The notes beneath the pieces were generated by a model. The model was not told where the DNA came from and made no database searches. It saw only the letters and a program-made list of their open reading frames with translations. A DNA stretch of 64,000 bases from Caulobacter sp. 32-67-35 (GTDB taxonomy: Bacteria > Pseudomonadota > Alphaproteobacteria > Caulobacterales > Caulobacteraceae): contig NCEV01000006.1 in the NCBI GenBank assembly GCA_002280875.1, positions 123,630 to 187,629 on the forward strand, in the 5' to 3' direction. Position numbers and translations under genes: made by a program. This document shows positions 1 through 64,000 of this stretch, piece after piece (position 1 is the stretch's first letter; every line of letters starts with the position of its first letter).

Positions 1-1
1 C

Positions 2-40
2 GAACCCCGCTACACCATCGGCCTTCGGGCGCGCTGGTAA
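2..40 (+). CDS. C-terminal end of a TonB-dependent receptor (partial)
   Basis: The first codons of the window read EPRYTIGLRARW and then stop. A run of alternating residues ending in an aromatic amino acid at the extreme C-terminus is the usual last beta-strand of an outer-membrane barrel, and the complete receptor at 35826-38732 ends almost identically (TVSLGLRAKF). A TonB-dependent receptor is also the usual upstream neighbour of the halogenase-like genes that follow. Only 12 residues are visible, so the call rests on the terminal motif and context. Confidence 0.6.
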   Translation, partial: EPRYTIGLRARW

Positions 41-61
41 CCTCTAGGCTCACCTCCTGCG

Positions 62-98
62 GCCGCCGTGACCCCCCGCGTCACGGCGGCTCCTTTTT
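62..98 (+). terminator. Rho-independent terminator after the receptor gene
   Basis: A perfect 10-bp stem (62-71 with 81-90, GCCGCCGTGA/TCACGGCGGC) encloses a 9-nt loop and is followed two bases later by five T residues. It lies 21 bp after the receptor stop codon, so the halogenase genes downstream probably have their own promoter. Confidence 0.8.
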
Positions 99-183
99 GG
101 AGGCGGACCTGTCCGAGACGGGCGCCAGGCGGTAGCCTCGCGGTCAGCCGGGCCAGATATGAAAGTGCTTCGGGAGGGCGACG

Positions 184-1716
184 GTGGATCAAGCAGCCCA
201 GGACAACCGCATTCGCAGCGTCGTGATCGTGGGCGGCGGGACGGCCGGCTGGATGGCGGCGGCCAGTCTGCAGCGCCACTTCCAGGGCTCGCCCCTGAAG
301 ATCACCCTGATCGAGAGTTCCGAGATCGGAACCATCGGGGTGGGCGAGGCGACCATCCCGACTATCCGCAATTTCTACCAGAACCTGGGTCTAAGCGACC
401 TGGATGTGATGCGGGCCACCGGCGCCACCTGCAAGCTGGGCATTCGCTTCAACGACTGGCTCAAGCCAGGCTCATCCTTCCTCCATCCGTTCGGCCTGTT
501 CGGCCAGGATCTGCGGGGTGTGCCATTCCACCACTACTGGCTGCGGCTGAAGGCCCTGGGCGACGAGTCCGAGATTGGTGAATACTCGCTGGGCGCATCC
601 CTGGCCAAGGGCGGCAAGTTCACCCAGCCATCGCGCAACCCGCCCTCCAGCCTGTCGGTGTTCGACTGGGCGCTGCACCTGGACGCCAGCCTGTTCGCCA
701 AGTTGATGCGGCAGGTCGCCGAAAACGCGGGGGTCAAGCGCATCGACGCCCGGATCACCAGGGTCAATCTCCGGCCTGAGGACGGCTTCATCGCCTCGGT
801 CGATCTCGACACCGGCGCCACGGTCGAAGGCGAACTCTTCATCGACTGCTCGGGGTTCCGCGGCCTGCTGATCGAGGAGGCCCTGCACACCGGCTACGAG
901 GACTGGAGCCCGTGGCTGCTTTGCGACCGCGCCCTGGCCGTGCAGAGCGAGGGTAGCGGTGAGCCGCCGCCCTACACCGACGTCTCGGCCCAGACAGCCG
1001 GCTGGCGCTGGCGCATTCCGCTGCAGCACCGCTATGGCAACGGCTACGTCTATTCCAGCCGCCACATCAGCGACGACGACGCCATGGCCGAGCTGAAGGG
1101 CGCCGTGCCTGATCCGCTGCTGCACGAGCCGCGTCAGATCCGCTTTACCCCGGGCCGCCGTTTGAAGGCCTGGAACAAGAACTGCGTCGCCCTGGGCCTG
1201 GCGGCGGGATTCCTCGAGCCGCTGGAGAGCACGAGCATCGCCCTGATTGAAACCGGCATCGAGAAGATCAAGCAGCTCTTCCCGGACCGCACCTTCAATC
1301 AGGGCGTGCTCGACGAGTTCAACGACATGTCGAAGCTGGAGATGGAGCGCGTCCGCGACTTCATCATCCTGCACTACAAGGCCAACCAGAGGAACGACAC
1401 GGCCTTCTGGCGCGACTGTCAGGCCGTGGAGATTCCCGACACCCTCAAGCACAAGATCGAGCTGTTCCGCGAGCGCGGCCACTTCATCCGCTATCGCTGG
1501 GAAATGTTCCAGCCGGCCAGCTGGCTGGCGATCTATACGGGCTTCGACATCCTGCCCAGGACCTGGGACCCCAGCATAGAAGGGTTGGACATCGAGTCGC
1601 TGCGCCGGGGCATGACCGAGATGCGCAAGGCCGTGAAGGCGGCGGTCGACGCCGCGCCAACCCATGGCGACTTCCTCGACAAATACGCGCGGCCCGCGCC
1701 GCTCGCTGCGCAATAA
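184..1716 (+). CDS. Flavin-dependent tryptophan halogenase-family protein
   Basis: 510 aa, the usual length of the PrnA-like halogenase family (FADH2-dependent chlorination or bromination of tryptophan in characterised members). Visible motifs are the N-terminal FAD-binding GGGTAGW (residues 17-23), the active-site lysine context CKLGIRF (K84) and the family signature WRWRIP beginning at W274. The GTG start at 184 follows a gggagggcgac stretch that serves as a ribosome binding site. It is followed 24 bp later by a paralogue. No amino-acid or natural-product biosynthesis genes are nearby. In this lineage such genes typically sit beside TonB receptors, so the substrate may not be tryptophan. 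Family assignment is firm; substrate unknown. Confidence 0.88.
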   Translation: MDQAAQDNRIRSVVIVGGGTAGWMAAASLQRHFQGSPLKITLIESSEIGTIGVGEATIPTIRNFYQNLGLSDLDVMRATGATCKLGIRFNDWLKPGSSFLHPFGLFGQDLRGVPFHHYWLRLKALGDESEIGEYSLGASLAKGGKFTQPSRNPPSSLSVFDWALHLDASLFAKLMRQVAENAGVKRIDARITRVNLRPEDGFIASVDLDTGATVEGELFIDCSGFRGLLIEEALHTGYEDWSPWLLCDRALAVQSEGSGEPPPYTDVSAQTAGWRWRIPLQHRYGNGYVYSSRHISDDDAMAELKGAVPDPLLHEPRQIRFTPGRRLKAWNKNCVALGLAAGFLEPLESTSIALIETGIEKIKQLFPDRTFNQGVLDEFNDMSKLEMERVRDFIILHYKANQRNDTAFWRDCQAVEIPDTLKHKIELFRERGHFIRYRWEMFQPASWLAIYTGFDILPRTWDPSIEGLDIESLRRGMTEMRKAVKAAVDAAPTHGDFLDKYARPAPLAAQ

Positions 1717-1740
1717 AGACAAGAAAAGACAGGGACGGAC

Positions 1741-3270
1741 ATGCAGGACGCCAATCAGAACGGGATCCGCAAGATCGTGATCGTCGGGGGCGGCAGCGCC
1801 GGCTGGATCTGCGCGGCCATGGCCAGCCACTATTTCCACAAGAGCGGCGTCGAGGTCGAGCTGATCGAGTCCGAGGAGATCGGCACCATCGGCGTGGGCG
1901 AGTCGACCATCCCGCCGTTCCTGCAGCTGATCCGCAGCCTGGGCATCGACGAGCAGGACTTCATCCAGAAGACCCAGGCCAGCTTCAAACTCGCGATCCG
2001 TTTCGAGAACTGGCGGAAAAAGGGCGAGACCTACTACCACCCCTTCGGCCAGATCGGCGGGCCCATTGGTCGGCACGAGTTCTACCAGTGCTGGCTGCGC
2101 GCTAAGGCCAATGGCCATCCCTCTAACCTGCAGGACTTTGCTCCGGCCACGGTGATGGCCGACCAGTGGAAATTCACGCCGCCGTTCCGCGCCCAGAAGA
2201 CCCTGCTCAGCGGCGCCAGCTACGCCCTGCACATCGACGCCAAGCTGGTGGCCCAATACCTGCGCGATTTCGCCGAGACCCGTGGCGTCAAGCGTACCGA
2301 GGGCATCGTCACCGACGTGGTGTCCCGTCCCGACGGCTTCGTCGAGAAGGTGATCATGCAGAACGGCAGCGAGGTTTCGGGGGACATCTTCATCGACTGC
2401 TCGGGCTTCCGCGCGCTGCTGATCGGCAAGACCCTGGATGAGGAATATCTGGACTGGTCGGACGTGCTGATGTGCGACCGCGCTGTCGTGGCCCAGACCG
2501 AGAACGTCAAGGATCCGCACCCCTACACCCTGTCGCAGGCCCAGGACGCCGGCTGGCGCTGGCGCATTCCGCTGCAGCATCGGGCGGGCAATGGCTATGT
2601 GTTCTGCAGCAAGTACATCAGCGAAGATGAGGCCACCGCCACCCTGCTGAGCCAGATCGAGGGCGATGTGCTGCTGGGCCCCAACATCATTCCCTTCAAG
2701 ACCGGAATGAGAAAGCGCCTGTTCCGTAACAATGTGGTGGCGATCGGCCTGGCCGGCGGCTTCATCGAGCCGCTGGAATCTACAGCCCTGCACCTGATCT
2801 ATCGCGGCATGGACTTCCTGCTGCGCTATTTCCCGGACAAGGACTTCGATCCCGGCCTGGCCGCCGAATACAATCGGCGCATGGCCATGGACTATGAAGA
2901 GATCCGCGACTTCATCGTGCTGCACTATTACACGACCCAGCGCGACGACACGCCGTTCTGGCGCGACTATCAGAAGGTCGCCCCGCCCGAGAGCCTGCGC
3001 GAGCGGGTGGAGCTGTTCAAATCCAGCGCGGTCCTGCGCGACGGCGTCGACGACATGTTCCGCGCGCCCAGTTGGCAGTCCGTCATGGAAGGCATGGGCA
3101 TCCGCCCCGGCCGCTATCAGCAACTGGTCGACGCCGCGCCCTATTCGGTGATCCAGCAGACGCTGGACCAGTCCGCGCCGATCCTGAAGGCCCAGGTCGC
3201 CGGCCTCCCCAGCCATGGCGAGTTTCTCGCCCAGCATTGCCCTGCTGCGCCCTTCAGGCGCAGCGCCTGA
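1741..3270 (+). CDS. Flavin-dependent tryptophan halogenase-family protein (second copy)
   Basis: 509 aa paralogue of the preceding gene, in the same orientation and 24 bp downstream, so co-transcribed. It keeps the FAD motif GGGSAGW near the N-terminus, the lysine in FKLAIRF (K83) and the WRWRIP signature from W272. Both copies therefore look catalytically complete. The two differ enough that they are old paralogues rather than a recent duplication, which suggests different substrates or a heteromeric role. A separate flavin reductase, needed by known halogenases, is not seen nearby. Confidence 0.88.
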   Translation: MQDANQNGIRKIVIVGGGSAGWICAAMASHYFHKSGVEVELIESEEIGTIGVGESTIPPFLQLIRSLGIDEQDFIQKTQASFKLAIRFENWRKKGETYYHPFGQIGGPIGRHEFYQCWLRAKANGHPSNLQDFAPATVMADQWKFTPPFRAQKTLLSGASYALHIDAKLVAQYLRDFAETRGVKRTEGIVTDVVSRPDGFVEKVIMQNGSEVSGDIFIDCSGFRALLIGKTLDEEYLDWSDVLMCDRAVVAQTENVKDPHPYTLSQAQDAGWRWRIPLQHRAGNGYVFCSKYISEDEATATLLSQIEGDVLLGPNIIPFKTGMRKRLFRNNVVAIGLAGGFIEPLESTALHLIYRGMDFLLRYFPDKDFDPGLAAEYNRRMAMDYEEIRDFIVLHYYTTQRDDTPFWRDYQKVAPPESLRERVELFKSSAVLRDGVDDMFRAPSWQSVMEGMGIRPGRYQQLVDAAPYSVIQQTLDQSAPILKAQVAGLPSHGEFLAQHCPAAPFRRSA

Positions 3271-3422
3271 TCCGGGCGCGCGCCGACAGTCCCTGAACCT
3301 GAAACGGCGCTCACCAGGGGGTATCTTGCTTCGATCAAGCGGGATCGACCGAAAATAAACGCTTTGAGCTTAAGCATAAGCTCATACGGGCCGGCAGTCG
3401 CTGCTCGCGGGGATAAACCGAC

Positions 3423-4685
3423 GTGGCATCGAAGGCGGCGCAGGGGCCAGAGCGCATCCGCATCCAGCAACGCGAAGCCGATCTTCTGGTCGCGGCGCAC
3501 GAGCGGTTCGTCGCGCGCAAGCCCGGCGGAAAGCGCCTGGTGCTGCGCTTTGCCATCCTTGAGGGCCTGGATCTCTGTGCGCGCGACCTGTCGGACGCCG
3601 ATCTGACAGGCTCCAACCTGACGGGCTGCAGGTTCGATCGTGCGCGTTTGGCCCGGGCCTGCCTGTTCGGCGCAGATCTTCAAGCCTGCAGTTTCATCGG
3701 GGCGTCTCTCGTCAGGGCCGACCTGCGCGGCGTACGACTGAAGGGCGCAAATCTCTCGCACGCCAACCTGACCCAGGCCGACCTGCGAGCCGGTCGGATC
3801 GCCATCTCCGACGAGGACACCAAGTTCGCCGTGCTCCGCCACAAGGTGCCGGCCGGTCAGCTGGACGGGGCCAATGTCACGGGCGCGGTGCTCGACAAGT
3901 CCCGGCTGGACGATGTGTCGGCGGCGGCGGCGGACTTTTCCGAATGTTCCATGCGCGGCGCAAAGCTCGTTGGCGCCAACCTCAAGAATGCCAGCCTGCG
4001 CGGCGCTGTGATCGACAATGTCGACGTGCGGGGGGCCAATCTCGAGAGCGCCGATTTCACCGATGCGGTGGTGACGCGCGTCGACCTGACCCAGGCCAAG
4101 ATGATGGGAGCCGTCATGGATCGTTGCCTGTGCGATCCCGGGCCGGAAGCCAGCGCCAAAGCGGCGGCGATCTTTGTGAAGCTGGCGGCGCACCGTGAAT
4201 GGGTCACCAGTGGCGGCAAGGCGGGCCAGCCCGCTGTGCTGGACGGAGAAGACCTGCGGCCTATCGCCGACATGGCCGGCGCCTTCCTGACCGCTGTCAG
4301 CGCCCGGAACGCCTGCCTGGCGGGCATGGATCTTCGGCGGATTTCTCTGCAGGGTGCGCTGCTGGAGGGCGCCGACCTGCGTGGCGCCATCCTGCGCGAA
4401 GCCGACCTGCGCGGCGCCAATCTGACCGCCGCCAATCTGAGGCAGGCTGATCTGCGCCGTACGATGCTCGGCGCGCTACCCTTCAAGGTCGATCGCGAGA
4501 AACCCACGGTCCTGGCGGAGGCCTGCCTGCGCTACGCTGACCTTCGTGAGGCTGATCTGGGCGACACAGACCTGGCCGACGCAGATCTGCACGGCGCCAA
4601 ACGCGCGGCGGCGCGCCCAGCTGTGGTCGATGACATGGGGGTCGACGACGCGGATAGCGACGAGACGTTCGTTCTGGACATGTAG
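3423..4685 (+). CDS. Pentapeptide-repeat protein
   Basis: 420 aa with two blocks of tandem A(D/N)LXX pentapeptides (roughly residues 55-240 and 290-395, for example ADLRGVRLKGANLSHANL and GADLRGAILREADLRGANL). Such repeats fold into a right-handed quadrilateral beta-helix. The first 45 residues are charged and non-repetitive, and there is a non-repeat insert between the blocks around residues 240-290. No signal peptide or membrane segment is seen, so it is probably cytoplasmic. The GTG start is preceded by GGGGATAAACCGAC. Some family members mimic DNA and protect gyrase; nothing here shows that role, so the function is unknown. It converges with the acyl-CoA hydrolase gene with no gap. Confidence 0.85.
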   Translation: MASKAAQGPERIRIQQREADLLVAAHERFVARKPGGKRLVLRFAILEGLDLCARDLSDADLTGSNLTGCRFDRARLARACLFGADLQACSFIGASLVRADLRGVRLKGANLSHANLTQADLRAGRIAISDEDTKFAVLRHKVPAGQLDGANVTGAVLDKSRLDDVSAAAADFSECSMRGAKLVGANLKNASLRGAVIDNVDVRGANLESADFTDAVVTRVDLTQAKMMGAVMDRCLCDPGPEASAKAAAIFVKLAAHREWVTSGGKAGQPAVLDGEDLRPIADMAGAFLTAVSARNACLAGMDLRRISLQGALLEGADLRGAILREADLRGANLTAANLRQADLRRTMLGALPFKVDREKPTVLAEACLRYADLREADLGDTDLADADLHGAKRAAARPAVVDDMGVDDADSDETFVLDM

Positions 4686-5882
4686 TCAGGCGCCGCGTCG
4701 CCGCGCCTCGCGCAAGGCCGCGCGATGGTCCGGGGCCGCGAGCTCGATCAGGGCCATGGCGCGGGCCTCGCCCTCCAGCGGCCGCAGATCGACAGCGCCA
4801 TGCTCGGTCACGACGATCCCAACCTCGGCCGCCGATAGCGTGGCCGGGACCTGCAGGCGGGGAACGATGCGGCTGACCGCGCCGCCCTTCGCAGTCGAAC
4901 CCAGGGCGATGATGGGTAGGCCGCCAGACGAGCGCCGCGCGCCGCCGATGAAGTCCGGCAAGCCACCCGGTCCCGAGATCGCCGCCCCGTCCACCCACTC
5001 GGCGTTCACCTGGCCCAGCAGATCGACCTCGATGGCTGAGTTGACCGCCACAAAGCCTGGGATCTTGGCGAGGCGGGCGACATCGTGGGTTTCAAGGGCG
5101 GGCGCCATCTCCACGCCTGGCAGGTCGGCGGCCCTTGCGTAAAAGGCCCGAGAGCCGAGCAGGCTGCCGGTCGTCACGCGTCGGAACAGGCCATGGCGAA
5201 CAAGGTCGGCGACCGGATCACAGATCATGCCGCTGTGCAGGGCAAGACCCTCCTTGCCGCTCAGCCCGGCCCACAGGGCGTCGCCCAGCCGACCGATCCC
5301 GGCTTGAACGGTCGCTCCGTTCGGTATCAGCGCGGCGATCTGTTCGATGATCCGCCGCTCGATGTCTCCCGCGACACGCACGGCGTATTCGACCAAGGGC
5401 GTGTCGAGCTCGACGATCTCGTCGAACCTGTCAATGGAGACGGCCGGAGATCCGGGCAACCGGGTCAAGGACGGGTTGATGACGCCAATCTTCAGCCCAC
5501 ATCGGTCCAGCGCCGTCGGGGCGAAATCTGTGGTCGGGCCGAACGAACACGATCCCGTCTGATCGGGCGGTGTGACCATGAACAGCCCCGCCGCATATCG
5601 ACTGGCGGCCACCCGCCGAGCAAAGCCGTGATAGGTCACGGGCAGGTGTTCGAACCGCCCCGCCGCCGCGATGGCCTGCCAGGCCGTTGACATGAAGGGG
5701 CCGGCCATACGCGCCTGGGGGCCAAGGCTGCTCCAGTCGAAGCTGTTGACGCCGGGAATGAAGCCGCCTTCGAAGGTCGCCGATCGCAGGGGTTCCAGCA
5801 GCCGCGACAACGGCGCGGCGGCGGAGGGCTCGGCGGCCGAGGCGCTCACGAAAACCCGGGTGTCTGGCGGCATGATGCTCAT
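4686..5882 (-). CDS. Acetyl-CoA hydrolase/CoA-transferase family protein
   Basis: 398 aa. The C-terminal half carries the recognisable AcCoA_hyd_C pattern, including a GIVVTEHGAVDLRPLEGEAR stretch and a following LIELAAPDHR. A glycine-rich QAGIGRLGDALWAGL segment lies in the middle. Family members transfer CoA between acyl groups (succinyl-CoA:acetate, 4-hydroxybutyrate CoA-transferases) or hydrolyse acetyl-CoA. The protein is shorter than typical members (430-500 aa), mainly at the N-terminus. ATG codons at 5882 and 5873 are both possible starts. It stands alone, transcribed toward the pentapeptide gene, so the context does not define the substrate. Confidence 0.8.
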   Translation of the reverse strand: MSIMPPDTRVFVSASAAEPSAAAPLSRLLEPLRSATFEGGFIPGVNSFDWSSLGPQARMAGPFMSTAWQAIAAAGRFEHLPVTYHGFARRVAASRYAAGLFMVTPPDQTGSCSFGPTTDFAPTALDRCGLKIGVINPSLTRLPGSPAVSIDRFDEIVELDTPLVEYAVRVAGDIERRIIEQIAALIPNGATVQAGIGRLGDALWAGLSGKEGLALHSGMICDPVADLVRHGLFRRVTTGSLLGSRAFYARAADLPGVEMAPALETHDVARLAKIPGFVAVNSAIEVDLLGQVNAEWVDGAAISGPGGLPDFIGGARRSSGGLPIIALGSTAKGGAVSRIVPRLQVPATLSAAEVGIVVTEHGAVDLRPLEGEARAMALIELAAPDHRAALREARRRGA

Positions 5883-5963
5883 CGGCTTGGCAGGTGATGC
5901 GCCGCAGCATAGGCGAAAGCGACGCGGGTGTGGCGCCTTCCGCCAGGTCTGGCGGCCTTGCCC

Positions 5964-7625
5964 CTAAAGCCCGATCACCCAGTCGCCGGTCAAGGCCGAG
6001 ATATTCACGCCCGCCAGGATGATCTGGTCACCGCCGCCCAGGTCGATGATCGCGTTCGCCCCGCTCTGGTAGACACTGTAGGTCTCGCCCGGATCCAGCT
6101 GGATCCGGTCGCCCTGCGCGCGGTTGAAGTCGGTGATCAGGTCCAGACCGGCGCCGGCGAAGCTGTAGAAGATGTCTGCCCCGAGCCCGCCGGTGATGTT
6201 GTCGGCGCCGCGGTCGCCCGACAGCCAGTCATCGCCTTCGTCGCCGGACAGGACATCGTCGCCCTGACCGCCGCGAACGATGTCGCTGCCCACGCCGCCA
6301 TAGCAGACGTCATTGCCAAGGTTGCCGTTGACGATGTCATCACCCGCCTCGCCAAACAGCTGGTCGTTGTTCTGACCTCCCACGACCCAGTCCGCACCCG
6401 CGCCGCCATAGCCGAAATCAGCGCCGATATTGCCGTTGATCCGATCGAACCCGTCGCCGCCCGTGATGGTGTCATTGCCGTCATTGCCATCAAGCCGATC
6501 ATCGCCCGCCAGACCATTTATGGCGTCGGCGCCAGCTTCGCCGCGTAGCCAATTGGCCAGGTCGTTGCCGTGGATGGTGTCTGCGCCCGAGCCGCCCCGG
6601 GCGTCTTCGATCTTGGCGCCAGCGGCCACAGCCACATTGCCGACCAGACCACCGACGTCCGAGAAATGGCCTTCTCGCAGATCGATCGTCTGGGCGTTGC
6701 TGTAGCCAGAAAAGTCGAACGTGTCGGCTCCGCCAGCATCCCAGACAGCAAAGACCACCTTGGTCGAGGCGGTGCTGATCTCGAACCAGGATCGTCCGGC
6801 GTTGGAATTGAATCCGTAGGTGGTGTCGCTGGTCCGGGTCGTCATATTGGCCCCGTATTCCGCCTGAGCGGCCGCTATGTCGTCGAGCTGCGGCGCCGAG
6901 GCGTAGCGTCCCTCATAGCTGGCGCCTGTATTGCGCTCGCTGAAATAGCTCATCACCGTATATTGGCGGGAATCCTGATAATATTCAGCATGTTCCGCAT
7001 AGGTGAAGCTGGCGCCGTCGACGACGTCATAGTCGGAGGGATGGCCCAGCCCGATGGCGTGGCCCAGTTCATGGACAAGGACCGAGCCGCCGTAGTTGTT
7101 GGCTGTCGGCGTAACATTATAGCCCAGTGTTGCGTTGATCCAGACGTCGCCGGAACTGGCCGAGAAGGCGGGATTGCCCGGGAGATAGGCAAACGCTGAT
7201 GCGCCATCGACGCCGCTGGAATAGTTGCTGAACAGGATGGAGGCCTGGTTGCTGTAGGCTGCCTCTCCAACGGCGCCGGAACCGACCCGGACAAAGGTGA
7301 TGTTGGCGACATCCGACCAAGACGTCAGGGCCAGCTCCGCCTGTCTGATCTGGGCGGTGTTGAACCGTGAAAAGCCAGCCGAATCATCGGGCATGGTCTC
7401 GGGCGCCGTCGCGCGAAACCCATAGGTGATGGTGTAGGGCTGACCCAAGGCGGAAGACCAGCCGTTCTCGAAACCCACCAGGGTCAGGCCCGCCGTCTCG
7501 ATCGACAGGCTGGGCTTGCCATTGACCGTTACGCCGGTTCGGCCTTCTGCGTTCAGGTAGAACTGGGGATCTTCAGACCCCGCCTGAGCCAGGACTTCAG
7601 GATGGGACAGAACGTCGAAAGCCAT
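5964..7625 (-). CDS. Serralysin-like RTX zinc metalloprotease (peptidase M10)
   Basis: 553 aa secreted protease. The zinc-binding HELGHAIGLGH motif is at residues 185-195, with the Met-turn YTVMSYF around M225. From about residue 345 to 490 there are glycine/aspartate-rich nonapeptides (GGxGxDxxx type, such as GGQNNDQLFGEAGDDIVNG) that bind calcium. The C-terminal 60 residues match the peptidase M10 C-terminal region and end in a hydrophobic tail. No N-terminal signal peptide is present, as expected for type I (ABC/MFP/TolC) export through a C-terminal signal, but no exporter genes are in the window. Single gene with its own transcription unit. Confidence 0.92.
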   Translation of the reverse strand: MAFDVLSHPEVLAQAGSEDPQFYLNAEGRTGVTVNGKPSLSIETAGLTLVGFENGWSSALGQPYTITYGFRATAPETMPDDSAGFSRFNTAQIRQAELALTSWSDVANITFVRVGSGAVGEAAYSNQASILFSNYSSGVDGASAFAYLPGNPAFSASSGDVWINATLGYNVTPTANNYGGSVLVHELGHAIGLGHPSDYDVVDGASFTYAEHAEYYQDSRQYTVMSYFSERNTGASYEGRYASAPQLDDIAAAQAEYGANMTTRTSDTTYGFNSNAGRSWFEISTASTKVVFAVWDAGGADTFDFSGYSNAQTIDLREGHFSDVGGLVGNVAVAAGAKIEDARGGSGADTIHGNDLANWLRGEAGADAINGLAGDDRLDGNDGNDTITGGDGFDRINGNIGADFGYGGAGADWVVGGQNNDQLFGEAGDDIVNGNLGNDVCYGGVGSDIVRGGQGDDVLSGDEGDDWLSGDRGADNITGGLGADIFYSFAGAGLDLITDFNRAQGDRIQLDPGETYSVYQSGANAIIDLGGGDQIILAGVNISALTGDWVIGL

Positions 7626-7810
7626 GGCGCAAACTCACGCAAAGGGTCCCCCGACGTCCGGATGCTAGTCTGGCCGTCCGGCCGCGACAATCCCGCAGCC
7701 GTTGCGGCGGATGGACGCGCAACCAGTGAGCACCCGCGGCGGTGAACGGGTGGTTACGCTCACTCCCCCCTTTTGCGGAGTCCGGCCCGAGCGAGGACAA
7801 TGGAAGGGGG

Positions 7811-9856
7811 CTACTTCAGCCCCAGCTTCCCAGCGATCGCCGACCACGGCGCCAGCTTGAAGTTCTGGTTCTCGGGCGGCGAGACGTTGCGGCCGTCCTG
7901 GGCGATGAAGGCGCCGGCTTCCAGGCCCGCGCCGAGCGAGGCGCTGGTCACCTCAAGGCCATCGGTTTCCGAAACGCCGTCGATGCCAGTCGCGCCGTCG
8001 GCGATCACCGCGAAGCTGCCCACATAGGCGTTGTCGCCCTCGCGCCGGTAGACCGCGTAGCTGTTGTTGCCCTGGCTGGAGAGAACCAGATAGCCTTTTC
8101 CGCCCGCCTGGGCGTAGAGGCCCACACCTTCCAGGTCGTCCTTCAGAGCCGGGTTGTCGACCACGCGGGCGATGGCCTTGCGGGCGGCGCCGGTCGAAGG
8201 CTCGGCGCCCAGCTTCCACAGGGCGGTGTCTTCCTCGGCGATATAGAGCGCGCCCGTCTCGTCGTCGGCGACGCAGCCTTCGGTCTGGGTGTCGAACTTC
8301 AGGTCGCGAACCTTCTCGGCCCTCACCTTGCCGGCGGGGGTGGCGAGCAGCTTCCACTGGCGCACGCCGCCGTCCGGATCGCTGATGAACACAAAGGTCG
8401 CGCCCTTCCTGTTGCGATACATGCACAGGCCATAGGGATCCGAGAGGCCGGTGGCCTGGACGCCGTCGGCGACACTGGTCAGCTGGCGGGTGTCGGGATC
8501 GAAGCTGTAGATCGCGACGGCCTTCCTGGTGCGGTCGCTGGCCGTGACCAGCGTCACGGTCTTGCCGCCCAGCTTGAAGCCGTGGCGCAGGTCGACATTG
8601 TTCATCTTGCCGTCGGGCAGGTCCTGCAGCAGCTTGCCCGAAAGGTCATAGACCAGCAGGCCGCCCTTCTTGTCCGTGGCGATGATGGCGTGCTTGGCCG
8701 AGTCAGTCGGATGGACGAAGATCGCCGGATCATCGGCCGCGTCGCCGTCGTGTTCGACAGGCTGGGTCTCCATGGTCGCCTGCACCAGGGCCAGCTTGCT
8801 GGCCGTCGCCTCGGGCGCGGCCTGGCCGGGTGAGATCTTCAGGGCGGCGACGACGTCCTGCCACGACAGCACCCGGGTGTTGGCGCCCACCTTGCGGTCG
8901 TCGGAGACCAGCAGGGCGCCGGACGGCAGATCGGGGCCGACAGGCGCACGCAGGCCAAACAGGCCGGCCGGGCCCTCTATCGCATCGGCGCCGTTGGCCT
9001 GGATGCGGAAGGCGCCCAGGAACCTGTCCCCGGCATTGCGGTCATAGACGTTGTAGTCGCCCGCCTCGGCATTGGCGGCGACCAGATAATTGCCCTCCGC
9101 CCCACCGTTAAGGATGGCCAGACCGCCGACTTCGCCCTTGATGCGGCCCAGGCGGTTGATGTCGACAATGGTCGGCACGGCCTCGGCCTCGGGATCTGCG
9201 TCATAGCGCCAGATGCCGACCGCTTCCTGAGAGACATATAGCGCGCCGCTGGCGTCATCGGCGACGCAGTACTTGGCTTCCGACGACAGGTGCAGGCGGC
9301 GCACCAGGCGGCCGTCCAGTTTTCCCTCGGCGGTGGGGTACAGCAGCCACTGGTCCAGCTGACCCTCGCCACCGGTGGCGAAAGCATAGAGCGAGCCGTC
9401 GCGAGGACTCTTGTGCAGGCACAGGCCCTCACCGGCATAGCCCAGCATCAGTGGGCGTGCCTCGATGGCCTGGGCCTGGCCGGTGGCGAAGTCAAAAGCG
9501 GACAGGCGAATTCGCCCGGCCTGGCGATCCAGAACCGCCAGCACGGGGCGGCCGTCGAGATCGCGGGTGTCGACGGCGTAGGTTTCGCCGCCGGGCAGGG
9601 CGGCCCTGCGGGCGCCGTCCAGGTCATGAAACTCCAGCCCGCCCAGTTCGCCGGTCGCGGCGATGACGCTCTTTCGGGGATCGACGCTGTTGTAGAGCAG
9701 GACGGCCGCGTTGGCGCCGCCTTGCGCGGTGGGCGCGGTCGCGCCGACAGGGGCGACGCTGATGCTGGGCGCGGTGGTCTGGGCCAGGGCCGGACCGGCG
9801 ACGAACAGCAGGGCCAGGGCGCTGGCGGCGGCAAGGTGTTGGCGGCGATGGATCAT
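7811..9856 (-). CDS. Beta-propeller phytase (3-phytase), double-domain
   Basis: 681 aa from the ATG at 9856, which has an AGGGGGACACC ribosome binding site; an in-frame ATG at 9877 is less likely. Residues 1-26 form a signal peptide ending ALAQ. Two consecutive phytase-like propellers follow. The C-terminal one (about 325-681) has the complete-looking DGDAADDPAIFVHP, DLRHGF and EGCVADDETGALYIAEED calcium/substrate segments. The N-terminal one (about 30-320) is a more diverged copy with matching EAKYCVADDASGALYVSQE. Known double-domain phytases use the degenerate N-domain to enhance the C-domain. The reaction is hydrolysis of phytate to lower inositol phosphates in the periplasm or outside the cell. 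Confidence 0.9.
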   Translation of the reverse strand: MIHRRQHLAAASALALLFVAGPALAQTTAPSISVAPVGATAPTAQGGANAAVLLYNSVDPRKSVIAATGELGGLEFHDLDGARRAALPGGETYAVDTRDLDGRPVLAVLDRQAGRIRLSAFDFATGQAQAIEARPLMLGYAGEGLCLHKSPRDGSLYAFATGGEGQLDQWLLYPTAEGKLDGRLVRRLHLSSEAKYCVADDASGALYVSQEAVGIWRYDADPEAEAVPTIVDINRLGRIKGEVGGLAILNGGAEGNYLVAANAEAGDYNVYDRNAGDRFLGAFRIQANGADAIEGPAGLFGLRAPVGPDLPSGALLVSDDRKVGANTRVLSWQDVVAALKISPGQAAPEATASKLALVQATMETQPVEHDGDAADDPAIFVHPTDSAKHAIIATDKKGGLLVYDLSGKLLQDLPDGKMNNVDLRHGFKLGGKTVTLVTASDRTRKAVAIYSFDPDTRQLTSVADGVQATGLSDPYGLCMYRNRKGATFVFISDPDGGVRQWKLLATPAGKVRAEKVRDLKFDTQTEGCVADDETGALYIAEEDTALWKLGAEPSTGAARKAIARVVDNPALKDDLEGVGLYAQAGGKGYLVLSSQGNNSYAVYRREGDNAYVGSFAVIADGATGIDGVSETDGLEVTSASLGAGLEAGAFIAQDGRNVSPPENQNFKLAPWSAIAGKLGLK

Positions 9857-10204
9857 GGTGTCCCCCTGTGGTCGCATCTTGGTCGTACGACCGGATCTAG
9901 AGCAGCGGTGCTGACGCCACGCTGACGATCAACGGATTTGCCCTGGACGCGCTACCGCAGCGTCTGAATAGCCGCCTTATGGCGAGGTTTGGATACGCGT
10001 TCATGACGACCCGGCCGGTGTTCCGGGGGCGGATGGTGTCGCCCCTGACACATTCGGCAAATCGCTGTCACAATGGAGTGGTAGAGCACGCGCGGTTCCA
10101 GCGGTTCGCCGAGGCCGTTCAGGCGCTCTTGTCGTTACTGAAGTCTTCCTGACGATCTTCCCACCCGGTGGATCGCGATCCCGCGCGCGAAAGGACGCCT
10201 CGCC
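9857..10204. other. Intergenic region between divergent phytase and small-ORF genes
   Basis: About 350 bp with no convincing ORF or RNA gene. It must contain the promoters for the phytase (leftward) and the 73-aa protein (rightward). The only structured element I see is a direct repeat CTGACG at 9911-9916 and 9922-9927, with an 11-bp period. Confidence 0.5.
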
Positions 10205-10426
10205 ATGCCTGATCTCGTCACCGTCACCTGCGAGGAGTTCGCCGACCTCCGCGCCAGCCTGCCCGCCATCACCGATCGCTATCTGTTCGACGTGCTGGGC
10301 ATCAGCGAGACCACCTGGGTCAAGCTGCGCAAGGGCCTGCCGATCAAGCGCATTACCCTGGAGCGCGCCCTGGCCAAACGCGAACGCTGGCGCGCCATGG
10401 GCGGCGCCGGCAGGATCGCCGCCTGA
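10205..10426 (+). CDS. Small conserved-looking protein of unknown function
   Basis: 73 aa, start preceded by GAAAGGAC at a suitable distance. The sequence is helical and basic towards the C-terminus (KLRKGLPIKRITLERALAKRERW), and a segment VLGISETTWVKLRKGLPI could form a helix-turn-helix-like unit. No cysteine cluster or membrane segment. It lies 67 bp before the PepSY gene in the same direction and may be in its transcription unit. I do not recognise a family. Confidence 0.55.
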   Translation: MPDLVTVTCEEFADLRASLPAITDRYLFDVLGISETTWVKLRKGLPIKRITLERALAKRERWRAMGGAGRIAA

Positions 10427-10493
10427 CCGCTTGACGGCCAGATGTTGCGGCGCGTCAGCGGCGTGTCAGGATGGTTGTGGAATCGTAGGCCCC

Positions 10494-10820
10494 ATGACCC
10501 AGCCCCTGATCAGAACCCGTCTAGCGCTCCTGTTGTTGCCGCTCGCCCTGGCCCTGGCGGCCGGCGGAGCCCAGGCCAGCGACAAGAAGCATAATCACGA
10601 GGTCGCGCGCGCCGCCCTGGCGCGCGGTGACGTCCTCCCGCTGACGAAGATACTCGCCATCGCCGCTCAGCGCGCGCCGGGGGAGGTGATCGACGTCGAA
10701 CTCGAAGAGGACAAAGGTCGGATGAAGTACGATCTGAAAATCCTGACGAAGGGCGGCCGGGTGCTGGAACTGGAGCTGGACGCCAAGAGCGGCGCGACCC
10801 TCAAGCTCGAGGAAGACTGA
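10494..10820 (+). CDS. PepSY domain periplasmic protein
   Basis: 108 aa from ATG 10494. The longer in-frame start at 10431 would put residues before an obvious signal peptide (LALLLLPLALALAAGGAQA), so it is rejected. The mature part (residues about 26-108) is one PepSY domain, ending in LELELDAKSGATLKLEED, the typical beta-hairpin of the fold. Its stop codon abuts the TTG start of the response regulator, so the three genes form a PepSY/regulator/kinase module. Small PepSY proteins next to two-component systems are thought to modulate the kinase or a protease; the ligand is unknown. Confidence 0.82.
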   Translation: MTQPLIRTRLALLLLPLALALAAGGAQASDKKHNHEVARAALARGDVLPLTKILAIAAQRAPGEVIDVELEEDKGRMKYDLKILTKGGRVLELELDAKSGATLKLEED

Positions 10821-11498
10821 TTGCGCGCGCTCGTCGTCGAGGATGATCCGGTCGTCGGCCCTGATCTGGCGCGCGCGCTGGGCGCGGGCGGGTTCGTGGT
10901 CGATCTTGCCACGGACGGTGAGGCGGCTTCGTTCAGGGGCAGCGTCGAGGACTATGCCGTCGTGGTGCTGGACCTTGGCCTGCCGCACCTGGATGGCCTG
11001 TCGGTGCTGCGCCGCTGGCGGGCCGAGGGCCTGGCCTTCCCGGTGCTGATCCTGTCGGCCCGCGGTGACTGGACCGAGAAGGTCGAGGGCATCGAGGCCG
11101 GCGCTGACGACTATCTGGCCAAGCCCTTCGAGATGGGCGAGTTACTGGCGCGGACCCGGGGTCTGGTGCGCCGCGCCGCTGGCCGGGTCTCGCCTCTGAT
11201 CGAGATCGGCCGCCTGGTTCTCGATACGCGCCGCATGTCGGCCACTCTGGACGGCGCGCCGGTCCGCCTGTCGCCGCTGGAGTTCCGGTTGCTCGACTGC
11301 CTGGCTCACCAGCCCGGTCGCGCTGTTTCGGCGGGAGAACTGGCCGAGCAACTCTATGGTGCAACCGAAAGCGGCGACGCCAACGCCATCGAGGCCCTGG
11401 TCACGCGTCTGCGCCGCAAGGTGGGCGCTGATGTGATCGAGACGCGGCGGGGCTTTGGCTATCGCCTCGCCGGCGCCGGCGCCGGAGCCGGAGCGTGA
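10821..11498 (+). CDS. OmpR/PhoB-family response regulator
   Basis: 225 aa from a TTG start directly after the PepSY stop. The receiver domain (1-115) shows the acidic pair EDD near the N-terminus, phospho-acceptor in VVLDLGLPHLDG (about D51) and the conserved lysine in LAKPFE (about K101). The C-terminal winged-helix DNA-binding domain (about 130-222) has the LSPLEFRLLDCLA and VTRLRRKVGADVIETRRGFGYRL segments. The tail ends in a glycine/alanine repeat. It overlaps the kinase gene by 4 bp. The target genes cannot be read from the sequence. Confidence 0.93.
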   Translation: MRALVVEDDPVVGPDLARALGAGGFVVDLATDGEAASFRGSVEDYAVVVLDLGLPHLDGLSVLRRWRAEGLAFPVLILSARGDWTEKVEGIEAGADDYLAKPFEMGELLARTRGLVRRAAGRVSPLIEIGRLVLDTRRMSATLDGAPVRLSPLEFRLLDCLAHQPGRAVSAGELAEQLYGATESGDANAIEALVTRLRRKVGADVIETRRGFGYRLAGAGAGAGA

Positions 11499-12710
11499 CG
11501 GGCGGCTCGCTCCGATGGCGGCTGATGGCCGGCGGCATGCTGGCCATCCTGGCGGCGCTGGCCGTATCCTGGCTGGCCATGACGTGGCTGTTCGAGCGCC
11601 ACATCGAGCGTCGCGAAACGGTCGAGCTGACCCGCATGGGCCAAGCCTTGGCGGCCAGCCTGAGTATCGACCCCCAGGGCGCGCCGCTGATCGAAATGGC
11701 GTCAGGCGACACCCGGCTGACGAAGGCTGCTGGAGGTCTCTATTGGCAGGTCTCGACGCCGCGTGGCTCGGAACGTTCCGTGTCGCTGTGGGACCAGCGA
11801 CGAGAAGATCTTGCGTTTGGCGCGGCAAGAATTTGGCCGGGACCTGGCGCTTTTCCTGGCCGGCCTGTGGGTCGTTCTATCAGCTGCTGCGGCTGCGCAG
11901 GTCAGTCTTGGCCTGGCGCCGATGGCGCGGGTCAGGGACGATCTGGCCCGCCTGCGCCGCAGCCCGTCGGCGCGTCTTTCTGACGATCATCCGCGTGAGA
12001 TCGCGCCCCTGGCGCAGGCGATCAACGCCCTGGCCGAGGCGCGCGAGGCCGATCTGGCCCGCGCGCGTCGACGGGCCGGCGACCTGGCCCACAGCCTCAA
12101 GACACCGCTCTCGGCGCTGTCCGCCCAGAGCCGGCGGGCGCGCGAGGCTGGCGCGGTCGAGGCGGCCGATGGTCTCGATAGCGCGATCGCCGCCGTCGGT
12201 GCGGCGCTGGAAGCAGAGCTGGCCCGCGCCCGCGCCGCCGCTGCGCGCGAGACGTCCCTCGCCGCCGAAACGGCGCCCCTGGCCGTGGTCGAGCGCCTGG
12301 TCGAGGTGATCGAGCGCACCGCCGAGGGCGAGCGGCTGATGTTCGACATTGAGATCGATCCAGCCCTGAGCATTCCGGTCTCGGACGACGTACTGACCGA
12401 GATGCTGGGCGCCCTGATCGAGAACGCCGCGCGTTTTGGGCGTCGCCGCGTGCGTATCACCGCGATAGCGACGACCGGGCACGTGGTCCTCGGTGTTGAT
12501 GATGATGGCCCCGGCATCGACGACGGCCGGACCGAAGCCGCCCTGGCGCGAGGGGGCAGGCTCGATGAGGCCGGCCCTGGACACGGCCTTGGCCTGGCGA
12601 TCGTCCGCGACCTGGCCGAGGCCTCGGGAGGTATGCTGCGGATGGATCGCTCGCCGCTCGGAGGGCTGCGGGCGGAAATCGCTTGGCTCAACCCACGCGC
12701 GGCGTCCTGA
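11495..12710 (+). pseudogene. Sensor histidine kinase, frameshifted and probably internally deleted
   Basis: Two reading frames are needed. 11495 to about 11790 encodes TM1 (residues 9-33) and part of the periplasmic domain up to SVSLWDQ. The +1 frame from about 11795 to 12710 encodes the second membrane helix (LALFLAGLWVVLSAAAAAQVSLG), HAMP-like linker, the phospho-acceptor helix DLAHSLKTPLSAL and an HATPase domain with N, G1 (DDDGPGI) and G2 (GHGLGLAIV) boxes. Only about 20 residues separate SLWDQ from TM2, whereas relatives have around 60, so a deletion plus frameshift at about 11790-11800 is inferred. The cytoplasmic half remains intact and could be made from an internal start. A sequencing error alone would not explain the missing residues. 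Confidence 0.7.
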
Positions 12711-12911
12711 TGGCCGCCCCAATGCTCGTTCTACACATCTGAAACCTTGCGAAGTCTGGGAGGTGCGCAGGGATCGTCTCTGACCGGAGATCGGTCTTCT
12801 TTTCAGCTGTGACGCGATCTTTGTAACGCATTGTAAAAACACCCCCTCTACCTCTGGCAGAGCCTTGGTCCATGCTCTTTAAAGGTTGTGTGAAGCAGTT
12901 GAGGGGCGAGT

Positions 12912-13259
12912 ATGAACCAGGCGAGCATGAGCGCGCGGATCGAGGATAGCAGGGCTGCCAACGTGGCTATCCTCAATCCGCTGGTCCAGGAAATCACCGA
13001 CGCGCTGCTTGATCTGGGCGGGGCGGCGCATCGCGATGCGGTTGTGGCCCATGTGGCCAAGAAGCGTGGGGTCTTTCGGCCGTCGGCCGCGATGGCCCAA
13101 GAGCTGGACGCGGCGTTTTCCACCTATTGCAGCGGCGCCAGCGACCGTCACGCGGCAGGCTTGCTACATCTGCCCTACGGCCCCCTCAGCCGTCGCTGGG
13201 CCCTGACGGAACAGGCCTATGGTCTGCTGCGTGACGGCGCGGACGCCGGGTCGCGGTGA
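12912..13259 (+). CDS. Hypothetical protein, possible winged-helix fold
   Basis: 115 aa; start preceded by TTGAGGGGCGAGT, a good ribosome binding site. The sequence is mostly helical, and a central AHRDAVVAHVAKKRG segment resembles a helix-turn-helix. No signal peptide or membrane helix. The stop overlaps the GTG of the following small membrane-protein gene, so the two are co-translated. I do not recognise a family. Confidence 0.6.
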   Translation: MNQASMSARIEDSRAANVAILNPLVQEITDALLDLGGAAHRDAVVAHVAKKRGVFRPSAAMAQELDAAFSTYCSGASDRHAAGLLHLPYGPLSRRWALTEQAYGLLRDGADAGSR

Positions 13260-13432
13260 AGCTGTTGGTCTGGATGCACCATATGGCTGACCGCCTGGGC
13301 GTGGTTCCAGGTCGGCGCGCCAGCAAGGGCTGGATCCTGCGGTTTGCGGCCGCCATCATGGCCAGCCTGGCGCTCTGGGTGCTGTTTCTCTGGGGGCTGC
13401 TGCTGATTGTCGACGGCATCGCGCCGCTCTAA
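13256..13432 (+). CDS. Small single-pass membrane protein
   Basis: 58 aa read from the GTG at 13256, which overlaps the previous stop (GTGA). The first 25 residues are basic. They are followed by one strong hydrophobic helix (FAAAIMASLALWVLFLWGLLLIV) and a short tail ending GIAPL. The overlap with the upstream gene and the clean hydrophobic segment support translation. Function unknown; presumably inner membrane. Confidence 0.55.
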   Translation: MKLLVWMHHMADRLGVVPGRRASKGWILRFAAAIMASLALWVLFLWGLLLIVDGIAPL

Positions 13433-13535
13433 ACGCCTCCTCGCGTGATCAGCGGGTGACCGCACGCGGGGCGGCGGCTAGATTTCGCTTTGGGCGAGCC
13501 CCACCGCGATGGCGGGGACAGGGAGAGCGGGTTCA

Positions 13536-14036
13536 ATGCGCATCTTGGTCTTTAGCCTTGGGGCAGCTCTAGCTGTGAGCGGTTGCGCCACGGCGCCGAG
13601 CATAGTCCGCGAGGGCAATCTGTCGGCTCTGCGGGGCCAGAGCCTGGCGTCGCTGGAGGGGCCATCGGCGGCGGTTGACGGGACCTTGGCCGCCGCGATC
13701 CAGACCGGTGTTCTAAAGCGCCTTGCGGACAACGGCGCCGACGTCTCGGGCGTCAAGCCACCGGCCTACCTGCTTCAGGTCGGCGTCGGCGTTTCGGCGC
13801 CTGCTGTCGGGGTGTCCGGCGTCGCCGCGCCGTCGTTCAAGGAAACCGCCTGGCGCAGCGCGCCGACCAAGCGGCATTTCTGGAACCGTCGCGGTCCGGC
13901 CCAAACGGCCACGGCGGTGGTGCTGGAGGTCTCGACCGGAAAGCCAGCCGCCTGGGCCACGGTGCGGGCCGATGGCGCCGATGCTGAGACGACAGCCGAT
14001 CGCCTGGTCAGGGCCCTCGCCGCGCCCGCTCCCTAA
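13536..14036 (+). CDS. Putative lipoprotein
   Basis: 166 aa from ATG 13536, which has GGGAGAGCGG upstream; the ATG at 13509 would add nine residues before the signal peptide. Residues 1-18 form a lipoprotein signal with lipobox VSGC. The mature protein has no recognised domain. Residues 30-75 form helices and residues 85-150 look beta-rich (YLLQVGVGVSAPAVGVSG, ATAVVLEVSTGKPAAWATV). Probably anchored in a cell-envelope membrane. It stands alone and converges on the CHASE2 kinase gene. Confidence 0.7.
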   Translation: MRILVFSLGAALAVSGCATAPSIVREGNLSALRGQSLASLEGPSAAVDGTLAAAIQTGVLKRLADNGADVSGVKPPAYLLQVGVGVSAPAVGVSGVAAPSFKETAWRSAPTKRHFWNRRGPAQTATAVVLEVSTGKPAAWATVRADGADAETTADRLVRALAAPAP

Positions 14037-14037
14037 A

Positions 14038-14081
14038 GCCCTTTCCGACCTGACGACTTCGTCACGGCTGGCCGAAAGGGC
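14038..14081. terminator. Hairpin between convergent genes
   Basis: GCCCTTTC (14038-14045) pairs with GAAAGGGC (14074-14081), and inside it TGACG pairs with CGTCA around a 4-nt loop. The structure sits between the stops of the lipoprotein gene and the converging CHASE2 kinase gene and could terminate both. No strong T tract follows on either strand. Confidence 0.4.
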
Positions 14082-14096
14082 CCTGGGTCAGAAGCT

Positions 14097-16382
14097 TTAG
14101 GCGGGCCGATATTCCGGCAGGCGCAGCGTAAAGGTTGCTCCGGCGCCGGGCGCGCTGGCGCACAGAACGCCGCCGCCATGCCGCGCAGCGGCCGCGTCGA
14201 CGAACGCCAGGCCAAGACCGACCCCGCCAGCGGCCTCCGACCCGGGCCGGTCGAACCGCTGGAAGGCCCGGAACGCCATCGCCGCCTCTTCCGGCGACAG
14301 CCCCGGACCCTGATCGCTGATCGAGACATCAACGAAGGCGCGACCGTCCTCGCGGGTGGCGCGCGCCGACACCCTGATCCGCGACCCTTCCGGGCTGTAC
14401 TTGACCGCATTGCCAAGCAGGTTGACCAGGGCCCGCGCCAGTACGCTGCGATCGCCCAGCACCATCAGCGGCGCGTCGCAGCCCTCCTGCTCGATCTCGA
14501 TATGACGCTGGCGGCACTGCGGCCACAGCTCGTCCACCGCCTCGACCGCGACGTCGCACAGGTCTACGGGCTCCATCGCGACTGGCGTCACCTCGGCGCG
14601 CGCCAGCTGCACGAAGCCGTCGGCCAGGGCCAGGGTGCGACGGGCGCAGGCCGCCAGACGATCCGACACGTCTTCTGGCAGGTCCGGCGTCGTCGCCAAC
14701 AGCGCCAGGATCGAGGTCTGGGGCGACCGCATGTCGTGGGTGAGCAGTTGCAAGGCCTGCTCGCGCTGGCGCATGGCGGCAGTCAATGTGGTGATGTCGG
14801 CCAGGCGGACGATCCAGCCCGCGCTTTCGCCGGCCTCGTCGCGGCGAAACACGGTCTGGGATTGATAGGCGCGGCCGTCGCTCAAATGCAGGTCGACGGG
14901 CTCGATCCGTTCGGCCTCGGGTGGCCAGGACTCGTCAAAGGTTCGGCCCAAGGGCTCGAGGGCGTTGAGCAGGGAGGCCACCGAAGCCCCGGCCAGCGGC
15001 AAGTGGGTTGCGCGCAACAAGGTCTGGGCGGCGGCGTTGGCGGCCACCACACGTCGCCGGGCGTCCAGCACCACGGTCGCGTCGGGCAGGCTGAACAGCG
15101 CGTCGGCCGAGAAGCGGCGCAGGTCGTCGATCCGGTTGATCGCAGCGCCCAGGCTCAGGGCCTGACGGGCCACCAGATCGCTCTCGAAGCCCTCGGCCGG
15201 CGGCGTCTGGGCCACGGGCAGCAGCCGGCGCAGTTCGTGGCCCAACAGATCACTGACCCGACCCAGCTGGCCCCAGCCCCAGACCAGCGACACGGTCGCA
15301 AGGCCAATGATCGTCGCCACGGGCGAGAGCCACAGATCAAGGCTCCAGAAGAAGGCCGCGCTGAGCGCCAGGGCCAGGCTCGATAACCCCACGACCAGCA
15401 TCAGATTGGCGCGTGGCGGCAATACCAACAGGCCCGCCAGCAGCAGCCAGAGCAGGCTGAGGGCGAAGGCGATGCGGCTCATCAGCCCCGCTGGCCGAAT
15501 CATGGTTCCGCTGCGCAGACCATCCAGAATGCTGGCCTGCAGTTGAACCCCGGTCATGCTGGCGGCGTCCGGCGTCACCGGGGTAGGAAAGGCCGGACCA
15601 AGGCCCGGCGCGGTCATGCCCACAAAGACCGTGCGACCGGCGAGCAACTCCGACGGGATATCACCGGCCAGGACACTCGAAAACGATACGCGCGGAAAGC
15701 GGTTGGGCGCGCCGGCGAAGGGGATCAACAGGGTGGTTTCGGCGCCCCGCGTGATGTCGCGGGTGTCGAACGCGCGGGTGGCGCGATGGACCACGGTCAT
15801 CAGATCCGGGGTCAGGTCGGGGCCGAAGGCCTGGAAGGGCTCCATGCGCCTGACCACGCCGTCCGCGTCGAACAGCACATGGGCCGAGCCCAGACCCGCC
15901 GCGCCCCGGGCGATCTCCGGCAGAGGACCAACGACCTGCTGTGGGGCGCCCTCGCCGAAGCCGGGCTCGATGAACTGCGGCAGGTAGACCCGCCCCGACA
16001 GGGCGATAGAACTGGCCAGGGCGACATCGTCACCGGGATTGGCCCCCGGTTGGCTGAACAGCACATCGTAGACGATGGTGCGCGCGCCTGCCGCCGTCAG
16101 GTGGTCGATCATTCGCGCATGGGCGGTGCGCGGCCAGGGCCAGGCGCCCATGTCGCGCAGGCTTTTTTCATCGACCTCGACGATCAGGATCGAGGGATCG
16201 ACCGGACGGGACGAGGCGCGTTGCAGGGTGTCATACAGGATATTGTCCAGCCGCGTGGTCAGCGGGCTGGCGGTGAGACCTGCCAGGGCCAGACTGGTCA
16301 AGGTGGCCACCAGAAGCCAGATCAACAAGCGGCGACGCGGCGAGGCTGCAGCCTGGCTGAACAGTCGGGTGGGCGAATTCAA
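14097..16382 (-). CDS. CHASE2-domain sensor histidine kinase
   Basis: 761 aa. TM1 is at about residues 18-38. A periplasmic CHASE2 domain follows (about 40-310, with LDNILYDTLQR and VDEKSLRDMGAWPWPR). Next come three closely spaced membrane helices (about 320-400), a PAS-like domain, a HisKA segment with LLTHDMRSP and an HATPase domain with LLGNAVKYSPEG, SDQGPGLS and GGVGLGLAFV. CHASE2 is an extracellular sensor whose ligands are unknown. It is the last gene of an operon with a response regulator and a LysM/FecR protein, 3 bp after the latter, so the regulator is its likely partner. Confidence 0.92.
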   Translation of the reverse strand: MNSPTRLFSQAAASPRRRLLIWLLVATLTSLALAGLTASPLTTRLDNILYDTLQRASSRPVDPSILIVEVDEKSLRDMGAWPWPRTAHARMIDHLTAAGARTIVYDVLFSQPGANPGDDVALASSIALSGRVYLPQFIEPGFGEGAPQQVVGPLPEIARGAAGLGSAHVLFDADGVVRRMEPFQAFGPDLTPDLMTVVHRATRAFDTRDITRGAETTLLIPFAGAPNRFPRVSFSSVLAGDIPSELLAGRTVFVGMTAPGLGPAFPTPVTPDAASMTGVQLQASILDGLRSGTMIRPAGLMSRIAFALSLLWLLLAGLLVLPPRANLMLVVGLSSLALALSAAFFWSLDLWLSPVATIIGLATVSLVWGWGQLGRVSDLLGHELRRLLPVAQTPPAEGFESDLVARQALSLGAAINRIDDLRRFSADALFSLPDATVVLDARRRVVAANAAAQTLLRATHLPLAGASVASLLNALEPLGRTFDESWPPEAERIEPVDLHLSDGRAYQSQTVFRRDEAGESAGWIVRLADITTLTAAMRQREQALQLLTHDMRSPQTSILALLATTPDLPEDVSDRLAACARRTLALADGFVQLARAEVTPVAMEPVDLCDVAVEAVDELWPQCRQRHIEIEQEGCDAPLMVLGDRSVLARALVNLLGNAVKYSPEGSRIRVSARATREDGRAFVDVSISDQGPGLSPEEAAMAFRAFQRFDRPGSEAAGGVGLGLAFVDAAAARHGGGVLCASAPGAGATFTLRLPEYRPA

Positions 16383-16385
16383 GAT

Positions 16386-17735
16386 CTAGCGACCGATCTG
16401 CAGCGTCTGCATCGCGCCGACCTTCTCGGCAAAGGTCCCGCCCTTGAAGCGCACCGCGCTGACCCGCCAGCCATAGGTTCCTGGCGGCAGGTCGGTGAGC
16501 GTAAGTTGCGGCTCTGAGAGGCCTGGCTGGTCGATGATCGGCGAGGTCGCGTCAGTCCCCGAAAATAGCTGGAACCGGTAGCTGCGCACGCCATCTCCCG
16601 CCGCGCTCCAGCGGAACAGGAAGTTGCGGTGCTTGCCCGAAACCTGGGCGCTGGGCGGCGCGCCCGGCTCCAGAACATCCAGGTCGCGATCAAAGCTGTA
16701 GTCGGCGGGCATACCCTCCAGGCCGCCGGCGTCCAGGGCGGTCAGGCGGACAAAGTAGGTACCGTTGGCGATCTCGCCGAACTCCGCGGCGGGCGCGGGG
16801 CTGTCAGCCTCGGCGAAGACCTCGACGAAGCCGGCGTCGCGCGACAGGGCCAGGCGATAGGTCGCCGCGCCTGGCACGGGTTCGACGCTGAAGCGGATGA
16901 TCTTGTCGCTCTGGCGCTGACCGCCTTCGCCGAGCTTGGGGGCGGGTAGCAGGGCGACTGGAGCGCTGACGCCAGCGGGCGTCGCGCTGACGCCGAAGCC
17001 GGCGGGGATCGGCGGACCTTCGGTCGTGGCCGAGGCCAGATCGACGCCGACCGCGCCTTTCAGCACCTCGGTCTGGGCCTTGGCGCCGGTTGGATCCTGG
17101 CCAACACGGAACTCGGTGCCGCGCACCGCCGAGATCGAGACCGGGGTGCGAACCTCAAAGCGACCACTTGGATTGGGATTGGGCGTGGCGGAGATCGTTC
17201 CGCGGCCCCGATCCATCTGGAAGACTCGCTGGGGCGCGTTGTTCAGGATGATCTGGCGCATGCGCTCGATGCGCAGGCTGGTGTTGGACGGCAGGGTGAC
17301 CCGCGACTCGTCGGCCATCTCGAAGGTGGCGAAGCCTCCCGGGCCGGTGATCAGCCGCTGACCCTCGACCAGCACCATGCCGGCGCGGGCGGGGGCGCGG
17401 GCGCCATTGGTCTCCAGGTCGACGGCGCCGCTGACCGCGCTGAGGCGGGCGTCGATGGGCGTGCTCTTCAGCAGCCTGGGATCGATCTTCAGGGTCGAGC
17501 CGATCTTCAGGGCGCGTGGCCTGGCGATCTGGTTGGCGCGCTGCACCTGCCGATAATCGCTGGGCTTGTTCAGATAGGCCGAGGCCAGGCCGATCAGAGT
17601 GTCGCCCGGCTTGACGACATAGGCCACCGGCGCATCGACAGGCGGGGCTGCGAGGGCGGCGCTTGAGCAGGAAAGTCCCAGGATGCAAGCGAGGGGGGCG
17701 GTGGCGAGAAGGGTGAGGTCGCGCTTGGACGTCAT
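16386..17735 (-). CDS. LysM and FecR domain periplasmic protein
   Basis: 449 aa. A signal peptide (about 1-29, ending ALA) is followed by a LysM domain (about 38-90, VVKPGDTLIGLASAYL). A FecR domain follows (about 115-225, with GGFATFEMADESRVTLPSNTSL and SISAVRGTEFRV). The C-terminal 200 residues hold two fibronectin-III-like modules. LysM binds peptidoglycan or related glycans. FecR domains in such proteins are not anti-sigma factors but appear in envelope sensory proteins. The gene overlaps the response regulator by 4 bp and precedes the CHASE2 kinase, so it may present an envelope signal to that kinase; this is inference. Confidence 0.88.
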   Translation of the reverse strand: MTSKRDLTLLATAPLACILGLSCSSAALAAPPVDAPVAYVVKPGDTLIGLASAYLNKPSDYRQVQRANQIARPRALKIGSTLKIDPRLLKSTPIDARLSAVSGAVDLETNGARAPARAGMVLVEGQRLITGPGGFATFEMADESRVTLPSNTSLRIERMRQIILNNAPQRVFQMDRGRGTISATPNPNPSGRFEVRTPVSISAVRGTEFRVGQDPTGAKAQTEVLKGAVGVDLASATTEGPPIPAGFGVSATPAGVSAPVALLPAPKLGEGGQRQSDKIIRFSVEPVPGAATYRLALSRDAGFVEVFAEADSPAPAAEFGEIANGTYFVRLTALDAGGLEGMPADYSFDRDLDVLEPGAPPSAQVSGKHRNFLFRWSAAGDGVRSYRFQLFSGTDATSPIIDQPGLSEPQLTLTDLPPGTYGWRVSAVRFKGGTFAEKVGAMQTLQIGR

Positions 17736-18466
17736 GCTTGGGTGGCTCCAGCTTCGGTGTCCGCCTCGGGATGGCTCTGAGGGTCACAGGCTTCGAGACG
17801 ATACCCGAAACCGTAGACCGTCGTTAGGCGAAACCCGTTGGCGGGGCGAAGCTGAAGCTTGGAGCGCAGGCGCGAAACGTGGGCGTCCAGGGTGCGGGTC
17901 TCCAGATCCGGCCGCTGACCCCAGACCCGGCGCAACAGATATTCGCGCGACAGGGGGCGGGCCAGATTGTTGAACAGGATCGTCGCCAGCTGGAATTCCT
18001 TGGGCGTCAGGGTCTCGACATGGTCGTCCCAGCTAGCCGTCTGGGCGCCGGGGTCCATGCGATAGGGGCCGTGTTGCTCAATCTGCTGGGTTGTCGAGGG
18101 GCGGTAGACCCGGCGGGCCAGGGCGTTTACCCGGGCCAGCAGGACCGGTGGCTGCAAGGGCTTGACGATGTAATCGTCAGCGCCGGCGTTCAGACCCTCG
18201 ACCAGATCGGCCTCGATCGAGCGACTGGTGAGCAACAGCACCGGCGGCGGCGTGGTCAGCATCTCATCCAGCCGGCGCAGGGTCTCGATGCCGGACAGGT
18301 CGGGCATGTTCCAGTCGATGATCAGCAGGTCAAAGGTCTGGCGCCGCATCTCGGCCAGCAGACGTTCAGGGTGAGTGAAGCTGACGCAGTCGTATCCTGC
18401 GGGACCCAGCAAGCCGGCGACCAGCGCATTGTGGCTCTCGTCGTCGTCGAGAAGGGCGACTTTCAT
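17732..18466 (-). CDS. OmpR-family response regulator
   Basis: 244 aa. The receiver domain (about 1-120) has LLDDDESH at the N-terminus, the phospho-acceptor in LLIIDWNMPDLSG (about D53) and the lysine in YIVKPLQ. The winged-helix domain (about 140-230) contains LTPKEFQLATILF and VSRLRSKLQLRPANGFRLTTVYGFGYRL. It is the first gene of the regulator/LysM-FecR/CHASE2-kinase operon, which is unusual in carrying an envelope protein between the two partners. Targets unknown. Confidence 0.93.
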   Translation of the reverse strand: MKVALLDDDESHNALVAGLLGPAGYDCVSFTHPERLLAEMRRQTFDLLIIDWNMPDLSGIETLRRLDEMLTTPPPVLLLTSRSIEADLVEGLNAGADDYIVKPLQPPVLLARVNALARRVYRPSTTQQIEQHGPYRMDPGAQTASWDDHVETLTPKEFQLATILFNNLARPLSREYLLRRVWGQRPDLETRTLDAHVSRLRSKLQLRPANGFRLTTVYGFGYRLEACDPQSHPEADTEAGATQA

Positions 18467-18490
18467 GCGCTCACTTAGCAGAGGGGAATT

Positions 18491-18519
18491 CGCGCGCCCC
18501 GCTCTGGGCGGGGCGCGCG
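18491..18519. terminator. Strong GC hairpin upstream of the response regulator operon
   Basis: A perfect 12-bp all-GC stem (18491-18502 with 18508-18519) has a 5-nt loop. It lies 200 bp downstream of the leftward GntP gene and just before the response-regulator start. It may insulate the two operons, but it lacks a T tract, so intrinsic termination is uncertain. Confidence 0.4.
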
Positions 18520-18717
18520 GCGGGCGTCCGTCTGTCCGGTGGGGGGGATCCAGATGATCGTCCGCCCATGGGGAATACCTTGTTCGCCCTTGCGTCGCGC
18601 TAGGCCAGGCAAGGATTTTACAATGGTTTACAGTCCGGTCGAGCCGCTTTGGTCGTCAACGGGGTCGGCGCGAGCGCCAAAACTCCTACGCGCGCGGGTT
18701 GGATTGTCGTTTCGTCC

Positions 18718-20058
18718 TCACAGGAAGGCTGAAGCGATCACCGCAACCGCCAGGGTGGTCAGGCCCGCCAGGGTCGATCCGATCGTCCAGGCCTTGAAGG
18801 TCTGTGACTCGGTGAGGCCGAGATATTGACTGACCAGCCAGAAGCCGGTGTCGTTGACGTGGGAGACGACGGTGGCTCCTGCCCCGATCCCGATCAGCAC
18901 CAGGGCTACCTGGGCTGGCGGCAGTCCGGCGGCCGCGACCATGGGGGCGGCGAGGCCGGCCGCCGTCACCATCGCCACGGTGGCCGAGCCTTGGGCGATG
19001 CGGACGATGGCGGCGACGAGGAAGGCGAACATCAGCGGTGTCACCTGGGCGGCGGTGATCACGGCGGTGATGTGAGCCCCGGCGCCTGAGTCGATCAGCA
19101 CCTGTTTGAAAGCCGCGCCGGCGCCCACGACCAGGCTGATGGCCCCAGCCGGTTCGAGGGCGCGGCCAGTGATCTTCAGCAGGGTGGAGCGCGGCGTCTT
19201 GTAGCGCAGGCCCAGCAAAAGCCAGACGCCCACACACGCCAGGATGAGGGCGGTGAAGGGGTGGCCTAAGAACACCACCAGATCGCGCAGCCTGCCTTCA
19301 GGCCAACCGCGCGCCAGGGCGCCGATCATGATCAGGGCCAGCGGCGCCAGCATCGCGGTCAGGGCCACGCCAAAGCCGATGGTGGCCTGACGCGGCATGC
19401 CGGTGTCCATGCTGGGCGGCAGGACGTAGCCTTCCTGGCCCTGTTTGCGATAGGCGATCCAGGCATAGAACGGTCCGGCGACCAGCACAGCCGGCAGGCC
19501 GCAGACAAAGCCCCAGAGGGCGATCTGACCGTAGTCGGCCTTCAGCAATTCGGCGGCGGCGACCGGGCCGGGGTGGGGCGGCAGCAGGGCGTGCATCACC
19601 GCCAGGCCCGCCAGGGTCGGCAGGGCGAACCAGACGATCGGGCGTTTGGATCTCAAGGTCAGGGCGCACAGCAACGGCGCCAGGATGATCAGGGCCACGT
19701 CGAAGAACAGCGGCACGCCCACCACCACACCGATCGCGGTCAGGGCCCAAAGCGCGCGCTTTTCGCCAAACCGCGCCAGCAGCCTGTTGGCGATCGCCTC
19801 CACCCCGCCCCCGGCCTCAAGCAGGGCCCCGAACATCGCGCCCAGCCCGACGACGACGGCGACGAAGCCCAGGGCGTCGCCCAGGCCCTTGCGCACCGAG
19901 TCGATTACATCGTCGGGCTTGCCGCCAAACGCCAGGCCCGCGCCCAGCGCCACGATCAACAGGGCCAGGAAGGCGGGGAATCGCGCCTTCAGCACCAGTA
20001 AAACCGCCGTCGCCACCGAAACGACGACGATCAGCAGCGACATCGCCGGGCCGTCCAT
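18718..20058 (-). CDS. GntP-family gluconate:proton symporter
   Basis: 446 aa from the ATG at 20058, which overlaps the stop of the GH3 gene (TGATG), so translation is coupled; ATG 20043 is an alternative. About 12 hydrophobic segments span the length. GntP-like stretches include FGGKPDDVIDSVRKGLGDALGFVAVVVGLGAMFG and GAGAAFKQVLIDSGAG. The C-terminus, with ATVVSHVNDTGFWLVSQYLGLTESQTFKAW, is very characteristic. The family imports gluconate and related sugar acids across the inner membrane. The operon with a GH3 glycosidase suggests uptake of an acidic sugar released or oxidised in the periplasm. Confidence 0.9.
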   Translation of the reverse strand: MDGPAMSLLIVVVSVATAVLLVLKARFPAFLALLIVALGAGLAFGGKPDDVIDSVRKGLGDALGFVAVVVGLGAMFGALLEAGGGVEAIANRLLARFGEKRALWALTAIGVVVGVPLFFDVALIILAPLLCALTLRSKRPIVWFALPTLAGLAVMHALLPPHPGPVAAAELLKADYGQIALWGFVCGLPAVLVAGPFYAWIAYRKQGQEGYVLPPSMDTGMPRQATIGFGVALTAMLAPLALIMIGALARGWPEGRLRDLVVFLGHPFTALILACVGVWLLLGLRYKTPRSTLLKITGRALEPAGAISLVVGAGAAFKQVLIDSGAGAHITAVITAAQVTPLMFAFLVAAIVRIAQGSATVAMVTAAGLAAPMVAAAGLPPAQVALVLIGIGAGATVVSHVNDTGFWLVSQYLGLTESQTFKAWTIGSTLAGLTTLAVAVIASAFL

Positions 20059-22361
20059 CAGGACACCGTCACGCGGGTCAGCAGCGAGGCGGCGGGCTCC
20101 ATCGTGGTGGCAGAGCCGGTGATGGTGAAGCTGCCGTGCAGGCGGATGTCGTCGGACGAGGCGCCGACCATCACATCGATCCGCCCCGCCTCGATCCGCC
20201 ATTGGTCAGCGGTCTTCCAGAGCGCCGTTTGCATGGCGCGCAGATGGAAGATCACGCGGCGAGTCTCTCCCGGTTTCAGGGCTACCCGGATAAAGCCGCG
20301 CAGTTCCTTGATCGGGCGGGCCACCGAGGCGACCGGGTCGCGCATGTAAAGCTGCACCACCTCGTCGGCGGCGACCTTGCCGGTGTTGGTCACCGACAGG
20401 CTGATGGCGACCTCGCCGCCCACGTCGATTATCGCGTGATCCATGGCCAAGTCGGCATAGGCGAAGCTTGCATAGCTGAGCCCGTGGCCGAAGGGATAGA
20501 GCGGGCCAATATCCACGTCGTGATATCGGGCGCTGTCCTTGGCCAGGTCCGGATCGGCTGGACGTCCCGAGGGCATGTGGGCGTAGAAGCTGGGGCTGGT
20601 CCCGGCGTTGCGCGGCAGGCCAGCGGGCAGGCGACCGGCAGGCGAGATCTTGCCGGTCAGGATGTCGACGATGGCCGGGCCGCTCTCGACGCCCAGGAAC
20701 CAGGTCTCCAGCGCCGCGCCGGCCTTGCCGAGTATTTCGGTCAGAGCGATGGGGCGGCCATTCATCAGAACTACCACCACCGGCTTGCCGGTCGCCAGCA
20801 CGGCCTCCGCCAACTGCGACTGCACGCCGGGCAGGGTGATCTCCGAGCGGCTGCGGGCCTCGGCGCTGTGGTCGAAGTCTTCGCCGATGACCAGCAGCAC
20901 CACGTCGGCGGCGCTGGCGGCCGCGACGGCCGCGGGAATGCCTGAGGCGTCGTTTCCGCGCGGCGCGGCGCCGGGCTGATAGTCGATGGTCGCGCCGGAC
21001 TGCTCGCGCAGGGCGGCCAGCAGGGTTTTCACGTCACCGACCTGACCGCGGGCGCGCCATGAGCCGAGCGCGGAAGAGGCGTCGTCGGCCAGGGCGCCAA
21101 TCACAGCGATACGCTTGCCTGCCGGCGACAAAGGCAGCAGGCCGCCCTCGTTCTTGAGCAGCACGATGGCCTTGCGCGCCGCCTCGCCGGCGATGGCGCG
21201 ATGGGCGGGGGAATTGAGCTCGGTCTTCTCGCGAGCCGCGTCGCCAAAGCGGAAGGGGTCGTCAAACAGGCCCAGCCGCGCCTTGGTCACCAGCACCCTG
21301 CCGACGGCCTGATCGAGATAGGGCATCAGCGACGGATCGGCGGCGACGGCAATCTTCAGGTGGCCGGCATAGACGCCGCCAGCCATGTCCATGTCGACAC
21401 CGGCCTTCAACGCCAGCGCGGCAGCCTGGGCGGGCGTTTCGGCGACGCCGTGATTGATCAGTTCCAGGATGGCGTTCCAGTCGCTGACCACCAGGCCCTG
21501 ATAGCCCCACTGGTCGCGCAGCTGGCCGCGCACCAGGGCCTGATTGGCGGTGGTCGGCACGCCGGCGATGTCGTTGAAAGCGGTCATGAAGCTGCCTGCC
21601 CCCGCCCGCACCGAGGCATGAAAAGGCGGCAGATAGACCTCCTGCAGCGTGCGCTCGGAGACGTCGGCGCTGTCATAGTCGCGGCCGCCATTGGCCGCGC
21701 CATAGGCTCCGAAGTGTTTGGCGCAGGCCAGGATCACATCCTTGCCGGCCAGGCTGTCGCCTTGCAGGCCGGTGATCTGGGCTTCGGCGATTCGTGAGCC
21801 CAGATAGGGATCTTCGCCGGCGCCCTCGACAATGCGGCCCCAGCGCGGGTCGCGGGCGATGTCGACCATCGGGGTAAAGGTCCAGTGCAGGCCGCTGACC
21901 GAGGTCTCGATCGCCGCGACACGTGAGCAGGCCTTGACGATCTCCGGATCAAAGGTCGCCGCCATGCCGATCGGCACGGGGAAGATGGTTCGGAAGCCGT
22001 GGATCACGTCGATGCCGAACAGCAGCGGGATCTTCAGCCGGCTCTCCTGAACCGCCACGCGCTGCAGTTCGCGCAGAAAGTCCGCCCCGGCTACGTGCAG
22101 GTACGAGCCGATGCCGCCCTTGCGCACCAGATCCAGCTGGGCTGCGTCGATCCGCGAGTTGAGGGCGCGTTGACGGCCGCCGGGAGCCTGATTCAGCTGG
22201 CCGATCTTTTCGTCCAGCGTCATCTGGCCGATCAGCGTCTTGACCAGCACCGAGTGCCGCGATGGCGTCGCGACCGACGCGCGGGCGGCGCCGGCGAAGG
22301 CCAGGGCGGTGACGCCCGTCAGCAAGGCGCGGCGATGGGGTCCTGTAGCACTGGCCGACAT
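20058..22361 (-). CDS. Glycoside hydrolase family 3 beta-glucosidase/xylosidase, periplasmic
   Basis: 767 aa from ATG 22361, chosen for its GGGAGACCAGGG ribosome binding site; an in-frame ATG 57 bp upstream has none. The N-terminus (HRRALLTGVTALAFAGAARA) looks like a Tat or Sec signal. GH3 N-domain: PMVDIARDPRWGRIVEGAGEDPYL, the KH motif in CAKHFGAYG, and the nucleophile aspartate in GLVVSDWNAI. GH3 C-domain: VLLKNEGGLLPL and the EDFDHSAEA region. Fibronectin-III-like C-terminal domain: VTNTGKVAADEVVQLYMRDP. Overall BglX-like. Co-operonic with GntP. A 14-bp operator-like word lies 92 bp upstream of the start, implying control by a LacI-type regulator. Confidence 0.92.
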   Translation of the reverse strand: MSASATGPHRRALLTGVTALAFAGAARASVATPSRHSVLVKTLIGQMTLDEKIGQLNQAPGGRQRALNSRIDAAQLDLVRKGGIGSYLHVAGADFLRELQRVAVQESRLKIPLLFGIDVIHGFRTIFPVPIGMAATFDPEIVKACSRVAAIETSVSGLHWTFTPMVDIARDPRWGRIVEGAGEDPYLGSRIAEAQITGLQGDSLAGKDVILACAKHFGAYGAANGGRDYDSADVSERTLQEVYLPPFHASVRAGAGSFMTAFNDIAGVPTTANQALVRGQLRDQWGYQGLVVSDWNAILELINHGVAETPAQAAALALKAGVDMDMAGGVYAGHLKIAVAADPSLMPYLDQAVGRVLVTKARLGLFDDPFRFGDAAREKTELNSPAHRAIAGEAARKAIVLLKNEGGLLPLSPAGKRIAVIGALADDASSALGSWRARGQVGDVKTLLAALREQSGATIDYQPGAAPRGNDASGIPAAVAAASAADVVLLVIGEDFDHSAEARSRSEITLPGVQSQLAEAVLATGKPVVVVLMNGRPIALTEILGKAGAALETWFLGVESGPAIVDILTGKISPAGRLPAGLPRNAGTSPSFYAHMPSGRPADPDLAKDSARYHDVDIGPLYPFGHGLSYASFAYADLAMDHAIIDVGGEVAISLSVTNTGKVAADEVVQLYMRDPVASVARPIKELRGFIRVALKPGETRRVIFHLRAMQTALWKTADQWRIEAGRIDVMVGASSDDIRLHGSFTITGSATTMEPAASLLTRVTVS

Positions 22362-22452
22362 CCCTGGTCTCCCGTAGCGGCTCCTGTGAAGCGGAGCTCT
22401 TTGCGTCCATTCGGCCAAGGCCGTGGCGGCACACTACAGAAGTTCAATGTTC

Positions 22453-22466
22453 TGACAACGCTGTCA
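22453..22466. promoter_or_regulatory. LacI-type operator upstream of the GH3-gntP operon
   Basis: TGACAACGCTGTCA: two 5-bp inverted arms around a CG-containing centre, the usual architecture of LacI-family sites. Its exact reverse complement occurs at 50302-50315 upstream of a DUF1080 gene that is 0.9 kb from a LacI-family gene. Confidence 0.6.
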
Positions 22467-22478
22467 AACAGTGATCGT

Positions 22479-22503
22479 AAAAAGGCCGGTGTGACCCGGC
22501 CTT
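22479..22503 (-). terminator. Rho-independent terminator after the DUF6481 gene
   Basis: Read on the minus strand, AAGGCCGG and CCGGCCTT form an 8-bp stem around a 6-nt loop, followed by a T run (the A run at 22479-22483). It lies 25 bp after the DUF6481 stop and separates it from the GH3 promoter region. Confidence 0.75.
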
Positions 22504-22527
22504 CATCGTGCTCTTAGGAGCTGAACG

Positions 22528-22887
22528 CTAGTTGCGCGCCTTGCGGGCGGCATACTTGCTGTCGCGCTTGGCCTTGGCTTCGGCGGCGGACAGGGCCTTG
22601 CGTTCCTTGGTCGCGCCACGCTTCAGGCTGAGCACGGCGGCGGCGCTGTCGGCGATGGCTTGTTCGGCGGCGGCAACCTTGTCGGCTGCGACCTGGCGGG
22701 CGGCGGCGCGTTCTTCGGCGCGATCAGCACGAACTTGCTGAAGCTCGGCGGCCTTGACGGCGTCGCGGCTCTCGAAGTTGGGATCAACGACGGCGGGCTT
22801 GGGCTTGAACTTTTCCAGTAGCGCCTTCTTGGCGTCGGCGGCGGTCTGGAGTCGGTTCGAGAAGTTGGTGCGTAGAGTTTCGTTCAT
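22528..22887 (-). CDS. DUF6481 family protein
   Basis: 119 aa, highly charged, alanine/lysine-rich and almost entirely helical, with probable coiled-coil character (residues 40-110, KAAELQQVRADRAEERAAARQVAADKVAAAEQAI). No signal peptide or membrane helix. The N-terminal LRTNFSNRLQTAADAKKALLEKFK segment and overall layout match the small alphaproteobacterial DUF6481 family, whose function is unknown. It lies 103 bp downstream of the cold-shock gene on the same strand; a hairpin separates them. Confidence 0.75.
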   Translation of the reverse strand: MNETLRTNFSNRLQTAADAKKALLEKFKPKPAVVDPNFESRDAVKAAELQQVRADRAEERAAARQVAADKVAAAEQAIADSAAAVLSLKRGATKERKALSAAEAKAKRDSKYAARKARN

Positions 22888-22957
22888 AGGGCCTCGGATT
22901 ACGAAGGGGGATAACCCCGCGTGTCAGTTCGAGGTCGCTCGGTAGAAAAGCCAGGCT

Positions 22958-22982
22958 GGAGCGCGGGACTGGCCCGCGCTCC
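22958..22982 (-). terminator. Hairpin terminator after the cold-shock gene
   Basis: A perfect 10-bp stem (GGAGCGCGGG with CCCGCGCTCC) and 5-nt loop begins 9 bp after the cold-shock stop codon. On the minus strand a TTTT follows about 9 nt later. Confidence 0.55.
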
Positions 22983-22990
22983 GAAGTGGC

Positions 22991-23200
22991 TTAGGCAGCT
23001 TGAAGCTGGCCGGCCGACATCTTGCCGCTGCGCTGATCGCGCTCGAGTTCGTAGGACAGCTTCTGGCCTTCGTTCAGCGAGCCCAGGGTCGAACGCTCGA
23101 CCGCCGAGATGTGCACGAACACGTCGGCGCCGCCGTCGTCAGGTTGAATGAAGCCAAAGCCCTTGGTGGAGTTGAACCACTTCACGGTACCGGTCGTCAT
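22991..23200 (-). CDS. CspA-family cold-shock protein
   Basis: 69 aa from ATG 23200 (AAAGGTGA upstream), the standard length. It contains both RNA-binding motifs: [12 protein letters not shown] (RNP1) and [10 protein letters not shown] (RNP2). Single OB-fold protein that binds single-stranded nucleic acid and melts RNA structure. A long upstream leader containing a large inverted repeat precedes it, in line with the post-transcriptional control typical of csp genes. Confidence 0.95.
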
Positions 23201-23613
23201 GATGGTCACCTTTCAGGTGAAAAGGGACGCGCGGCTCGAATGTAAGCCACGTGATCAAATTTTCGGAAAGGATCGTGATGGGCTCGAAGCTCAATCCTGA
23301 GATGAAGCGTTAGAGAGCAATCGAACCAAATCGTCATTTAATACGAACACCATACGCGGAAATTCTTGAGAGCGCAACGCCTGTAGAAGCGAAGAAATTT
23401 CCGCGTATTCGGCAGTCGCGGGAAAATGAGCATCAGATCGGAATATTTCTCCAGATCAGGTCAGATTTATCGGCGCGCACTGCAATGCAAGCTTAGCAAT
23501 GGTGAAACTGGATCCGGCGCCGCGATGGTGGCGTGGACTGTGGGCCGGTGCGCAATGCAGGATCGGAAAGCCGCAGTGCGATCCAGATGACGCCGAATAG
23601 GTTCTGAAGGCCG
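23201..23613. other. Long leader region upstream of the cold-shock gene
   Basis: About 410 bp without an ORF, noticeably richer in A/T than its surroundings. It should contain the csp promoter and 5' untranslated region (leftward). The far end runs to the stop of the 115-aa gene. The structured part is the inverted repeat at 23352-23408. Confidence 0.6.
23352..23408 (-). repeat. Inverted repeat in the csp leader
   Basis: Perfect 13-bp arms ATACGCGGAAATT (23352-23364) and AATTTCCGCGTAT (23396-23408) are separated by 31 nt. Position is about 150-210 nt upstream of the csp start. In RNA this would form a stable hairpin in the csp leader if transcription starts above it. Confidence 0.6.
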
Positions 23614-23961
23614 CTAGACGCGCGGCGCCCCGGCGAGGGCCGCGGCGCGCAAGACCCTGGCCTGCTCCGGCGCGACCTGCTCGAAGATCACGGCCAGATG
23701 CTGCTCTTTGGCGTGATCATTGTGCAGGTCCCAGGCCAGGGAGATCGGCAGGCGCAGGCGCGAGCCGTCGCCGAGTCGCACGATCAGAACCCGCCAGCTG
23801 AAACCCTCGCCGGCGTCGCCCAGCGGTTCCCTGAACTCCAGCGGCGCAGGATCGCGTAGCATGAAGTCCCGCTCGGGATGGGCGTCGAACCAGGCCTTGT
23901 CGGCCAGGGCGGTGACATCGGCGCCGGAGGCGACGACTTTGCCGGAAAGATTGCGGGCCAT
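23614..23961 (-). CDS. Hypothetical protein
   Basis: 115 aa from ATG 23961 ([10 protein letters not shown]); an upstream ATG at 24027 adds residues without a better ribosome binding site. Mixed alpha/beta composition, no signal peptide, no cysteine cluster. The segment [27 protein letters not shown] looks like beta-strands. Divergent from the aldehyde dehydrogenase gene. I do not recognise a family. Confidence 0.6.
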
Positions 23962-24111
23962 GTTCAAGATCCTGACGAAGTCAGGCCCTATTACGCGCTC
24001 AAGGGCTCGCCATCCATTCTCACACATGGCGGTAACCCAACCAAAGGCTTATGTTACCGCTACCTAGTCGCAACGACGAGCGACGCATCACTTCGAACAG
24101 GGAACGCTTCC

Positions 24112-25689
24112 GTGAATCTGACCGGTGAACTGCTGATCGGGGGCGGCGCGACGCGCGGCGCCCAGGGTGAAATTCGCGGCGTCAACCCCGCCACGGGCGA
24201 GGTGCTGGACCCGGCCTTTGGTGGCGCCACGCTCCAGAATCTCGAGGCGGCCTGCGCCCAGGCGGCGGCGGCCTTCCAGCCCTACCGCGCTCTGCCCTAT
24301 GAGACCCGCGCGACCTTCCTTGAGGCCATCGCCGAGCATATCGAAGCGCTGGGCGATGACCTGATCGTCCGTGTGATGGCCGAAAGCGGCCTGCCGCGCG
24401 CCCGGCTGGAAGGTGAGCGCGGCCGCACCACCGGCCAGTTGCGCCTGTTCGCCAGCGTGCTGCGCGACGGCGGCTTTCTGGAGGCCCGTATCGACCCCGC
24501 CATGCCGGACCGCAAGCCGATGGCGCGCCCCGATCTGCGCCTGCGCAACATCCCCCTCGGCCCGGTGGCCGTGTTTGGGGCCTCCAACTTTCCGCTGGCC
24601 TTCTCGGTGGCCGGCGGCGACACCGCCTCGGCCCTGGCGGCCGGCTGCCCGGTGGTGGTCAAGGCCCACCCCGCCCATCCCGGCACGTCGGAAATGATCG
24701 GCCGCGCCATCCAGTCGGCGGTCGCCGCCTGCGGCCTGCATCCGGGCGTCTTCAGCCTGATCCATGACAGCGGCTTCGAGATCAGCCAGGCGCTGGTCGC
24801 CGATCCCCGCATCAAGGCTGCCGGCTTCACCGGGTCGCGTCGCGGCGGTCTGGCGCTGGCCGCCATCGCCCAGGGGCGGCCGGAGCCCATCCCGTTTTAT
24901 GCCGAGATGAGCAGCATCAATCCTGTGTTGTTGTTTCCCGCTGCCCTGGCCGCGCGCGGCCCGGCTATAGCCAGGGACTTCGTCGGCGCCCTGACCCTGG
25001 GCGCGGGCCAGTTCTGCACCAATCCCGGCCTGATCCTGGCGCTGGACGGCCCGGAGCTGGACGGGTTCCTGACCGCCGCCGAAGAGGCGCTGTCGCCGGT
25101 TCCGGCCGCGACCATGCTGACCCCGGCCATCTCGCGCGTCTATGCTGACGGGGTGCGGGCCCTGGCCCAGACTCCTGTCGTCAAACAGGTCGCCGTGGGG
25201 CAGGAGGCCTTACAGAACCAGGGGCAGGCAGCGCTGTTTGGCGTTTCCGGCGCCGACTTCCTGGCCCATCCGCATCTGGCCGAAGAGGTGTTCGGCGCCG
25301 CCTCGATCGTGGTGCGCTGCGCCGATCTGGCCGAGCTTCACAAGGTGGTCGTGGCCCTCGAAGGCCAGCTGACCATCGCCCTGCACATGGACGAAGCCGA
25401 CCACGTCCTGGCCGCCGATCTGTTGCCCGACCTGGAGCTGAAGGCCGGCCGCATCCTGGTCAACGGCTTTGGCACCGGCGTCGAGGTCGCTCACGCCATG
25501 GTCCATGGCGGGCCATTCCCGGCCACGTCCGACAGCCGCGTGACATCCGTGGGAACCCTGGCCATCGCCCGCTTCCTGCGGCCGGTCAGCTACCAGAACC
25601 TGCCCGGCGCGCTGCTGCCTGACGAACTGAAGGCCGAGAACCCTCTGGGTCTGGTGCGCCGGGTCGATGGCAAGCTCAACCTGATCTGA
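24112..25689 (+). CDS. 2,5-dioxopentanoate (alpha-ketoglutarate semialdehyde) dehydrogenase
   Basis: 525 aa from GTG 24112; upstream in-frame ATG codons lie in the divergent gene's region. NAD(P)-dependent aldehyde dehydrogenase of the ketoglutarate-semialdehyde/fatty-aldehyde branch. N-terminus ends the motif [14 protein letters not shown]; cofactor region [33 protein letters not shown]; glutamate in [11 protein letters not shown]; catalytic cysteine in [10 protein letters not shown]. This enzyme makes 2-oxoglutarate, the last step of oxidative (Weimberg-type) L-arabinose or D-xylose breakdown. The dehydratase and FAH-family enzyme for the preceding steps lie 2-4 kb away. A clear terminator follows. 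Confidence 0.88.
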
Positions 25690-25696
25690 AGTCGAT

Positions 25697-25723
25697 GCGC
25701 CGGCCGTGCCCTACGGCCGGCGC
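25697..25723 (+). terminator. Hairpin terminator after the aldehyde dehydrogenase
   Basis: A perfect 11-bp stem (GCGCCGGCCGT with ACGGCCGGCGC) and 5-nt loop starts 7 bp after the stop, followed by TGTCTTC. It lies between convergent genes and may serve both. Confidence 0.65.
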
Positions 25724-25746
25724 TGTCTTCACGGGACGCGGCTCGG

Positions 25747-26970
25747 CTAGGGCTTTGGAACCACGCGCAGCAGCTTGCCGTCTTCCTCGTCGGTCAGCAG
25801 ATAGACCGCGCCGTCGGGGCCGACGCGGACATCGCGGATGCGTTTGTCGACGTCTTCGAACAGGCGCTCCTCGCCGACCACCCTGTCGCCGTTGAGTGTC
25901 AGACGGGCCACGTGCTGTCCGCGCAGCGCGCCGACCAGCAGGCTGCCCTTCCAGGCCGGGAACAGATCGGCCTGATAGAAGGCCATGCCCGAGGGCGCGA
26001 TGACCGGGTCCCAGTAGTAGACCGGCTGCTCCAGACCCGCCTTGGCGGTGACGCCGTCGCCGATGGGCCTGCCAGAATACTCCTCGCCATAGGTGATGGT
26101 CGGCCAGCCATAGTCCTTGCCTGGCTCGGGACGGTTCAGCTCATCGCCACCCTTGGCGCCGTGCTCCACGGTCCACAGCCGGCCAGACGGGTCGAGTGCG
26201 GCGGCCTGCAGGTTACGGTGGCCCGCCGACCAGATTTCCGGCCTCGCTCCGGCCTTGCCGACATGGGGATTGTCCGCAGGGATTGAGCCGTCAGCGTTGA
26301 TCCGGATAACCTTGCCTATGGCCCCGTCCAGACGCTGGGCCTGCATTCGGCCTTCCAGGATCGAGCGATCACCGGTGGTGATGAACAGCTTGCCATCCGG
26401 CGCGAAGACCAGCCGGCTGCCGAAGTGCAGGCTTGAGTTCAGCTTGGGCGCCTGCCTCCAGATCACCTGCACGCCTTCGACTCGCGGGGCGGAGCCGGAC
26501 ACCAGCTTGCCGCGCGCCGCCGCCGTACCGTTGCCGCCAGTCCCCGCCTCGGCATAGGTCCAGTAGATCAGGCCATTGCTGGCGAAATTCGGATCGACTG
26601 CGACGTCGAGCAACCCGCCCTGTCCGTCGGCGTCTACGGCCGGGAGACCCGCCACGGGCATTGACAGCTTGCCGTCGGCGCCGACCAGGCGCAGCCGTCC
26701 GGCGCGCTCGGTGACCAGCCTGGTCCCGTCCGGCAGGAAGGCCAGGCCCCACGGATGGTCCAGGCCGCTGACCACCGTCTCGACACTGTAGGCGACGCCC
26801 AGCGCCTGGCCGGGCGCGCGGGTCTGGCCGGCGAAGGCCGGCTTCTGGTCCGGCGTATTGGCGGGCCGGGTTTCGACCGGCGCGCCCGAGGCGTCCTGAA
26901 CCGGCGCATCGGGAGCGGGGCCGCAGGCGCACAGAGCCAGGGCGATGAGGGGGAGGAGACGCGTTTGCAT
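25747..26970 (-). CDS. PQQ-dependent aldose sugar dehydrogenase-like lipoprotein
   Basis: 407 aa from ATG 26970. The open frame extends 650 bp further upstream, but that part lies antisense to, and out of frame with, the clear FAH-family gene. Lipoprotein signal with LALCAC lipobox (Cys about 16). Soluble glucose dehydrogenase/Asd-type beta-propeller features: [25 protein letters not shown], the catalytic-histidine region [52 protein letters not shown] and [17 protein letters not shown]. Oxidises aldoses to lactones in the periplasm, with electrons passed to the respiratory chain. In this neighbourhood it could make arabino- or xylonolactone outside the cytoplasm. Confidence 0.88.
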
Positions 26971-27047
26971 GGACAGGACTTTAGACGAGCCGCCGCACGC
27001 GGCAATGCCTTCCTCGAAGCCGTGGCCCCACTTGAAGGGCGGCCGGG

Positions 27048-28043
27048 TCACAAGCTGCGGATCGCGACGGGCTCGGCGATCGCGAGGGCCAGGGGGTTGC
27101 GCGCCGGATAGTGGAATGGCGCGGCGGAAATCTCGAAGATGTCCCCAGCGCGAGGGGTAATGCCGTGACTGAACGACAGCGTCGCCGTGCCGAAGAAGTG
27201 CACGTGCAGATCGCCGGGCCGGCGAAAGACGCCATACTTGAAGTGATGGTATTCCAGGTTGGCGATGGTGTGGCTCATATTGGCCTCGCCCGACAGGAAG
27301 GCGTCCGCCCAGAGCACCGCGCCGTCGCGCAGGATCCGGCTGGTCCCGCGCACGTCCTGGGGCAGGGGGCCGGTCAGCAGTTCGGGACCCAGCGCGGCCT
27401 GGCGCAGTTTGGAATGGGCCAGCCACAGATAGTTGCCCCGCTCGGTCACGTGGTCGGAGAACTCGTTGGCCAGGCAAAAGCCCAGGCGATGTGGCGTTCC
27501 GTCCGGACCAATCAGATAGATCCCGGCGATCTCGGGCTCCTCGCCGCCGTCCAGCGCGAAGGCGGGTGACTCCAGAGGCTGGCCATAGGCGCGGAGGTGA
27601 GAGCCATCGCCCTTGTAGAACCATTCGGGCTGAACGCCGGCGGCCCCCTCGGTGGGCTTTCCGCCTTCCACGCCCATCAGGAACATGCGCATCGAGTCGG
27701 TGGGCTGGTCGGACGCCTGGGCGGCCTTGTGCATCTTGTCGCGACCTTCCGCGGAACCAAGATGCGTCAGGCCCGTGCCGGTCAGGATCAGATGGGCTGG
27801 ATCGGGGTGGTCCACCGGCGCCAGCACCCGACCTTCAGCAAGGGCGGCGGGGATATCGATCTCGTCGCCCCACGGACTGGCCTGAGCAGCCTCGGCCAGG
27901 GTGGCGCCGGCCTTCAGCGCGGCGTTGGCCAGATCGAGCAGGGTGTCTGCGCCTTCGACGCGTCGCGCCAGACCGGCGTCATTGACCGCCGCGAGCACGC
28001 GTTCGCCGCCGTGTTCCTTCAGTTGCACAAACCGCAGCACCAT
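27048..28043 (-). CDS. AraD1/GguC-type FAH-family protein, likely 2-keto-3-deoxy-pentonate dehydratase
   Basis: 331 aa from ATG 28043; an open extension to 28082 would run through the operator at 28072-28082. Fumarylacetoacetate-hydrolase fold of the AraD1/GguC type: [74 protein letters not shown]. Relatives dehydrate L-2-keto-3-deoxyarabonate (or the xylose equivalent) to 2,5-dioxopentanoate using a divalent metal. The neighbouring divergent pentonate dehydratase makes its substrate and the dehydrogenase at 24112 uses its product. A GntR-family operator lies 29 bp upstream of the start. Confidence 0.85.
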
Positions 28044-28071
28044 GGCCGTCACCGTTCCCGAGCATCCAATC

Positions 28072-28082
28072 TGGTCAGACAA
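28072..28082. promoter_or_regulatory. FadR/GntR-type operator upstream of the FAH-family gene
   Basis: TGGTCAGACAA fits the FadR-subfamily pattern TnGTnnnACnA exactly and shares the TCAGACAA core with four other sites in this region. It is 29 bp upstream of the FAH-family ATG and could block its transcription. Confidence 0.6.
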
Positions 28083-28261
28083 ATAGCCGCCTGAGGCTGA
28101 CTGTCAAAGGGGATCGGATCGGGTCTAACCCATGGTGGATCCCTTTTTCTGCGTTCGGGCGCCGAGCCCATCAGCGTAGGTCTGACCGGCAAGCGCCGCG
28201 CAGGAACACTCGGCGCGGCCTTGCATGGCTCCGGCATGTTGACCGCGGTGCACGCTGAATA

Positions 28262-28272
28262 TAGTCAGACAA
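28262..28272. promoter_or_regulatory. FadR/GntR-type operator upstream of the pentonate dehydratase
   Basis: TAGTCAGACAA, a full match to TnGTnnnACnA, 77 bp upstream of the dehydratase ATG, in an AT-rich promoter-like stretch. Confidence 0.65.
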
Positions 28273-28348
28273 TTTATTGATATTACAATCACGCAGCGGC
28301 GCGGGACCATGCGATAATCCCGGGCCCCGCGTTGATCCAAGGACTGTC

Positions 28349-30151
28349 ATGAGCACTGCCCCCGTTCCGCCTCGCGCTCTCCGTTCGCGCGCCTGGTTCG
28401 ATAATCCCGACAATGTGGACATGACCGCGCTCTATCTCGAGCGGTACCTGAATTTCGGCCTGTCGCTGGAGGAACTTACGTCGGGCAAGCCGATCATCGG
28501 CATCGCCCAGACCGGCAGTGACCTGTCGCCGTGCAATCGCCACCACCTCGTCCTGGCCGAACGGGTGCGCGAGGGTATCCGCACCGCTGGCGGCATCGCT
28601 CTCGAATTCCCTGTCCACCCGATCCAGGAAACCGGCAAGCGACCCACGGCGGGGCTGGACCGTAACCTTGCCTATCTTGGTCTGGTCGAGACGCTGTACG
28701 GCTATCCGATCGATGGCGTCGTGCTGACCATCGGCTGCGACAAGACCACACCTGCCTGCCTGATGGCCGCTGCGACGGTGAACATTCCAGCCATCGCCCT
28801 GTCGGTTGGTCCCATGCTGAACGGCTGGCACAAGGGCCAGCGGACAGGCTCGGGCACCATCGTCTGGAAGGCCCGTGAAATGCTGGCGGCCGGCGAAATC
28901 GATCGGGAGGGCTTCATCAAGCTGGTGGCCAGCTCGGCGCCGTCGACCGGCTATTGCAACACCATGGGCACGGCCACGACGATGAACTCGCTGACCGAAG
29001 CGCTGGGCATGTCGCTGACCGGCTCGGCGGCTATTCCGGCGCCTTACCGCGACCGACAGCAGAACGCCTACGAGACCGGCCTTCGGATCGTTGATCTGGT
29101 GCGTCAGGATATCAAGCCGTCCGATATCCTGACCCGTGACGCCTTCCTCAACGCCATTGTGGTCAATTCCGCGATCGGCGGATCGACCAATGCGCCGATC
29201 CATCTCAACGCCCTGGCCCGCCATATCGGGGTCCAGCTCAGCGTCGATGACTGGCAGATCCATGGCGAAGAGGTGCCGCTGCTGGTCAATCTGCAGCCCG
29301 CCGGAGAGTATCTGGGCGAGGACTATTATCACGCCGGCGGCGTGCCCGCCGTGGTCAACCAGCTGATGACCCAGGGCCTGATCCGCGAGGACGCCCTGAC
29401 GGTTTCCGGCCAGACGATCGGTCAGGCCTGCGGCGGGGCCGTTATCGAGGACGAAGCCGTGATCCGGCCGTTCCATAATCCGCTGGTCCAGCGCGCGGGC
29501 TTCGTGGTCATGCGCGGCAACCTGTTCAACTCGGCGATCATGAAGACCAGCGTGGTCACAGCCGAGTTCCGCGATCGCTATCTTTCCGACCCCAATGACC
29601 CCGACGCCTTCGAGGGCGACGCGGTGGTGTTCGATGGGCCCGAAGACTATCACGCCCGCATCGACGACCCCGCCGTCGGCATCACCGAGCGCAGCGTGCT
29701 GTTCATGCGCGGAGCCGGCCCGATCGGCTATCCGGGCGCCGCCGAGGTGGTGAACATGCGGGCTCCCGACTATCTGCTCAAGCGCGGGATCAGCGCCCTG
29801 CCGTGCATCGGCGATGGGCGACAGTCGGGTACTTCAGGCTCGCCCTCGATCCTCAACGCCTCGCCCGAAGCGGCGGCCGGCGGCGGGCTGGCCCTGCTGA
29901 AGTCCGGCGATCGCGTGCGGGTCGACCTGCGCAAGTCGCGGGTCGACGTGCTGATCACCCCCGAGGAAATCGTGGCCCGTCGCGCGGCGCTGGAGGCGGC
30001 TGGCGGCTACGCCTATCCGGAAAGCCAGACGCCCTGGCAGGAGATCCAGCGCGGCCTCGTCGGGCAGATGGAGACCGGCGCGGTGCTGGAGCCTGCGGTC
30101 AAGTACCAGCGCATCGCCCAGACGAAAGGCCTGCCCCGGGACAATCACTAG
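28349..30151 (+). CDS. Pentonate dehydratase of the IlvD/Edd family (L-arabonate or D-xylonate)
   Basis: 600 aa from ATG 28349 in the IlvD/Edd family, Fe-S dependent. N-terminal [26 protein letters not shown] and [21 protein letters not shown], the [13 protein letters not shown] region and [18 protein letters not shown] contain the cluster-ligand cysteines; ending is [22 protein letters not shown]. The sequence closely recalls the Caulobacter D-xylonate dehydratase XylD, which also has the WFDNPD opening. The arabinofuranosidases nearby make L-arabonate an equally good substrate. It yields 2-keto-3-deoxypentonate for the divergent FAH-family enzyme. Substrate choice between arabonate and xylonate is not decided by what I can see. 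Confidence 0.87.
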
Positions 30152-30170
30152 CCCCGCCGAGGGCTCTGGC

Positions 30171-30702
30171 TCAAAAGCCCATCAAGGCCAGGACTTCGCG
30201 CCTTGAGCGTTCGTCGTCGCGGAAAACGCCCATCATGCGGCTGGTCTTCATGCTCACGCCAGGCGTACGCACGCCGCGACCGCTCATGCAGGCGTGACTG
30301 GCCTCGATCACCACGGCCACCCCCAGCGGCTTGAGGTTCTCCCACAGGCAATGGGCGACCTGGGCGGTCAGGCGCTCCTGCACCTGCAACCGCCGGGCAT
30401 AGCCGTGCAGCACCCGAGCCAGCTTGGAGATGCCCACGACCTTGTCGCGCGGCAGATAGGCGATATGCGCGTGGCCAATGATCGGCGCCATGTGATGTTC
30501 GCAGTGCGACTGGAACGGGATGTCCTTGAGCAGGACGATCTCGTCATAGCCGCCAACCTCCTCGAACACTCTTTCCAGGTGAACGCCGGGGTCCTCTTCG
30601 TAGCCCATCGGGGTCCTCGCCGGTCCAGCGGATCAGGGTGCGAATGGCGTCCTGCACGTCGTTGGGCACGGGCGGCTTGGCCGCGCCTGAGGCATCGCTC
30701 AT
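30171..30702 (-). pseudogene. folE: GTP cyclohydrolase I with internal deletion and frameshift
   Basis: From ATG 30702 the frame encodes a normal FolE start ([15 protein letters not shown]), then goes out of frame. A second frame from 30608 encodes [14 protein letters not shown] to the end. Compared with the intact folE at 46539 the segment between EDP and GY is 4 nt instead of 63, a deletion of 59 nt that removes the REGLxDTPxRV region. Zinc and catalytic residues remain (C and HH in SHCEHHM, C in SHACMSGRG). The ATG at 30608 could still give a 145-aa protein, but it would lack the N-terminal helices needed for the decamer. Gene order places it just downstream of mmsB. Confidence 0.75.
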
Positions 30703-30754
30703 CTGTCGTCTCCGCTCCGATCGTCGCCGCCCCGGTCGGCGGCAGGGTCCGCCA

Positions 30755-31657
30755 TCACCCCGCTTGCAAGGTGTCCAGGCGTCCCCGCATCAGTTCGATG
30801 ATGGCCGAAAAGTCCTTGCCGCCGAAACCATTGGCCTCGAACAGGGCGTACAGGGCTTCGGCCTGGGCGCCCATGGGCGTTGCGGCGCCGGCCCTGGCGG
30901 CCGCCTCCTGGGCCAGCTTCAGATCCTTCAGCATCATGGCGGTGGCGAAGCCGCCCTCGTAGCCGCGATCGGCCGGCGTCGAGGGGCCAACACCGGGGAC
31001 TGGGCAATAGGTCGAGACCGACCAGCATTGGCCCGACGACTTGCTGGCGATCTCGAAGAAGCGATCGGCCGCCAGGCCCAGCTTTTCGGCCAGGGCGAAG
31101 GCCTCGCAGGTCCCGATCATCGAAATGCCTAGCAACATGTTGTTGCAGATCTTGGCCGCCTGTCCCGCGCCATGCTCTCCGGCATGAATGGTCACGCGCG
31201 ACATCGGGGCCAGCGCGGCCTCGACGTCTGGAAAGTCGGCCGCATCGCAGCCCACCATGAAGGCCAGGGTCCCGGCTTCCGCGGCCATGATCCCCCCTGA
31301 CACAGGGGCGTCGGCGAAGCGGAAGCCCGCCGCCCGGGCCTGGGCGGCCACCGCGCGGGCGCTCTCGACGTCGATGGTCGAGCAGTCCAGCAGCAGGGCG
31401 GACTTGAGCGCGTGGACCAGGATCTGCTCGGCATAGACCCCGCGCACATGCGGGCCGGCCGGCAGCATGGTGATCACGACATCCGCCTGGGCCACCGCCT
31501 CGGCCACCGAACCCGCCGCCTGGCAGCCCGCCGCCACGGCCCGCTCGACAGCCTGGGCTGACAGGTCGAAGGCCATCACCGGGCGCCCGGCCCTGGCCTG
31601 ATTGGCGGCCATGCCGCCGCCCATATTACCCAGGCCGATGAAGGCGATGCGCGTCAT
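30755..31657 (-). CDS. mmsB: 3-hydroxyisobutyrate dehydrogenase
   Basis: 300 aa. The Rossmann motif GLGNMGGGMAANQARAG is at the N-terminus; the substrate-binding signature FADAPVSGGIMAAEAGTL and the catalytic lysine in GAGQAAKICNNML (about K170) are present. The C-terminus has GFATAMMLKDLKLA, typical of the family. Oxidises 3-hydroxyisobutyrate to methylmalonate semialdehyde in valine breakdown, NAD dependent. It lies 11 bp downstream of mmsA, whose product takes the next step. Confidence 0.9.
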   Translation of the reverse strand: MTRIAFIGLGNMGGGMAANQARAGRPVMAFDLSAQAVERAVAAGCQAAGSVAEAVAQADVVITMLPAGPHVRGVYAEQILVHALKSALLLDCSTIDVESARAVAAQARAAGFRFADAPVSGGIMAAEAGTLAFMVGCDAADFPDVEAALAPMSRVTIHAGEHGAGQAAKICNNMLLGISMIGTCEAFALAEKLGLAADRFFEIASKSSGQCWSVSTYCPVPGVGPSTPADRGYEGGFATAMMLKDLKLAQEAAARAGAATPMGAQAEALYALFEANGFGGKDFSAIIELMRGRLDTLQAG

Positions 31658-31668
31658 GGCTGTGGTCC

Positions 31669-33165
31669 TTACTTCATGGTGGGAATGATGAAGGCGGAGT
31701 CCTCGGTCTCGCCTTCTGGCCAGCGGGCGGTGACGGTCTTGACCTTGGTGTAGAACCGCACGCCTTCGGCGCCGTACTGGTTGGTGTCGCCAAAGCTCGA
31801 ACGCTTCCAGCCGCCGAAGCTGTGATAGGCCACCGGCACGGGGATCGGCACATTGATGCCGACCATGCCGACATTGACGCGGCTGGCGAACTCGCGCGCC
31901 GCGCGGCCATTGCGGGTGAAGATGGCCACGCCGTTGCCGTACTGGTGCTCCGACGGCAGGGCGATGGCCTCGTCGAAGCTCTCGGCGCGGACGATCTGAA
32001 GCACCGGGCCGAAGATCTCTTCCTGGTAGGTCTTCATGCCTTTCTTCACGCCGTCGAACAGCGAGGGGCCGATGAAGAAGCCCTTCTCGAAGCCCTGCAG
32101 GGAGAAGTCGCGGCCGTCGACGACCAGCTCGGCGCCTTCCTCGACGCCGATGCGGATGTAGTCGGCGATCTTGTTGCGGTGGGCGGCGCTGACCACCGGG
32201 CCATAGTGGGCGGCCGGATCGCTGGAGATGCCGATCTTCAGGGTCTCGATCTCGGCGACCATCCGCTCGCGCAGTTCATCGGCGGTCTTCTTGCCGACCG
32301 CCACCGCGACCGGCAGGGCCATGCAGCGTTCGCCGGCCGAGCCGAAGGCCGCGCCCGACAGGTCCTTGACCACCTGATCCATATCCGCGTCAGGCAGGAT
32401 GATACCGTGGTTCTTGGCCCCGCCCATCGCCTGGACGCGCTTACCGTGGGCCGTGCCGGTCTGGTAGACATAGTGGGCAATATCGGAGCTGCCGACAAAG
32501 CTGACGGCCCTGATCAGCGGATGGGCCAGGATCGCGTCGACGACGCTCTTGTCGCCATGCACCACATTGAGCACGCCGGCCGGAGCGCCGGCTTCCATCA
32601 TCAGCTCGGCCAGCTTCACGGGAACCGTCGGATCCTTCTCCGACGGCTTGAGGATGAAGGTGTTGCCCACGGCGATGCTGATGCCGAACATCCACATCGG
32701 GATCATGGCCGGGAAGTTGAACGGGGTGATGCCCGCGCAGACGCCCAGGGGCTGGCGCATCGAATAGACGTCGATGCCGGGACCGGCGCCGTCGGTATAT
32801 TCGCCCTTCAGCATCTGGGGGATGCCGCAGGCGAACTCGATCACTTCCAGGCCGCGCTGGATGTCGCCCTTGGAGTCGGCGATGACCTTGCCGTGCTCGG
32901 ACGACAGGATCTCGGCCAGGCTGTTCATGTCCCGCTCGATCAGGCGCTTGAACTCGAACATCACCCGCGCGCGGCGCTGGGGGTTGGTCGCCGCCCAGTC
33001 GACCTGGGCCCTGGCCGCGTTCTGCACGGCGGCGTCCAGTTCGGCGTCTGTCGCCAGCTGAACCCGGGCCTGCACCTCGCCGGTGTTGGGATTGAAGACG
33101 TCGCCGAAGCGGCCCGAAGCGCCGGGCGCGCTCGCCCCCGCGATGAAATGGTCAATGGCTCGCAT
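31669..33165 (-). CDS. mmsA: CoA-acylating methylmalonate-semialdehyde dehydrogenase
   Basis: 498 aa from ATG 33165 (ACGGAGACG upstream); the longer frame to 33231 reaches into the divergent promoter. Aldehyde dehydrogenase family with the MMSDH-type active site FGSAGERCMALPVAV, PFNFPAMIPMWMFGISIAVGNTFILKPSEKDP and the C-terminal NPYG-like IPVPVAYHSFGGWKRSSFGD. Converts methylmalonate semialdehyde to propionyl-CoA (also malonate semialdehyde to acetyl-CoA). Pairs with mmsB downstream; divergent LysR regulator probably controls both. Confidence 0.92.
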   Translation of the reverse strand: MRAIDHFIAGASAPGASGRFGDVFNPNTGEVQARVQLATDAELDAAVQNAARAQVDWAATNPQRRARVMFEFKRLIERDMNSLAEILSSEHGKVIADSKGDIQRGLEVIEFACGIPQMLKGEYTDGAGPGIDVYSMRQPLGVCAGITPFNFPAMIPMWMFGISIAVGNTFILKPSEKDPTVPVKLAELMMEAGAPAGVLNVVHGDKSVVDAILAHPLIRAVSFVGSSDIAHYVYQTGTAHGKRVQAMGGAKNHGIILPDADMDQVVKDLSGAAFGSAGERCMALPVAVAVGKKTADELRERMVAEIETLKIGISSDPAAHYGPVVSAAHRNKIADYIRIGVEEGAELVVDGRDFSLQGFEKGFFIGPSLFDGVKKGMKTYQEEIFGPVLQIVRAESFDEAIALPSEHQYGNGVAIFTRNGRAAREFASRVNVGMVGINVPIPVPVAYHSFGGWKRSSFGDTNQYGAEGVRFYTKVKTVTARWPEGETEDSAFIIPTMK

Positions 33166-33263
33166 CGGCGCGTCTCCGTTCAGATCTCGCAGAAGAGAAT
33201 GCTTGATATTCATGCAAAATAGCCATTGCAAATATGCAAGCTAAGTCAGCAGGGATTCAGCGC

Positions 33264-34151
33264 GTGTTTGAGTGGGACGATCTCCGCTATTTCCTCGCCG
33301 CCGCGCGGGCTGGATCGTTCAGCGGCGGCGCGCAGCGAACCGGCGTCGATACGGCCACGGTAAGCCGGCGGGTGGCGCGGCTGGAAACCGCGCTGAAGGC
33401 CACGCTGTTCATGCGCTCGGCGGCAGGACTGCAACTGACCAGCGCGGGCGCGCGATTGATGGAGGCCGGTCTGAAGGCCGAGGCCGCCATGCAGTCGGTC
33501 ACGGGCGCGGCCGATCCCGAAGTCAGCGGCGGCACGGTCCGGATCAGCGCCGCCGAGGGTTTTGGCGCCCACGTTCTGGCGCGGGCTCTGCCAAGCTTCC
33601 GTCTCAGCCGGCCCACCCTGCGGATCGAACTGGCGACCACCGCTGGCCTGCTGTCGCCCACGCGCCGGGAGGTGGACCTCGCCGTTACCCTGAGCGCCCC
33701 GACCGACAGCCGGCTGCTGGTCGAGCCCCTGACCGACTACCAGTTGGCCGTCTATGCCTCGCCGGCCTATCTGGCGAGGGAAGGCCCCTTCGAAAGCGCC
33801 GCTGACCTGCGCCGCGGGCAGATCGTTGGCTATATCGACGATCTGCTTCACACCCCGGAGCTGCGCTATCTGGATGATGTCGCGCCGGCGCTGGAGACCG
33901 CGCTGTCGAGTTCCTCGATCCTGGCCCAGCGTGAGATCATCCGGGCGGGCGGTGGGGCGGGCGTCCTGCCTTGCTTCCTGTCAGAGGGTCTCGAGCGGAT
34001 CGCGCCGGAGGTGCTGCTCAAGCGCCGCTTCTGGGTCAGCACGTTGCGCGATGTCGCCGCCACCGCCCGCGTTCGCGCGGTGCGCGCCTGGCTGCAGGAT
34101 ATCGCGGCGGCCCGCGCACACGACCTCAACCCGTTTGCGAGCGCCGATTGA
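33264..34151 (+). CDS. LysR-family transcriptional regulator
   Basis: 295 aa from GTG 33264, chosen because CAGGGA precedes it; ATG 33234 is in frame but has no ribosome binding site. N-terminal winged helix (WDDLRYFLAAARAGSFSGGAQRTGVDTATVSRRVARLE) and a two-lobed effector domain (about 85-290). Divergent from mmsA/mmsB with about 100 bp between starts, so it probably regulates valine or 3-hydroxyisobutyrate catabolism. The hinge region and effector domain look intact. Confidence 0.9.
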   Translation: MFEWDDLRYFLAAARAGSFSGGAQRTGVDTATVSRRVARLETALKATLFMRSAAGLQLTSAGARLMEAGLKAEAAMQSVTGAADPEVSGGTVRISAAEGFGAHVLARALPSFRLSRPTLRIELATTAGLLSPTRREVDLAVTLSAPTDSRLLVEPLTDYQLAVYASPAYLAREGPFESAADLRRGQIVGYIDDLLHTPELRYLDDVAPALETALSSSSILAQREIIRAGGGAGVLPCFLSEGLERIAPEVLLKRRFWVSTLRDVAATARVRAVRAWLQDIAAARAHDLNPFASAD

Positions 34152-34256
34152 ACGAAAGCCCGTCAGAACTGTCATCAACGCATGCTAGCGGCCGCTCATG
34201 GTTCATAGAGGCGCGCCTGGTCCTGTCGGTTCTGCCCCTAATGCGGGTGAGCGCGG

Positions 34257-34760
34257 ATGACCGACCTTGCCAGCCTGCGCGCCCAGCGCCAGGACCTCTA
34301 TCATTTCATTGTCCGACGCACGCGCGATCCAGCCGCCGCCGATGATCTGGTGCAGGAGACGCTGCTGCGCCTGATGACCTATGAGCGGGCCCGCACGGTT
34401 GTTGACCGGGCGGCCCTGGGCTACCGGATCGCGCTCAATCTTGTCCGCGATCATTTCCGCCATCGCAGCCGCCGAGCGGTCGAAACGCTGGACGACGACA
34501 TGCCCTGCGAGGCCCCCGCACCGGAGCAGATCCTGATGCATCGCCAAAAGGTCGAGGTGTTCGGAAAGGCGCTGGACGCCATGCCGCCCCTCCGGCGTGA
34601 CGTGTTCATCCGGCGAAGGCTACATGGCCATTCCACCCGCCAGATCGCTGCCGAGCTGGCCATGAACGAGGCCGCGGTCGAGAAGCACGTGGTGCGGGCG
34701 CTGGAACAGCTGCATCGCGAGATGGCCAAGGCCGAGCGCCGCACGGGAGGCCGACCATGA
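34257..34760 (+). CDS. ECF sigma factor, FecI-like
   Basis: 167 aa with sigma-70 region 2 (residues about 10-75, TRDPAAADDLVQETLLRLM) and region 4 (about 105-160, MPPLRRDVFIRRRLHGHSTRQIAAELAMNEAAVEKHVVRALEQL). The region 4 pattern is that of iron-starvation/cell-surface-signalling sigma factors. It overlaps the FecR gene by 4 bp and precedes a TonB receptor with an N-terminal signalling domain: a complete surface-signalling trio. Confidence 0.93.
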   Translation: MTDLASLRAQRQDLYHFIVRRTRDPAAADDLVQETLLRLMTYERARTVVDRAALGYRIALNLVRDHFRHRSRRAVETLDDDMPCEAPAPEQILMHRQKVEVFGKALDAMPPLRRDVFIRRRLHGHSTRQIAAELAMNEAAVEKHVVRALEQLHREMAKAERRTGGRP

Positions 34761-35683
34761 GCCGCTCCGAGCAGCAGGCCGCTGTCTGGGTGGCGCGCCG
34801 CCTGGACAGTCAGGATCTCGACCAGCCGGGCTTCGACGCCTGGCGATCAGCCGATCCCGCCAATGGCGAAGCTTTCGACCGCCTCTGGGCGACCGCCCAG
34901 GACGCGGCCTTGACCGAGGCCATGGCCCTCAGCGTCCAGCGGCGTGCGGCGCGGCGCCTTGACTGGAAGCCGATCACGGCCCTGGCCGGCGGCCTGGCGA
35001 CTTGCGCGGTCGCCCTGGTGCTTGCCTGGCCGCAGCTTCAACTGCTGACCGTGCGTCCGGTGAGCGTCGAGACCCGGCCGGGGCAGATCCGGACCGTGGC
35101 CCTGGTCGACGGGTCGCGGGTCACGCTGGACGGTGCGACGCAGCTGGATGTGCGGATCGGCTCTCGCCGGCGCGAGGTGCGCCTGGTGCGCGGCGAGGCC
35201 TTCTTCGATATCGCCCATGACGCCTCGCGCCCCTTCACGGTTCGGGCCCCGGAGGGCGCCGCGCGGGTGCTGGGTACGGCCTTCGACCTGGAACGCGGCG
35301 ACGGCAGGCTGGAACTGTCGGTGCATCGCGGCAAGGTGCGCCTGGCCCCCGAGGGATTGATCCACCCCACCGTCGACCTCACGCCGGGCCAGCGAGCCTT
35401 CACGAAGGATGGCCGTCTGTCCGCGGTTCGCGCCTTTGATCCGGCGGCTGACGACTGGCGTTCGGGCTGGCTGGAAACCGACAGCGTGACGCTGGCGCGG
35501 CTGATCGAGCGTCTGAACCGCGCGTCACCGACGCCGATTGTCATCGATGATCCTGCGCTGGGGCGTCGACGCGTGGCCGGACGGTTCCGGCTGGACGAGC
35601 CTGAAACCCTTGTCCGCAACCTGGCCCTCGTTCACGGCTTCCAGGTCCAGGAGCGCGGGGGCGCATTGAGATTGTCCCGTTGA
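34757..35683 (+). CDS. FecR-like anti-sigma factor
   Basis: 308 aa. The N-terminal cytoplasmic anti-sigma part includes FDAWRSADPANGEAFDRLW. One membrane helix lies at about 74-93 (ITALAGGLATCAVALVLAW). The periplasmic FecR domain has VALVDGSRVTLDGATQLDV and LVRGEAFFDIAHDASRPFTV. The C-terminus contains a short STN-like domain (VTLARLIERLNRASPTPIVIDD). Transmits substrate binding at the receptor to the sigma factor upstream. Confidence 0.93.
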   Translation: MSRSEQQAAVWVARRLDSQDLDQPGFDAWRSADPANGEAFDRLWATAQDAALTEAMALSVQRRAARRLDWKPITALAGGLATCAVALVLAWPQLQLLTVRPVSVETRPGQIRTVALVDGSRVTLDGATQLDVRIGSRRREVRLVRGEAFFDIAHDASRPFTVRAPEGAARVLGTAFDLERGDGRLELSVHRGKVRLAPEGLIHPTVDLTPGQRAFTKDGRLSAVRAFDPAADDWRSGWLETDSVTLARLIERLNRASPTPIVIDDPALGRRRVAGRFRLDEPETLVRNLALVHGFQVQERGGALRLSR

Positions 35684-35825
35684 CCGTATCGGGTGTCGTG
35701 TCCTCTCGCGGCACGAACTCCGGCGTCGCGGAAACTTCACAAAATTCACTGTCCTGGATTGGGGTCCAGCAACGTCTTCACCGCCGAAGCCGGCGAACGC
35801 GCCGTGCGAATTCGGGGATGACGCA

Positions 35826-38732
35826 ATGACCTTCAAGACCTGGACCTGGCTCGGCTCGGCGTCGGCAGCGGCGCTGATGATGGCCGCCCCAGCCCTCGCG
35901 GCGCCCGCCGCCAATAGCGTCCTGGCCATTCCGGCGGGCGACCTGGCTTCGGCCTTGCCAGCCTTCTCGCGCGCCACGGGCGTTCAGGTCCTGGCCGACC
36001 CGGCCCTGCTGGCGGGCAAGCGCACCGGCGGCGTGGCGGGCGCGCTCAACGCCGAGACCGGCCTGACCCAGCTGCTGCGGGGCACCGGTCTGACCTTCGT
36101 GCGCAGCGGCGGCGCGGCCATTCTTCGCCCCGCCGCCCAGAAGATCTCAACGGCTGCGCGCCCGGCGCCGGCCCCGCGCGTCGAGGGCGCGGCCGCTGCG
36201 GTCGCCCAGTCTCCCCAGGAGGCTGAAAGCACCGTCGAGGAGATCGTGGTGACCGGCGGCTTCGCCAATTCGCTGGCCCGGGCTCTGGCCGACAAGCGCA
36301 AGGCCGCCAACGTCATCGACGCCATCTCGGCCGAGGATATCGGCAAGTTCCCGTCCAACAACATCGCCGAGGCCCTGCAGCGGGTGCCGGGCGTCGCCAT
36401 CACCCGCGACCGGGGCGAAGGCCTGTTCGTGCGCGTTCGCGGCCTGGGCCCCAACTTCCAGATCGTGACCCTGAACGGCCGCAGCGCCGCCGTGAACGAA
36501 AACATGCGCGACAGCGGCCAGAGCGGCCGTCAGTTCCGCTTCGACACCCTGCCGTCCGAGCTGGTGGCCGGTGTCGAGGTGGGCAAGACGCCGCTGGCCT
36601 CGCTGGACGAAGGCGCCATCGGCGGCATCGTCAACGTCAAGACCTTCCGCCCACTGGACCTGGGCAAGACCACCGTCGCCGCCTCGGTCACAGCCAGCCG
36701 GCCGGAGCTGGCCGACCAGACCGATCCGCGCGTCTCGGGCCTGATCAACTGGGTCAATGAAGACAAGAGCTTCGGCGCCCTTCTGGCTCTGGTCTATGAC
36801 CAGCGCACCCTGCGCCAGGACCGCATCACCGGCGTGGGCTGGAGCTATGTCAACACCTCCACCACCCTGGGCAAGAGCCTGGCCGCTCAGGGGATCACCC
36901 TCTATCCCACTGCCATTCGCCCGACGCTGGAGCGCGAGGATCGCGAGCGCAAGGGCCTGGTGTTCTCGGCGCAATATCGCCCGACCGACGCCACCCAGCT
37001 GACCTTTGACGCCAGCTACACCAAGCTCGACGACCACTATGACGAGTTGACCTATTCGGCGGACCAGGGCGTCGCGACACTGGTTCCCGGCTCGGCGGTC
37101 GTCAAGGACGGCGTCCTGACCGGTGGCACGGTGACCTCGACCAGCCAGATCGGCCGCGAGGTCAGCGACCTGGCGCATGACAACCTGATGCTGGCGCTCA
37201 ACATCCGCCAGACGGCGGGCGAGTGGACCCTGTCGGGTGACCTGGCCTATGGCCGCGCCTTCTCGGAGACCTCCAAGCCCATCACCCGCACCCGCCTGCT
37301 GGGGCCGATCGGCCAGACGACCTTCTCGATGACCAAGGCTGATGACGAGGCCGTGCCAAGCGTCAAGCTGCTGACGGCCGACCTGAGCAATCCGGCCCTG
37401 CTGCCGTTCCGCCGCATCGAGTTTCGGACCAACGACTCGACGGACGAGGAAATCGCCCTGCAATTCGACGCCGAGCGGCCGGTGTCGCTGGGGCCGGTGT
37501 CGCGGATCGCCTTCGGCGTGAAGTATCGCGAGCGGGAGCGCGACTACAATCGCGCCGATATCAACTACACCACCAACCTGACCGGCAAGTTCTTCGGCGC
37601 GACCTATTTCGAACCCTTCCCCGTCAGCGACTTCCTTGGCGACGTGGACGGAACCCTGCCCACCACCTGGGCCATGCCCAATCCCGACGCCTTCTGGGTG
37701 CTGGCCGACAAGACGCAGTTGGGCAGGGCTCGCGCCGATCAGCGCAATTCCTACTATGTCTCGGAGGACATCGCCGCCGGCTACGCCCTGGCCGATATCG
37801 ACACGAGCGTGATGAACCTGCCCTTGCGCGGCGAGGTCGGCGTGCGCGCCGCCCAGACCAAGCAGGTCTCGGCCGGCCACGCCGACAATGGTCGGGCGGC
37901 GATTCCCGTCCGCTATGTGAAGACCTATAGCGACGTTCTGCCGACGGCCAATTTCGTGCTGGACCTTTCCGAGACCCTGCAGGCGCGTTTCGCGGCCGCC
38001 AAGGTGATCACCCGGCCTTCCCTGGCTGATCTGGCCCCGCGTCTGACCCTGAACTCGTCGGGCACGGTGCTGACCGCCGTGGGCGGCAATCCGCAATTGC
38101 AGCCTTTCGAGGCCTGGCAGTATGACGCCACCCTGGAATGGTACTTCGCCCCGGGCAGCGCCCTGATCGCCGGCGCCTTCTACAAGGACATCACCACCTT
38201 TGTTTACAACCAGAAGACCAACATCGTGGTCGACGGACAGACCTATCAGCTGACCTCGCCCACCAATGGCGGTCAGGCCACGATCAAGGGCGTGGAGCTG
38301 GCCTATCAGCACCTGTTCAAGAGCCTGCCGGCCCCGTTCGACGGCCTGGGCTTCCTGGCCAACTATACCTACACCGACACCGAGGCGACCTATTCGCCGA
38401 CGCTGAAGGACGAGATGGTCAATGTCGCCAAGAACAGCTTCAACCTGACGGGCTTCTACGAGAAGGACCGCTTCGCGGCGCGCGCCAGCTACAGCTGGGT
38501 CGATGACGTGCTGCAGGACGTTGGCGGGGCCGGCCTCTCGGCGCTGAATGACAGCGCCTTTGGCTCACTGGACGCCAGCGTCAGCTACAAGATCACGCCG
38601 CAGATCACGGCGGCGCTCGAAGCCCAGAACCTGACCAACGCGGCCCAGTGGCAGTTCGTCAAGGGCGGCTGGTTTGGTGGCTACACCCACTATGGCCGCA
38701 CCGTGAGCCTTGGTCTGCGCGCCAAGTTCTAA
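35826..38732 (+). CDS. TonB-dependent receptor with N-terminal signalling (STN) domain
   Basis: 968 aa. Signal peptide to about residue 27 (ALAAPA). An STN signalling domain (about 30-100, ITAGDLASALPAFSRATGVQVLAD-like) follows. A TonB-box-like EEIVVTG, a plug domain (IDAISAEDIGKFPSNNIAEALQRVPGVAI) and a 22-strand-type barrel ending in an aromatic (SLGLRAKF) complete it. Imports a large substrate across the outer membrane; the STN domain signals to the FecR/ECF pair just upstream. With esterase, GH43, GH51 and aldose epimerase next door, the substrate is probably an arabinoxylan oligosaccharide rather than a siderophore. Followed by a strong terminator. Confidence 0.95.
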   Translation: MTFKTWTWLGSASAAALMMAAPALAAPAANSVLAIPAGDLASALPAFSRATGVQVLADPALLAGKRTGGVAGALNAETGLTQLLRGTGLTFVRSGGAAILRPAAQKISTAARPAPAPRVEGAAAAVAQSPQEAESTVEEIVVTGGFANSLARALADKRKAANVIDAISAEDIGKFPSNNIAEALQRVPGVAITRDRGEGLFVRVRGLGPNFQIVTLNGRSAAVNENMRDSGQSGRQFRFDTLPSELVAGVEVGKTPLASLDEGAIGGIVNVKTFRPLDLGKTTVAASVTASRPELADQTDPRVSGLINWVNEDKSFGALLALVYDQRTLRQDRITGVGWSYVNTSTTLGKSLAAQGITLYPTAIRPTLEREDRERKGLVFSAQYRPTDATQLTFDASYTKLDDHYDELTYSADQGVATLVPGSAVVKDGVLTGGTVTSTSQIGREVSDLAHDNLMLALNIRQTAGEWTLSGDLAYGRAFSETSKPITRTRLLGPIGQTTFSMTKADDEAVPSVKLLTADLSNPALLPFRRIEFRTNDSTDEEIALQFDAERPVSLGPVSRIAFGVKYRERERDYNRADINYTTNLTGKFFGATYFEPFPVSDFLGDVDGTLPTTWAMPNPDAFWVLADKTQLGRARADQRNSYYVSEDIAAGYALADIDTSVMNLPLRGEVGVRAAQTKQVSAGHADNGRAAIPVRYVKTYSDVLPTANFVLDLSETLQARFAAAKVITRPSLADLAPRLTLNSSGTVLTAVGGNPQLQPFEAWQYDATLEWYFAPGSALIAGAFYKDITTFVYNQKTNIVVDGQTYQLTSPTNGGQATIKGVELAYQHLFKSLPAPFDGLGFLANYTYTDTEATYSPTLKDEMVNVAKNSFNLTGFYEKDRFAARASYSWVDDVLQDVGGAGLSALNDSAFGSLDASVSYKITPQITAALEAQNLTNAAQWQFVKGGWFGGYTHYGRTVSLGLRAKF

Positions 38733-38758
38733 CCCTGTTCTTTGCGATCCCCTCAACT

Positions 38759-38789
38759 GGCCCGCGCGCGCGTCGCGCGGGCCTTTTTT
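38759..38789 (+). terminator. Rho-independent terminator after the TonB receptor
   Basis: A 10-bp stem (GGCCCGCGCG with CGCGCGGGCC), 5-nt loop and six T residues, 27 bp after the receptor stop codon. Confidence 0.9.
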
Positions 38790-38872
38790 GTGGGAAAGAC
38801 CAGTAATGGGCGGCGCCAGACGCCGCTTCGTGACCGGGCCTTCCGCGACCTGGCTGCACCCGGCGCGGAGGC

Positions 38873-39865
38873 TTATCGCGCCGGAGCGCCGTTCGGGGCG
38901 AGCCCCTTGGGCTTCAGCATGCCGTGCATGCCGATCCACCGCACATAGGCGTCGAACCAGCCCGTGCTCGTGGTGGTCTTCTGATACATCCCAAAGCCAT
39001 GGCCGCCCTGCTCATACAGGTGGAATTCCACGGGGCGTTTGGCCGCCCTCCAGCTGTCGATCAGCCCAAAGCCGCTATTGGCGAAGAACGGATCGTCGGC
39101 GGCCAGCGCCACGAACATCGGCGGCGCCTCGGCGGGGACGGTCACCGCCGTCAGCGGACCATAGACCAGGCCGATGAAGGCGGGCTTGGCGTCCTCTCCG
39201 GCCAGGGTGGTCGCCAGGGTCAGCATGGCCCCGGCCGAGAAGCCGATCATGCCGACGCGGTCCGGATCGACCCGCCACTCAGCCGCGCGCTGACGCACCA
39301 GCGCGAAGGCCGCCCGGGAGTCGGCAATCTGAGGGGCCAGGCCGGCCATGGCCGCCTCGGGGCTGGGGCGCGGCGGCCTGGCGGTGGCCGAGAACATCTC
39401 GGTCATCGAGCGCTCGAACCCTGGCATGTCGGCCGGCGTCTGGTTCAGCCTGTATTTCAGCACGAAGGCGGCCACCCCCTTGTCGGCGAGCGCGCGGGCG
39501 ACGTCCCAGCCCTCGTTTTCCATCGACAGCGTGCGGAACCCGCCGCCGGGCGCGACGATCACCGCCGCGCCGGTGGCCTTGGCCGGATCGGGGAGGAAGG
39601 GGGTCAGGGTGGCGACCGTGACATTGCGCGAAAAGAGGCTGTTGTACTGCTGATGCCAGGACTCCGACGCCGTCGCGCCCGGCAAGGGGCCCGTGCCCAG
39701 CGTGATGGCGTTTGGCTGCGCAGGAATGGGCGTGGGCGTCATCCTGTCGCTCTGTGCCTGCGCCCCGCCGGCCAGGGCGCAGGCCAGGGCCAGGCCGACG
39801 GCCGCCAGGCGCGTGCGGAGGGGGAAGATCTGGCGGCCAGATTTGTCAAAGCCTGCGTGTTTCAT
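38873..39865 (-). CDS. Secreted alpha/beta-hydrolase, probable carbohydrate esterase
   Basis: 330 aa with a signal peptide (about 1-37, ALAGGAQAQ). Alpha/beta-hydrolase fold: oxyanion loop VIVAPGGGFRTL, nucleophile serine in IGFSAGAML (about residue 210), acid in ALAADDPFF and histidine in EQGGHGFGMY. The family includes bifunctional feruloyl/acetyl xylan esterases. It lies in the GH43/GH51/aldose-epimerase cluster, consistent with removal of acetyl or feruloyl groups from arabinoxylan in the periplasm. The exact ester is not determined. Confidence 0.85.
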   Translation of the reverse strand: MKHAGFDKSGRQIFPLRTRLAAVGLALACALAGGAQAQSDRMTPTPIPAQPNAITLGTGPLPGATASESWHQQYNSLFSRNVTVATLTPFLPDPAKATGAAVIVAPGGGFRTLSMENEGWDVARALADKGVAAFVLKYRLNQTPADMPGFERSMTEMFSATARPPRPSPEAAMAGLAPQIADSRAAFALVRQRAAEWRVDPDRVGMIGFSAGAMLTLATTLAGEDAKPAFIGLVYGPLTAVTVPAEAPPMFVALAADDPFFANSGFGLIDSWRAAKRPVEFHLYEQGGHGFGMYQKTTTSTGWFDAYVRWIGMHGMLKPKGLAPNGAPAR

Positions 39866-39945
39866 GGCGCGTGTTCCTGGGGTTGGTGGGCTGCGCCCGA
39901 CGTACGGGCTGACGACCGGGATCGGCTCCTCGGACGGTTCTGGCC

Positions 39946-41109
39946 TTATTTCGTCGTGGTCAGCCGGAAGACCATGGTGTTGCGATAGGTCTGGCCGGGG
40001 TCCAGACGCGTCGACGCGAACTGCGACTTGTTCGGCGCATCCGGGAAATGCTGCGGCTCCAGAGCGATGCCGTCACCCTGGCGATAGATCTTGCCGCTCT
40101 TGCCGACCGTGGTCCCGTCGATGAAGTTGCCGGCGTAGACCTGCAGGCCCGGCTGGTCGCTGAGAACCTCCAGCACCCGGCCGCTCTTGGGATCGGAAAG
40201 ACGCGCGGCCAGACGCAGGGCGCCGCCGGACTTGCCGTTCAGCACGTAGTTGTGGTCGTAGCCTCGACCCATGACCATCTGGGGATCGCTGGCGTCGCGG
40301 ATCCTGGCTCTCACAGCCGTGGGCTCGCGGAAGTCGAAGGCAGTACCAGCCACGGGTGTGGTCTCGCCGGTCGGGATCAGCTCGGCGTCGACGGGCGAGT
40401 AGCCATCGGCCGGAATGGTCAGAACATTGCCCATCGCCCCGTCGGCCGAGCCTTCGCCCGCCATGTTGAACAGGGCGTGATTGGTCATGTTGACGATCGT
40501 CGGCTTGTCGGTGGTGGCGCCGTAGGTGACCGTCAGATTGTTCTGCTCGTCCAGGGCGTAGGTGGCCGTGGCGTTCAAGGCGCCGGGGTAGCCCTCCTCG
40601 CCATCGGGGCTGAGATAGCCGAAGGTGACCGAAGCCGTCGGGCCAGACTTGGCGTCCAGCACCGTCCAGACGACCTTGTCGAAGCCCTTCACGCCGCCGT
40701 GCAGCGCCGCGACGCCATTGTTGTTCAGCGCCAGCTGGTAGGTCTTGCCGTCGAGCGTGAAGCGGCCCTTGCCGATCCGGTTGGCGAAGCGGCCGACCGA
40801 AGCGCCGAAATAGCTGGCGTTCCTGGCGTAGGCGGCCGCGTCGGCGAAGCCCAGCGCGATATCGGCCGTCTTGCCCGTGCGGTCCGGTGCGATCAGGGCC
40901 TGCAGGGTTGCGCCATAGGTGATGATTGTGGCGCTGACGCCCTGGCCATTGGTCAGGGTGATGGCCTCGACAGCCTCTCCAGATGGCGTGTGGCCAAAGG
41001 GTCGGCGCGTCAGCTCGGCCGCCTGGCCGCTGAGCGGCGCGGCCTGCAGCGCCAGGGCGAGGAGCAAGGCGGATGAAAGCGTGGAAGCGCGCAAGATCAG
41101 TTTCCTCAC
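39946..41109 (-). CDS. Aldose 1-epimerase (mutarotase), periplasmic
   Basis: 387 aa from GTG 41109, preceded by GAGCGGA. The open frame continues to 41178, but that would place the operator at 41153-41163 in the coding sequence. Signal peptide ends QAAELTRRPFG. GalM signatures: YGATLQALIAPDRTGKTADIALGF, NRIGKGRFTLDGKTYQLALNNNGVAALHGG, NHALFNMAG, and YDHNYVLNG; late glutamate region PGLQVYAGNF. Interconverts alpha and beta anomers so that released arabinose or xylose can be oxidised or imported. Divergent from GH43 with a shared 220-bp regulatory region. Confidence 0.9.
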   Translation of the reverse strand: MRKLILRASTLSSALLLALALQAAPLSGQAAELTRRPFGHTPSGEAVEAITLTNGQGVSATIITYGATLQALIAPDRTGKTADIALGFADAAAYARNASYFGASVGRFANRIGKGRFTLDGKTYQLALNNNGVAALHGGVKGFDKVVWTVLDAKSGPTASVTFGYLSPDGEEGYPGALNATATYALDEQNNLTVTYGATTDKPTIVNMTNHALFNMAGEGSADGAMGNVLTIPADGYSPVDAELIPTGETTPVAGTAFDFREPTAVRARIRDASDPQMVMGRGYDHNYVLNGKSGGALRLAARLSDPKSGRVLEVLSDQPGLQVYAGNFIDGTTVGKSGKIYRQGDGIALEPQHFPDAPNKSQFASTRLDPGQTYRNTMVFRLTTTK

Positions 41110-41152
41110 AAGATAATCCGCTCGTTTTGGTCGGCGGTGTTGCCTGCATTTA

Positions 41153-41163
41153 TACTCAGACAA
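41153..41163. promoter_or_regulatory. FadR/GntR-type operator upstream of the aldose epimerase
   Basis: TACTCAGACAA, one base from the TnGTnnnACnA pattern, 44 bp upstream of the epimerase start. The same 11-mer occurs at 41282-41292. A third, weaker copy (ATGTCTGAAAA on the plus strand) lies at 41213-41223. Confidence 0.6.
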
Positions 41164-41268
41164 AATTGCCGCGCGCAATCACTCCAAGCTCTGAATGATA
41201 CCGCTCTCATTGATGTCTGAAAAATTCTCCCCACCGAACACGCGCGTTCAGGGCGTCGTTGACGCCGA

Positions 41269-41292
41269 TTTTCAGACTATATACTCAGACAA
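41269..41292. promoter_or_regulatory. Two adjacent FadR/GntR-type half-sites upstream of GH43
   Basis: TTTTCAGACTA (41269-41279) and TACTCAGACAA (41282-41292) are direct repeats with a 13-bp period, ending 36 bp before the proposed GH43 start codon. Confidence 0.55.
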
Positions 41293-41316
41293 TTAGAGCG
41301 CCTTCCGGGCGCCGCC

Positions 41317-41323
41317 GGGAGGG
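41317..41323 (+). promoter_or_regulatory. Ribosome binding site that decides the GH43 start
   Basis: GGGAGGG is the strongest Shine-Dalgarno sequence in this gap. It lies 4 nt before ATT 41328 and 7 nt before ATC 41331, and no ATG, GTG or TTG is in frame between it and the signal peptide. Confidence 0.6.
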
Positions 41324-41327
41324 TTCC

Positions 41328-42890
41328 ATTATCAGGTCGATCCGCAGCAGAATCCTGGCCGCCGCCGCTGGCCTCGCGCTCGCCGCCGCGACCGCCGCGC
41401 AGGGCCAAGTGTGGCGGTCCGATCTGGGCGATGGAACCTATCGCAACCCGCCGCTCAACGCCGACTATCCCGATCCCGACATCATCCGCGTTGGTGAGGA
41501 TTTCTACTTCGCCTCAACGACCTTTGTGAATACGCCCGGCCTGACCATCCTGCATTCCAGGGATCTGGTGAACTGGGACATCGCCGGTCATGTGATGCCG
41601 CGCCTTGAAGGCAGCCCCAAATATGATCTCGGCGATGGCGGAGACTATCGGCGCGGCGTGTTCGCCCCAAGCCTTCGCCACCACAACGGCCGCTTCTATA
41701 TCGCCGTCACGCCGGTGGGGCAGAACACGCGTATCTATTCCGCCGCCAGCATTGGCGGACCCTGGACCACGCGCGAGCTGGACCGGGAGGCGTTCGACCC
41801 GGGCCTGTTCATCGACAGGGACGGCCGGGCCTTCATCGCCACAGCGGCCGGTTCGGATGGCACGGTCCGTCTGTTGACGCTCAATGCCGACCTCTCGGCT
41901 GTCACCGGCGAGCAGAAGATCCACTATGTGCTGGGCGCGGAGGGCTCCAAGCTGATCCGCCGCGGCGACTGGTATTATCTGTTCAACGCCATTCCCCGGC
42001 GCCTGGCCCTGACCGTGTCGCGGTCCAAAAGCCTGACAGGCCCCTGGGAGACCCGCGAACAGATCGACGACACCACCGGGGGGCACCAGGGGGCCCTGGT
42101 CGATCTGCCGGACGGCGGCTGGTATGGCTTTGTCATGCTGGACGCCGGCGCCATTGGCCGGGTCACCAATATCAGCCCGGTGTTCTGGCGCGACGACTGG
42201 CCGGTGTGGGGCACGCCGGAGGCCCCCGGTCGCGTCCCCGATGTCGCCGCCAAGCCGATCCTGGGCAAGCCCTTCGTCGAGCCGCCCAGCTCGGACGATT
42301 TCGGCGGCTCCACGCTGGGCCGGCAATGGCAGTGGAACCACAATCCCGACGACAGCCGCTGGTCGCTGACCGAGCGTCCCGGCTTCCTGCGGCTGAAGGC
42401 GACGACGAGCCAGGATTTCTGGACCGCCCGCAACACCCTGATCCAGAAAGGTCAGGCGCCCGGCAGTCGCGGCGTGGTCAAGCTGGACGTCCGTGGCCTG
42501 GCGCCCGGCGACGCCTGCGGCTTTGGAACGTTCGGCAAGTTCTCCAACCAGCTGGTGGTGACGCGCACGCCGGAGGGGCGGGGAGCCCTGAGCGCGCGGG
42601 TGGTCGAAAGCGCTGAGGCCGGGCCCCGAACAGAGGCGCGGGGCGAGACGCGCGCCATCCCGCTGACTGATCTGTGGCTGTCGGTCGAAATGGACTTCAA
42701 GACCGACAAGACGGCCCTGGCCTACAGTCTCGACGGCCAGTCGTGGACGGCCATGCCGGGCGACTACCCGCTGGCTTTCGCCTGGCGCACCGGCACCTTC
42801 CAGGGTGAGCAGTTTGGGCTCTTCTGCCACAATCCCGGCGGCGGCGCGGGACGGATCGATGTGGACAGCTTCACGCTGACCCGACCCTAG
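41328..42890 (+). CDS. Glycoside hydrolase family 43, beta-xylosidase/arabinofuranosidase type
   Basis: 520 aa if translation starts at ATT 41328 or ATC 41331 behind GGGAGGG; the ATG at 41259 is in frame but upstream of the operators. Signal peptide IRSIRSRILAAAAGLALAAATAAQGQ. GH43 five-blade propeller: base aspartate in ADYPDPDIIRVGEDFYFASTT; later catalytic acidic residues lie in RGVFAPSLRHHNGRFYIAV and DTTGGHQGALVDL. The C-terminal 200 residues form a beta-sandwich (GGSTLGRQWQWNHNPDDSRWSL). Removes xylose or arabinose from arabinoxylan-type glycans. Divergent from the epimerase, with shared operators. Confidence 0.9.
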   Translation: MIRSIRSRILAAAAGLALAAATAAQGQVWRSDLGDGTYRNPPLNADYPDPDIIRVGEDFYFASTTFVNTPGLTILHSRDLVNWDIAGHVMPRLEGSPKYDLGDGGDYRRGVFAPSLRHHNGRFYIAVTPVGQNTRIYSAASIGGPWTTRELDREAFDPGLFIDRDGRAFIATAAGSDGTVRLLTLNADLSAVTGEQKIHYVLGAEGSKLIRRGDWYYLFNAIPRRLALTVSRSKSLTGPWETREQIDDTTGGHQGALVDLPDGGWYGFVMLDAGAIGRVTNISPVFWRDDWPVWGTPEAPGRVPDVAAKPILGKPFVEPPSSDDFGGSTLGRQWQWNHNPDDSRWSLTERPGFLRLKATTSQDFWTARNTLIQKGQAPGSRGVVKLDVRGLAPGDACGFGTFGKFSNQLVVTRTPEGRGALSARVVESAEAGPRTEARGETRAIPLTDLWLSVEMDFKTDKTALAYSLDGQSWTAMPGDYPLAFAWRTGTFQGEQFGLFCHNPGGGAGRIDVDSFTLTRP

Positions 42891-42902
42891 CCAGCACGGC
42901 GG

Positions 42903-43646
42903 TCACATGGCCGAGCGCGTATCTTCCAGCGCCAGGTCGACCAGTGTCCGCATGGCGGCGCTGGCCGCTTCGGGGTCGCCGGCGACGATCGCGTCACAGA
43001 CCCGGGCGTGATCGGGCACAGGATCGCGGGGCAGGGCGCGCGAGCGCTGCTTGAACTCGGTCGTCCAGCTGACCGCCGCGCTGATGCTGGCGCTCAGGGC
43101 GATCATCGCATTGTTGTGCGTGGCATGTAGCAGGGCGTCGTGGAACGCCCGGTCGGCCGCGCGACCGGCTTCCGTCGCCAATGTGTGGCGGCGCATTCCG
43201 GCCAGGGCGTCCTTCATCGCCTTGATGTCGTCCTTGTCGCGACGCTCGGCGGCGAAGCGCGCGGCGGCGGGTTCGACCACGGCCCGAAGTTCGAACAGGT
43301 CGCGCACGAAGGCCACGTCGGGCTCAGCCGAGAACGCCCAGGCCAGAACCGCAGGATCCAGGATGTTCCAGCGGCTGCGCGGCAGGACGCGCGTGCCGGC
43401 CTTGGGCCGACTTTCCACCAGGCCCTTGGCGGTCAGCACCTGAACCGCCTCGCGATAGGCGCTGCGTGACACGTCCAGCGCCTCGGCGTTAGCGATCTCG
43501 CCGGTCAGCTTTTCGCCGGGCGCGATCTGGCCCGAGACGATCGCCGTGCCCAGATAGTGCGCGATCGCGCCGCGAAGTCGCCGCCCCGAGCCTCTTGCCG
43601 ATCGGGTGATCAGCTTGTCGTCCGGCTCGTCCAACGGCATGGGCAT
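42903..43646 (-). CDS. GntR-family regulator, FadR/FCD subfamily
   Basis: 247 aa from ATG 43646, preceded by AGGAG. N-terminal winged helix: AIVSGQIAPGEKLTGEIANAEALDVSRSAYREAVQVLTAKGLVESRPKAGTRVL. C-terminal all-helical FCD ligand domain (about 105-240) with FELRAVVEPAAARFAAERR, FHDALLHATHNNAM and a late DHARVCDAIVAGDPEAASAAM; the D/H residues are typical metal ligands. Members respond to sugar acids or related metabolites. It lies among the pentose genes, and the 11-bp sites around it match the subfamily operator pattern, so it is the likely repressor of the region. Confidence 0.9.
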   Translation of the reverse strand: MPMPLDEPDDKLITRSARGSGRRLRGAIAHYLGTAIVSGQIAPGEKLTGEIANAEALDVSRSAYREAVQVLTAKGLVESRPKAGTRVLPRSRWNILDPAVLAWAFSAEPDVAFVRDLFELRAVVEPAAARFAAERRDKDDIKAMKDALAGMRRHTLATEAGRAADRAFHDALLHATHNNAMIALSASISAAVSWTTEFKQRSRALPRDPVPDHARVCDAIVAGDPEAASAAMRTLVDLALEDTRSAM

Positions 43647-43756
43647 AGGGCTCCTGGGCTGCATACGCAGTCCTATAAGCGCAAGCACCGCAGCCTTGGC
43701 AAGTTTGTCTGGGCTGACCGGATTCGCGGTTCTGGCGCGGCCTCCCGCCGTCGGCG

Positions 43757-45358
43757 CTATGGCTCCAGCTGCACGACGACGATCGACTTTGCCGGAATGT
43801 CCAGGTTCAGCCCCTTGGCGCGCGCCTTGGCGGCATAGGGCTTGGGCATGACCGCGTTGGGCGCGGCGAACGTGTTGAGCGCATCGACGCGGGGCGCGGT
43901 CAGCACCTGACCGCGCGCGCTGGTGGCCCTGGCGCCGGCGACATCCGCCAGAACCGAAGCGGGTCGTGTCGGGTCGAGGTTCGTCACCGCCAGCCAGAGC
44001 TTGCCCTGAGTGTCGCGCGCGGCCACGGCGTCGACGCGCGGCAGCTTGATGTCGCCCTGAACATAGGTCCCGGCGTCGAAACTGACCGGGATCAGGGTCG
44101 CATCCTGGAACGGCACGTACATCTTGAAGACATGATAGGTCGGGGTCAGGACCATCTTGTCGTTGTCGGTCAGGATCATCGCCTGCAGGACGTTGACCAT
44201 CTGGGCGATGTTGGCCACGCGCACCCGGTCGGCGTGACGCGCGAAGATGTTGATGTTCAGCGCGGCGATGATCCCGTCTCGCAGCGTATTCTGCTGGGCC
44301 AGGAAGCCGGGATTGGTGTTGGGCAGCGGCGCCAGCCAGACGCCCCACTCATCGACGGCGAGCGGCACTTTCTTTTCGGGATCATACTTGTCCATGATCG
44401 CCGAATGCTTGGTGATCAGGCCGTCCATGCCCAGGGTCTCGTGGACCAGCTTGGCATAGGCGGTCTCATCGAAGCTGGTGCTGGAATAGGATGGAGGCCA
44501 ACCGCCGGTCGTGTAGGAGTGCAGGGACAGGCCTTCGATGTTCCAGGCCCAGTCATGCCCCTTCTGCGCCGCCATCACCGCTTCGGTATAGGCCGTGTCG
44601 CCCTGGTTGGGGCCAACGGCGATGCGCTGCATGGCCTCGGCGCCGGTCTGCTTGGGGTTGTAGTTGCGCACGAAGCGGGCGTAGCGCTTCATCTCATCTG
44701 TATAGTATTCGGCGCGCATCGCGCCGCCGCAGCTCCAGCTTTCATTGCCGATGCCCAGATACTTGACCTTGTAAGGCTCGGTGCGGCCGTTGGCGACGCG
44801 CTCCTTGCCCGCCGTGGTGGCCGGATCGGCCGTCATGTACTCGATCCACTCGGCGGCTTCCGCGACCGTGCCCGAGCCGACATTGACCGAGATATAGGCC
44901 TCGCTGCCGATCTGCTCGACGAAGTCCATGAACTCGTCGGTGCCGAAGGTGTTGGGTTCGACAGAGCCGCCCCAGTTGGAATTGATGGTCTTGCGACGGT
45001 TCTCGGCCGGACCGATCCCGTGGCGCCAGTGATACTCATCGGCGAAGCACCCGCCCGGCCAGCGGACATTGGGCGCCTTGATCGCCCGCAGGGCCTCGAC
45101 CACGTCCTTGCGAATGCCGCGCGTATTGGGGATCGGCGAGTCCTTACCCACCCAGACGCCGCCATAGATGCCTGTGCCCAGATGCTCGGCGAACTGACCA
45201 AAGATGTTGCGATCGATCTTTGCACCCGGCTTGCCGGCGTCGATCCGCAGGGCGATCGGCGCCTCGGCTCTTGCCTGGGCGTGAACCCCGGCGGGCGCGG
45301 CCAGCGCCAGGGTCAAGGTCAGGGCGGAAGCGGCCAGCGGCCGGGTCAGTGTGATCAT
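43757..45358 (-). CDS. Alpha-L-arabinofuranosidase, GH51
   Basis: 533 aa from ATG 45358 with a GGGGAGAGAC ribosome binding site. A signal peptide (about 1-28, ending VHAQA) makes it a secreted member of a family usually found in the cytoplasm. GH51 features: FGQFAEHLGTGIYGGVWVG near the N-terminus, VRWPGGCFADEYHWRHGIGP, acid/base glutamate in YLGIGNESWSCGG and nucleophile glutamate in PLAVDEWGVWL. C-terminal beta-sandwich contains LPRVDAVAARD. Releases terminal L-arabinofuranose from arabinan or arabinoxylan. An operator of the local type lies about 150 bp upstream. Confidence 0.93.
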   Translation of the reverse strand: MITLTRPLAASALTLTLALAAPAGVHAQARAEAPIALRIDAGKPGAKIDRNIFGQFAEHLGTGIYGGVWVGKDSPIPNTRGIRKDVVEALRAIKAPNVRWPGGCFADEYHWRHGIGPAENRRKTINSNWGGSVEPNTFGTDEFMDFVEQIGSEAYISVNVGSGTVAEAAEWIEYMTADPATTAGKERVANGRTEPYKVKYLGIGNESWSCGGAMRAEYYTDEMKRYARFVRNYNPKQTGAEAMQRIAVGPNQGDTAYTEAVMAAQKGHDWAWNIEGLSLHSYTTGGWPPSYSSTSFDETAYAKLVHETLGMDGLITKHSAIMDKYDPEKKVPLAVDEWGVWLAPLPNTNPGFLAQQNTLRDGIIAALNINIFARHADRVRVANIAQMVNVLQAMILTDNDKMVLTPTYHVFKMYVPFQDATLIPVSFDAGTYVQGDIKLPRVDAVAARDTQGKLWLAVTNLDPTRPASVLADVAGARATSARGQVLTAPRVDALNTFAAPNAVMPKPYAAKARAKGLNLDIPAKSIVVVQLEP

Positions 45359-45506
45359 GTCTCTCCCCACGGGCCTTGGTAAGCCGCCAGACGGCTGTGC
45401 CCAAGCCAACACGTTCTGTGGGACAGCCGCCCGGATTGCGCGTCGCCACGACGGCTCCAGGGAGGTCCGTCCGACCCGCTGAATCCCGGAATGGACTGAG
45501 CCCTTT

Positions 45507-45517
45507 ATGTCAGACAA
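45507..45517. promoter_or_regulatory. FadR/GntR-type operator upstream of the arabinofuranosidase
   Basis: ATGTCAGACAA shares the TCAGACAA core with the other four sites, 149 bp upstream of the GH51 start. The rest of the 440-bp gap between GH51 and the TetR gene holds only this and the TetR-type site at 45722. Confidence 0.55.
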
Positions 45518-45721
45518 ATTGCGTGGCGCGTAAGTTCTGTCAAGCCTGCAGCGTCGGGCCATGAGGCTGTTATCCGACCAATGACAAGGCCAGAATGCAG
45601 GATTTGCATGACTGTCCCGCGCTCCGGCGTACTCAAGTGATCCATAATTGTCGTAGTAGAATGACGCCCTTCCAGACGCGCGAGGACCGTCATCTGGATG
45701 GCTCATCAAGCCATTGGCCGT

Positions 45722-45744
45722 TTTAGTATCTCATGCGATATAGG
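45722..45744. promoter_or_regulatory. Probable second binding site for the TetR regulator
   Basis: TAGTATCTCA followed directly by TGCGATATAGG resembles the two halves of the perfect palindrome at 46477-46502, with a 2-bp shorter centre and a few mismatches. Located 53-75 bp before the regulator's TTG start, where autoregulation would act. Confidence 0.45.
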
Positions 45745-45796
45745 TTATCTTGCCCCGGCGTGAGCCGGGCGTCTTCGTCCGTCGAGGATAACAGTT

Positions 45797-46468
45797 TTGT
45801 CCAGACCCAAGGGTTCCCGCGACGCGGACCACGAGGCCAAGCGGCGAGAACTGCTCGCGAAAATGACCCTCCACATGGTCCGTCGCGATGGCGGGCGGCC
45901 CAGTTTGCGAGAGCTGGCTGCGGCGGCCGAGGTCTCGGTTCCGACCCTTCGCCACTATTTTGGCGATCGCGCCCATACCGTTGAAGCCGTTCTTGCCGAG
46001 TGCCTGCGCCGGGGCCGTCCGGGCCTGGACGCCCAGCGATCCAGTGACAAACGGTTCGATCAGTCCATCGCCGACTATGCCGCCGATCTCGTTCTCGCCC
46101 TGACCGCGCCCAAGGCGGTGCGGCTTGGCGACGTGTTCGCCGTAAGTCTGGCGGAGGGTTTTCTGGATCCAAGCCTGGGCCCTCCGGCGCTCATCCACAT
46201 CCTTGATCCCACGATCGACGCCTTGCAGGCCAGGCTGGCGGAACACGTGGCGCGCGGCGAGATGATCGCCACCGACTTGCGGGCGGCCGCGATCGTCCTG
46301 GTCTCGCCCCTGCTTGTGGCGTGTCTTCACCAGCAGCAGCTTCGCGGTCAGGTCACCAGCCCGTTGGTGATGAGCGAGCTTGTCGACGATGTGGTCGCTG
46401 CCTTCGTGCGCGCCTATGCCGCCCCGGCCACCGGGGTCTCCCGCGACGTGGGGAGCCTTGCAGCATAA
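45797..46468 (+). CDS. TetR/AcrR-family transcriptional regulator
   Basis: 223 aa from a TTG start at 45797. Helix-turn-helix at about residues 30-55 (PSLRELAAAAEVSVPTLRHYFGDRAHTVEAVL), then an all-helical ligand/dimerisation domain. It is the first gene before a folE/DUF3429/SDR/flavoprotein operon, and a perfect palindrome sits between it and folE, so it likely represses that operon and itself. Ligand unknown. Confidence 0.9.
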   Translation: MSRPKGSRDADHEAKRRELLAKMTLHMVRRDGGRPSLRELAAAAEVSVPTLRHYFGDRAHTVEAVLAECLRRGRPGLDAQRSSDKRFDQSIADYAADLVLALTAPKAVRLGDVFAVSLAEGFLDPSLGPPALIHILDPTIDALQARLAEHVARGEMIATDLRAAAIVLVSPLLVACLHQQQLRGQVTSPLVMSELVDDVVAAFVRAYAAPATGVSRDVGSLAA

Positions 46469-46476
46469 TCCCGCTT

Positions 46477-46502
46477 TTCTATATCTCAGCTGAGATATAG
46501 AA
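46477..46502. promoter_or_regulatory. Perfect 26-bp palindrome, likely TetR operator for the folE operon
   Basis: Each 13-bp half reads TTCTATATCTCAG from the outside inwards; the halves are exact complements. It lies 9 bp after the TetR stop and 37 bp before the folE start, overlapping the expected promoter. Length and symmetry are typical of TetR-family operators. Confidence 0.75.
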
Positions 46503-46538
46503 CGGCGTCGTACACAAAAATGTCGCGTGGAGATCGCT

Positions 46539-47165
46539 ATGCCTTCAGCCCTGACGTCAGTGGCCGCGGATCGCACCGAGGCGGCGCCTGGCCGTCCCAC
46601 CCAGGCTCAGGCCGAGGACGCCGTCCGGCTGCTGATCGCCTGGGCCGGCGATGATCCCGGCCGCGAAGGCCTGATCGACACCCCGGCCCGCGTGGCACGC
46701 TCCTACGCCGAGCTCTTCAGCGGCTATAGCGAGGACCCACGAACGCACCTGACCCGCACGTTCAGCGAGACGGGCGGTTATGACGACCTGATCGTCCTTT
46801 CCAACATTCGGGTTGTCAGCTGCTGCGAGCACCACATGCTGCCGGTCATTGGCCGTGCTCATGTGGGCTATCTGCCGGGAAATCGGGTGGTGGGGATCTC
46901 CAAGCTGGCCCGCGTGGTGAGGGGCTTCTCCCGGCGGCTGCAAATTCAGGAAAAGCTCACCACGGATATCGCCAACGCCATCCAGGACAGTCTGGAGCCC
47001 CGGGGCGTGGGCGTTGTCATCGAGGCCGAGCACAGCTGCATGACCCTGCGCGGCGTCGATACGCCCGGTTCGATGCTGACCACCAGCCGCCTGCTGGGGC
47101 AGATGCGAGACGATCCCCAGACCCGTGAGGAATTCCTGAGTCTGGTTCGTCAGGCCCGGGTCTAG
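46539..47165 (+). CDS. folE: GTP cyclohydrolase I
   Basis: 208 aa from ATG 46539 (GGAG 7 nt upstream); a GTG at 46527 is in frame. Complete Fol[23 protein letters not shown], zinc ligands in SCCEHHM and [30 protein letters not shown] and the QIQEKLT motif. Converts GTP to dihydroneopterin triphosphate for folate or pterins. The other folE in this window is broken, so this or another copy must supply the activity. Its stop overlaps the next gene's GTG. Confidence 0.95.
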
Positions 47166-47626
47166 TGCGCTCAGCGACTGACAACGCGCCTGCGGTGGCG
47201 CCCCAGGCTCCACTGGCCTTGACCGTCCTGGGCGCGCTCGGCGTCGCGCCGTTCTGGCTGCCCGTTCTTGCCGGGGTGGTCTGGCCGCAGACCAGCGCCG
47301 TCGCGTTCGACGCGCTGGCCGCCTACGCCGCCATCATCCTCTCGTTCCTCGCGGGCTCCCGTCTGGGCATCGCCATCACCGAGGCGCGCCCCGCCACAAC
47401 CACCCTCTGCCTGTCCATGGCGCCGCCGCTTGCGGCCTGGGCCCTGGTTCTGCTGCCGATCATGTCGGGGCTCAGGCTTGTGCTTCTTGCTCTGGCCCTG
47501 CTGGCGCATGCGGCCTGGGACGCCCGCGCGGACTTGGCGCCCCGCTGGTACGCCGGGCTGCGGTGGCGTCTGACGTTCGGCGCCATGACGGGATTGCTGG
47601 CTGGCGCGGTGGTTCTGCATGACTGA
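47165..47626 (+). CDS. DUF3429 family membrane protein
   Basis: 153 aa from GTG 47165, overlapping the folE stop by one base. Four to five hydrophobic helices (residues 17-40, 48-64, 78-100, 104-118, 135-152) with GSRLGIAI between helices and a WDARADLAPRWYAGLRWRLT loop; this matches DUF3429. Inner-membrane, function unknown. It is consistently found in pigment, light or photolyase-related gene groups, which fits the flavoprotein and pterin genes in this operon. Confidence 0.8.
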   Translation: MRSATDNAPAVAPQAPLALTVLGALGVAPFWLPVLAGVVWPQTSAVAFDALAAYAAIILSFLAGSRLGIAITEARPATTTLCLSMAPPLAAWALVLLPIMSGLRLVLLALALLAHAAWDARADLAPRWYAGLRWRLTFGAMTGLLAGAVVLHD

Positions 47627-48353
47627 GCCGGCTTCGATCGCGGTCGTCGTCGGCGTCACCGGCGGGCTGGGCGGGGCCCTGGCCAAGACACTTGGCGCGC
47701 AGGCCCGCTATGACAAGGTGGTCGGCCTGGCCAGGCGGCGACCCGACGATTGGCCAGACAGCCCGGACTGGCCGTTCATCACCGCGGACGTTCTGAAGGA
47801 GCAAGACCTGGCGGCGGCGGCCAAGGTCCTGTCCGCCTTGGGGGCGCTCGATCGGGTGGTGGTCGCCACCGGGCTGCTGCACGGTGAAGGCGTCACGCCC
47901 GAAAAGACCATGCGATCGTTGAACGCCTCGACGCTGGCGGAGCTCTTCGCGGTCAACGCGGTGGCTCCGGCGCTTGTGGCCAAACATCTGCTCCCGTTGA
48001 CGCCAAAGACCCGGCCCAGCGTCTTTGCGGCCCTTTCGGCGCGCGTGGGGAGCATTTCCGATAACCGCCTTGGCGGCTGGTACGGCTATCGCGCCTCAAA
48101 GGCGGCGCTGAACATGCTGATCGCCACCCTGGCGATAGAGCATCGACGTCAGCGGCCGCTGGGCGTCTGCGTCGCCCTTCATCCCGGCACGGTTCAGACA
48201 GACCTGAGCGCACCCTTCAGAAAGGCGGGCGCGGACGACACAGTCTTCTCACCCGAGCATTCCGCCCAGGCTTTGGCGGCGGTGATGGATGGTCTTGGCG
48301 CTGATGACAATGGCGGCTTCTTCGCCTGGGACGGAAGCAGGATAGAATGGTGA
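47619..48353 (+). CDS. Short-chain dehydrogenase/reductase
   Basis: 244 aa; starts 8 bp inside the previous gene. Nucleotide-binding GVTGGLGGAL, catalytic tyrosine and lysine in YGYRASKAALN and SDR-type HPGTVQTDLS. It resembles the C-signal/CsgA-like branch. NAD(P)H-dependent, substrate unknown. The tight overlap with both neighbours supports a fixed operon. Confidence 0.88.
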   Translation: MTEPASIAVVVGVTGGLGGALAKTLGAQARYDKVVGLARRRPDDWPDSPDWPFITADVLKEQDLAAAAKVLSALGALDRVVVATGLLHGEGVTPEKTMRSLNASTLAELFAVNAVAPALVAKHLLPLTPKTRPSVFAALSARVGSISDNRLGGWYGYRASKAALNMLIATLAIEHRRQRPLGVCVALHPGTVQTDLSAPFRKAGADDTVFSPEHSAQALAAVMDGLGADDNGGFFAWDGSRIEW

Positions 48354-49357
48354 GCGCGGCGCCCGGCAGCGGCCCTGGCCGCGTCGCGATCATTGGCGCG
48401 GGCATGGCTGGCCTGGCCTGCGCCCAGCGTCTGGTGCAAGCGGGCCTTTCAGTGCGGCTGTTGGACAAGGGGCGCGGGGCTGGCGGCAGGATGTCGACGC
48501 GTCGAATCCAGACGTCGCAGGGCGAAGCCTGCTTTGACCATGGCGCGGCGGTCTTCAGGGTCGAAGATCCCGCCTTCCGGCGATGCGTTGAGGACTGGAT
48601 CGGCGAGGGGTGCGTGGCCCCCTGGCCGGAGGCGGGCCCCAACGCCATGGTGGGCCTGCCGACCATGAACGCTCCGCTCAAGGCCCTGGCCCGCGACCTG
48701 GATGTTGAATGGTCCGCCCAGGTCTGCGGTCTGTCACGCGGGGCGTCGGGCTGGATGCTCGACGTGGTCGGCCGCGATCCCGGATCCGAAGGGCCCTTCG
48801 ACGTTGTTGTCCTGGCCATCCCGCCTGAACAGGCCACGCCGCTCCTGTCGCCCCATTCGTTTGATCTCGCCGTCTATGCCGCGATGGCGCAATCCGAAGC
48901 GGTCTGGTCGGCCATGGTGGCGTTCGACAGCCAACTGCCGCTCGACGTCCAGCGACGGGGCGGCTGCGAGACCCTGGCCGTCGCGATCCGGGAGAACAGC
49001 AAGCCCGGTCGTTCGGGGCCCGAGGCGTGGACCTTGCAAGCCACAGGCAGCTGGACCCAGCGACGCCTGGACACCAGCGCCGGCGAGGTGGCGACCCTGC
49101 TGCTGGAGGCGCTCGCCTGTCGCCTTGACGGGCCCTTGCCGCAGGTTCTGGCCCTGCAGGCGCATCGCTGGCGCTATGCACGCCCCGCCCGGCTCACATC
49201 GGGGCCCATCTGGAGAGCCGGCGTGGGCCTGGGTCTGTGCGGCGACTGGGTCGCGGGCGACGGCGTCGAGGCGGCCTGGTGCTCAGGCGTTCGTCTGGCC
49301 GACCGCATCAGCGGGCGGGTGCGCTCGGGCTTTGAACAGGACTGCGCTGCACCCTAG
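48347..49357 (+). CDS. Renalase-like FAD/NAD(P)-dependent amine oxidase family protein
   Basis: 336 aa, overlapping the SDR gene by 7 bp. N-terminal FAD motif IIGAGMAGLACAQRL, RLLDKGRGAGGRMSTRR, then DHGAAVF. The C-terminal end contains GVGLGLCGDWVAGDGVEAAWCSGVRLADRI, the second FAD contact of the amine-oxidase fold. Bacterial renalase relatives repair or oxidise abnormal NAD(P)H isomers; whether this one does is unknown. Last gene of the TetR-controlled operon. Confidence 0.85.
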   Translation: MVSAAPGSGPGRVAIIGAGMAGLACAQRLVQAGLSVRLLDKGRGAGGRMSTRRIQTSQGEACFDHGAAVFRVEDPAFRRCVEDWIGEGCVAPWPEAGPNAMVGLPTMNAPLKALARDLDVEWSAQVCGLSRGASGWMLDVVGRDPGSEGPFDVVVLAIPPEQATPLLSPHSFDLAVYAAMAQSEAVWSAMVAFDSQLPLDVQRRGGCETLAVAIRENSKPGRSGPEAWTLQATGSWTQRRLDTSAGEVATLLLEALACRLDGPLPQVLALQAHRWRYARPARLTSGPIWRAGVGLGLCGDWVAGDGVEAAWCSGVRLADRISGRVRSGFEQDCAAP

Positions 49358-49386
49358 CGGGCGGAGAGTCGCCTTTCGGGCGCCGC

Positions 49387-50259
49387 CTATTTCGCCACTA
49401 CCTTGGGCAGGGCCGTGATCGGCGTCAGCACCATGTCGCGGAAGAAGGTTTCGGCGCCTTCCGACTGCAACTGGATCGCGCCGTGGGTCAGGGGCTGGTC
49501 GTCAGCCCTGAGATCGCTGACCTCCATCACCGGCACGCCATTGACCACATGCACCGCGCGGTCGCCCAGCACGTAGAGGTCCAGGGTGTTCCACTCGCCG
49601 GCCGGCTTTTCGGCGTCGCTATAGGCCTCGACATTCCAGTCGGCTGTACCGCCCTTGACCGTCTTGACGCGACCGTCCGGCGCGAACCGCAGCTTGGGAT
49701 TGATCAGGGTTGGATCGTCGATCACCGTGGTGACGGCGCTGATCGCCTCGCCCACGGGCACGATCATGCCGGTCGAGCCCAGCATGATCTCGAACTCCGC
49801 GGACTGGCTCCAGGTGCCCCAGACCACGCCCGGCGCGCCGAACGAATGGTAGAGCAGGCCGTTGTTGGGCGCTTCGGCCTCGCGCGGCGCCCAGCGGCCC
49901 TTGCCCCACTTGTACTGCAGGCGCAGGTGATAGTTCTGGAAGTCGCCCCTGCGGACCAGGCTGCCCCAGGTCCTGCCGTTGATATAGAGGGCGGGGCGGC
50001 CATCCTCGACCACCACCTTGAACATCTCGGCGCTCCGGGCTGTCGCGCCGATCGGGGCGACGGGCGGGCGCTTGTAGGTCAGGGCCGGGTCGGCATAGCC
50101 CAGCCACGCGTCCCAATCCTTCAGGTCCTGGCCGTTGAACAGCACCGTCGCGGGGCCGGCAGGCTTGGGGATCTCGGTCAGAACCAGGGTCGGACGCGGG
50201 GTGGCCAAGGCCGGCGCGGCGGCGGCCAGGGCGGCGACAAAGGCCAGGATCTTGTACAT
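49387..50259 (-). CDS. DUF1080 protein, probable 3-keto-disaccharide hydrolase
   Basis: 290 aa from ATG 50259 (GGGAGAGCGC upstream); the open frame continues further but without a ribosome binding site. Signal peptide ends ALAT. Beta-jelly-roll DUF1080: LFNGQDLKDWDAWLG, NYHLRLQYKWGKG, NNGLLYHSFG, AEFEIMLGSTG and EWNTLDLYVLGDRAVHVVNGV. Members cleave glycosides that carry a keto group at C3. First of three paralogues around a GMC-type dehydrogenase cluster. A LacI-type operator word lies 43 bp upstream of the start. Confidence 0.85.
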   Translation of the reverse strand: MYKILAFVAALAAAAPALATPRPTLVLTEIPKPAGPATVLFNGQDLKDWDAWLGYADPALTYKRPPVAPIGATARSAEMFKVVVEDGRPALYINGRTWGSLVRRGDFQNYHLRLQYKWGKGRWAPREAEAPNNGLLYHSFGAPGVVWGTWSQSAEFEIMLGSTGMIVPVGEAISAVTTVIDDPTLINPKLRFAPDGRVKTVKGGTADWNVEAYSDAEKPAGEWNTLDLYVLGDRAVHVVNGVPVMEVSDLRADDQPLTHGAIQLQSEGAETFFRDMVLTPITALPKVVAK

Positions 50260-50301
50260 GCGCTCTCCCTTGCCCTCTTGACGGGACGACGCGACCTTAT
50301 C

Positions 50302-50315
50302 TGACAGCGTTGTCA
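50302..50315. promoter_or_regulatory. LacI-type operator between divergent DUF1080 genes
   Basis: TGACAGCGTTGTCA, the exact reverse complement of the word at 22453-22466 before GH3. Placed 43 bp before the leftward DUF1080 start and 108 bp before the rightward one, so one site could control both. Confidence 0.65.
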
Positions 50316-50422
50316 AGGCAAGCCCATGGATCGCTGTTGCGGCCACCTTGGCGAAGCGGCGTCTAGGCCGCCCCGGCAGGAGGCGATAAGACAGAGCGGT
50401 TCTGGAGGGAGCGCGACATAAC

Positions 50423-51196
50423 ATGACGACGCCAAGCGTGGTTCTCGCCGCCGCGATCGGCCTGCTGGCCGCGGCGCCCGCCCAGAACAGGCCCGAGGAC
50501 ACCGAAGTCTGGACGCCAGTTCCAGCCAAGGTCGAGCCCGCGGCGACCGCCGGCCAGGCGCCGGCCGACGCCATCGTGCTGTTCGACGGCGATGATCTGG
50601 ACCAGTGGGTCTCGGCGAAGGACAAGTCACCGGCCGGCTGGACGGTCGCGGGCGGCGTCCTGACGGTGAACAAGGCGCGGGGCAATATCGAGACCCGCCG
50701 CGCCTTCCGCGACTACCAGCTGCATCTGGAATGGCGCATCCCGGCCGATATCGACGGAACCGGCCAGGGGCGCGGCAATAGCGGCGTATTCCTGGCCTCC
50801 ACGGGGCCAGGCGACGAAGGCTATGAGGTTCAGATCCTCGACTCGTACGGCAACGCCACCTACGCCAACGGGCAGGCCGCCAGCGTCTACAAGCAGCATC
50901 CGCCACTCGCCAATGCCAGCCGTAGGCCGGGCGAGTGGCAGACCTATGACATCGTCTGGCGAGCGCCGGCTTTTGGCGCGGACGGCGCGCTTGTTTCGCC
51001 GGCCAAGGTGACGGTGCTGCACAATGGCATACTGGTGCAGGACAACGCGGTGTTGGCCGGCGAGACCGTCTATATTGGCAAACCCTCGTATCGCCTCCAC
51101 GGCGCGACGCCGATCAAGCTGCAGGCCCATGGCGACCCCAGCGTGCCGATCAGCTTCCGCAATATCTGGCTGCGCGAGCTTGCGCCCCGTCCCTAG
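50423..51196 (+). CDS. DUF1080 protein, probable 3-keto-glycoside hydrolase
   Basis: 257 aa. Short signal peptide (AAIGLLAAAPAQ). DUF1080 core: IVLFDGDDLDQWVS, AFRDYQLHLEWRIP, GQGRGNSGVFLAS, YEVQILDSYGN, RPGEWQTYDIVWRAP and the closing VPISFRNIWLREL. This domain layout with GNSGVF and YEVQILDS is the canonical form. It is divergent from the previous paralogue and converges on the LacI gene with overlapping stop codons. Periplasmic action after oxidation of the glycoside is inferred. Confidence 0.88.
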   Translation: MTTPSVVLAAAIGLLAAAPAQNRPEDTEVWTPVPAKVEPAATAGQAPADAIVLFDGDDLDQWVSAKDKSPAGWTVAGGVLTVNKARGNIETRRAFRDYQLHLEWRIPADIDGTGQGRGNSGVFLASTGPGDEGYEVQILDSYGNATYANGQAASVYKQHPPLANASRRPGEWQTYDIVWRAPAFGADGALVSPAKVTVLHNGILVQDNAVLAGETVYIGKPSYRLHGATPIKLQAHGDPSVPISFRNIWLRELAPRP

Positions 51197-52200
51197 GCCG
51201 GCGGCGGGGCGGTGCTTTCCCGCACCACCAGGCGGTGGGGCAGGGTGACATTCTGCAGCGCGCTGGCCCGGTCGGCCAGAATGTCGAGCAATAGCCGGAC
51301 CACCTCATGGCCGATCTGCTCCATCGGCTGGCTGACCGTGGTCAGTTTGGGGTTCAGGTATTGAGCGAAGCGGATGTCGTCGAAGCCGACCAGCGATATG
51401 TCGTCCGGGCAGCGCAGGCCGCGCTGGCGGATGGCCTCCAGCGCGCCCATGGCCATCTCGTCGCTGAAGCAGAAGATCGCCGTCGGCCGGCCGGGCTCGT
51501 CCAGAAGCTCGCCCGTCTGGCGCACGCCCGACTCGATCGAGAAATCGCCGACGGAGATGCGCAGGGCGCTGGCGCGGCCCTGACGCTGGGCGGCGGCCAG
51601 CACGCCGGTCAGGCGGTCGCTGCTGATCGGGCTGGCCAGAGGGCCGGTGACCACGCCGATGCGGGTGTGGCCCAGGCCGTAGAGATACGTCATCACCTCG
51701 GCGGCGGCGCGTTCGTTGTCGATGTGGGCGCTGGAGACCGCCAGGCCCGGCCGAAACTCGCAGCCGTTGACGATCGGCGTCCGGGGGCCCTTGGCGGCGA
51801 CCATGTCGGCCAGAACGTTCGGCAGGCGGTGGCCCAGGAAGATCAGACCGTCGGCCTCCTTGCGCCGGAACATGGCGGCGTACTGCTCTTCGCGCGCCTC
51901 CTCGTGGCGGGTGTCGCCCAGCAGAACCGAATAGCCCGCCGCCATGGCGGCTTCCTCGACGCCCCGGATCACCTGGGAGAAGAAGGGGTTGGAGATGTCC
52001 GGCACGGTGACCAGGATCTTTTCGGTCCGCAGGGTGCGCAGGCTCCTGGCCGCGAAATTGGGCTCGTAGCCCAGGCGGTTGACCGCCTCCATCACCTTGC
52101 TGCGCGTCGCTTCTAGCACCAGTTCGGGAGCGCTGAACACGCGGGAAACCGTCGCGGTCGAGACACCCGCGTCCCGCGCGACATCTTGAATGGTGGCCAT
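51193..52200 (-). CDS. LacI-family transcriptional regulator
   Basis: 335 aa. N-terminal HTH TIQDVARDAGVSTATVSRVF with hinge EPNFAARSLRT, followed by a periplasmic-binding-protein-like sugar domain (DISNPFFSQVIRGVEEAAMAAGYSVLLGDT, FCFSDEMAMGALEAIRQRGLRCPDDISLVGFDDIRFAQYL). Divergent from the MFS/isomerase/oxidoreductase operon, and adjacent to DUF1080 genes. Best candidate to bind the 14-bp TGACA/TGTCA word found here and upstream of GH3. Confidence 0.93.
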   Translation of the reverse strand: MATIQDVARDAGVSTATVSRVFSAPELVLEATRSKVMEAVNRLGYEPNFAARSLRTLRTEKILVTVPDISNPFFSQVIRGVEEAAMAAGYSVLLGDTRHEEAREEQYAAMFRRKEADGLIFLGHRLPNVLADMVAAKGPRTPIVNGCEFRPGLAVSSAHIDNERAAAEVMTYLYGLGHTRIGVVTGPLASPISSDRLTGVLAAAQRQGRASALRISVGDFSIESGVRQTGELLDEPGRPTAIFCFSDEMAMGALEAIRQRGLRCPDDISLVGFDDIRFAQYLNPKLTTVSQPMEQIGHEVVRLLLDILADRASALQNVTLPHRLVVRESTAPPPA

Positions 52201-52378
52201 CGGCGGACACTGGCGACAAGGCGGGAGCTTGGCAAGGCACAGCGAGGCGCGGCTGGTTGATCGGTTACACGGTTGCCGCCTTGACGGGCCTTGCTATCGA
52301 TGATTTCGATTACATCAGAGCGGATGCGGTCCAAACGGGTCGAAACAAGCCGCCTGTGCTGGTCGGGGAGGGCCAACC

Positions 52379-53641
52379 ATGACGACGAGCTTCCGGCTCT
52401 TTCTGATGATGGTGCTGCAACTGGCCATCTGGGGCGCCTGGGCGCCCAAGATCTTCCCCTACATGGGCATGCTGGGCTTCGAGCCGTGGCAGCAGTCGCT
52501 GGTCGGCAGCTCGTGGGGCGTGGCCGCCCTGGTCGGCATCTTCTTCTCCAACCAGTTCGCGGACCGCAATTTCGCGGCCGAGCGCTTCCTGGCCGTCAGC
52601 CACCTGATCGGCGGTCTGGCCTTGGTCGGCACGGCCTTCGCGACCAGCTTCTGGCCTTTCTTCGCCTGCTACCTGATCTTCAGCCTGGTTTATGTGCCGA
52701 CCCTGTCGGTGACCAACTCCATCGCCTTCGCCAACCTGCGCAACCCGGCGGCCGACTTCGGGGCGGTGCGCATGGGCGGCACGGTGGGCTGGGTGCTGGT
52801 CAGCTGGCCGTTCGTCTTCCTGCTGGGCGCCAATGCCGACGTCGAGCAGATGCGCTGGATCTTCCTGGTGGCGGCGCTCGTCTCTTTCGTCTTCGCTGCC
52901 TACTCTCTGACCTTGCCGCACACTCCAGCCCGCAAGGACGCGCCCGGCATCGACAAGCTGGCCTGGCGACGCGCCTTCAAGCTGTTGGCGACGCCGTTCG
53001 TGCTGGTGCTGTTCATCGTCACCTTCATCGATTCCGTCATCCACAACGGCTACTTCGTGATGGCCGACGCCTTCCTGACCAACCGTGTGGGCATCGCCGG
53101 CAATCTGAGCATGGTGGTGCTGAGCCTGGGCCAGGTGGCCGAGATCCTGACCATGTTCCTGCTGGGCCGGGTGCTGGCCAAGCTGGGCTGGAAGATCACC
53201 ATGATTGTCGGGGTGCTGGGCCACGCCGCGCGCTTTGCGGTCTTCGCCTTCTTCGCCGACAGCATCCCGGTGATCGTGGCCGTGCAGCTGCTGCACGGGA
53301 TCTGCTACGCCTTCTTCTTCGCCACGGTGTACATCTTCGTCGACGCGGTGTTTCCCAAGGATGTGCGCTCCAGCGCTCAGGGCCTGTTCAACCTGCTGAT
53401 CCTGGGCGTCGGCAATGTGGTGGCCAGCTTCCTGTTCCCGTCGCTGATCAGCCGCCTGACCCAGACGGGCGCCGATGGCGTCGCGACGGTGGACTATACC
53501 AGCCTGTTCCTGGTCCCCACCGGCATGGCTCTCGCGGCCGTGTGTCTGTTGGCCCTGTTCTTCAAACCGCCGACCCGCGCCCCGGTGGCCGAGGTCGCCG
53601 ACGACGGGCCGGTGGCGGCCGCCACCCCGGCCCAGCCCTGA
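52379..53641 (+). CDS. MFS permease, nucleoside:proton symporter (NupG-like) type
   Basis: 420 aa, about 12 membrane helices. The opening FLMMVLQLAIWGAWAPKIFPYM and LVYVPTLSVTNSIAFANL, plus later GICYAFFFATVYIFVDAVFPKDVRSSAQGLFNLLI, are the usual features of the nucleoside/H+ symporter group. In this cluster it more probably imports a 3-keto-sugar or a glycoside product. First gene of an operon with isomerase, oxidoreductase and isomerase genes. Confidence 0.87.
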   Translation: MTTSFRLFLMMVLQLAIWGAWAPKIFPYMGMLGFEPWQQSLVGSSWGVAALVGIFFSNQFADRNFAAERFLAVSHLIGGLALVGTAFATSFWPFFACYLIFSLVYVPTLSVTNSIAFANLRNPAADFGAVRMGGTVGWVLVSWPFVFLLGANADVEQMRWIFLVAALVSFVFAAYSLTLPHTPARKDAPGIDKLAWRRAFKLLATPFVLVLFIVTFIDSVIHNGYFVMADAFLTNRVGIAGNLSMVVLSLGQVAEILTMFLLGRVLAKLGWKITMIVGVLGHAARFAVFAFFADSIPVIVAVQLLHGICYAFFFATVYIFVDAVFPKDVRSSAQGLFNLLILGVGNVVASFLFPSLISRLTQTGADGVATVDYTSLFLVPTGMALAAVCLLALFFKPPTRAPVAEVADDGPVAAATPAQP

Positions 53642-53644
53642 CCC

Positions 53645-54634
53645 ATGCCCATCCAGAAAAAGGAAAGCCTCGTGCGCTCAACTGTTTTCGGAAATCGCGC
53701 CGACCTGTCGCGGCGGGGCCTGCTGGGCGCCGGCGCGGCGGCCCTGGGCATGACCTGGGGCGGCGCCGCCCGTGCGGCGGACAAGCCGTTCTTCCAGCGC
53801 CACAACCTGCCGGTCGGCATCCAGCTCTACAGCCTGGGTCCGGATCTGGCCAAGGAGCTGGACGCCCAGCTCGCCACCGTGGCCAGGATCGGCTTCAAGT
53901 CGGTGGAGCTGGCCGGCTATCTGGGCCGCACCCCGGCCGAGCTGCGCGCCGCTTTCGATCGCGCCGGCCTGATCTGCCCCAGCGCTCACATCTCGCCCAA
54001 GGGCGAGAGCGGCTTCAGCGGCGATCTGGCCAAGCTGGCTGACGAACTGCACGTGATCGGGGTGAAGTCGGCGATCATGCCGATCCACTATATCCCTGAC
54101 CGCATGGGCGCCGCCGACCTGCGTCAGGCCGGCGTGCAGATGACCGCCGATGACTGGAAATGGAACGCTGACTTCCTCAACGAGAAGGCCGTCGTGCTCA
54201 AGAAAGCCGGCATCATCAGCGGCTATCACAACCACAATTTCGAGTTCGCCCCGCTGAAAGACAAGAATGGGGGCGACACCAACGGCATGGAGATCCTGCT
54301 GAAGGGCACGGACCCGAACCTCGTCACCTTCGAGCTGGACGCCGGCTGGGTCACGGCGGCGGGTCACGATCCCATCGCCCTGATGAAGGCGCATCCGGGC
54401 CGGTTCACCCAGATGCACGTCAAGGACATCAAGCCCACGACCAAGGCCAATTTCGAGCTGCGGCAGGATCCGACCGAGGTCGGCGGCGGCATGATCGACT
54501 GGACGAAACTGCTGCCGGCCGCCTACGCCGCCGGGATCCGGGGCTTCTATTACGAGCAGGAGCCGCCGTTCGCCCACGCCCGTCTGGAGTCGGCCCGGAT
54601 CAGCTTTGAGTACCTGGCGAAAGTGACGGCCTGA
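53645..54634 (+). CDS. TIM-barrel sugar isomerase/epimerase with Tat-like signal
   Basis: 329 aa. N-terminus contains SRRGLLGAGAAALG, a twin-arginine-type export signal ending ARAADKP, so it is probably periplasmic. Xylose-isomerase-like TIM barrel: GIQLYSLGPDL, VGFKSVELAGY-like segment, AIMPIHYIP, SGYHNHNFEFAPL, ELDAGWVTAAGHDPIALM, QMHVKDIKP. The H, E and D/K residues shown are typical metal-binding and catalytic ones. Could epimerise or isomerise the keto sugar produced by the GMC dehydrogenase. It starts 3 bp after the MFS stop. Confidence 0.85.
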   Translation: MPIQKKESLVRSTVFGNRADLSRRGLLGAGAAALGMTWGGAARAADKPFFQRHNLPVGIQLYSLGPDLAKELDAQLATVARIGFKSVELAGYLGRTPAELRAAFDRAGLICPSAHISPKGESGFSGDLAKLADELHVIGVKSAIMPIHYIPDRMGAADLRQAGVQMTADDWKWNADFLNEKAVVLKKAGIISGYHNHNFEFAPLKDKNGGDTNGMEILLKGTDPNLVTFELDAGWVTAAGHDPIALMKAHPGRFTQMHVKDIKPTTKANFELRQDPTEVGGGMIDWTKLLPAAYAAGIRGFYYEQEPPFAHARLESARISFEYLAKVTA

Positions 54635-55812
54635 TGAGCGCGCGCGCGCCCCTGCGGCTGGCCATGGTGGGCGGCGGTCCCGGCTCGTTCATCGGGCCGG
54701 TACATCGCATGGCCGCCGAACTGGACGGCCGCATCCGTCTGGTGGCCGGTGTGTTCAGCCGCGATCCGGCCAAGAACGCGGCGGCGGCCGATGGCTGGGG
54801 CGTGGCGCGCGACCGGATCTATCCCGACCATCACGCGATGATCGCCGCCGAGCGGGCCCGCTCCGACGGGGCCGATCTGGTTGCGGTGGTGACGCCCAAC
54901 CACCTGCACTTCGACGTCTCGGCGGCCGCCCTGCGCGGCGGGCTGCACGTGATCAGCGACAAGCCCGCCACGCTGAACCTGGCCCAGGCCAAGGAATTGG
55001 CTGAGATCGTCACCGCGTCAGGCAAGCTGTACGCCCTGACCTATACCTATACCGGCTATCCGATGGTCCGCGAGGCGCGCGAGATCGTGGCGCGCGGAGA
55101 CCTGGGCGCGGTGCGCAAGGTGGTTGTCGAATATTCGCAAGGCTGGCTGTCGCGACCGCTGGAGCGGGAAGGCAACAAGCAGGCCGACTGGCGCTCGGAC
55201 CCCGCGCAATCAGGTGTGGGCGGCTGCATTGGCGACATTGGCGTCCACGCCTTCAACATCGCCGAGTTCCTCACCGGCCGCCGGGTCGAGCACCTGTGCG
55301 CCGACGTCGCCACGGTGGTTCCGGGGCGGAACCTGGACGACGACTGCAACGTGCTGCTGCGGTTCGAGGGCGGCGCGCGCGGCGTGCTGATCGCCTCGCA
55401 GATCTCGGCGGGCGCGCGCAACGGGCTGAAGATCAGCGTCTATGGCGAGACAGGCGGCCTGACCTGGAGCCACGAGCGTCACACCGAGCTGACCCTGGAC
55501 TGGCTGGACGCGCCCAGCCAGGTGCTGCACGCCGGCTCGGCCTATCTGGGCGCGGGCGCCCAGGCGGTGACGCGGATCCCGACCGGCCATCCCGAGGGTT
55601 TCATCGAGGCCTTCGCCAATATCTACCGCGACTTCGCCGACGCGATCGAGGGGCAGGGCTCGGGGCTGGTCCCGGACATCGCCGAGGGCGTGCGCGGCAT
55701 GGCCTTTGTCGAGCGCGCCGTGGCCGCCAGCCGCAGCGACGCGGGCTGGGTGGCGCTGGCCACCAGCCCGGCTCAGCCGGGTTGGGCGACCCAAGAAGGA
55801 GAGGGCCGATGA
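54634..55812 (+). CDS. Gfo/Idh/MocA-family oxidoreductase
   Basis: 392 aa, overlapping the previous stop by one base (ATGA). N-terminal Rossmann fold GGGPGSFIGPVHRMAAELDG, then VTPNHLHFDVSAAALRGGLHVISDKPATLNLAQAKELA (the DKP is the EKP-like motif) and CIGDIGVHAFNIAEFLTGR. Cytoplasmic NAD(P)-dependent sugar oxidoreductase. In known 3-keto-glycoside pathways such enzymes reduce 3-keto-glucose or interconvert 3-keto sugars. Ordered between two TIM-barrel isomerases. Confidence 0.9.
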   Translation: MSARAPLRLAMVGGGPGSFIGPVHRMAAELDGRIRLVAGVFSRDPAKNAAAADGWGVARDRIYPDHHAMIAAERARSDGADLVAVVTPNHLHFDVSAAALRGGLHVISDKPATLNLAQAKELAEIVTASGKLYALTYTYTGYPMVREAREIVARGDLGAVRKVVVEYSQGWLSRPLEREGNKQADWRSDPAQSGVGGCIGDIGVHAFNIAEFLTGRRVEHLCADVATVVPGRNLDDDCNVLLRFEGGARGVLIASQISAGARNGLKISVYGETGGLTWSHERHTELTLDWLDAPSQVLHAGSAYLGAGAQAVTRIPTGHPEGFIEAFANIYRDFADAIEGQGSGLVPDIAEGVRGMAFVERAVAASRSDAGWVALATSPAQPGWATQEGEGR

Positions 55813-56864
55813 AGACGCTCAAGGGACCGGCCATTTTCCTGGCCCAGTTCATCGGCAGCGAGCCCCCGTTCGACACGCTGGAGACCATGGCCGCCTGGGT
55901 CGCCGACCTCGGCTATGTCGGGGTGCAGATGCCCACCGGCGGGGCGGACTCGTTCTTCGACCTGGCCCTGGCCGCCGAGAGCCAGACCTATTGCGACGAC
56001 ATTGCCGGGATGCTGGCCACCCACGGTCTGCAGATCACCGAGCTTTCGACCCATCTGCAGGGCCAACTGGTGGCCGTGCATCCGGCCTATGACGAGCTGT
56101 TCGACGGCTTCGCCCCGCCCGAGGTGCGTGGCAAGCCGGCCGAGCGTCAGGCCTGGGCGGTGGGGCAGGTCAAGGCCGCCGCCGTCGCCAGCCGGCGCCT
56201 GGGCCTGAACGCCCACGCCACCTTTTCCGGCGCTTTGGCGTGGCCGTATTTCTATCCGTGGCCGCAGCGGCCGGCCGGTCTGGTCGAGGAGGCTTTCGCC
56301 GAGCTGGGCCGTCGCTGGAAGCCGATCCTCGACGTCTTCGAGACCGAGGGCGTCGACGTCTGCTACGAGATCCATCCGGGCGAGGATCTGCACGACGGCG
56401 CAACCTTCGAGCGGTTCCTGGACGAGGTGGGCGGCCATCCGCGCGCCAATATCCTGTATGATCCCAGCCACTTCGTGCTGCAGCAGCTGGACTATCTGGG
56501 CTATATCGACCGCTATCACGAGCGGATCAAAGCCTTCCACGTCAAGGACGCCGAGTTCCGGCCCTCGGCCCGGTCGGGCGTCTATGGCGGCTATCAGGGC
56601 TGGGCCGAGCGGCCGGGGCGCTTCCGCTCGCTGGGCGATGGCCAGGTGGACTTCAAGGCGATCTTTTCCAAGCTGGCCCAGTACGACTATGCCGGCTGGG
56701 CGGTGCTGGAATGGGAGTGCGCGCTGAAGCATCCCGAGCAGGGCGCCCGCGAAGGCGCGCCGTTCATCCGCGATCACATCATCCAGGTGACGGACCGGGC
56801 GTTCGACGACTTCGCCGGCAGCGCGCCCGACGCCGGCCGCAATCGGCGGCTACTGGGCCTTTAG
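55809..56864 (+). CDS. TIM-barrel sugar isomerase/epimerase
   Basis: 351 aa, starting inside the previous gene's stop region. No signal peptide, unlike its relative at 53645. TIM-barrel: FLAQFIGSEPPFDTLETMAAWVADLGYVGVQMP, VCYEIHPGEDLHDGATFERF, NILYDPSHFVLQQLDYLGYID, KAFHVKDAEFRPS, AVLEWECALKHPEQGA. The E, D/H, D and E residues fit a metal site. Cytoplasmic. Probably a later step in the keto-sugar pathway than the exported paralogue. Confidence 0.88.
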   Translation: MKTLKGPAIFLAQFIGSEPPFDTLETMAAWVADLGYVGVQMPTGGADSFFDLALAAESQTYCDDIAGMLATHGLQITELSTHLQGQLVAVHPAYDELFDGFAPPEVRGKPAERQAWAVGQVKAAAVASRRLGLNAHATFSGALAWPYFYPWPQRPAGLVEEAFAELGRRWKPILDVFETEGVDVCYEIHPGEDLHDGATFERFLDEVGGHPRANILYDPSHFVLQQLDYLGYIDRYHERIKAFHVKDAEFRPSARSGVYGGYQGWAERPGRFRSLGDGQVDFKAIFSKLAQYDYAGWAVLEWECALKHPEQGAREGAPFIRDHIIQVTDRAFDDFAGSAPDAGRNRRLLGL

Positions 56865-56890
56865 ACCAAACCTTCGAGGAAGACGTCCTG

Positions 56891-57250
56891 ATGAAGTTCC
56901 AGCTTTTGCTCGTCGCTGCATTGTCGGCCATGGCGACCAGCGCCGTGGCCGCGCCGTCGGGCCCGGACGTGTTCGAACAACGCTGCGCGGTCTGCCACTC
57001 GCTGAAGCCCGCGCCGGGCAAGATGGGGCCGCCCCTGGCTGGCGTCGTTGGCCGCAAGGCCGGAACGCTTGGCGGCTATGCCTACAGTAACGCCCTGAAG
57101 GCCTCGGGCATCACCTGGAACGCCCAGACGCTGGACGCCTATGTCAAAGCCCCGGCCAAGACCGTGCCGGGGACCAAGATGCTGCTCGGCGCGCCCGACG
57201 CCCAGCAGCGCGCGGCCGTGATCCAGTACCTGGCTTCGGTCAAGAAGTAG
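56891..57250 (+). CDS. Class I cytochrome c
   Basis: 119 aa from ATG 56891. Signal peptide (about 1-21, AVAAPS). Heme attachment CAVCH with C32, C35 and H36; axial methionine in PGTKMLLGAP. Monoheme periplasmic cytochrome, the size of cytochrome c2/c550. It ends an operon of sugar enzymes and lies 1.2 kb before the GMC dehydrogenase, so it is the likely electron acceptor of that enzyme. Confidence 0.93.
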   Translation: MKFQLLLVAALSAMATSAVAAPSGPDVFEQRCAVCHSLKPAPGKMGPPLAGVVGRKAGTLGGYAYSNALKASGITWNAQTLDAYVKAPAKTVPGTKMLLGAPDAQQRAAVIQYLASVKK

Positions 57251-57289
57251 GGCGGGGCATCCTGCGGGAGCGCTACACCTACAAAAACT

Positions 57290-57401
57290 TGTCATCCCGG
57301 ACGAGCGCGCAGCGTGAAGATCCGGGACCGACGCGTGAACTCGGTGCTCCCCGCGGTCCCGGATCTGCGCCCGGCTTGCGCCGAGCTTGTCCGGGATGAC
57401 A
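57290..57401. repeat. REP-like nested inverted repeat
   Basis: Outer arms TGTCATCCCGGAC (57290-57302) and GTCCGGGATGACA (57389-57401) enclose inner arms AGATCCGGGACCG (57318-57330) and CGGTCCCGGATCT (57354-57366), all perfect. Extragenic, between convergent cytochrome c and DUF1080 genes. Alphaproteobacterial extragenic palindromes often have the TCATCCCGGAC core. Confidence 0.8.
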
Positions 57402-57440
57402 GCATCTGGATTCCGGACGCAACGCTGCGCCTAGGCGAAG

Positions 57441-58295
57441 CTACTGCGCCGTCAGCTCCTGGATCTCGATGTCCTTGAATTCGATGGGATGGCCCTCGCT
57501 CTGCAGGGCGATATAGCCCTCCGTCACCGGCTGGGCGCCGCGCGCCAGGATGTAGGGCTTGGCCCCGCCCGCGACGGTGTCGTCGGGATCCAGGGTCAGG
57601 CCGGCATAGTGGTGGACCACCACCCCGTCGATTTTCTGGAAGACCTCGCCATTGGGCCGGACCTCCAGTTCGACCTTCGTCCAGGTCCCATCCGGAATGG
57701 TCGGCGCATTGGCCGGGGGCGTGCAGTGCTCCTTGGCCTTCACGCCGTCGAAGGTGATCGTGATCCCGGGCGTGCAGACTGCGCCGGTGGGGCGGGGCGC
57801 GTCGCCGTCCTTGCCCAGCAGCTGGAACTCCACCGACACGGGGAAGGACTGCTCCACCATCATGCTCGCGGGGCTCTGGCTGTGGAACATCACCCCGCTG
57901 TTGCTGCGCGCCCAGGCGGGCGTGTCGGCCAAGGCCCCCTCCGTGAGGAAGCGATAGGTGAACCGCAGGCGATAGGCCTTGAACGGGGTCTTGTAGAACA
58001 GGTGTCCGAACTGTCCGTTCAGCGTGTCGTAGCCGGCATAGGACACCCGGATGGCGCCCTGATCGACCACGAAGGTCTGCTGATGATTTTTACCCACAGG
58101 ATGCTTGGCGATCTTCGGCGTCCACCCGTCCAGCGTGCGGCCATCGAACAGCGAGCGCCACGGCCCGGCCTTCAGCTCCTCGGCGCTGGCCGCGCTGACG
58201 ACGCCCAGCGACAGGCACCCGAGCAGGGCGCTCACTGCGACGCGGCGCCTGGCTGTTACATGGCGAACCTGTGTGGAACGATCTGACGTGGTCAT
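57441..58295 (-). CDS. DUF1080 protein, probable 3-keto-glycoside hydrolase
   Basis: 284 aa from ATG 58295 with GGGAGGAAA upstream; longer in-frame starts lack one. Signal peptide ends AASAEE. DUF1080 core: LFDGRTLDGWTPKI, AYRLRFTYRF, NSGVMFHSQSP, FPVSVEFQLLGKDG, GTWTKVELEV, VHHYAGLTLDPDD and closing HPIEFKDIEIQEL. Divergent from the GMC dehydrogenase, sharing a 170-bp promoter region. Third paralogue of this type; the three are clearly diverged. Confidence 0.88.
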   Translation of the reverse strand: MTTSDRSTQVRHVTARRRVAVSALLGCLSLGVVSAASAEELKAGPWRSLFDGRTLDGWTPKIAKHPVGKNHQQTFVVDQGAIRVSYAGYDTLNGQFGHLFYKTPFKAYRLRFTYRFLTEGALADTPAWARSNSGVMFHSQSPASMMVEQSFPVSVEFQLLGKDGDAPRPTGAVCTPGITITFDGVKAKEHCTPPANAPTIPDGTWTKVELEVRPNGEVFQKIDGVVVHHYAGLTLDPDDTVAGGAKPYILARGAQPVTEGYIALQSEGHPIEFKDIEIQELTAQ

Positions 58296-58465
58296 GGCTG
58301 GTTTCCTCCCGCGCGCCCAACAACTTACGTCGATTGCCGAGCTTTCTTGCAATGTAACCCATTTCATGGAAGCCTTTCGCCAACAATCAAGGGGTTCGCC
58401 GAGGTTGCGTGTCGGGCTGTAACGGGCCGGCCTCGCGCCACGAGCGAGCGGATGAGGGAACACCC

Positions 58466-60136
58466 ATGGCCAATCTCACCGGTCGCGCGCGCCGAAAAAA
58501 CACCTATGACGCCATCGTCGTGGGCAGCGGCATCACCGGCGGCATCGCGGCCAAGGAGCTGACCCAGAAGGGGCTCAAGACGCTGGTGCTGGAGCGCGGG
58601 CCGATGGTGCGCCACCAGCAGGACTATCCCACCGCCATGACGGCGCCCTGGGAGACCAAGTACCCGCAAGGGCAACTGCCCCAGGCTGAACTGGCCGCCA
58701 AATACTCCGTCCAGCGCCGCACCGGCTACACGATGACGGAGCACACCCAGCACTTCTTCGTGCGCGACGACGAGAACCCCTATGTCGAGGAAAACCGCTT
58801 CGACTGGATTCGCGGCTATCACGTGGGCGGACGGTCGCTGACCTGGGGTCGCCAGAGCTATCGCCACAGCCCGATCGATTTCGAGGCCAATGCCCGCGAG
58901 GGGATCGGCGTCGACTGGCCGATCCGCTATGAGGACCTGGCCCCGTGGTACGACCACGTCGAGCGCTTCATTGGCGTGTCGGGTCAGGCCGAGGGGCTGC
59001 CTCATCTGCCTGACGGCCAGTACCAGCCGGCGATGGAGATGAACTGCGTCGAGAAGGCCTTCAAGGCCAAGTCCGAGGCGCGGTTCCCCGAACGCCGGAT
59101 CACCATGGGCCGCACGGCGCACCTGACCGAGCCGACGGAGGAGCAGATGAGCCTTGGCCGGACCAAGTGCCAGCACCGCAACCTGTGCATTCGCGGCTGT
59201 CCGTTCGGCGCCTATTACAGCTCCAACTCCGGCGGGCTGGTGGCGGCCGAGCGCACCGGCAATCTGGTGATCCGCCCCGGCTCGATCGTCACCTCGCTGA
59301 TCTATGACGAGAAGGCGGGCAAGGCGACGGGCGTGCGCATCCTGGACGCGACAACGCGCCAGGAAGAGGAGTTCTATGCTGACGTGGTGTTCCTGTGCGC
59401 CTCGGCCTTCAACTCGGCCTGGATCATGATGAACTCGACCAGCTCGCGGTTCCCCAACGGCTTTGGCAATGGCAGCGACCAGCTGGGCCGAAACGTGATG
59501 GACCACCATCTGGGCGTGGGCGCATCGGGCGAGGCGCCCGAGTTTGCCGACCAGTACTATTCCGGCCGCCGACCCAACGGCATCTATGTGCCGCGCTTCC
59601 GCAACCTGGGTGACGCGGCCACCAAGCGCACCGACTATCTGCGAGGCTTCGGCTATCAGGGCGGCGCATCTCGCGCGGGCTGGGACCGCGACCTGGGCCG
59701 GCGCAGCGACGGCAGCAGCGGCTTTGGGGCCGAGCGCAAGGCGGCGCTCAGTCAGGCCGGGCCCTGGACCATTGGCCTGGGCGGCTTTGGCGAAATCCTC
59801 CCCTACGAGGACAACCGCCTGACCCTGAACCACGACATGCAAACGGCGGCGGCCGAGATGCTGGAGGCGGCGGGCTTCAAGAACGTCAAGGGTCGCGATG
59901 GCGGCTACGCGCCGGGCCTGGGCATCCATGAAATGGGCACCGCGCGCATGGGCCGGGATCCCAAGACCTCGGTGTTGAACGCCCACAACCAGGTGCATGA
60001 GTGCAAGAACGTCTATGTCACCGACGGCGCAGCCATGACCTCGGCGTCCTGCGTGAACCCGTCCCTGACCTATATGGCCCTGACCGCACGCGCGGTCGAT
60101 CACGCCGTCCAGGCGCGCAAGCGGGGAGACCTGTGA
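58466..60136 (+). CDS. GMC-family flavoprotein dehydrogenase, probable glycoside 3-dehydrogenase subunit
   Basis: 556 aa from ATG 58466 (GAGGGA upstream). FAD-binding N-terminus VVGSGITGGIAAKELTQKGLKTLVLERG, GGRSLTWGRQSYR, and C-terminal HEMGTARMG plus VTDGAAMTSASCVNPSLTYMALTARAV, containing catalytic histidine and asparagine. A cysteine cluster C-x5-C-x3-C lies at about residues 235-246 (KCQHRNLCIRGC), which could bind an Fe-S centre. With a subunit-3 protein next in line and a cytochrome c nearby, it fits the three-part periplasmic dehydrogenases that oxidise C3 of glycosides or gluconate. It ends in a TGATG overlap. Confidence 0.9.
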   Translation: MANLTGRARRKNTYDAIVVGSGITGGIAAKELTQKGLKTLVLERGPMVRHQQDYPTAMTAPWETKYPQGQLPQAELAAKYSVQRRTGYTMTEHTQHFFVRDDENPYVEENRFDWIRGYHVGGRSLTWGRQSYRHSPIDFEANAREGIGVDWPIRYEDLAPWYDHVERFIGVSGQAEGLPHLPDGQYQPAMEMNCVEKAFKAKSEARFPERRITMGRTAHLTEPTEEQMSLGRTKCQHRNLCIRGCPFGAYYSSNSGGLVAAERTGNLVIRPGSIVTSLIYDEKAGKATGVRILDATTRQEEEFYADVVFLCASAFNSAWIMMNSTSSRFPNGFGNGSDQLGRNVMDHHLGVGASGEAPEFADQYYSGRRPNGIYVPRFRNLGDAATKRTDYLRGFGYQGGASRAGWDRDLGRRSDGSSGFGAERKAALSQAGPWTIGLGGFGEILPYEDNRLTLNHDMQTAAAEMLEAAGFKNVKGRDGGYAPGLGIHEMGTARMGRDPKTSVLNAHNQVHECKNVYVTDGAAMTSASCVNPSLTYMALTARAVDHAVQARKRGDL

Positions 60137-60711
60137 TGCTGAACCGACGCGACACCCTTCGGGGCCTGGCCCTGACGATCGGGGTTGGCGCCTCAGGCTG
60201 GGCCGAGCGCGCCCTTGCGGCCGCCGCGCCAGCGCCGGCCCTGACCTGGACCCCCACAGCTTTGACGCCCGATCAGGCCCGCGTGCTGGATGTGGTGGCC
60301 GAACTGATCATTCCGAAGACGGACACGCCCGGCGCCCGCGAGGCCGGGGTGCCCCAGTTCATCGACCGGGCCCTGGCCAACTATTACGAGAAGGATCAAG
60401 CCGATAGATTGCGGGCCGGTCTGACGCGCATGGACGCCGACGCCCAGGCCGCCCATGGCGCCGCGTTCATCGCCCTCACCCCGCAGCAACAGGTCGATCT
60501 GCTGACGGCCTATGAGCGCGAAGGCGTTGCGGCCAAGGCGCAGACACCCAGCCAGTCCCACTTTTTCCCGGCCCTCGAAGACATGGTGACGGTGGGCTAT
60601 TTCACCTCCGAACCCGGCGCCACGGTGGCGCTGCAGTATGATCCCGTGCCCGGCGCCTATCGTGGCTGCGTGCCGCTGGCGGAGATCGGGCGCGCCTGGG
60701 CGACCCGCTAG
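60136..60711 (+). CDS. Gluconate 2-dehydrogenase subunit 3 family protein
   Basis: 191 aa; ATG 60136 overlaps the GMC stop. Twin-arginine-type signal NRRDTLRGLALTIG ending AAAAPAP. Subunit-3 features: VLDVVAELIIPKTDTPGAREAGVPQFIDRALANYY and DMVTVGYFTSEPGATVALQYDPVPGAYRGCVPLAE. Non-catalytic partner that carries the GMC subunit through the Tat system and helps attach it. It converges on the photolyase-like gene with overlapping stops. Confidence 0.92.
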   Translation: MLNRRDTLRGLALTIGVGASGWAERALAAAAPAPALTWTPTALTPDQARVLDVVAELIIPKTDTPGAREAGVPQFIDRALANYYEKDQADRLRAGLTRMDADAQAAHGAAFIALTPQQQVDLLTAYEREGVAAKAQTPSQSHFFPALEDMVTVGYFTSEPGATVALQYDPVPGAYRGCVPLAEIGRAWATR

Positions 60712-61895
60712 GTCAGATCGCCGTCCGCGAGGATGGACATGGCGCGCGCCTTGAAGGGGAAGAAACCCTTGATCGCGTGAGGCCAGAGCTGGTCGTCCCA
60801 GCGACGTCGCGCCTGGACCAGCGTCACACCCTCATTGGCCAGGGCCGGAGCCAGGCGTTTGAGGGCGTCCGCGACGGGACCGACCGGCGCATAGGGCGTG
60901 ATAATCTGTTGGGCGCCTGCCGCCTTGGCAGCCGACAGCAGGCTCTCGGCATCCAGGCTGTCGCAGAGTGTTGCGGGGCGCCCGAAAGCCTTCTCCGCAC
61001 GGGCTGCCGTATCCACAGCCGCAGCTTTGACGAAATCATGGGCCGCCTTGCCCCAGAGCAGGCGCTCATCGATCGCGACGACGGTCGCCTCGAAGGGCGT
61101 TATTGGTGCGAAAAGCGACTCCGGGTGCATGTCCTCGTGGGTCACAAGCAGGATCGCGGGCTGGGAAGGCTTGGCGCGGTGCGAGTCTGGCAGCGCGCAA
61201 GCCGGCGGTATCGGCGGCTCTGCGATCACCCTGGCCTCCGTCGCCAGGCCCTTGGGCGCAAAGCGATGGTTGGTGTAGCGCGCGATGTTGTCGGTTGAGG
61301 CGAGATAGGTCTTGCCCGGGGTCTGCAGTCCCGCGACCCAGCGCCAGGACATGGTGTTGCTGGCCGCGTCAGCGTCGATCAGATGGCGAAGGAAAAAGTC
61401 CGCGCCCAACGTCCAGGGCAGCTGCAGCGTGAAAATCCAGATGGAGGCGAACCACATGCGGGCATGGTTGTGGAGGTATCCGGTCTGGCGCAGTTCCAGC
61501 ACCCAGTCATCGAACCCCTCGATGCCCGTCCGCCCCGCCAGGGCCTCGGCCAGGGCAGGGGTGTTTGCGAAGATCTCGCTCTGGCGATCCCGCTCCGTCG
61601 TGAACCGGGTCCAGATGGACGGGCGCATTTCCAGCCAGCCCTTCCAATAGGAGCGCCATAGCACCTCCTGGATGAACATCTGGGCTGACGCCATGTCGTG
61701 CTGCGACAGCACGGCGGCAATGATCTCTGGCTCGGTGATCAGGCGATGGCGCACATAGGCCGAAAGTCTCGAGACGGCGGCCGGCTGGTCGGGGCCCGGA
61801 TCAATATTGCGCCCGGACGCATAGGATCGATCCGCCCTGGGGACAAATTCGGCGAGCGTCTGCAGCGCAGCGGCGCGGGTGGGCGGCAAGATCAT
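60708..61895 (-). CDS. Photolyase/cryptochrome-family protein with FAD domain first
   Basis: 395 aa from ATG 61895; the frame is open to 61979. Residues about 1-240 match the FAD-binding helical domain of DNA photolyases: FVPRADRSYASGRNIDPGP, VSRLSAYVRHRL, SAQMFIQEVLWRSYWKGWLE, TGYLHNHARMWFASIW, HLIDADAASNTMSWRWVAG. Residues about 255-390 look like an alpha/beta domain (AILLVTHEDMHPES, SAAKAAGAQQIITPYAPVGPVADALKRLAP). Classical photolyases have the alpha/beta antenna domain in front, so the order appears inverted. DNA-repair versus signalling role is open. Confidence 0.82.
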   Translation of the reverse strand: MILPPTRAAALQTLAEFVPRADRSYASGRNIDPGPDQPAAVSRLSAYVRHRLITEPEIIAAVLSQHDMASAQMFIQEVLWRSYWKGWLEMRPSIWTRFTTERDRQSEIFANTPALAEALAGRTGIEGFDDWVLELRQTGYLHNHARMWFASIWIFTLQLPWTLGADFFLRHLIDADAASNTMSWRWVAGLQTPGKTYLASTDNIARYTNHRFAPKGLATEARVIAEPPIPPACALPDSHRAKPSQPAILLVTHEDMHPESLFAPITPFEATVVAIDERLLWGKAAHDFVKAAAVDTAARAEKAFGRPATLCDSLDAESLLSAAKAAGAQQIITPYAPVGPVADALKRLAPALANEGVTLVQARRRWDDQLWPHAIKGFFPFKARAMSILADGDLT

Positions 61896-62005
61896 GTCGA
61901 CCGTGAGAAAGGGCTCGACGCGTCCAGAGCGACGCGACGCTGGGCTAGCTCTTAAGCTCACGGATGGCCCAGGCTCCACCTCTTTTAGGGTTTTGCCTGC
62001 GAACG

Positions 62006-63391
62006 TCAGATCGCCCTGGCATGGCGCTGGCTTTCAGCGCTGAAATAGGCATCGAACACGGCGGCGATGGACCGCGCCAGCAGTTGGCCGGCCGGCAGGA
62101 CTTCGACCCGCGCTCCGCGAACTTGCGCCAGGCCGTCGGCGATGAAGGGCGCCAGGCGAGAGACGTCCTCCGCCAGGTCGCTAAGGGCCCGTCCATGCCG
62201 GGCGCAGACCGCCGCCAGGTCGACGTGGAAGTCGCACATGAGACGCTCGATGATCTCCGCCCGAAAGCGGTCCTCCGCATCGACGGCGACGCCCCGGGCG
62301 ATGGGCAGGCGACCTTCCTTGACGGCGGCGCGCCAGGTCAGCTCATGGGCGGCGTTTTGCACGAAGCCCTGAGGCAGGCAGCCGATCGCCGAAGCGCCCA
62401 TGCCCAGCAGGGTGACAGCGGGATCTGTGGTGTAGCCCTGGAAATTGCGGCGCAGGGTTCCGGCGGCCTGGGCTTTGGCCATCGGATCCTCGGGCAGGGC
62501 GAAATGGTCGAGGCCGATCCGGACGTAGCCCTCTGCCGCCAGACGTTCGGCGGCGGTCTCGCTCTGATCCAGCCGCGCCTGGGCGTCGGGCAGGGCGGCC
62601 TCGTCGATCAGCTGCTGATGACTTTTCATCCACGGCACATGGGCGTAGCCGAACAGGGCCAGGCGCTCGGGACGAAGCGGCAGGAGCTGATCGAGCGTCG
62701 ACAGGGTGTTGGCGGTGGTCTGATGCGGCAGACCATACATCAGGTCGATATTGATCGAACCGATCCGGGCCTCGCGCAGCCAGGCGACACAGTCGGCGAT
62801 GTGCTCGAAGGTGTCGCGGCGATTGACGGCCGCCTGGACCTCGGGGGTCAGGTTCTGGACGCCCAGGCTGGCGCGGTTCATCCCCCGCCGGGCCGCGGCG
62901 CGCACCCAGTCGCGCGTCAGCACGGCGGGATCCATCTCCACCGCCACATCGACGTCGGCGGTCAGGGCGAAGACCTCGCCCAGGCGGTCGAAGATCGCGT
63001 CGATCTCGCCCGTGGACAGCATGTTGGGCGTGCCGCCGCCAAAATGGATGGCGCCCACGGGCAGGCGACCGGGCAGGGCGGCTCCGAGCAGGGCGATCTC
63101 GTTCAGCAGCAGGCGCACATAGTCGCCGACGGGTTCGTGGCGGTTCACCGCGCGGGTATTGCAGCCACAGTACCAGCAGAGCCGGGCGCAGAAAGGGATG
63201 TGCACATAGAGAGACACGGCCTGCTCGACAGGCAGGTCACGCAACCAGAGCGCATAGGTTTCGGCGTCGACCTGGGCGCTGAACTGCGTCGCCGGCGGAT
63301 AGCTCGTATAGCGCGGCGCGCGACCGTCGTACCTGGCGATGAGCTCGGCTGTCGGACGAACGCCAGCGGTCGCGGCGAGGGCGAGGGGCAT
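62006..63391 (-). CDS. hemN: Oxygen-independent coproporphyrinogen III oxidase
   Basis: 461 aa from ATG 63391 (AAGGAAG upstream). Radical-SAM motif C-x3-C-x2-C in HIPFCARLCWYCGCN, GAIHFGGGTPNML, EMDPAVLTRDWVRAAARRGMNRASLGVQ and the HemN C-terminal domain. Converts coproporphyrinogen III to protoporphyrinogen IX for heme when oxygen is low. A perfect FNR/FixK box lies 92 bp upstream of the start, as expected for an anaerobically induced gene. Confidence 0.95.
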   Translation of the reverse strand: MPLALAATAGVRPTAELIARYDGRAPRYTSYPPATQFSAQVDAETYALWLRDLPVEQAVSLYVHIPFCARLCWYCGCNTRAVNRHEPVGDYVRLLLNEIALLGAALPGRLPVGAIHFGGGTPNMLSTGEIDAIFDRLGEVFALTADVDVAVEMDPAVLTRDWVRAAARRGMNRASLGVQNLTPEVQAAVNRRDTFEHIADCVAWLREARIGSINIDLMYGLPHQTTANTLSTLDQLLPLRPERLALFGYAHVPWMKSHQQLIDEAALPDAQARLDQSETAAERLAAEGYVRIGLDHFALPEDPMAKAQAAGTLRRNFQGYTTDPAVTLLGMGASAIGCLPQGFVQNAAHELTWRAAVKEGRLPIARGVAVDAEDRFRAEIIERLMCDFHVDLAAVCARHGRALSDLAEDVSRLAPFIADGLAQVRGARVEVLPAGQLLARSIAAVFDAYFSAESQRHARAI

Positions 63392-63482
63392 GGATATCTT
63401 CCTTCGGCGTTTGTCGCTTGGCCCGCAGCCAACATCGATGGGCGTGTTGTCTTCAGTCTGCCCCACGGCGGGGCCTGCGGCC

Positions 63483-63496
63483 TTGACCGGCGTCAA
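63483..63496. promoter_or_regulatory. FNR/FixK box upstream of hemN
   Basis: TTGACCGGCGTCAA matches the FNR/FixK consensus TTGAC-N4-GTCAA exactly. It sits 92 bp before the hemN ATG on the minus strand, in range to activate it. Confidence 0.8.
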
Positions 63497-63836
63497 GTCG
63501 CTCGCGAAGGGCCGCGTTTAGCCAGATTTCAAGGTCGGTGAAGGCCGCAGGGCGGCTACCCGTCGAGGACAACGGGCCGCTGGCTTGAGCGACGGGAAAT
63601 CTTGCGGAAAAGCGGGGGCGTGGCGGTGAGAGAGTCCGCCAAACCAGTAGTCCCATACCGCATCATACGTGCCCGCAATGTCCCACTATGATACTGATTT
63701 AAAAGCCAAATTCTGAAAATGGGTCCTAATTCGTCTCTCGACGTCTCACCAAATTGCAGGTACAAAACAGGACCGAAAGTGGGGCCGAAAGTGGGGCCGA
63801 AAAGGTTCGGCGGAGACGTTAGGCGGAGACATTGCT
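63497..63836. other. Gap between hemN and the integrase gene, likely element boundary
   Basis: About 340 bp without a convincing gene. Contains TGGCGG/CCGCCA arms of a hairpin (63621-63626 with 63636-63641), whose left part TGGCGGTGAGAGAG looks like the reversed 3' end of a serine tRNA, and the direct repeats at 63770-63805. Composition shifts towards A/T after about 63650. A boundary of an integrated element probably lies here; no complete tRNA is seen. Confidence 0.45.
63770..63805. repeat. Three tandem 12-bp repeats before the integrase gene
   Basis: Units GGACCGAAAGTG, GGGCCGAAAGTG and GGGCCGAAAAGG run head to tail, 32 bp before the integrase ATG. Such short direct repeats close to an integrase gene are typical of arm-type integrase binding sites. 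Confidence 0.65.
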
Positions 63837-64000
63837 ATGGGCGGACGATCCCTCCACAAGCTGACTGCGATCCAAGCGGCGAAGTTGAAGGCGCCGGGCC
63901 GACATTCCGATGGCGGAGGCCTTTATCTCTCCATCGACGATACCGGGCGGCGACGCTGGGTGTTCATCTACACACGCGGCGCCAGGCGCACGGAATTGGG
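63837..64000 (+). CDS. Phage-type tyrosine recombinase (integrase), N-terminal part
   Basis: 54 complete codons from ATG 63837, running off the window. The visible sequence (LHKLTAIQAAKLKAPGRHSDGGGLYLSI and RRWVFIYTRGARRTELG) matches the N-terminal arm-DNA-binding domain (DUF4102) of P4-like integrases. GGCGGAGAC lies upstream as a ribosome binding site. The catalytic domain is outside the window. It presumably drives a genomic island beginning here. Confidence 0.88.
   Translation, partial: MGGRSLHKLTAIQAAKLKAPGRHSDGGGLYLSIDDTGRRRWVFIYTRGARRTEL

Follow-up and report, generated by a model that had tools for sequence, protein, structure and literature searches.

A lacABC-type 3-keto-glycoside cluster of Caulobacter sp. 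32-67-35 with predicted elimination and hydration enzymes, a deletion in the GMC dehydrogenase and a DUF1080 gene probably belonging to another regulon

The window analysed here, a stretch of 64,000 nucleotides of contig NCEV01000006.1 from the 4.1 Mb draft genome (163 contigs) of Caulobacter sp. 32-67-35, carries eleven listed genes, all of which gave Pfam matches over the cut-off (26.8 bits for PF06439) in a profile search of the window. The gene list of the initial annotation (three DUF1080 genes, a GMC dehydrogenase with its subunit 3, a cytochrome c, two TIM barrels, a Gfo/Idh oxidoreductase, an MFS permease and a LacI regulator) was confirmed by Pfam for each member. With gene starts picked by eye, the features are the following.

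49387..50259, minus strand: D1, DUF1080 protein (PF06439, Pfam 96.8 bits), Sec-type signal peptide, C-terminal 'LQSEG'
50302..50315, no strand: TGACAGCGTTGTCA, LacI-type operator-like palindrome 5' of D1 (motif search)
50423..51196, plus strand: D2, DUF1080 protein (PF06439, Pfam 148.1 bits; PDB 4qhz match, 253 bits), signal peptide, 'LQAHG'
51193..52200, minus strand: LacI-family regulator (Pfam)
52295..52314, no strand: imperfect inverted repeat TATCGATGATTTCGATTACA, conserved, 5' of the MFS gene, candidate cluster operator (intergenic alignment)
52379..53641, plus strand: MFS permease, Nuc_H_symport family (Pfam, 537 bits)
53645..54634, plus strand: TIM1, OGE-like AP_endonuc_2 TIM barrel, twin-arginine signal (Pfam, PDB alignment)
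54634..55812, plus strand: Gfo/Idh/MocA oxidoreductase (GFO_IDH_MocA, Pfam), candidate 3-keto-sugar reductase, export signal not seen
55809..56864, plus strand: TIM2, AP_endonuc_2 TIM barrel, 2-hydroxy-3-keto-glucal hydratase-like, export signal not seen (Pfam, PDB 8ro4)
56891..57250, plus strand: cytochrome c, Sec signal, CXXCH, lacB position (Pfam)
57441..58295, minus strand: D3, DUF1080 protein (PF06439, Pfam 126.9 bits), signal peptide, 'LQSEG'
58466..60136, plus strand: GMC dehydrogenase, LacA orthologue, 26-residue in-frame deletion at 59833/59834 (Pfam, alignment)
60136..60711, plus strand: Gluconate_2-dh3 subunit, twin-arginine signal, lacC position (Pfam)

The GMC large subunit, the Tat-signalled Gluconate_2-dh3 protein and the cytochrome c, i.e. 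a LacABC-type set, are encoded together in the window, and a search of the draft genome for PF06439 gave no match other than D1, D2 and D3. A comparison of gene order across relatives, called for by the initial annotation, revealed that order and orientation of ten of the eleven genes are kept in 11 of the 31 closest loci fetched, C. vibrioides among them (the loci were drawn from the best 80 of 402 relatives in a search of genome contigs, and three are assigned only to (Alpha)proteobacteria). Among the same best 80 of 402 relatives, the best segment of the GMC protein is 86% identical to that of Caulobacter sp. Root343 and 82% to that of C. vibrioides DSM 9893, the locus of which (L014) has a gene order identical to that of the window cluster. 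As judged by sequence, the cluster is the C. crescentus lacABC 3-keto-glycoside cluster, of an already known kind: both contain lacABC, two DUF1080 genes, a transporter, two 'epimerases' and one reductase (PMC9007349), whereas a third DUF1080 gene (D1, adjoining D2) and a GMC protein without 26 residues set the window apart.

In C. crescentus, fitness phenotypes were reported for lacABC, the two DUF1080 genes, the transporter, the 'epimerases' and the reductase, and the cluster was genetically linked to the use of lactose, raffinose and salicin, with a proposed hydrolysis yielding glucose and 3-ketogalactose (PMC9007349). These data support the 3-keto-glycoside pathway predicted initially, with periplasmic oxidation and cleavage, import and reduction. 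By gene order, D3 is the positional equivalent of CCNA_01705, and D2 would be that of CCNA_01698 from its position and the text of PMC9007349; the E-type DUF1080 protein equivalent to D3 is the one required on lactose (PMC9007349). The proposal of several glycosidic substrates draws support from the published fitness data for the equivalents of D2 and D3; no support was found for D1. As to regulation, the inverted repeat TATCGATGATTTCGATTACA is conserved across the 13 LacI-MFS intergenic regions aligned, window included. Genome-wide, TATCGANNNNNTCGATTACA occurs at one perfect, one 1-mismatch and four 2-mismatch places, the sole perfect match being the repeat itself, and with so few matches no wider regulon was seen.

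The two TIM barrels had been taken as isomerases, an assignment not supported by their matches to a β-eliminase (TIM1) and a hydratase (TIM2); neither protein resembles an isomerase. TIM2 aligns over its full length with a 2-hydroxy-3-keto-glucal hydratase of solved structure (PDB 8ro4, which may be AtHYD), with 256 of 349 aligned residues identical (73.4%, 609 bits), and looks like an enzyme of this predicted activity. The best solved match of TIM1 is 8bvk, i.e. the O-glycoside β-eliminase AtOGE, at an identity of only 31.9%. The AtOGE metal ligands His132, Asp163, His189 and Glu233 and the catalytic His134 are, however, all identical in TIM1 (H195, D232, H258, E304 and H197, respectively) and unchanged across all 29 TIM1 orthologue rows, so that TIM1 looks like a candidate AtOGE-like β-eliminase. 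By taking both matches into account, elimination, hydration and reduction are favoured over simple hydrolysis. A link between Caulobacter and '2-hydroxy-3-keto' was not found in the open literature searched, but may nonetheless have been published.

For the comparison with other known systems, LgdB1 and LgdB2 of B. smithii and BT2156 of B. thetaiotaomicron are assumed to be TIM barrels, and BT2158 is presumably of the Gfo/Idh kind. In the A. tumefaciens GlycDH/AtOGE/AtHYD/Gfo operon, as described in the parts of PMC10628242 covered, two 'sugar phosphate isomerases' turned out to be an eliminase and, on preliminary evidence, a hydratase; the AtOGE active-site residues are common to TIM1, whereas the Tat signal motif of TIM1 and the DUF1080 genes are noted for the window alone. 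The B. smithii lgdA-B1-B2-C levoglucosan operon also distributes oxidation, elimination, hydration and reduction across four enzymes, but its oxidation is NAD-dependent, and neither GMC nor DUF1080 is named in the parts of PMC7676230 covered. B. thetaiotaomicron shares DUF1080 with the window in BT2157, a 3-ketotrehalose hydrolase (PMC9007349), and in its BT2156-BT2160 set BT2158, named a glycoside 3-dehydrogenase, takes the place of the GMC protein. From the portions of the two papers covered, BT2158 with either BT2156 or BT2157 is enough for glucosinolate conversion in vitro (review PMC12385236), and single deletions of BT2157 or BT2158 grow on raffinose-family sugars without defect (PMC11501099).

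The three DUF1080 proteins have diverged widely, D1 being 31% identical to D2 and 28% to D3, with 21-29% identity between D1/D3 rows and D2, values that rule out recent tandem copies of one hydrolase (21-31% overall). An NCBIfam search with D1-D3 matched no family. At one position of the C-terminal motif, D2 and six solved relatives have His, and the D1 and D3 rows Glu or Asp (1 of 36 D2 rows is without a readable motif); in an ORF scan, H-type and E-type motifs were found in 30 and 58, respectively, of 98 non-identical matches, a sample biased to the loci sampled. D1 also has Phe140 at a position occupied by His in all 27 orthologue rows. The His of LQxHG, present in D2, would correspond to H275, the hydration His of the B. 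thetaiotaomicron DUF1080 lyase, and the H275N enzyme would be BT2157, judging from the size of BT2157 (290 residues) and from how long the tail of 3nmb is. The H/E split provides a simple prediction of which members are able to hydrate their own product.

D1 was found to adjoin the lac cluster in only two of the 13 Caulobacter genomes having both D1 and LacA, namely those of the window and of Caulobacter sp. 602-1, which rules it out as a conserved part of the cluster, and a LacA-like GMC is absent at E ≤ 1e-30 from 5 of the 18 D1-bearing Caulobacter genomes. Within the genus, D1 and LacA nevertheless occur together more often than expected by chance: 13 genomes have both genes, 5 D1 only, 9 LacA only and 48 neither (Fisher p 1.6e-5, ignoring phylogeny). 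A TGACAnCGnTGTCA site lies 5' of D1 in 18 of 18 Caulobacter D1 genes with at most 2 mismatches (reversed control, at least 4), its first base 45-72 bp ahead of the (extrapolated) start; these sites precede orthologous genes and are, therefore, not independent. The genome-wide motif search yielded 11 perfect and 19 one-mismatch places, compared with 1 match of the reversed control even at ≤1 mismatch. From the neighbours of all 11 perfect and 11 of the 19 one-mismatch places, further copies are near zwf/edd/glk/LacI, GH3, GH9 and GH43 genes, several others are ahead of genes without an evident sugar role and one is inside a gene. D1 is, on sequence grounds, probably a separate DUF1080 gene from another, predictedly glucose/glucan-linked regulon, so that this third hydrolase gene seems to be under a different control switch; the assignment of three hydrolases to one pathway is not supported, given the distribution of D1 and its own operator-like site. 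The D1 neighbourhoods comprise 14 stretches, one of which is the lac cluster of 602-1 (L112); in the 12 others inspected (L120 was left out), with partly annotated neighbours, no shared sugar partner was recognized beside D1. An arabinofuranosidase-type homologue adjoins D1 in two stretches (L118, L122), too few to use.

The cluster had been described as complete-looking, a claim against which the internal in-frame deletion in the GMC gene speaks. None of the 31 closest or of the 40 wider orthologue rows lacks any of the 26 residues missing from the window (the rows contain, for some genes, duplicates of the 602-1 locus, L013, L112 and L136, and L033 contributes to the GMC rows just its sequence beyond a frame break in the record), and the extra segment was found in 21 of 21 other genomes of the genus with a LacA orthologue at ≥80%. 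The GMC_oxred_C match of the window protein spans profile positions 85-138 only, as opposed to 1-138 in six of six orthologues scanned; the full-length GMC C-terminal domain by which a LacABC-type cluster is recognized is, thus, not present. Nearly invariant within the segment are D460, G463, P465, N476, E477, M480 and R481 (L013 numbering; 41-row alignment, window included). In a model of an intact orthologue (pLDDT 83), the deleted segment corresponds to strand 465-470 with its flanking elements, so that the window protein is predicted to lack one full strand of the C-terminal domain with parts of the neighbouring strand and helix, and the first step of the pathway is, therefore, probably impaired or lost; a single-sequence AlphaFold model of the intact protein (pLDDT 31.7) led nowhere. 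No second GMC/subunit-3 pair was found in the draft genome. Because of the deletion, the gene is filed as a LacA orthologue with a lesion, with no claim on activity.

The best explanation, to which we assign a probability of about 0.72, is that of a lacABC 3-keto-glycoside cluster operating by elimination, hydration and reduction, with a damaged GMC step and D1 separate. Relatives with an intact GMC gene would use the Tat-exported GMC/subunit-3 pair to oxidize lactose and other glycosides at C3 in the periplasm, with cytochrome c taking up the electrons. Cleavage of the glycosidic bond would then fall to the exported D2, D3 and OGE-like TIM1, with β-elimination accounting for at least part of it. 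The MFS permease would take up the keto-sugar or the corresponding glycal; in the cytosol, TIM2 would convert the 2-hydroxy-3-keto-glycal by hydration into the 3-keto-sugar, which the Gfo/Idh protein would reduce to a hexose. What the sequence itself shows is the order of the genes, their families, the signal motifs, the close match of TIM2 to a hydratase and the AtOGE catalytic residues in TIM1; each reaction, its location and the electron path in the window organism are inferred. Tentatively, and with more doubt than confidence, one glycosidase reaction may even be split across the inner membrane, the LQSEG DUF1080 proteins and Tat-exported TIM1 only eliminating, the Nuc_H_symport-type permease importing the 2-hydroxy-3-keto-glycal, and hydration and reduction being cytosolic.

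That the GMC deletion is instead an assembly artefact, with the cluster intact and working, carries real weight but falls short of an even chance. An assembly error could arise in a draft of 163 contigs, no relaxed selection on GMC was seen and its dN is not raised, which gives no indication of prolonged decay, window-only gaps in the ten other genes never exceed 2 residues, and the edges of the segment fall within short stretches of similar sequence (ACCACGAC in the window; ACC[A/G]CGAC or ACCACGGC, and GCCGCGAC, in four relatives). However, at approximately 7-8 bases such a stretch is short for an assembler collapse of 78 bp, the frame is exactly kept, and replication slippage would give the same picture. 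A deleted but functional GMC with altered substrate range appears quite improbable: the in-frame nature of the deletion, the intact C-terminal motifs HEMGTARMGRDP and NPSLTYMA, and the intact subunit 3 and cytochrome c speak in its favour, but the lost segment contains the nearly invariant positions and, in the model, an entire strand.

For TIM1, a role as periplasmic hydratase or epimerase is rather unlikely. Its matches also include IolE-like and 'sugar phosphate isomerase' relatives, and B. smithii LgdB2 has been suggested, in the parts of PMC7676230 covered, to carry out both elimination and hydration, but AtOGE is the best solved match and all five active-site residues are kept. The scheme proposed at the outset, with DUF1080 proteins as true hydrolases, TIM barrels as isomerases of the released sugars, a complete pathway and D1 as a third specificity, draws on the family name, the hydrolysis proposal of PMC9007349, the adjacency of D1 and D2 in the window and in 602-1, and the co-occurrence of D1 and LacA in the genus. 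It is, nevertheless, improbable in view of the 73% identity of TIM2 with a hydratase, the eliminase residues of TIM1, the distribution of D1, which lies away from the cluster in 11 of the 13 genomes with both genes and occurs without LacA in 5, and the GMC deletion.

PMC9007349 left open what becomes of the 3-keto-sugar and what the two 'epimerases' of the Caulobacter lac cluster do. The TIM1 and TIM2 matches give the 'epimerases' testable reactions, i.e. elimination in the periplasm and hydration in the cytosol, and make the cargo of the permease a question of interest. If the split across the membrane were true, H-type (LQxHG) DUF1080 proteins would be lyase-hydratases and E-type (LQSEG) ones pure lyases. 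D1, with its separate operator-like site, indicates that neighbourhood need not mean pathway membership, and the GMC deletion is a caution that a full complement of domains may hide a cluster without an active first step.

The gene list of the initial annotation was borne out, all eleven genes being real and each giving a Pfam match, with the scores of the three DUF1080 genes (D1, D2 and D3) referring to the longest frame.

Genes of the 3-keto-glycoside cluster region
49387-50259, minus strand: D1, DUF1080 (PF06439), 96.8 bits
50423-51196, plus strand: D2, DUF1080 (PF06439), 148.1 bits
51193-52200, minus strand: LacI regulator
52379-53641, plus strand: MFS protein, Nuc_H_symport family
53645-54634, plus strand: TIM1, TIM barrel
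54634-55812, plus strand: Gfo/Idh
55809-56864, plus strand: TIM2, TIM barrel
56891-57250, plus strand: cytochrome c
57441-58295, minus strand: D3, DUF1080 (PF06439), 126.9 bits
58466-60136, plus strand: GMC dehydrogenase (LacA orthologue)
60136-60711, plus strand: subunit 3 (Gluconate_2-dh3)

Searches of the draft genome found no PF06439 protein beyond these three, one Gluconate_2-dh3 match and six GMC_oxred_C matches. By eye and with a hydropathy scan, Sec-type signal peptides were seen at the start of D1, D2, D3 and the cytochrome, and twin-arginine motifs in TIM1 (LSRRGLLGAGAAALG) and subunit 3 (LNRRDTLRGLALTIG); no export signal was seen in GMC, Gfo/Idh and TIM2. The interval between the cytochrome and D3 holds, at approx. 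57285-57405, a long inverted stretch (GTCATCCCGGAC... / ...GTCCGGGATGAC) resembling a terminator or an interspersed repeat, and a photolyase/cryptochrome-like gene (FAD_binding_7, 60708-61895) is directly convergent with subunit 3.

GTDB genomes were scanned with the GMC protein, the best 80 of 402 relatives were kept, and the 31 closest loci (L004-L034; by title mostly Caulobacter and Phenylobacterium) were compared. The order D2(+) LacI(-) MFS(+) TIM1(+) Gfo(+) TIM2(+) CYC(+) D3(-) GMC(+) subunit 3(+), CYC being the cytochrome, is complete and identical in 11 of them, including C. vibrioides DSM 9893 (L014), the others being cut by contig ends or having at least one cluster gene without a match. 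D1 was seen in a single locus, that of Caulobacter sp. 602-1 (L013). The system is thus already known in kind: the C. crescentus NA1000 cluster includes lacABC and two DUF1080 genes (PMC9007349), whereas the window has a third, D1. A strong defect on lactose was reported for the DUF1080 gene CCNA_01705 (PMC9007349), to which D3 would be equivalent, as D2 would be to CCNA_01698, since the locus-tag spacing fits. In L012 and L014 a second GMC gene (42% identical, opposite strand) lies beside the lac cluster, downstream of subunit 3; in the window's own genome only the lac GMC was found at E<=1e-30. The general scheme of the initial annotation agrees with the published cluster, but its two isomerases, complete pathway and inclusion of D1 are not supported. 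To the known kind of system the analysis adds a useful reassignment of two enzymes, damage to one key gene in this genome, pending reads, and one gene that probably lies outside it.

The apparently damaged gene is that of GMC, which speaks against a complete pathway. The window protein has 556 residues as compared with 579-585 in Caulobacter and 574-577 in Phenylobacterium orthologues (leaving aside L033, Caulobacter sp. BP25, where the reading frame is broken part-way, possibly by a sequencing error in the record), and lacks 26 residues after residue 456, at 59833/59834. These are kept in 31/31 close rows and 40/40 wider-alignment rows; in the genus survey a GMC of at least 80% identity was found in 22 of 75 genomes, and all 21 others have the segment, the frame in G106 being broken elsewhere in the gene. 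GMC_oxred_C is covered at 85-138 in the window protein, versus 1-138 in the six orthologues scanned. The intact 602-1 orthologue was modelled with AlphaFold (41 rows, mean pLDDT 83, pTM 0.88); the solved folds nearest to it are those of the fructose dehydrogenase and FAD glucose dehydrogenase complexes. At this position the model has two strands, 451-459 and 465-470, followed by a helix, 475-494, so that loss of 457-482 removes, on the model, the end of the first strand, the whole second strand and the helix start. The deletion may be an assembly error; in the other cluster genes window-only gap columns never exceed two. Its ends sit in short similar stretches, consistent with slippage, and if real it is probably recent, since the dN of GMC against six relatives falls within the range of other genes. 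The searches of the draft genome yielded no second GMC paired with a subunit 3, so that the pathway may there be without its first step.

D1, previously counted as the third hydrolase of the pathway, is probably outside this system. It occurs in 18 of 75 genomes of the genus and in nine of one other genus (149-genome family sample). A LacA orthologue accompanies it in 13 of the 18, a co-occurrence above chance (Fisher p 1.6e-5, kinship ignored), and no LacA-like GMC was found at E<=1e-30 in the other five, of which four have a completeness of 93% or more. Where both are present, D1 adjoins the cluster in two genomes (the window's and 602-1); in three it shares the cluster's contig at a distance of 0.5-1.3 Mb, and in eight it is on a different contig. 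In the four of these eight that were read over approx. 6-9 kb on each side of D1 (L109, L110, L111, L113), no cluster genes were seen.

D1 also has its own operator-like site. TGACAnCGnTGTCA precedes 18/18 Caulobacter D1 genes, which are orthologues and so not independent, with at most two mismatches and at a distance of 45-72 bp from the extrapolated start, against a best of four mismatches for a reversed control pattern; in the other genus 1/9 D1 genes has it with fewer than three. The window's genome holds 11 perfect sites and 19 one-mismatch places, versus one match to the control at up to one mismatch. Such sites, perfect or with one mismatch, precede a zwf / edd / glk / LacI-family run (C86), an MFS gene, genes for three TonB-dependent receptors, GH9 and GH43 genes (ten proteins Pfam-checked; the third receptor, L201, judged by eye) and, within the window, the GH3 gene at 20058-22325. 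Others precede unannotated genes or genes without evident sugar role (e.g. L192, L194, L199, L207), and one perfect site is inside a gene (L193). A palindrome of the same motif class, TGACAACGCTGTCA, lies at 22453-22466, just upstream of this GH3 gene. A different repeat is conserved before the cluster's MFS gene in 13/13 aligned regions and is matched perfectly at one place in the genome. Judged from these sites, D1 most likely falls under a glucose/glucan-type LacI regulon rather than under the cluster's LacI.

Neighbouring genes (those at 28349-45358 form an adjacent sugar cluster)
18718-20058: GntP-family permease, adjoining the GH3 gene
20058-22325, minus strand: GH3 glycosidase
28349-30151: IlvD/Edd dehydratase
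31669-33165: aldehyde dehydrogenase
34257-34760: ECF-type sigma factor
35826-38732: TonB-dependent receptor
39946-41067: aldose epimerase
41409-42890: GH43
42903-43646: GntR regulator
43757-45358: arabinofuranosidase type

Two GTP cyclohydrolase I genes lie within approx. 17 kb (30171-30608, which looks N-terminally short as called, and 46527-47165; 187 and 235 bits). A tryptophan-halogenase-family gene (184-1716, 632 bits) is followed by a similar one at 1741-3270 (by eye), and look-alikes stand in a row behind a one-mismatch TGACAnCGnTGTCA site in L206 (by eye).

The two TIM-barrel proteins were also taken for isomerases. TIM2 matches PDB 8ro4, a '2-hydroxy-3-keto-glucal hydratase', over its full length (609 bits; 256/349 aligned residues identical). 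The best solved match of TIM1 is 8bvk, the O-glycoside beta-eliminase AtOGE, for which PMC10628242 gives four metal ligands, His132, Asp163, His189 and Glu233 (the last a weak one), and a catalytic residue, His134 (H134A inactive). These align, in the order His132/Asp163/His189/Glu233/His134, with identical TIM1 H195/D232/H258/E304/H197, invariant in 29/29 orthologue rows. The same paper describes two 'sugar phosphate isomerases' encoded in the A. tumefaciens operon and assigns them elimination (shown) and hydration (preliminary); the Bacillus smithii levoglucosan pathway (PMC7676230) likewise has elimination and hydration as separate steps, between oxidation and reduction. From these matches, residues and pathways, TIM1 is most likely a periplasmic eliminase and TIM2 a cytosolic hydratase.

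The DUF1080 proteins differ at a C-terminal motif, a few of the aligned rows being duplicates: LQAHG in 35/36 D2 rows (one unreadable), LQSEG in 26/26 D3 rows and, in 28 D1 rows, LQSEG (23), FQSEG (3) or LQADG (2). The window D1 also has Phe140 versus His in 27/27 other rows. Against 13 distinct solved sequences matched, the C-terminus was read in six (4qhz, 3hbk, 3h3l, 4jqt, 3nmb, 8v31), and all six have His there. In a 3-keto-O-glycoside lyase of B. thetaiotaomicron, the variant H275N is deficient in hydration (PMC13273386). In 3nmb the motif His is 15 residues from the end, which would be position 275 in the 290-residue BT2157, from which we infer that the variant enzyme would be BT2157 and the motif His H275. 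If so, D1 and D3 would be lyases, with hydration left to another enzyme, which would explain the dedicated hydratase in the operon.
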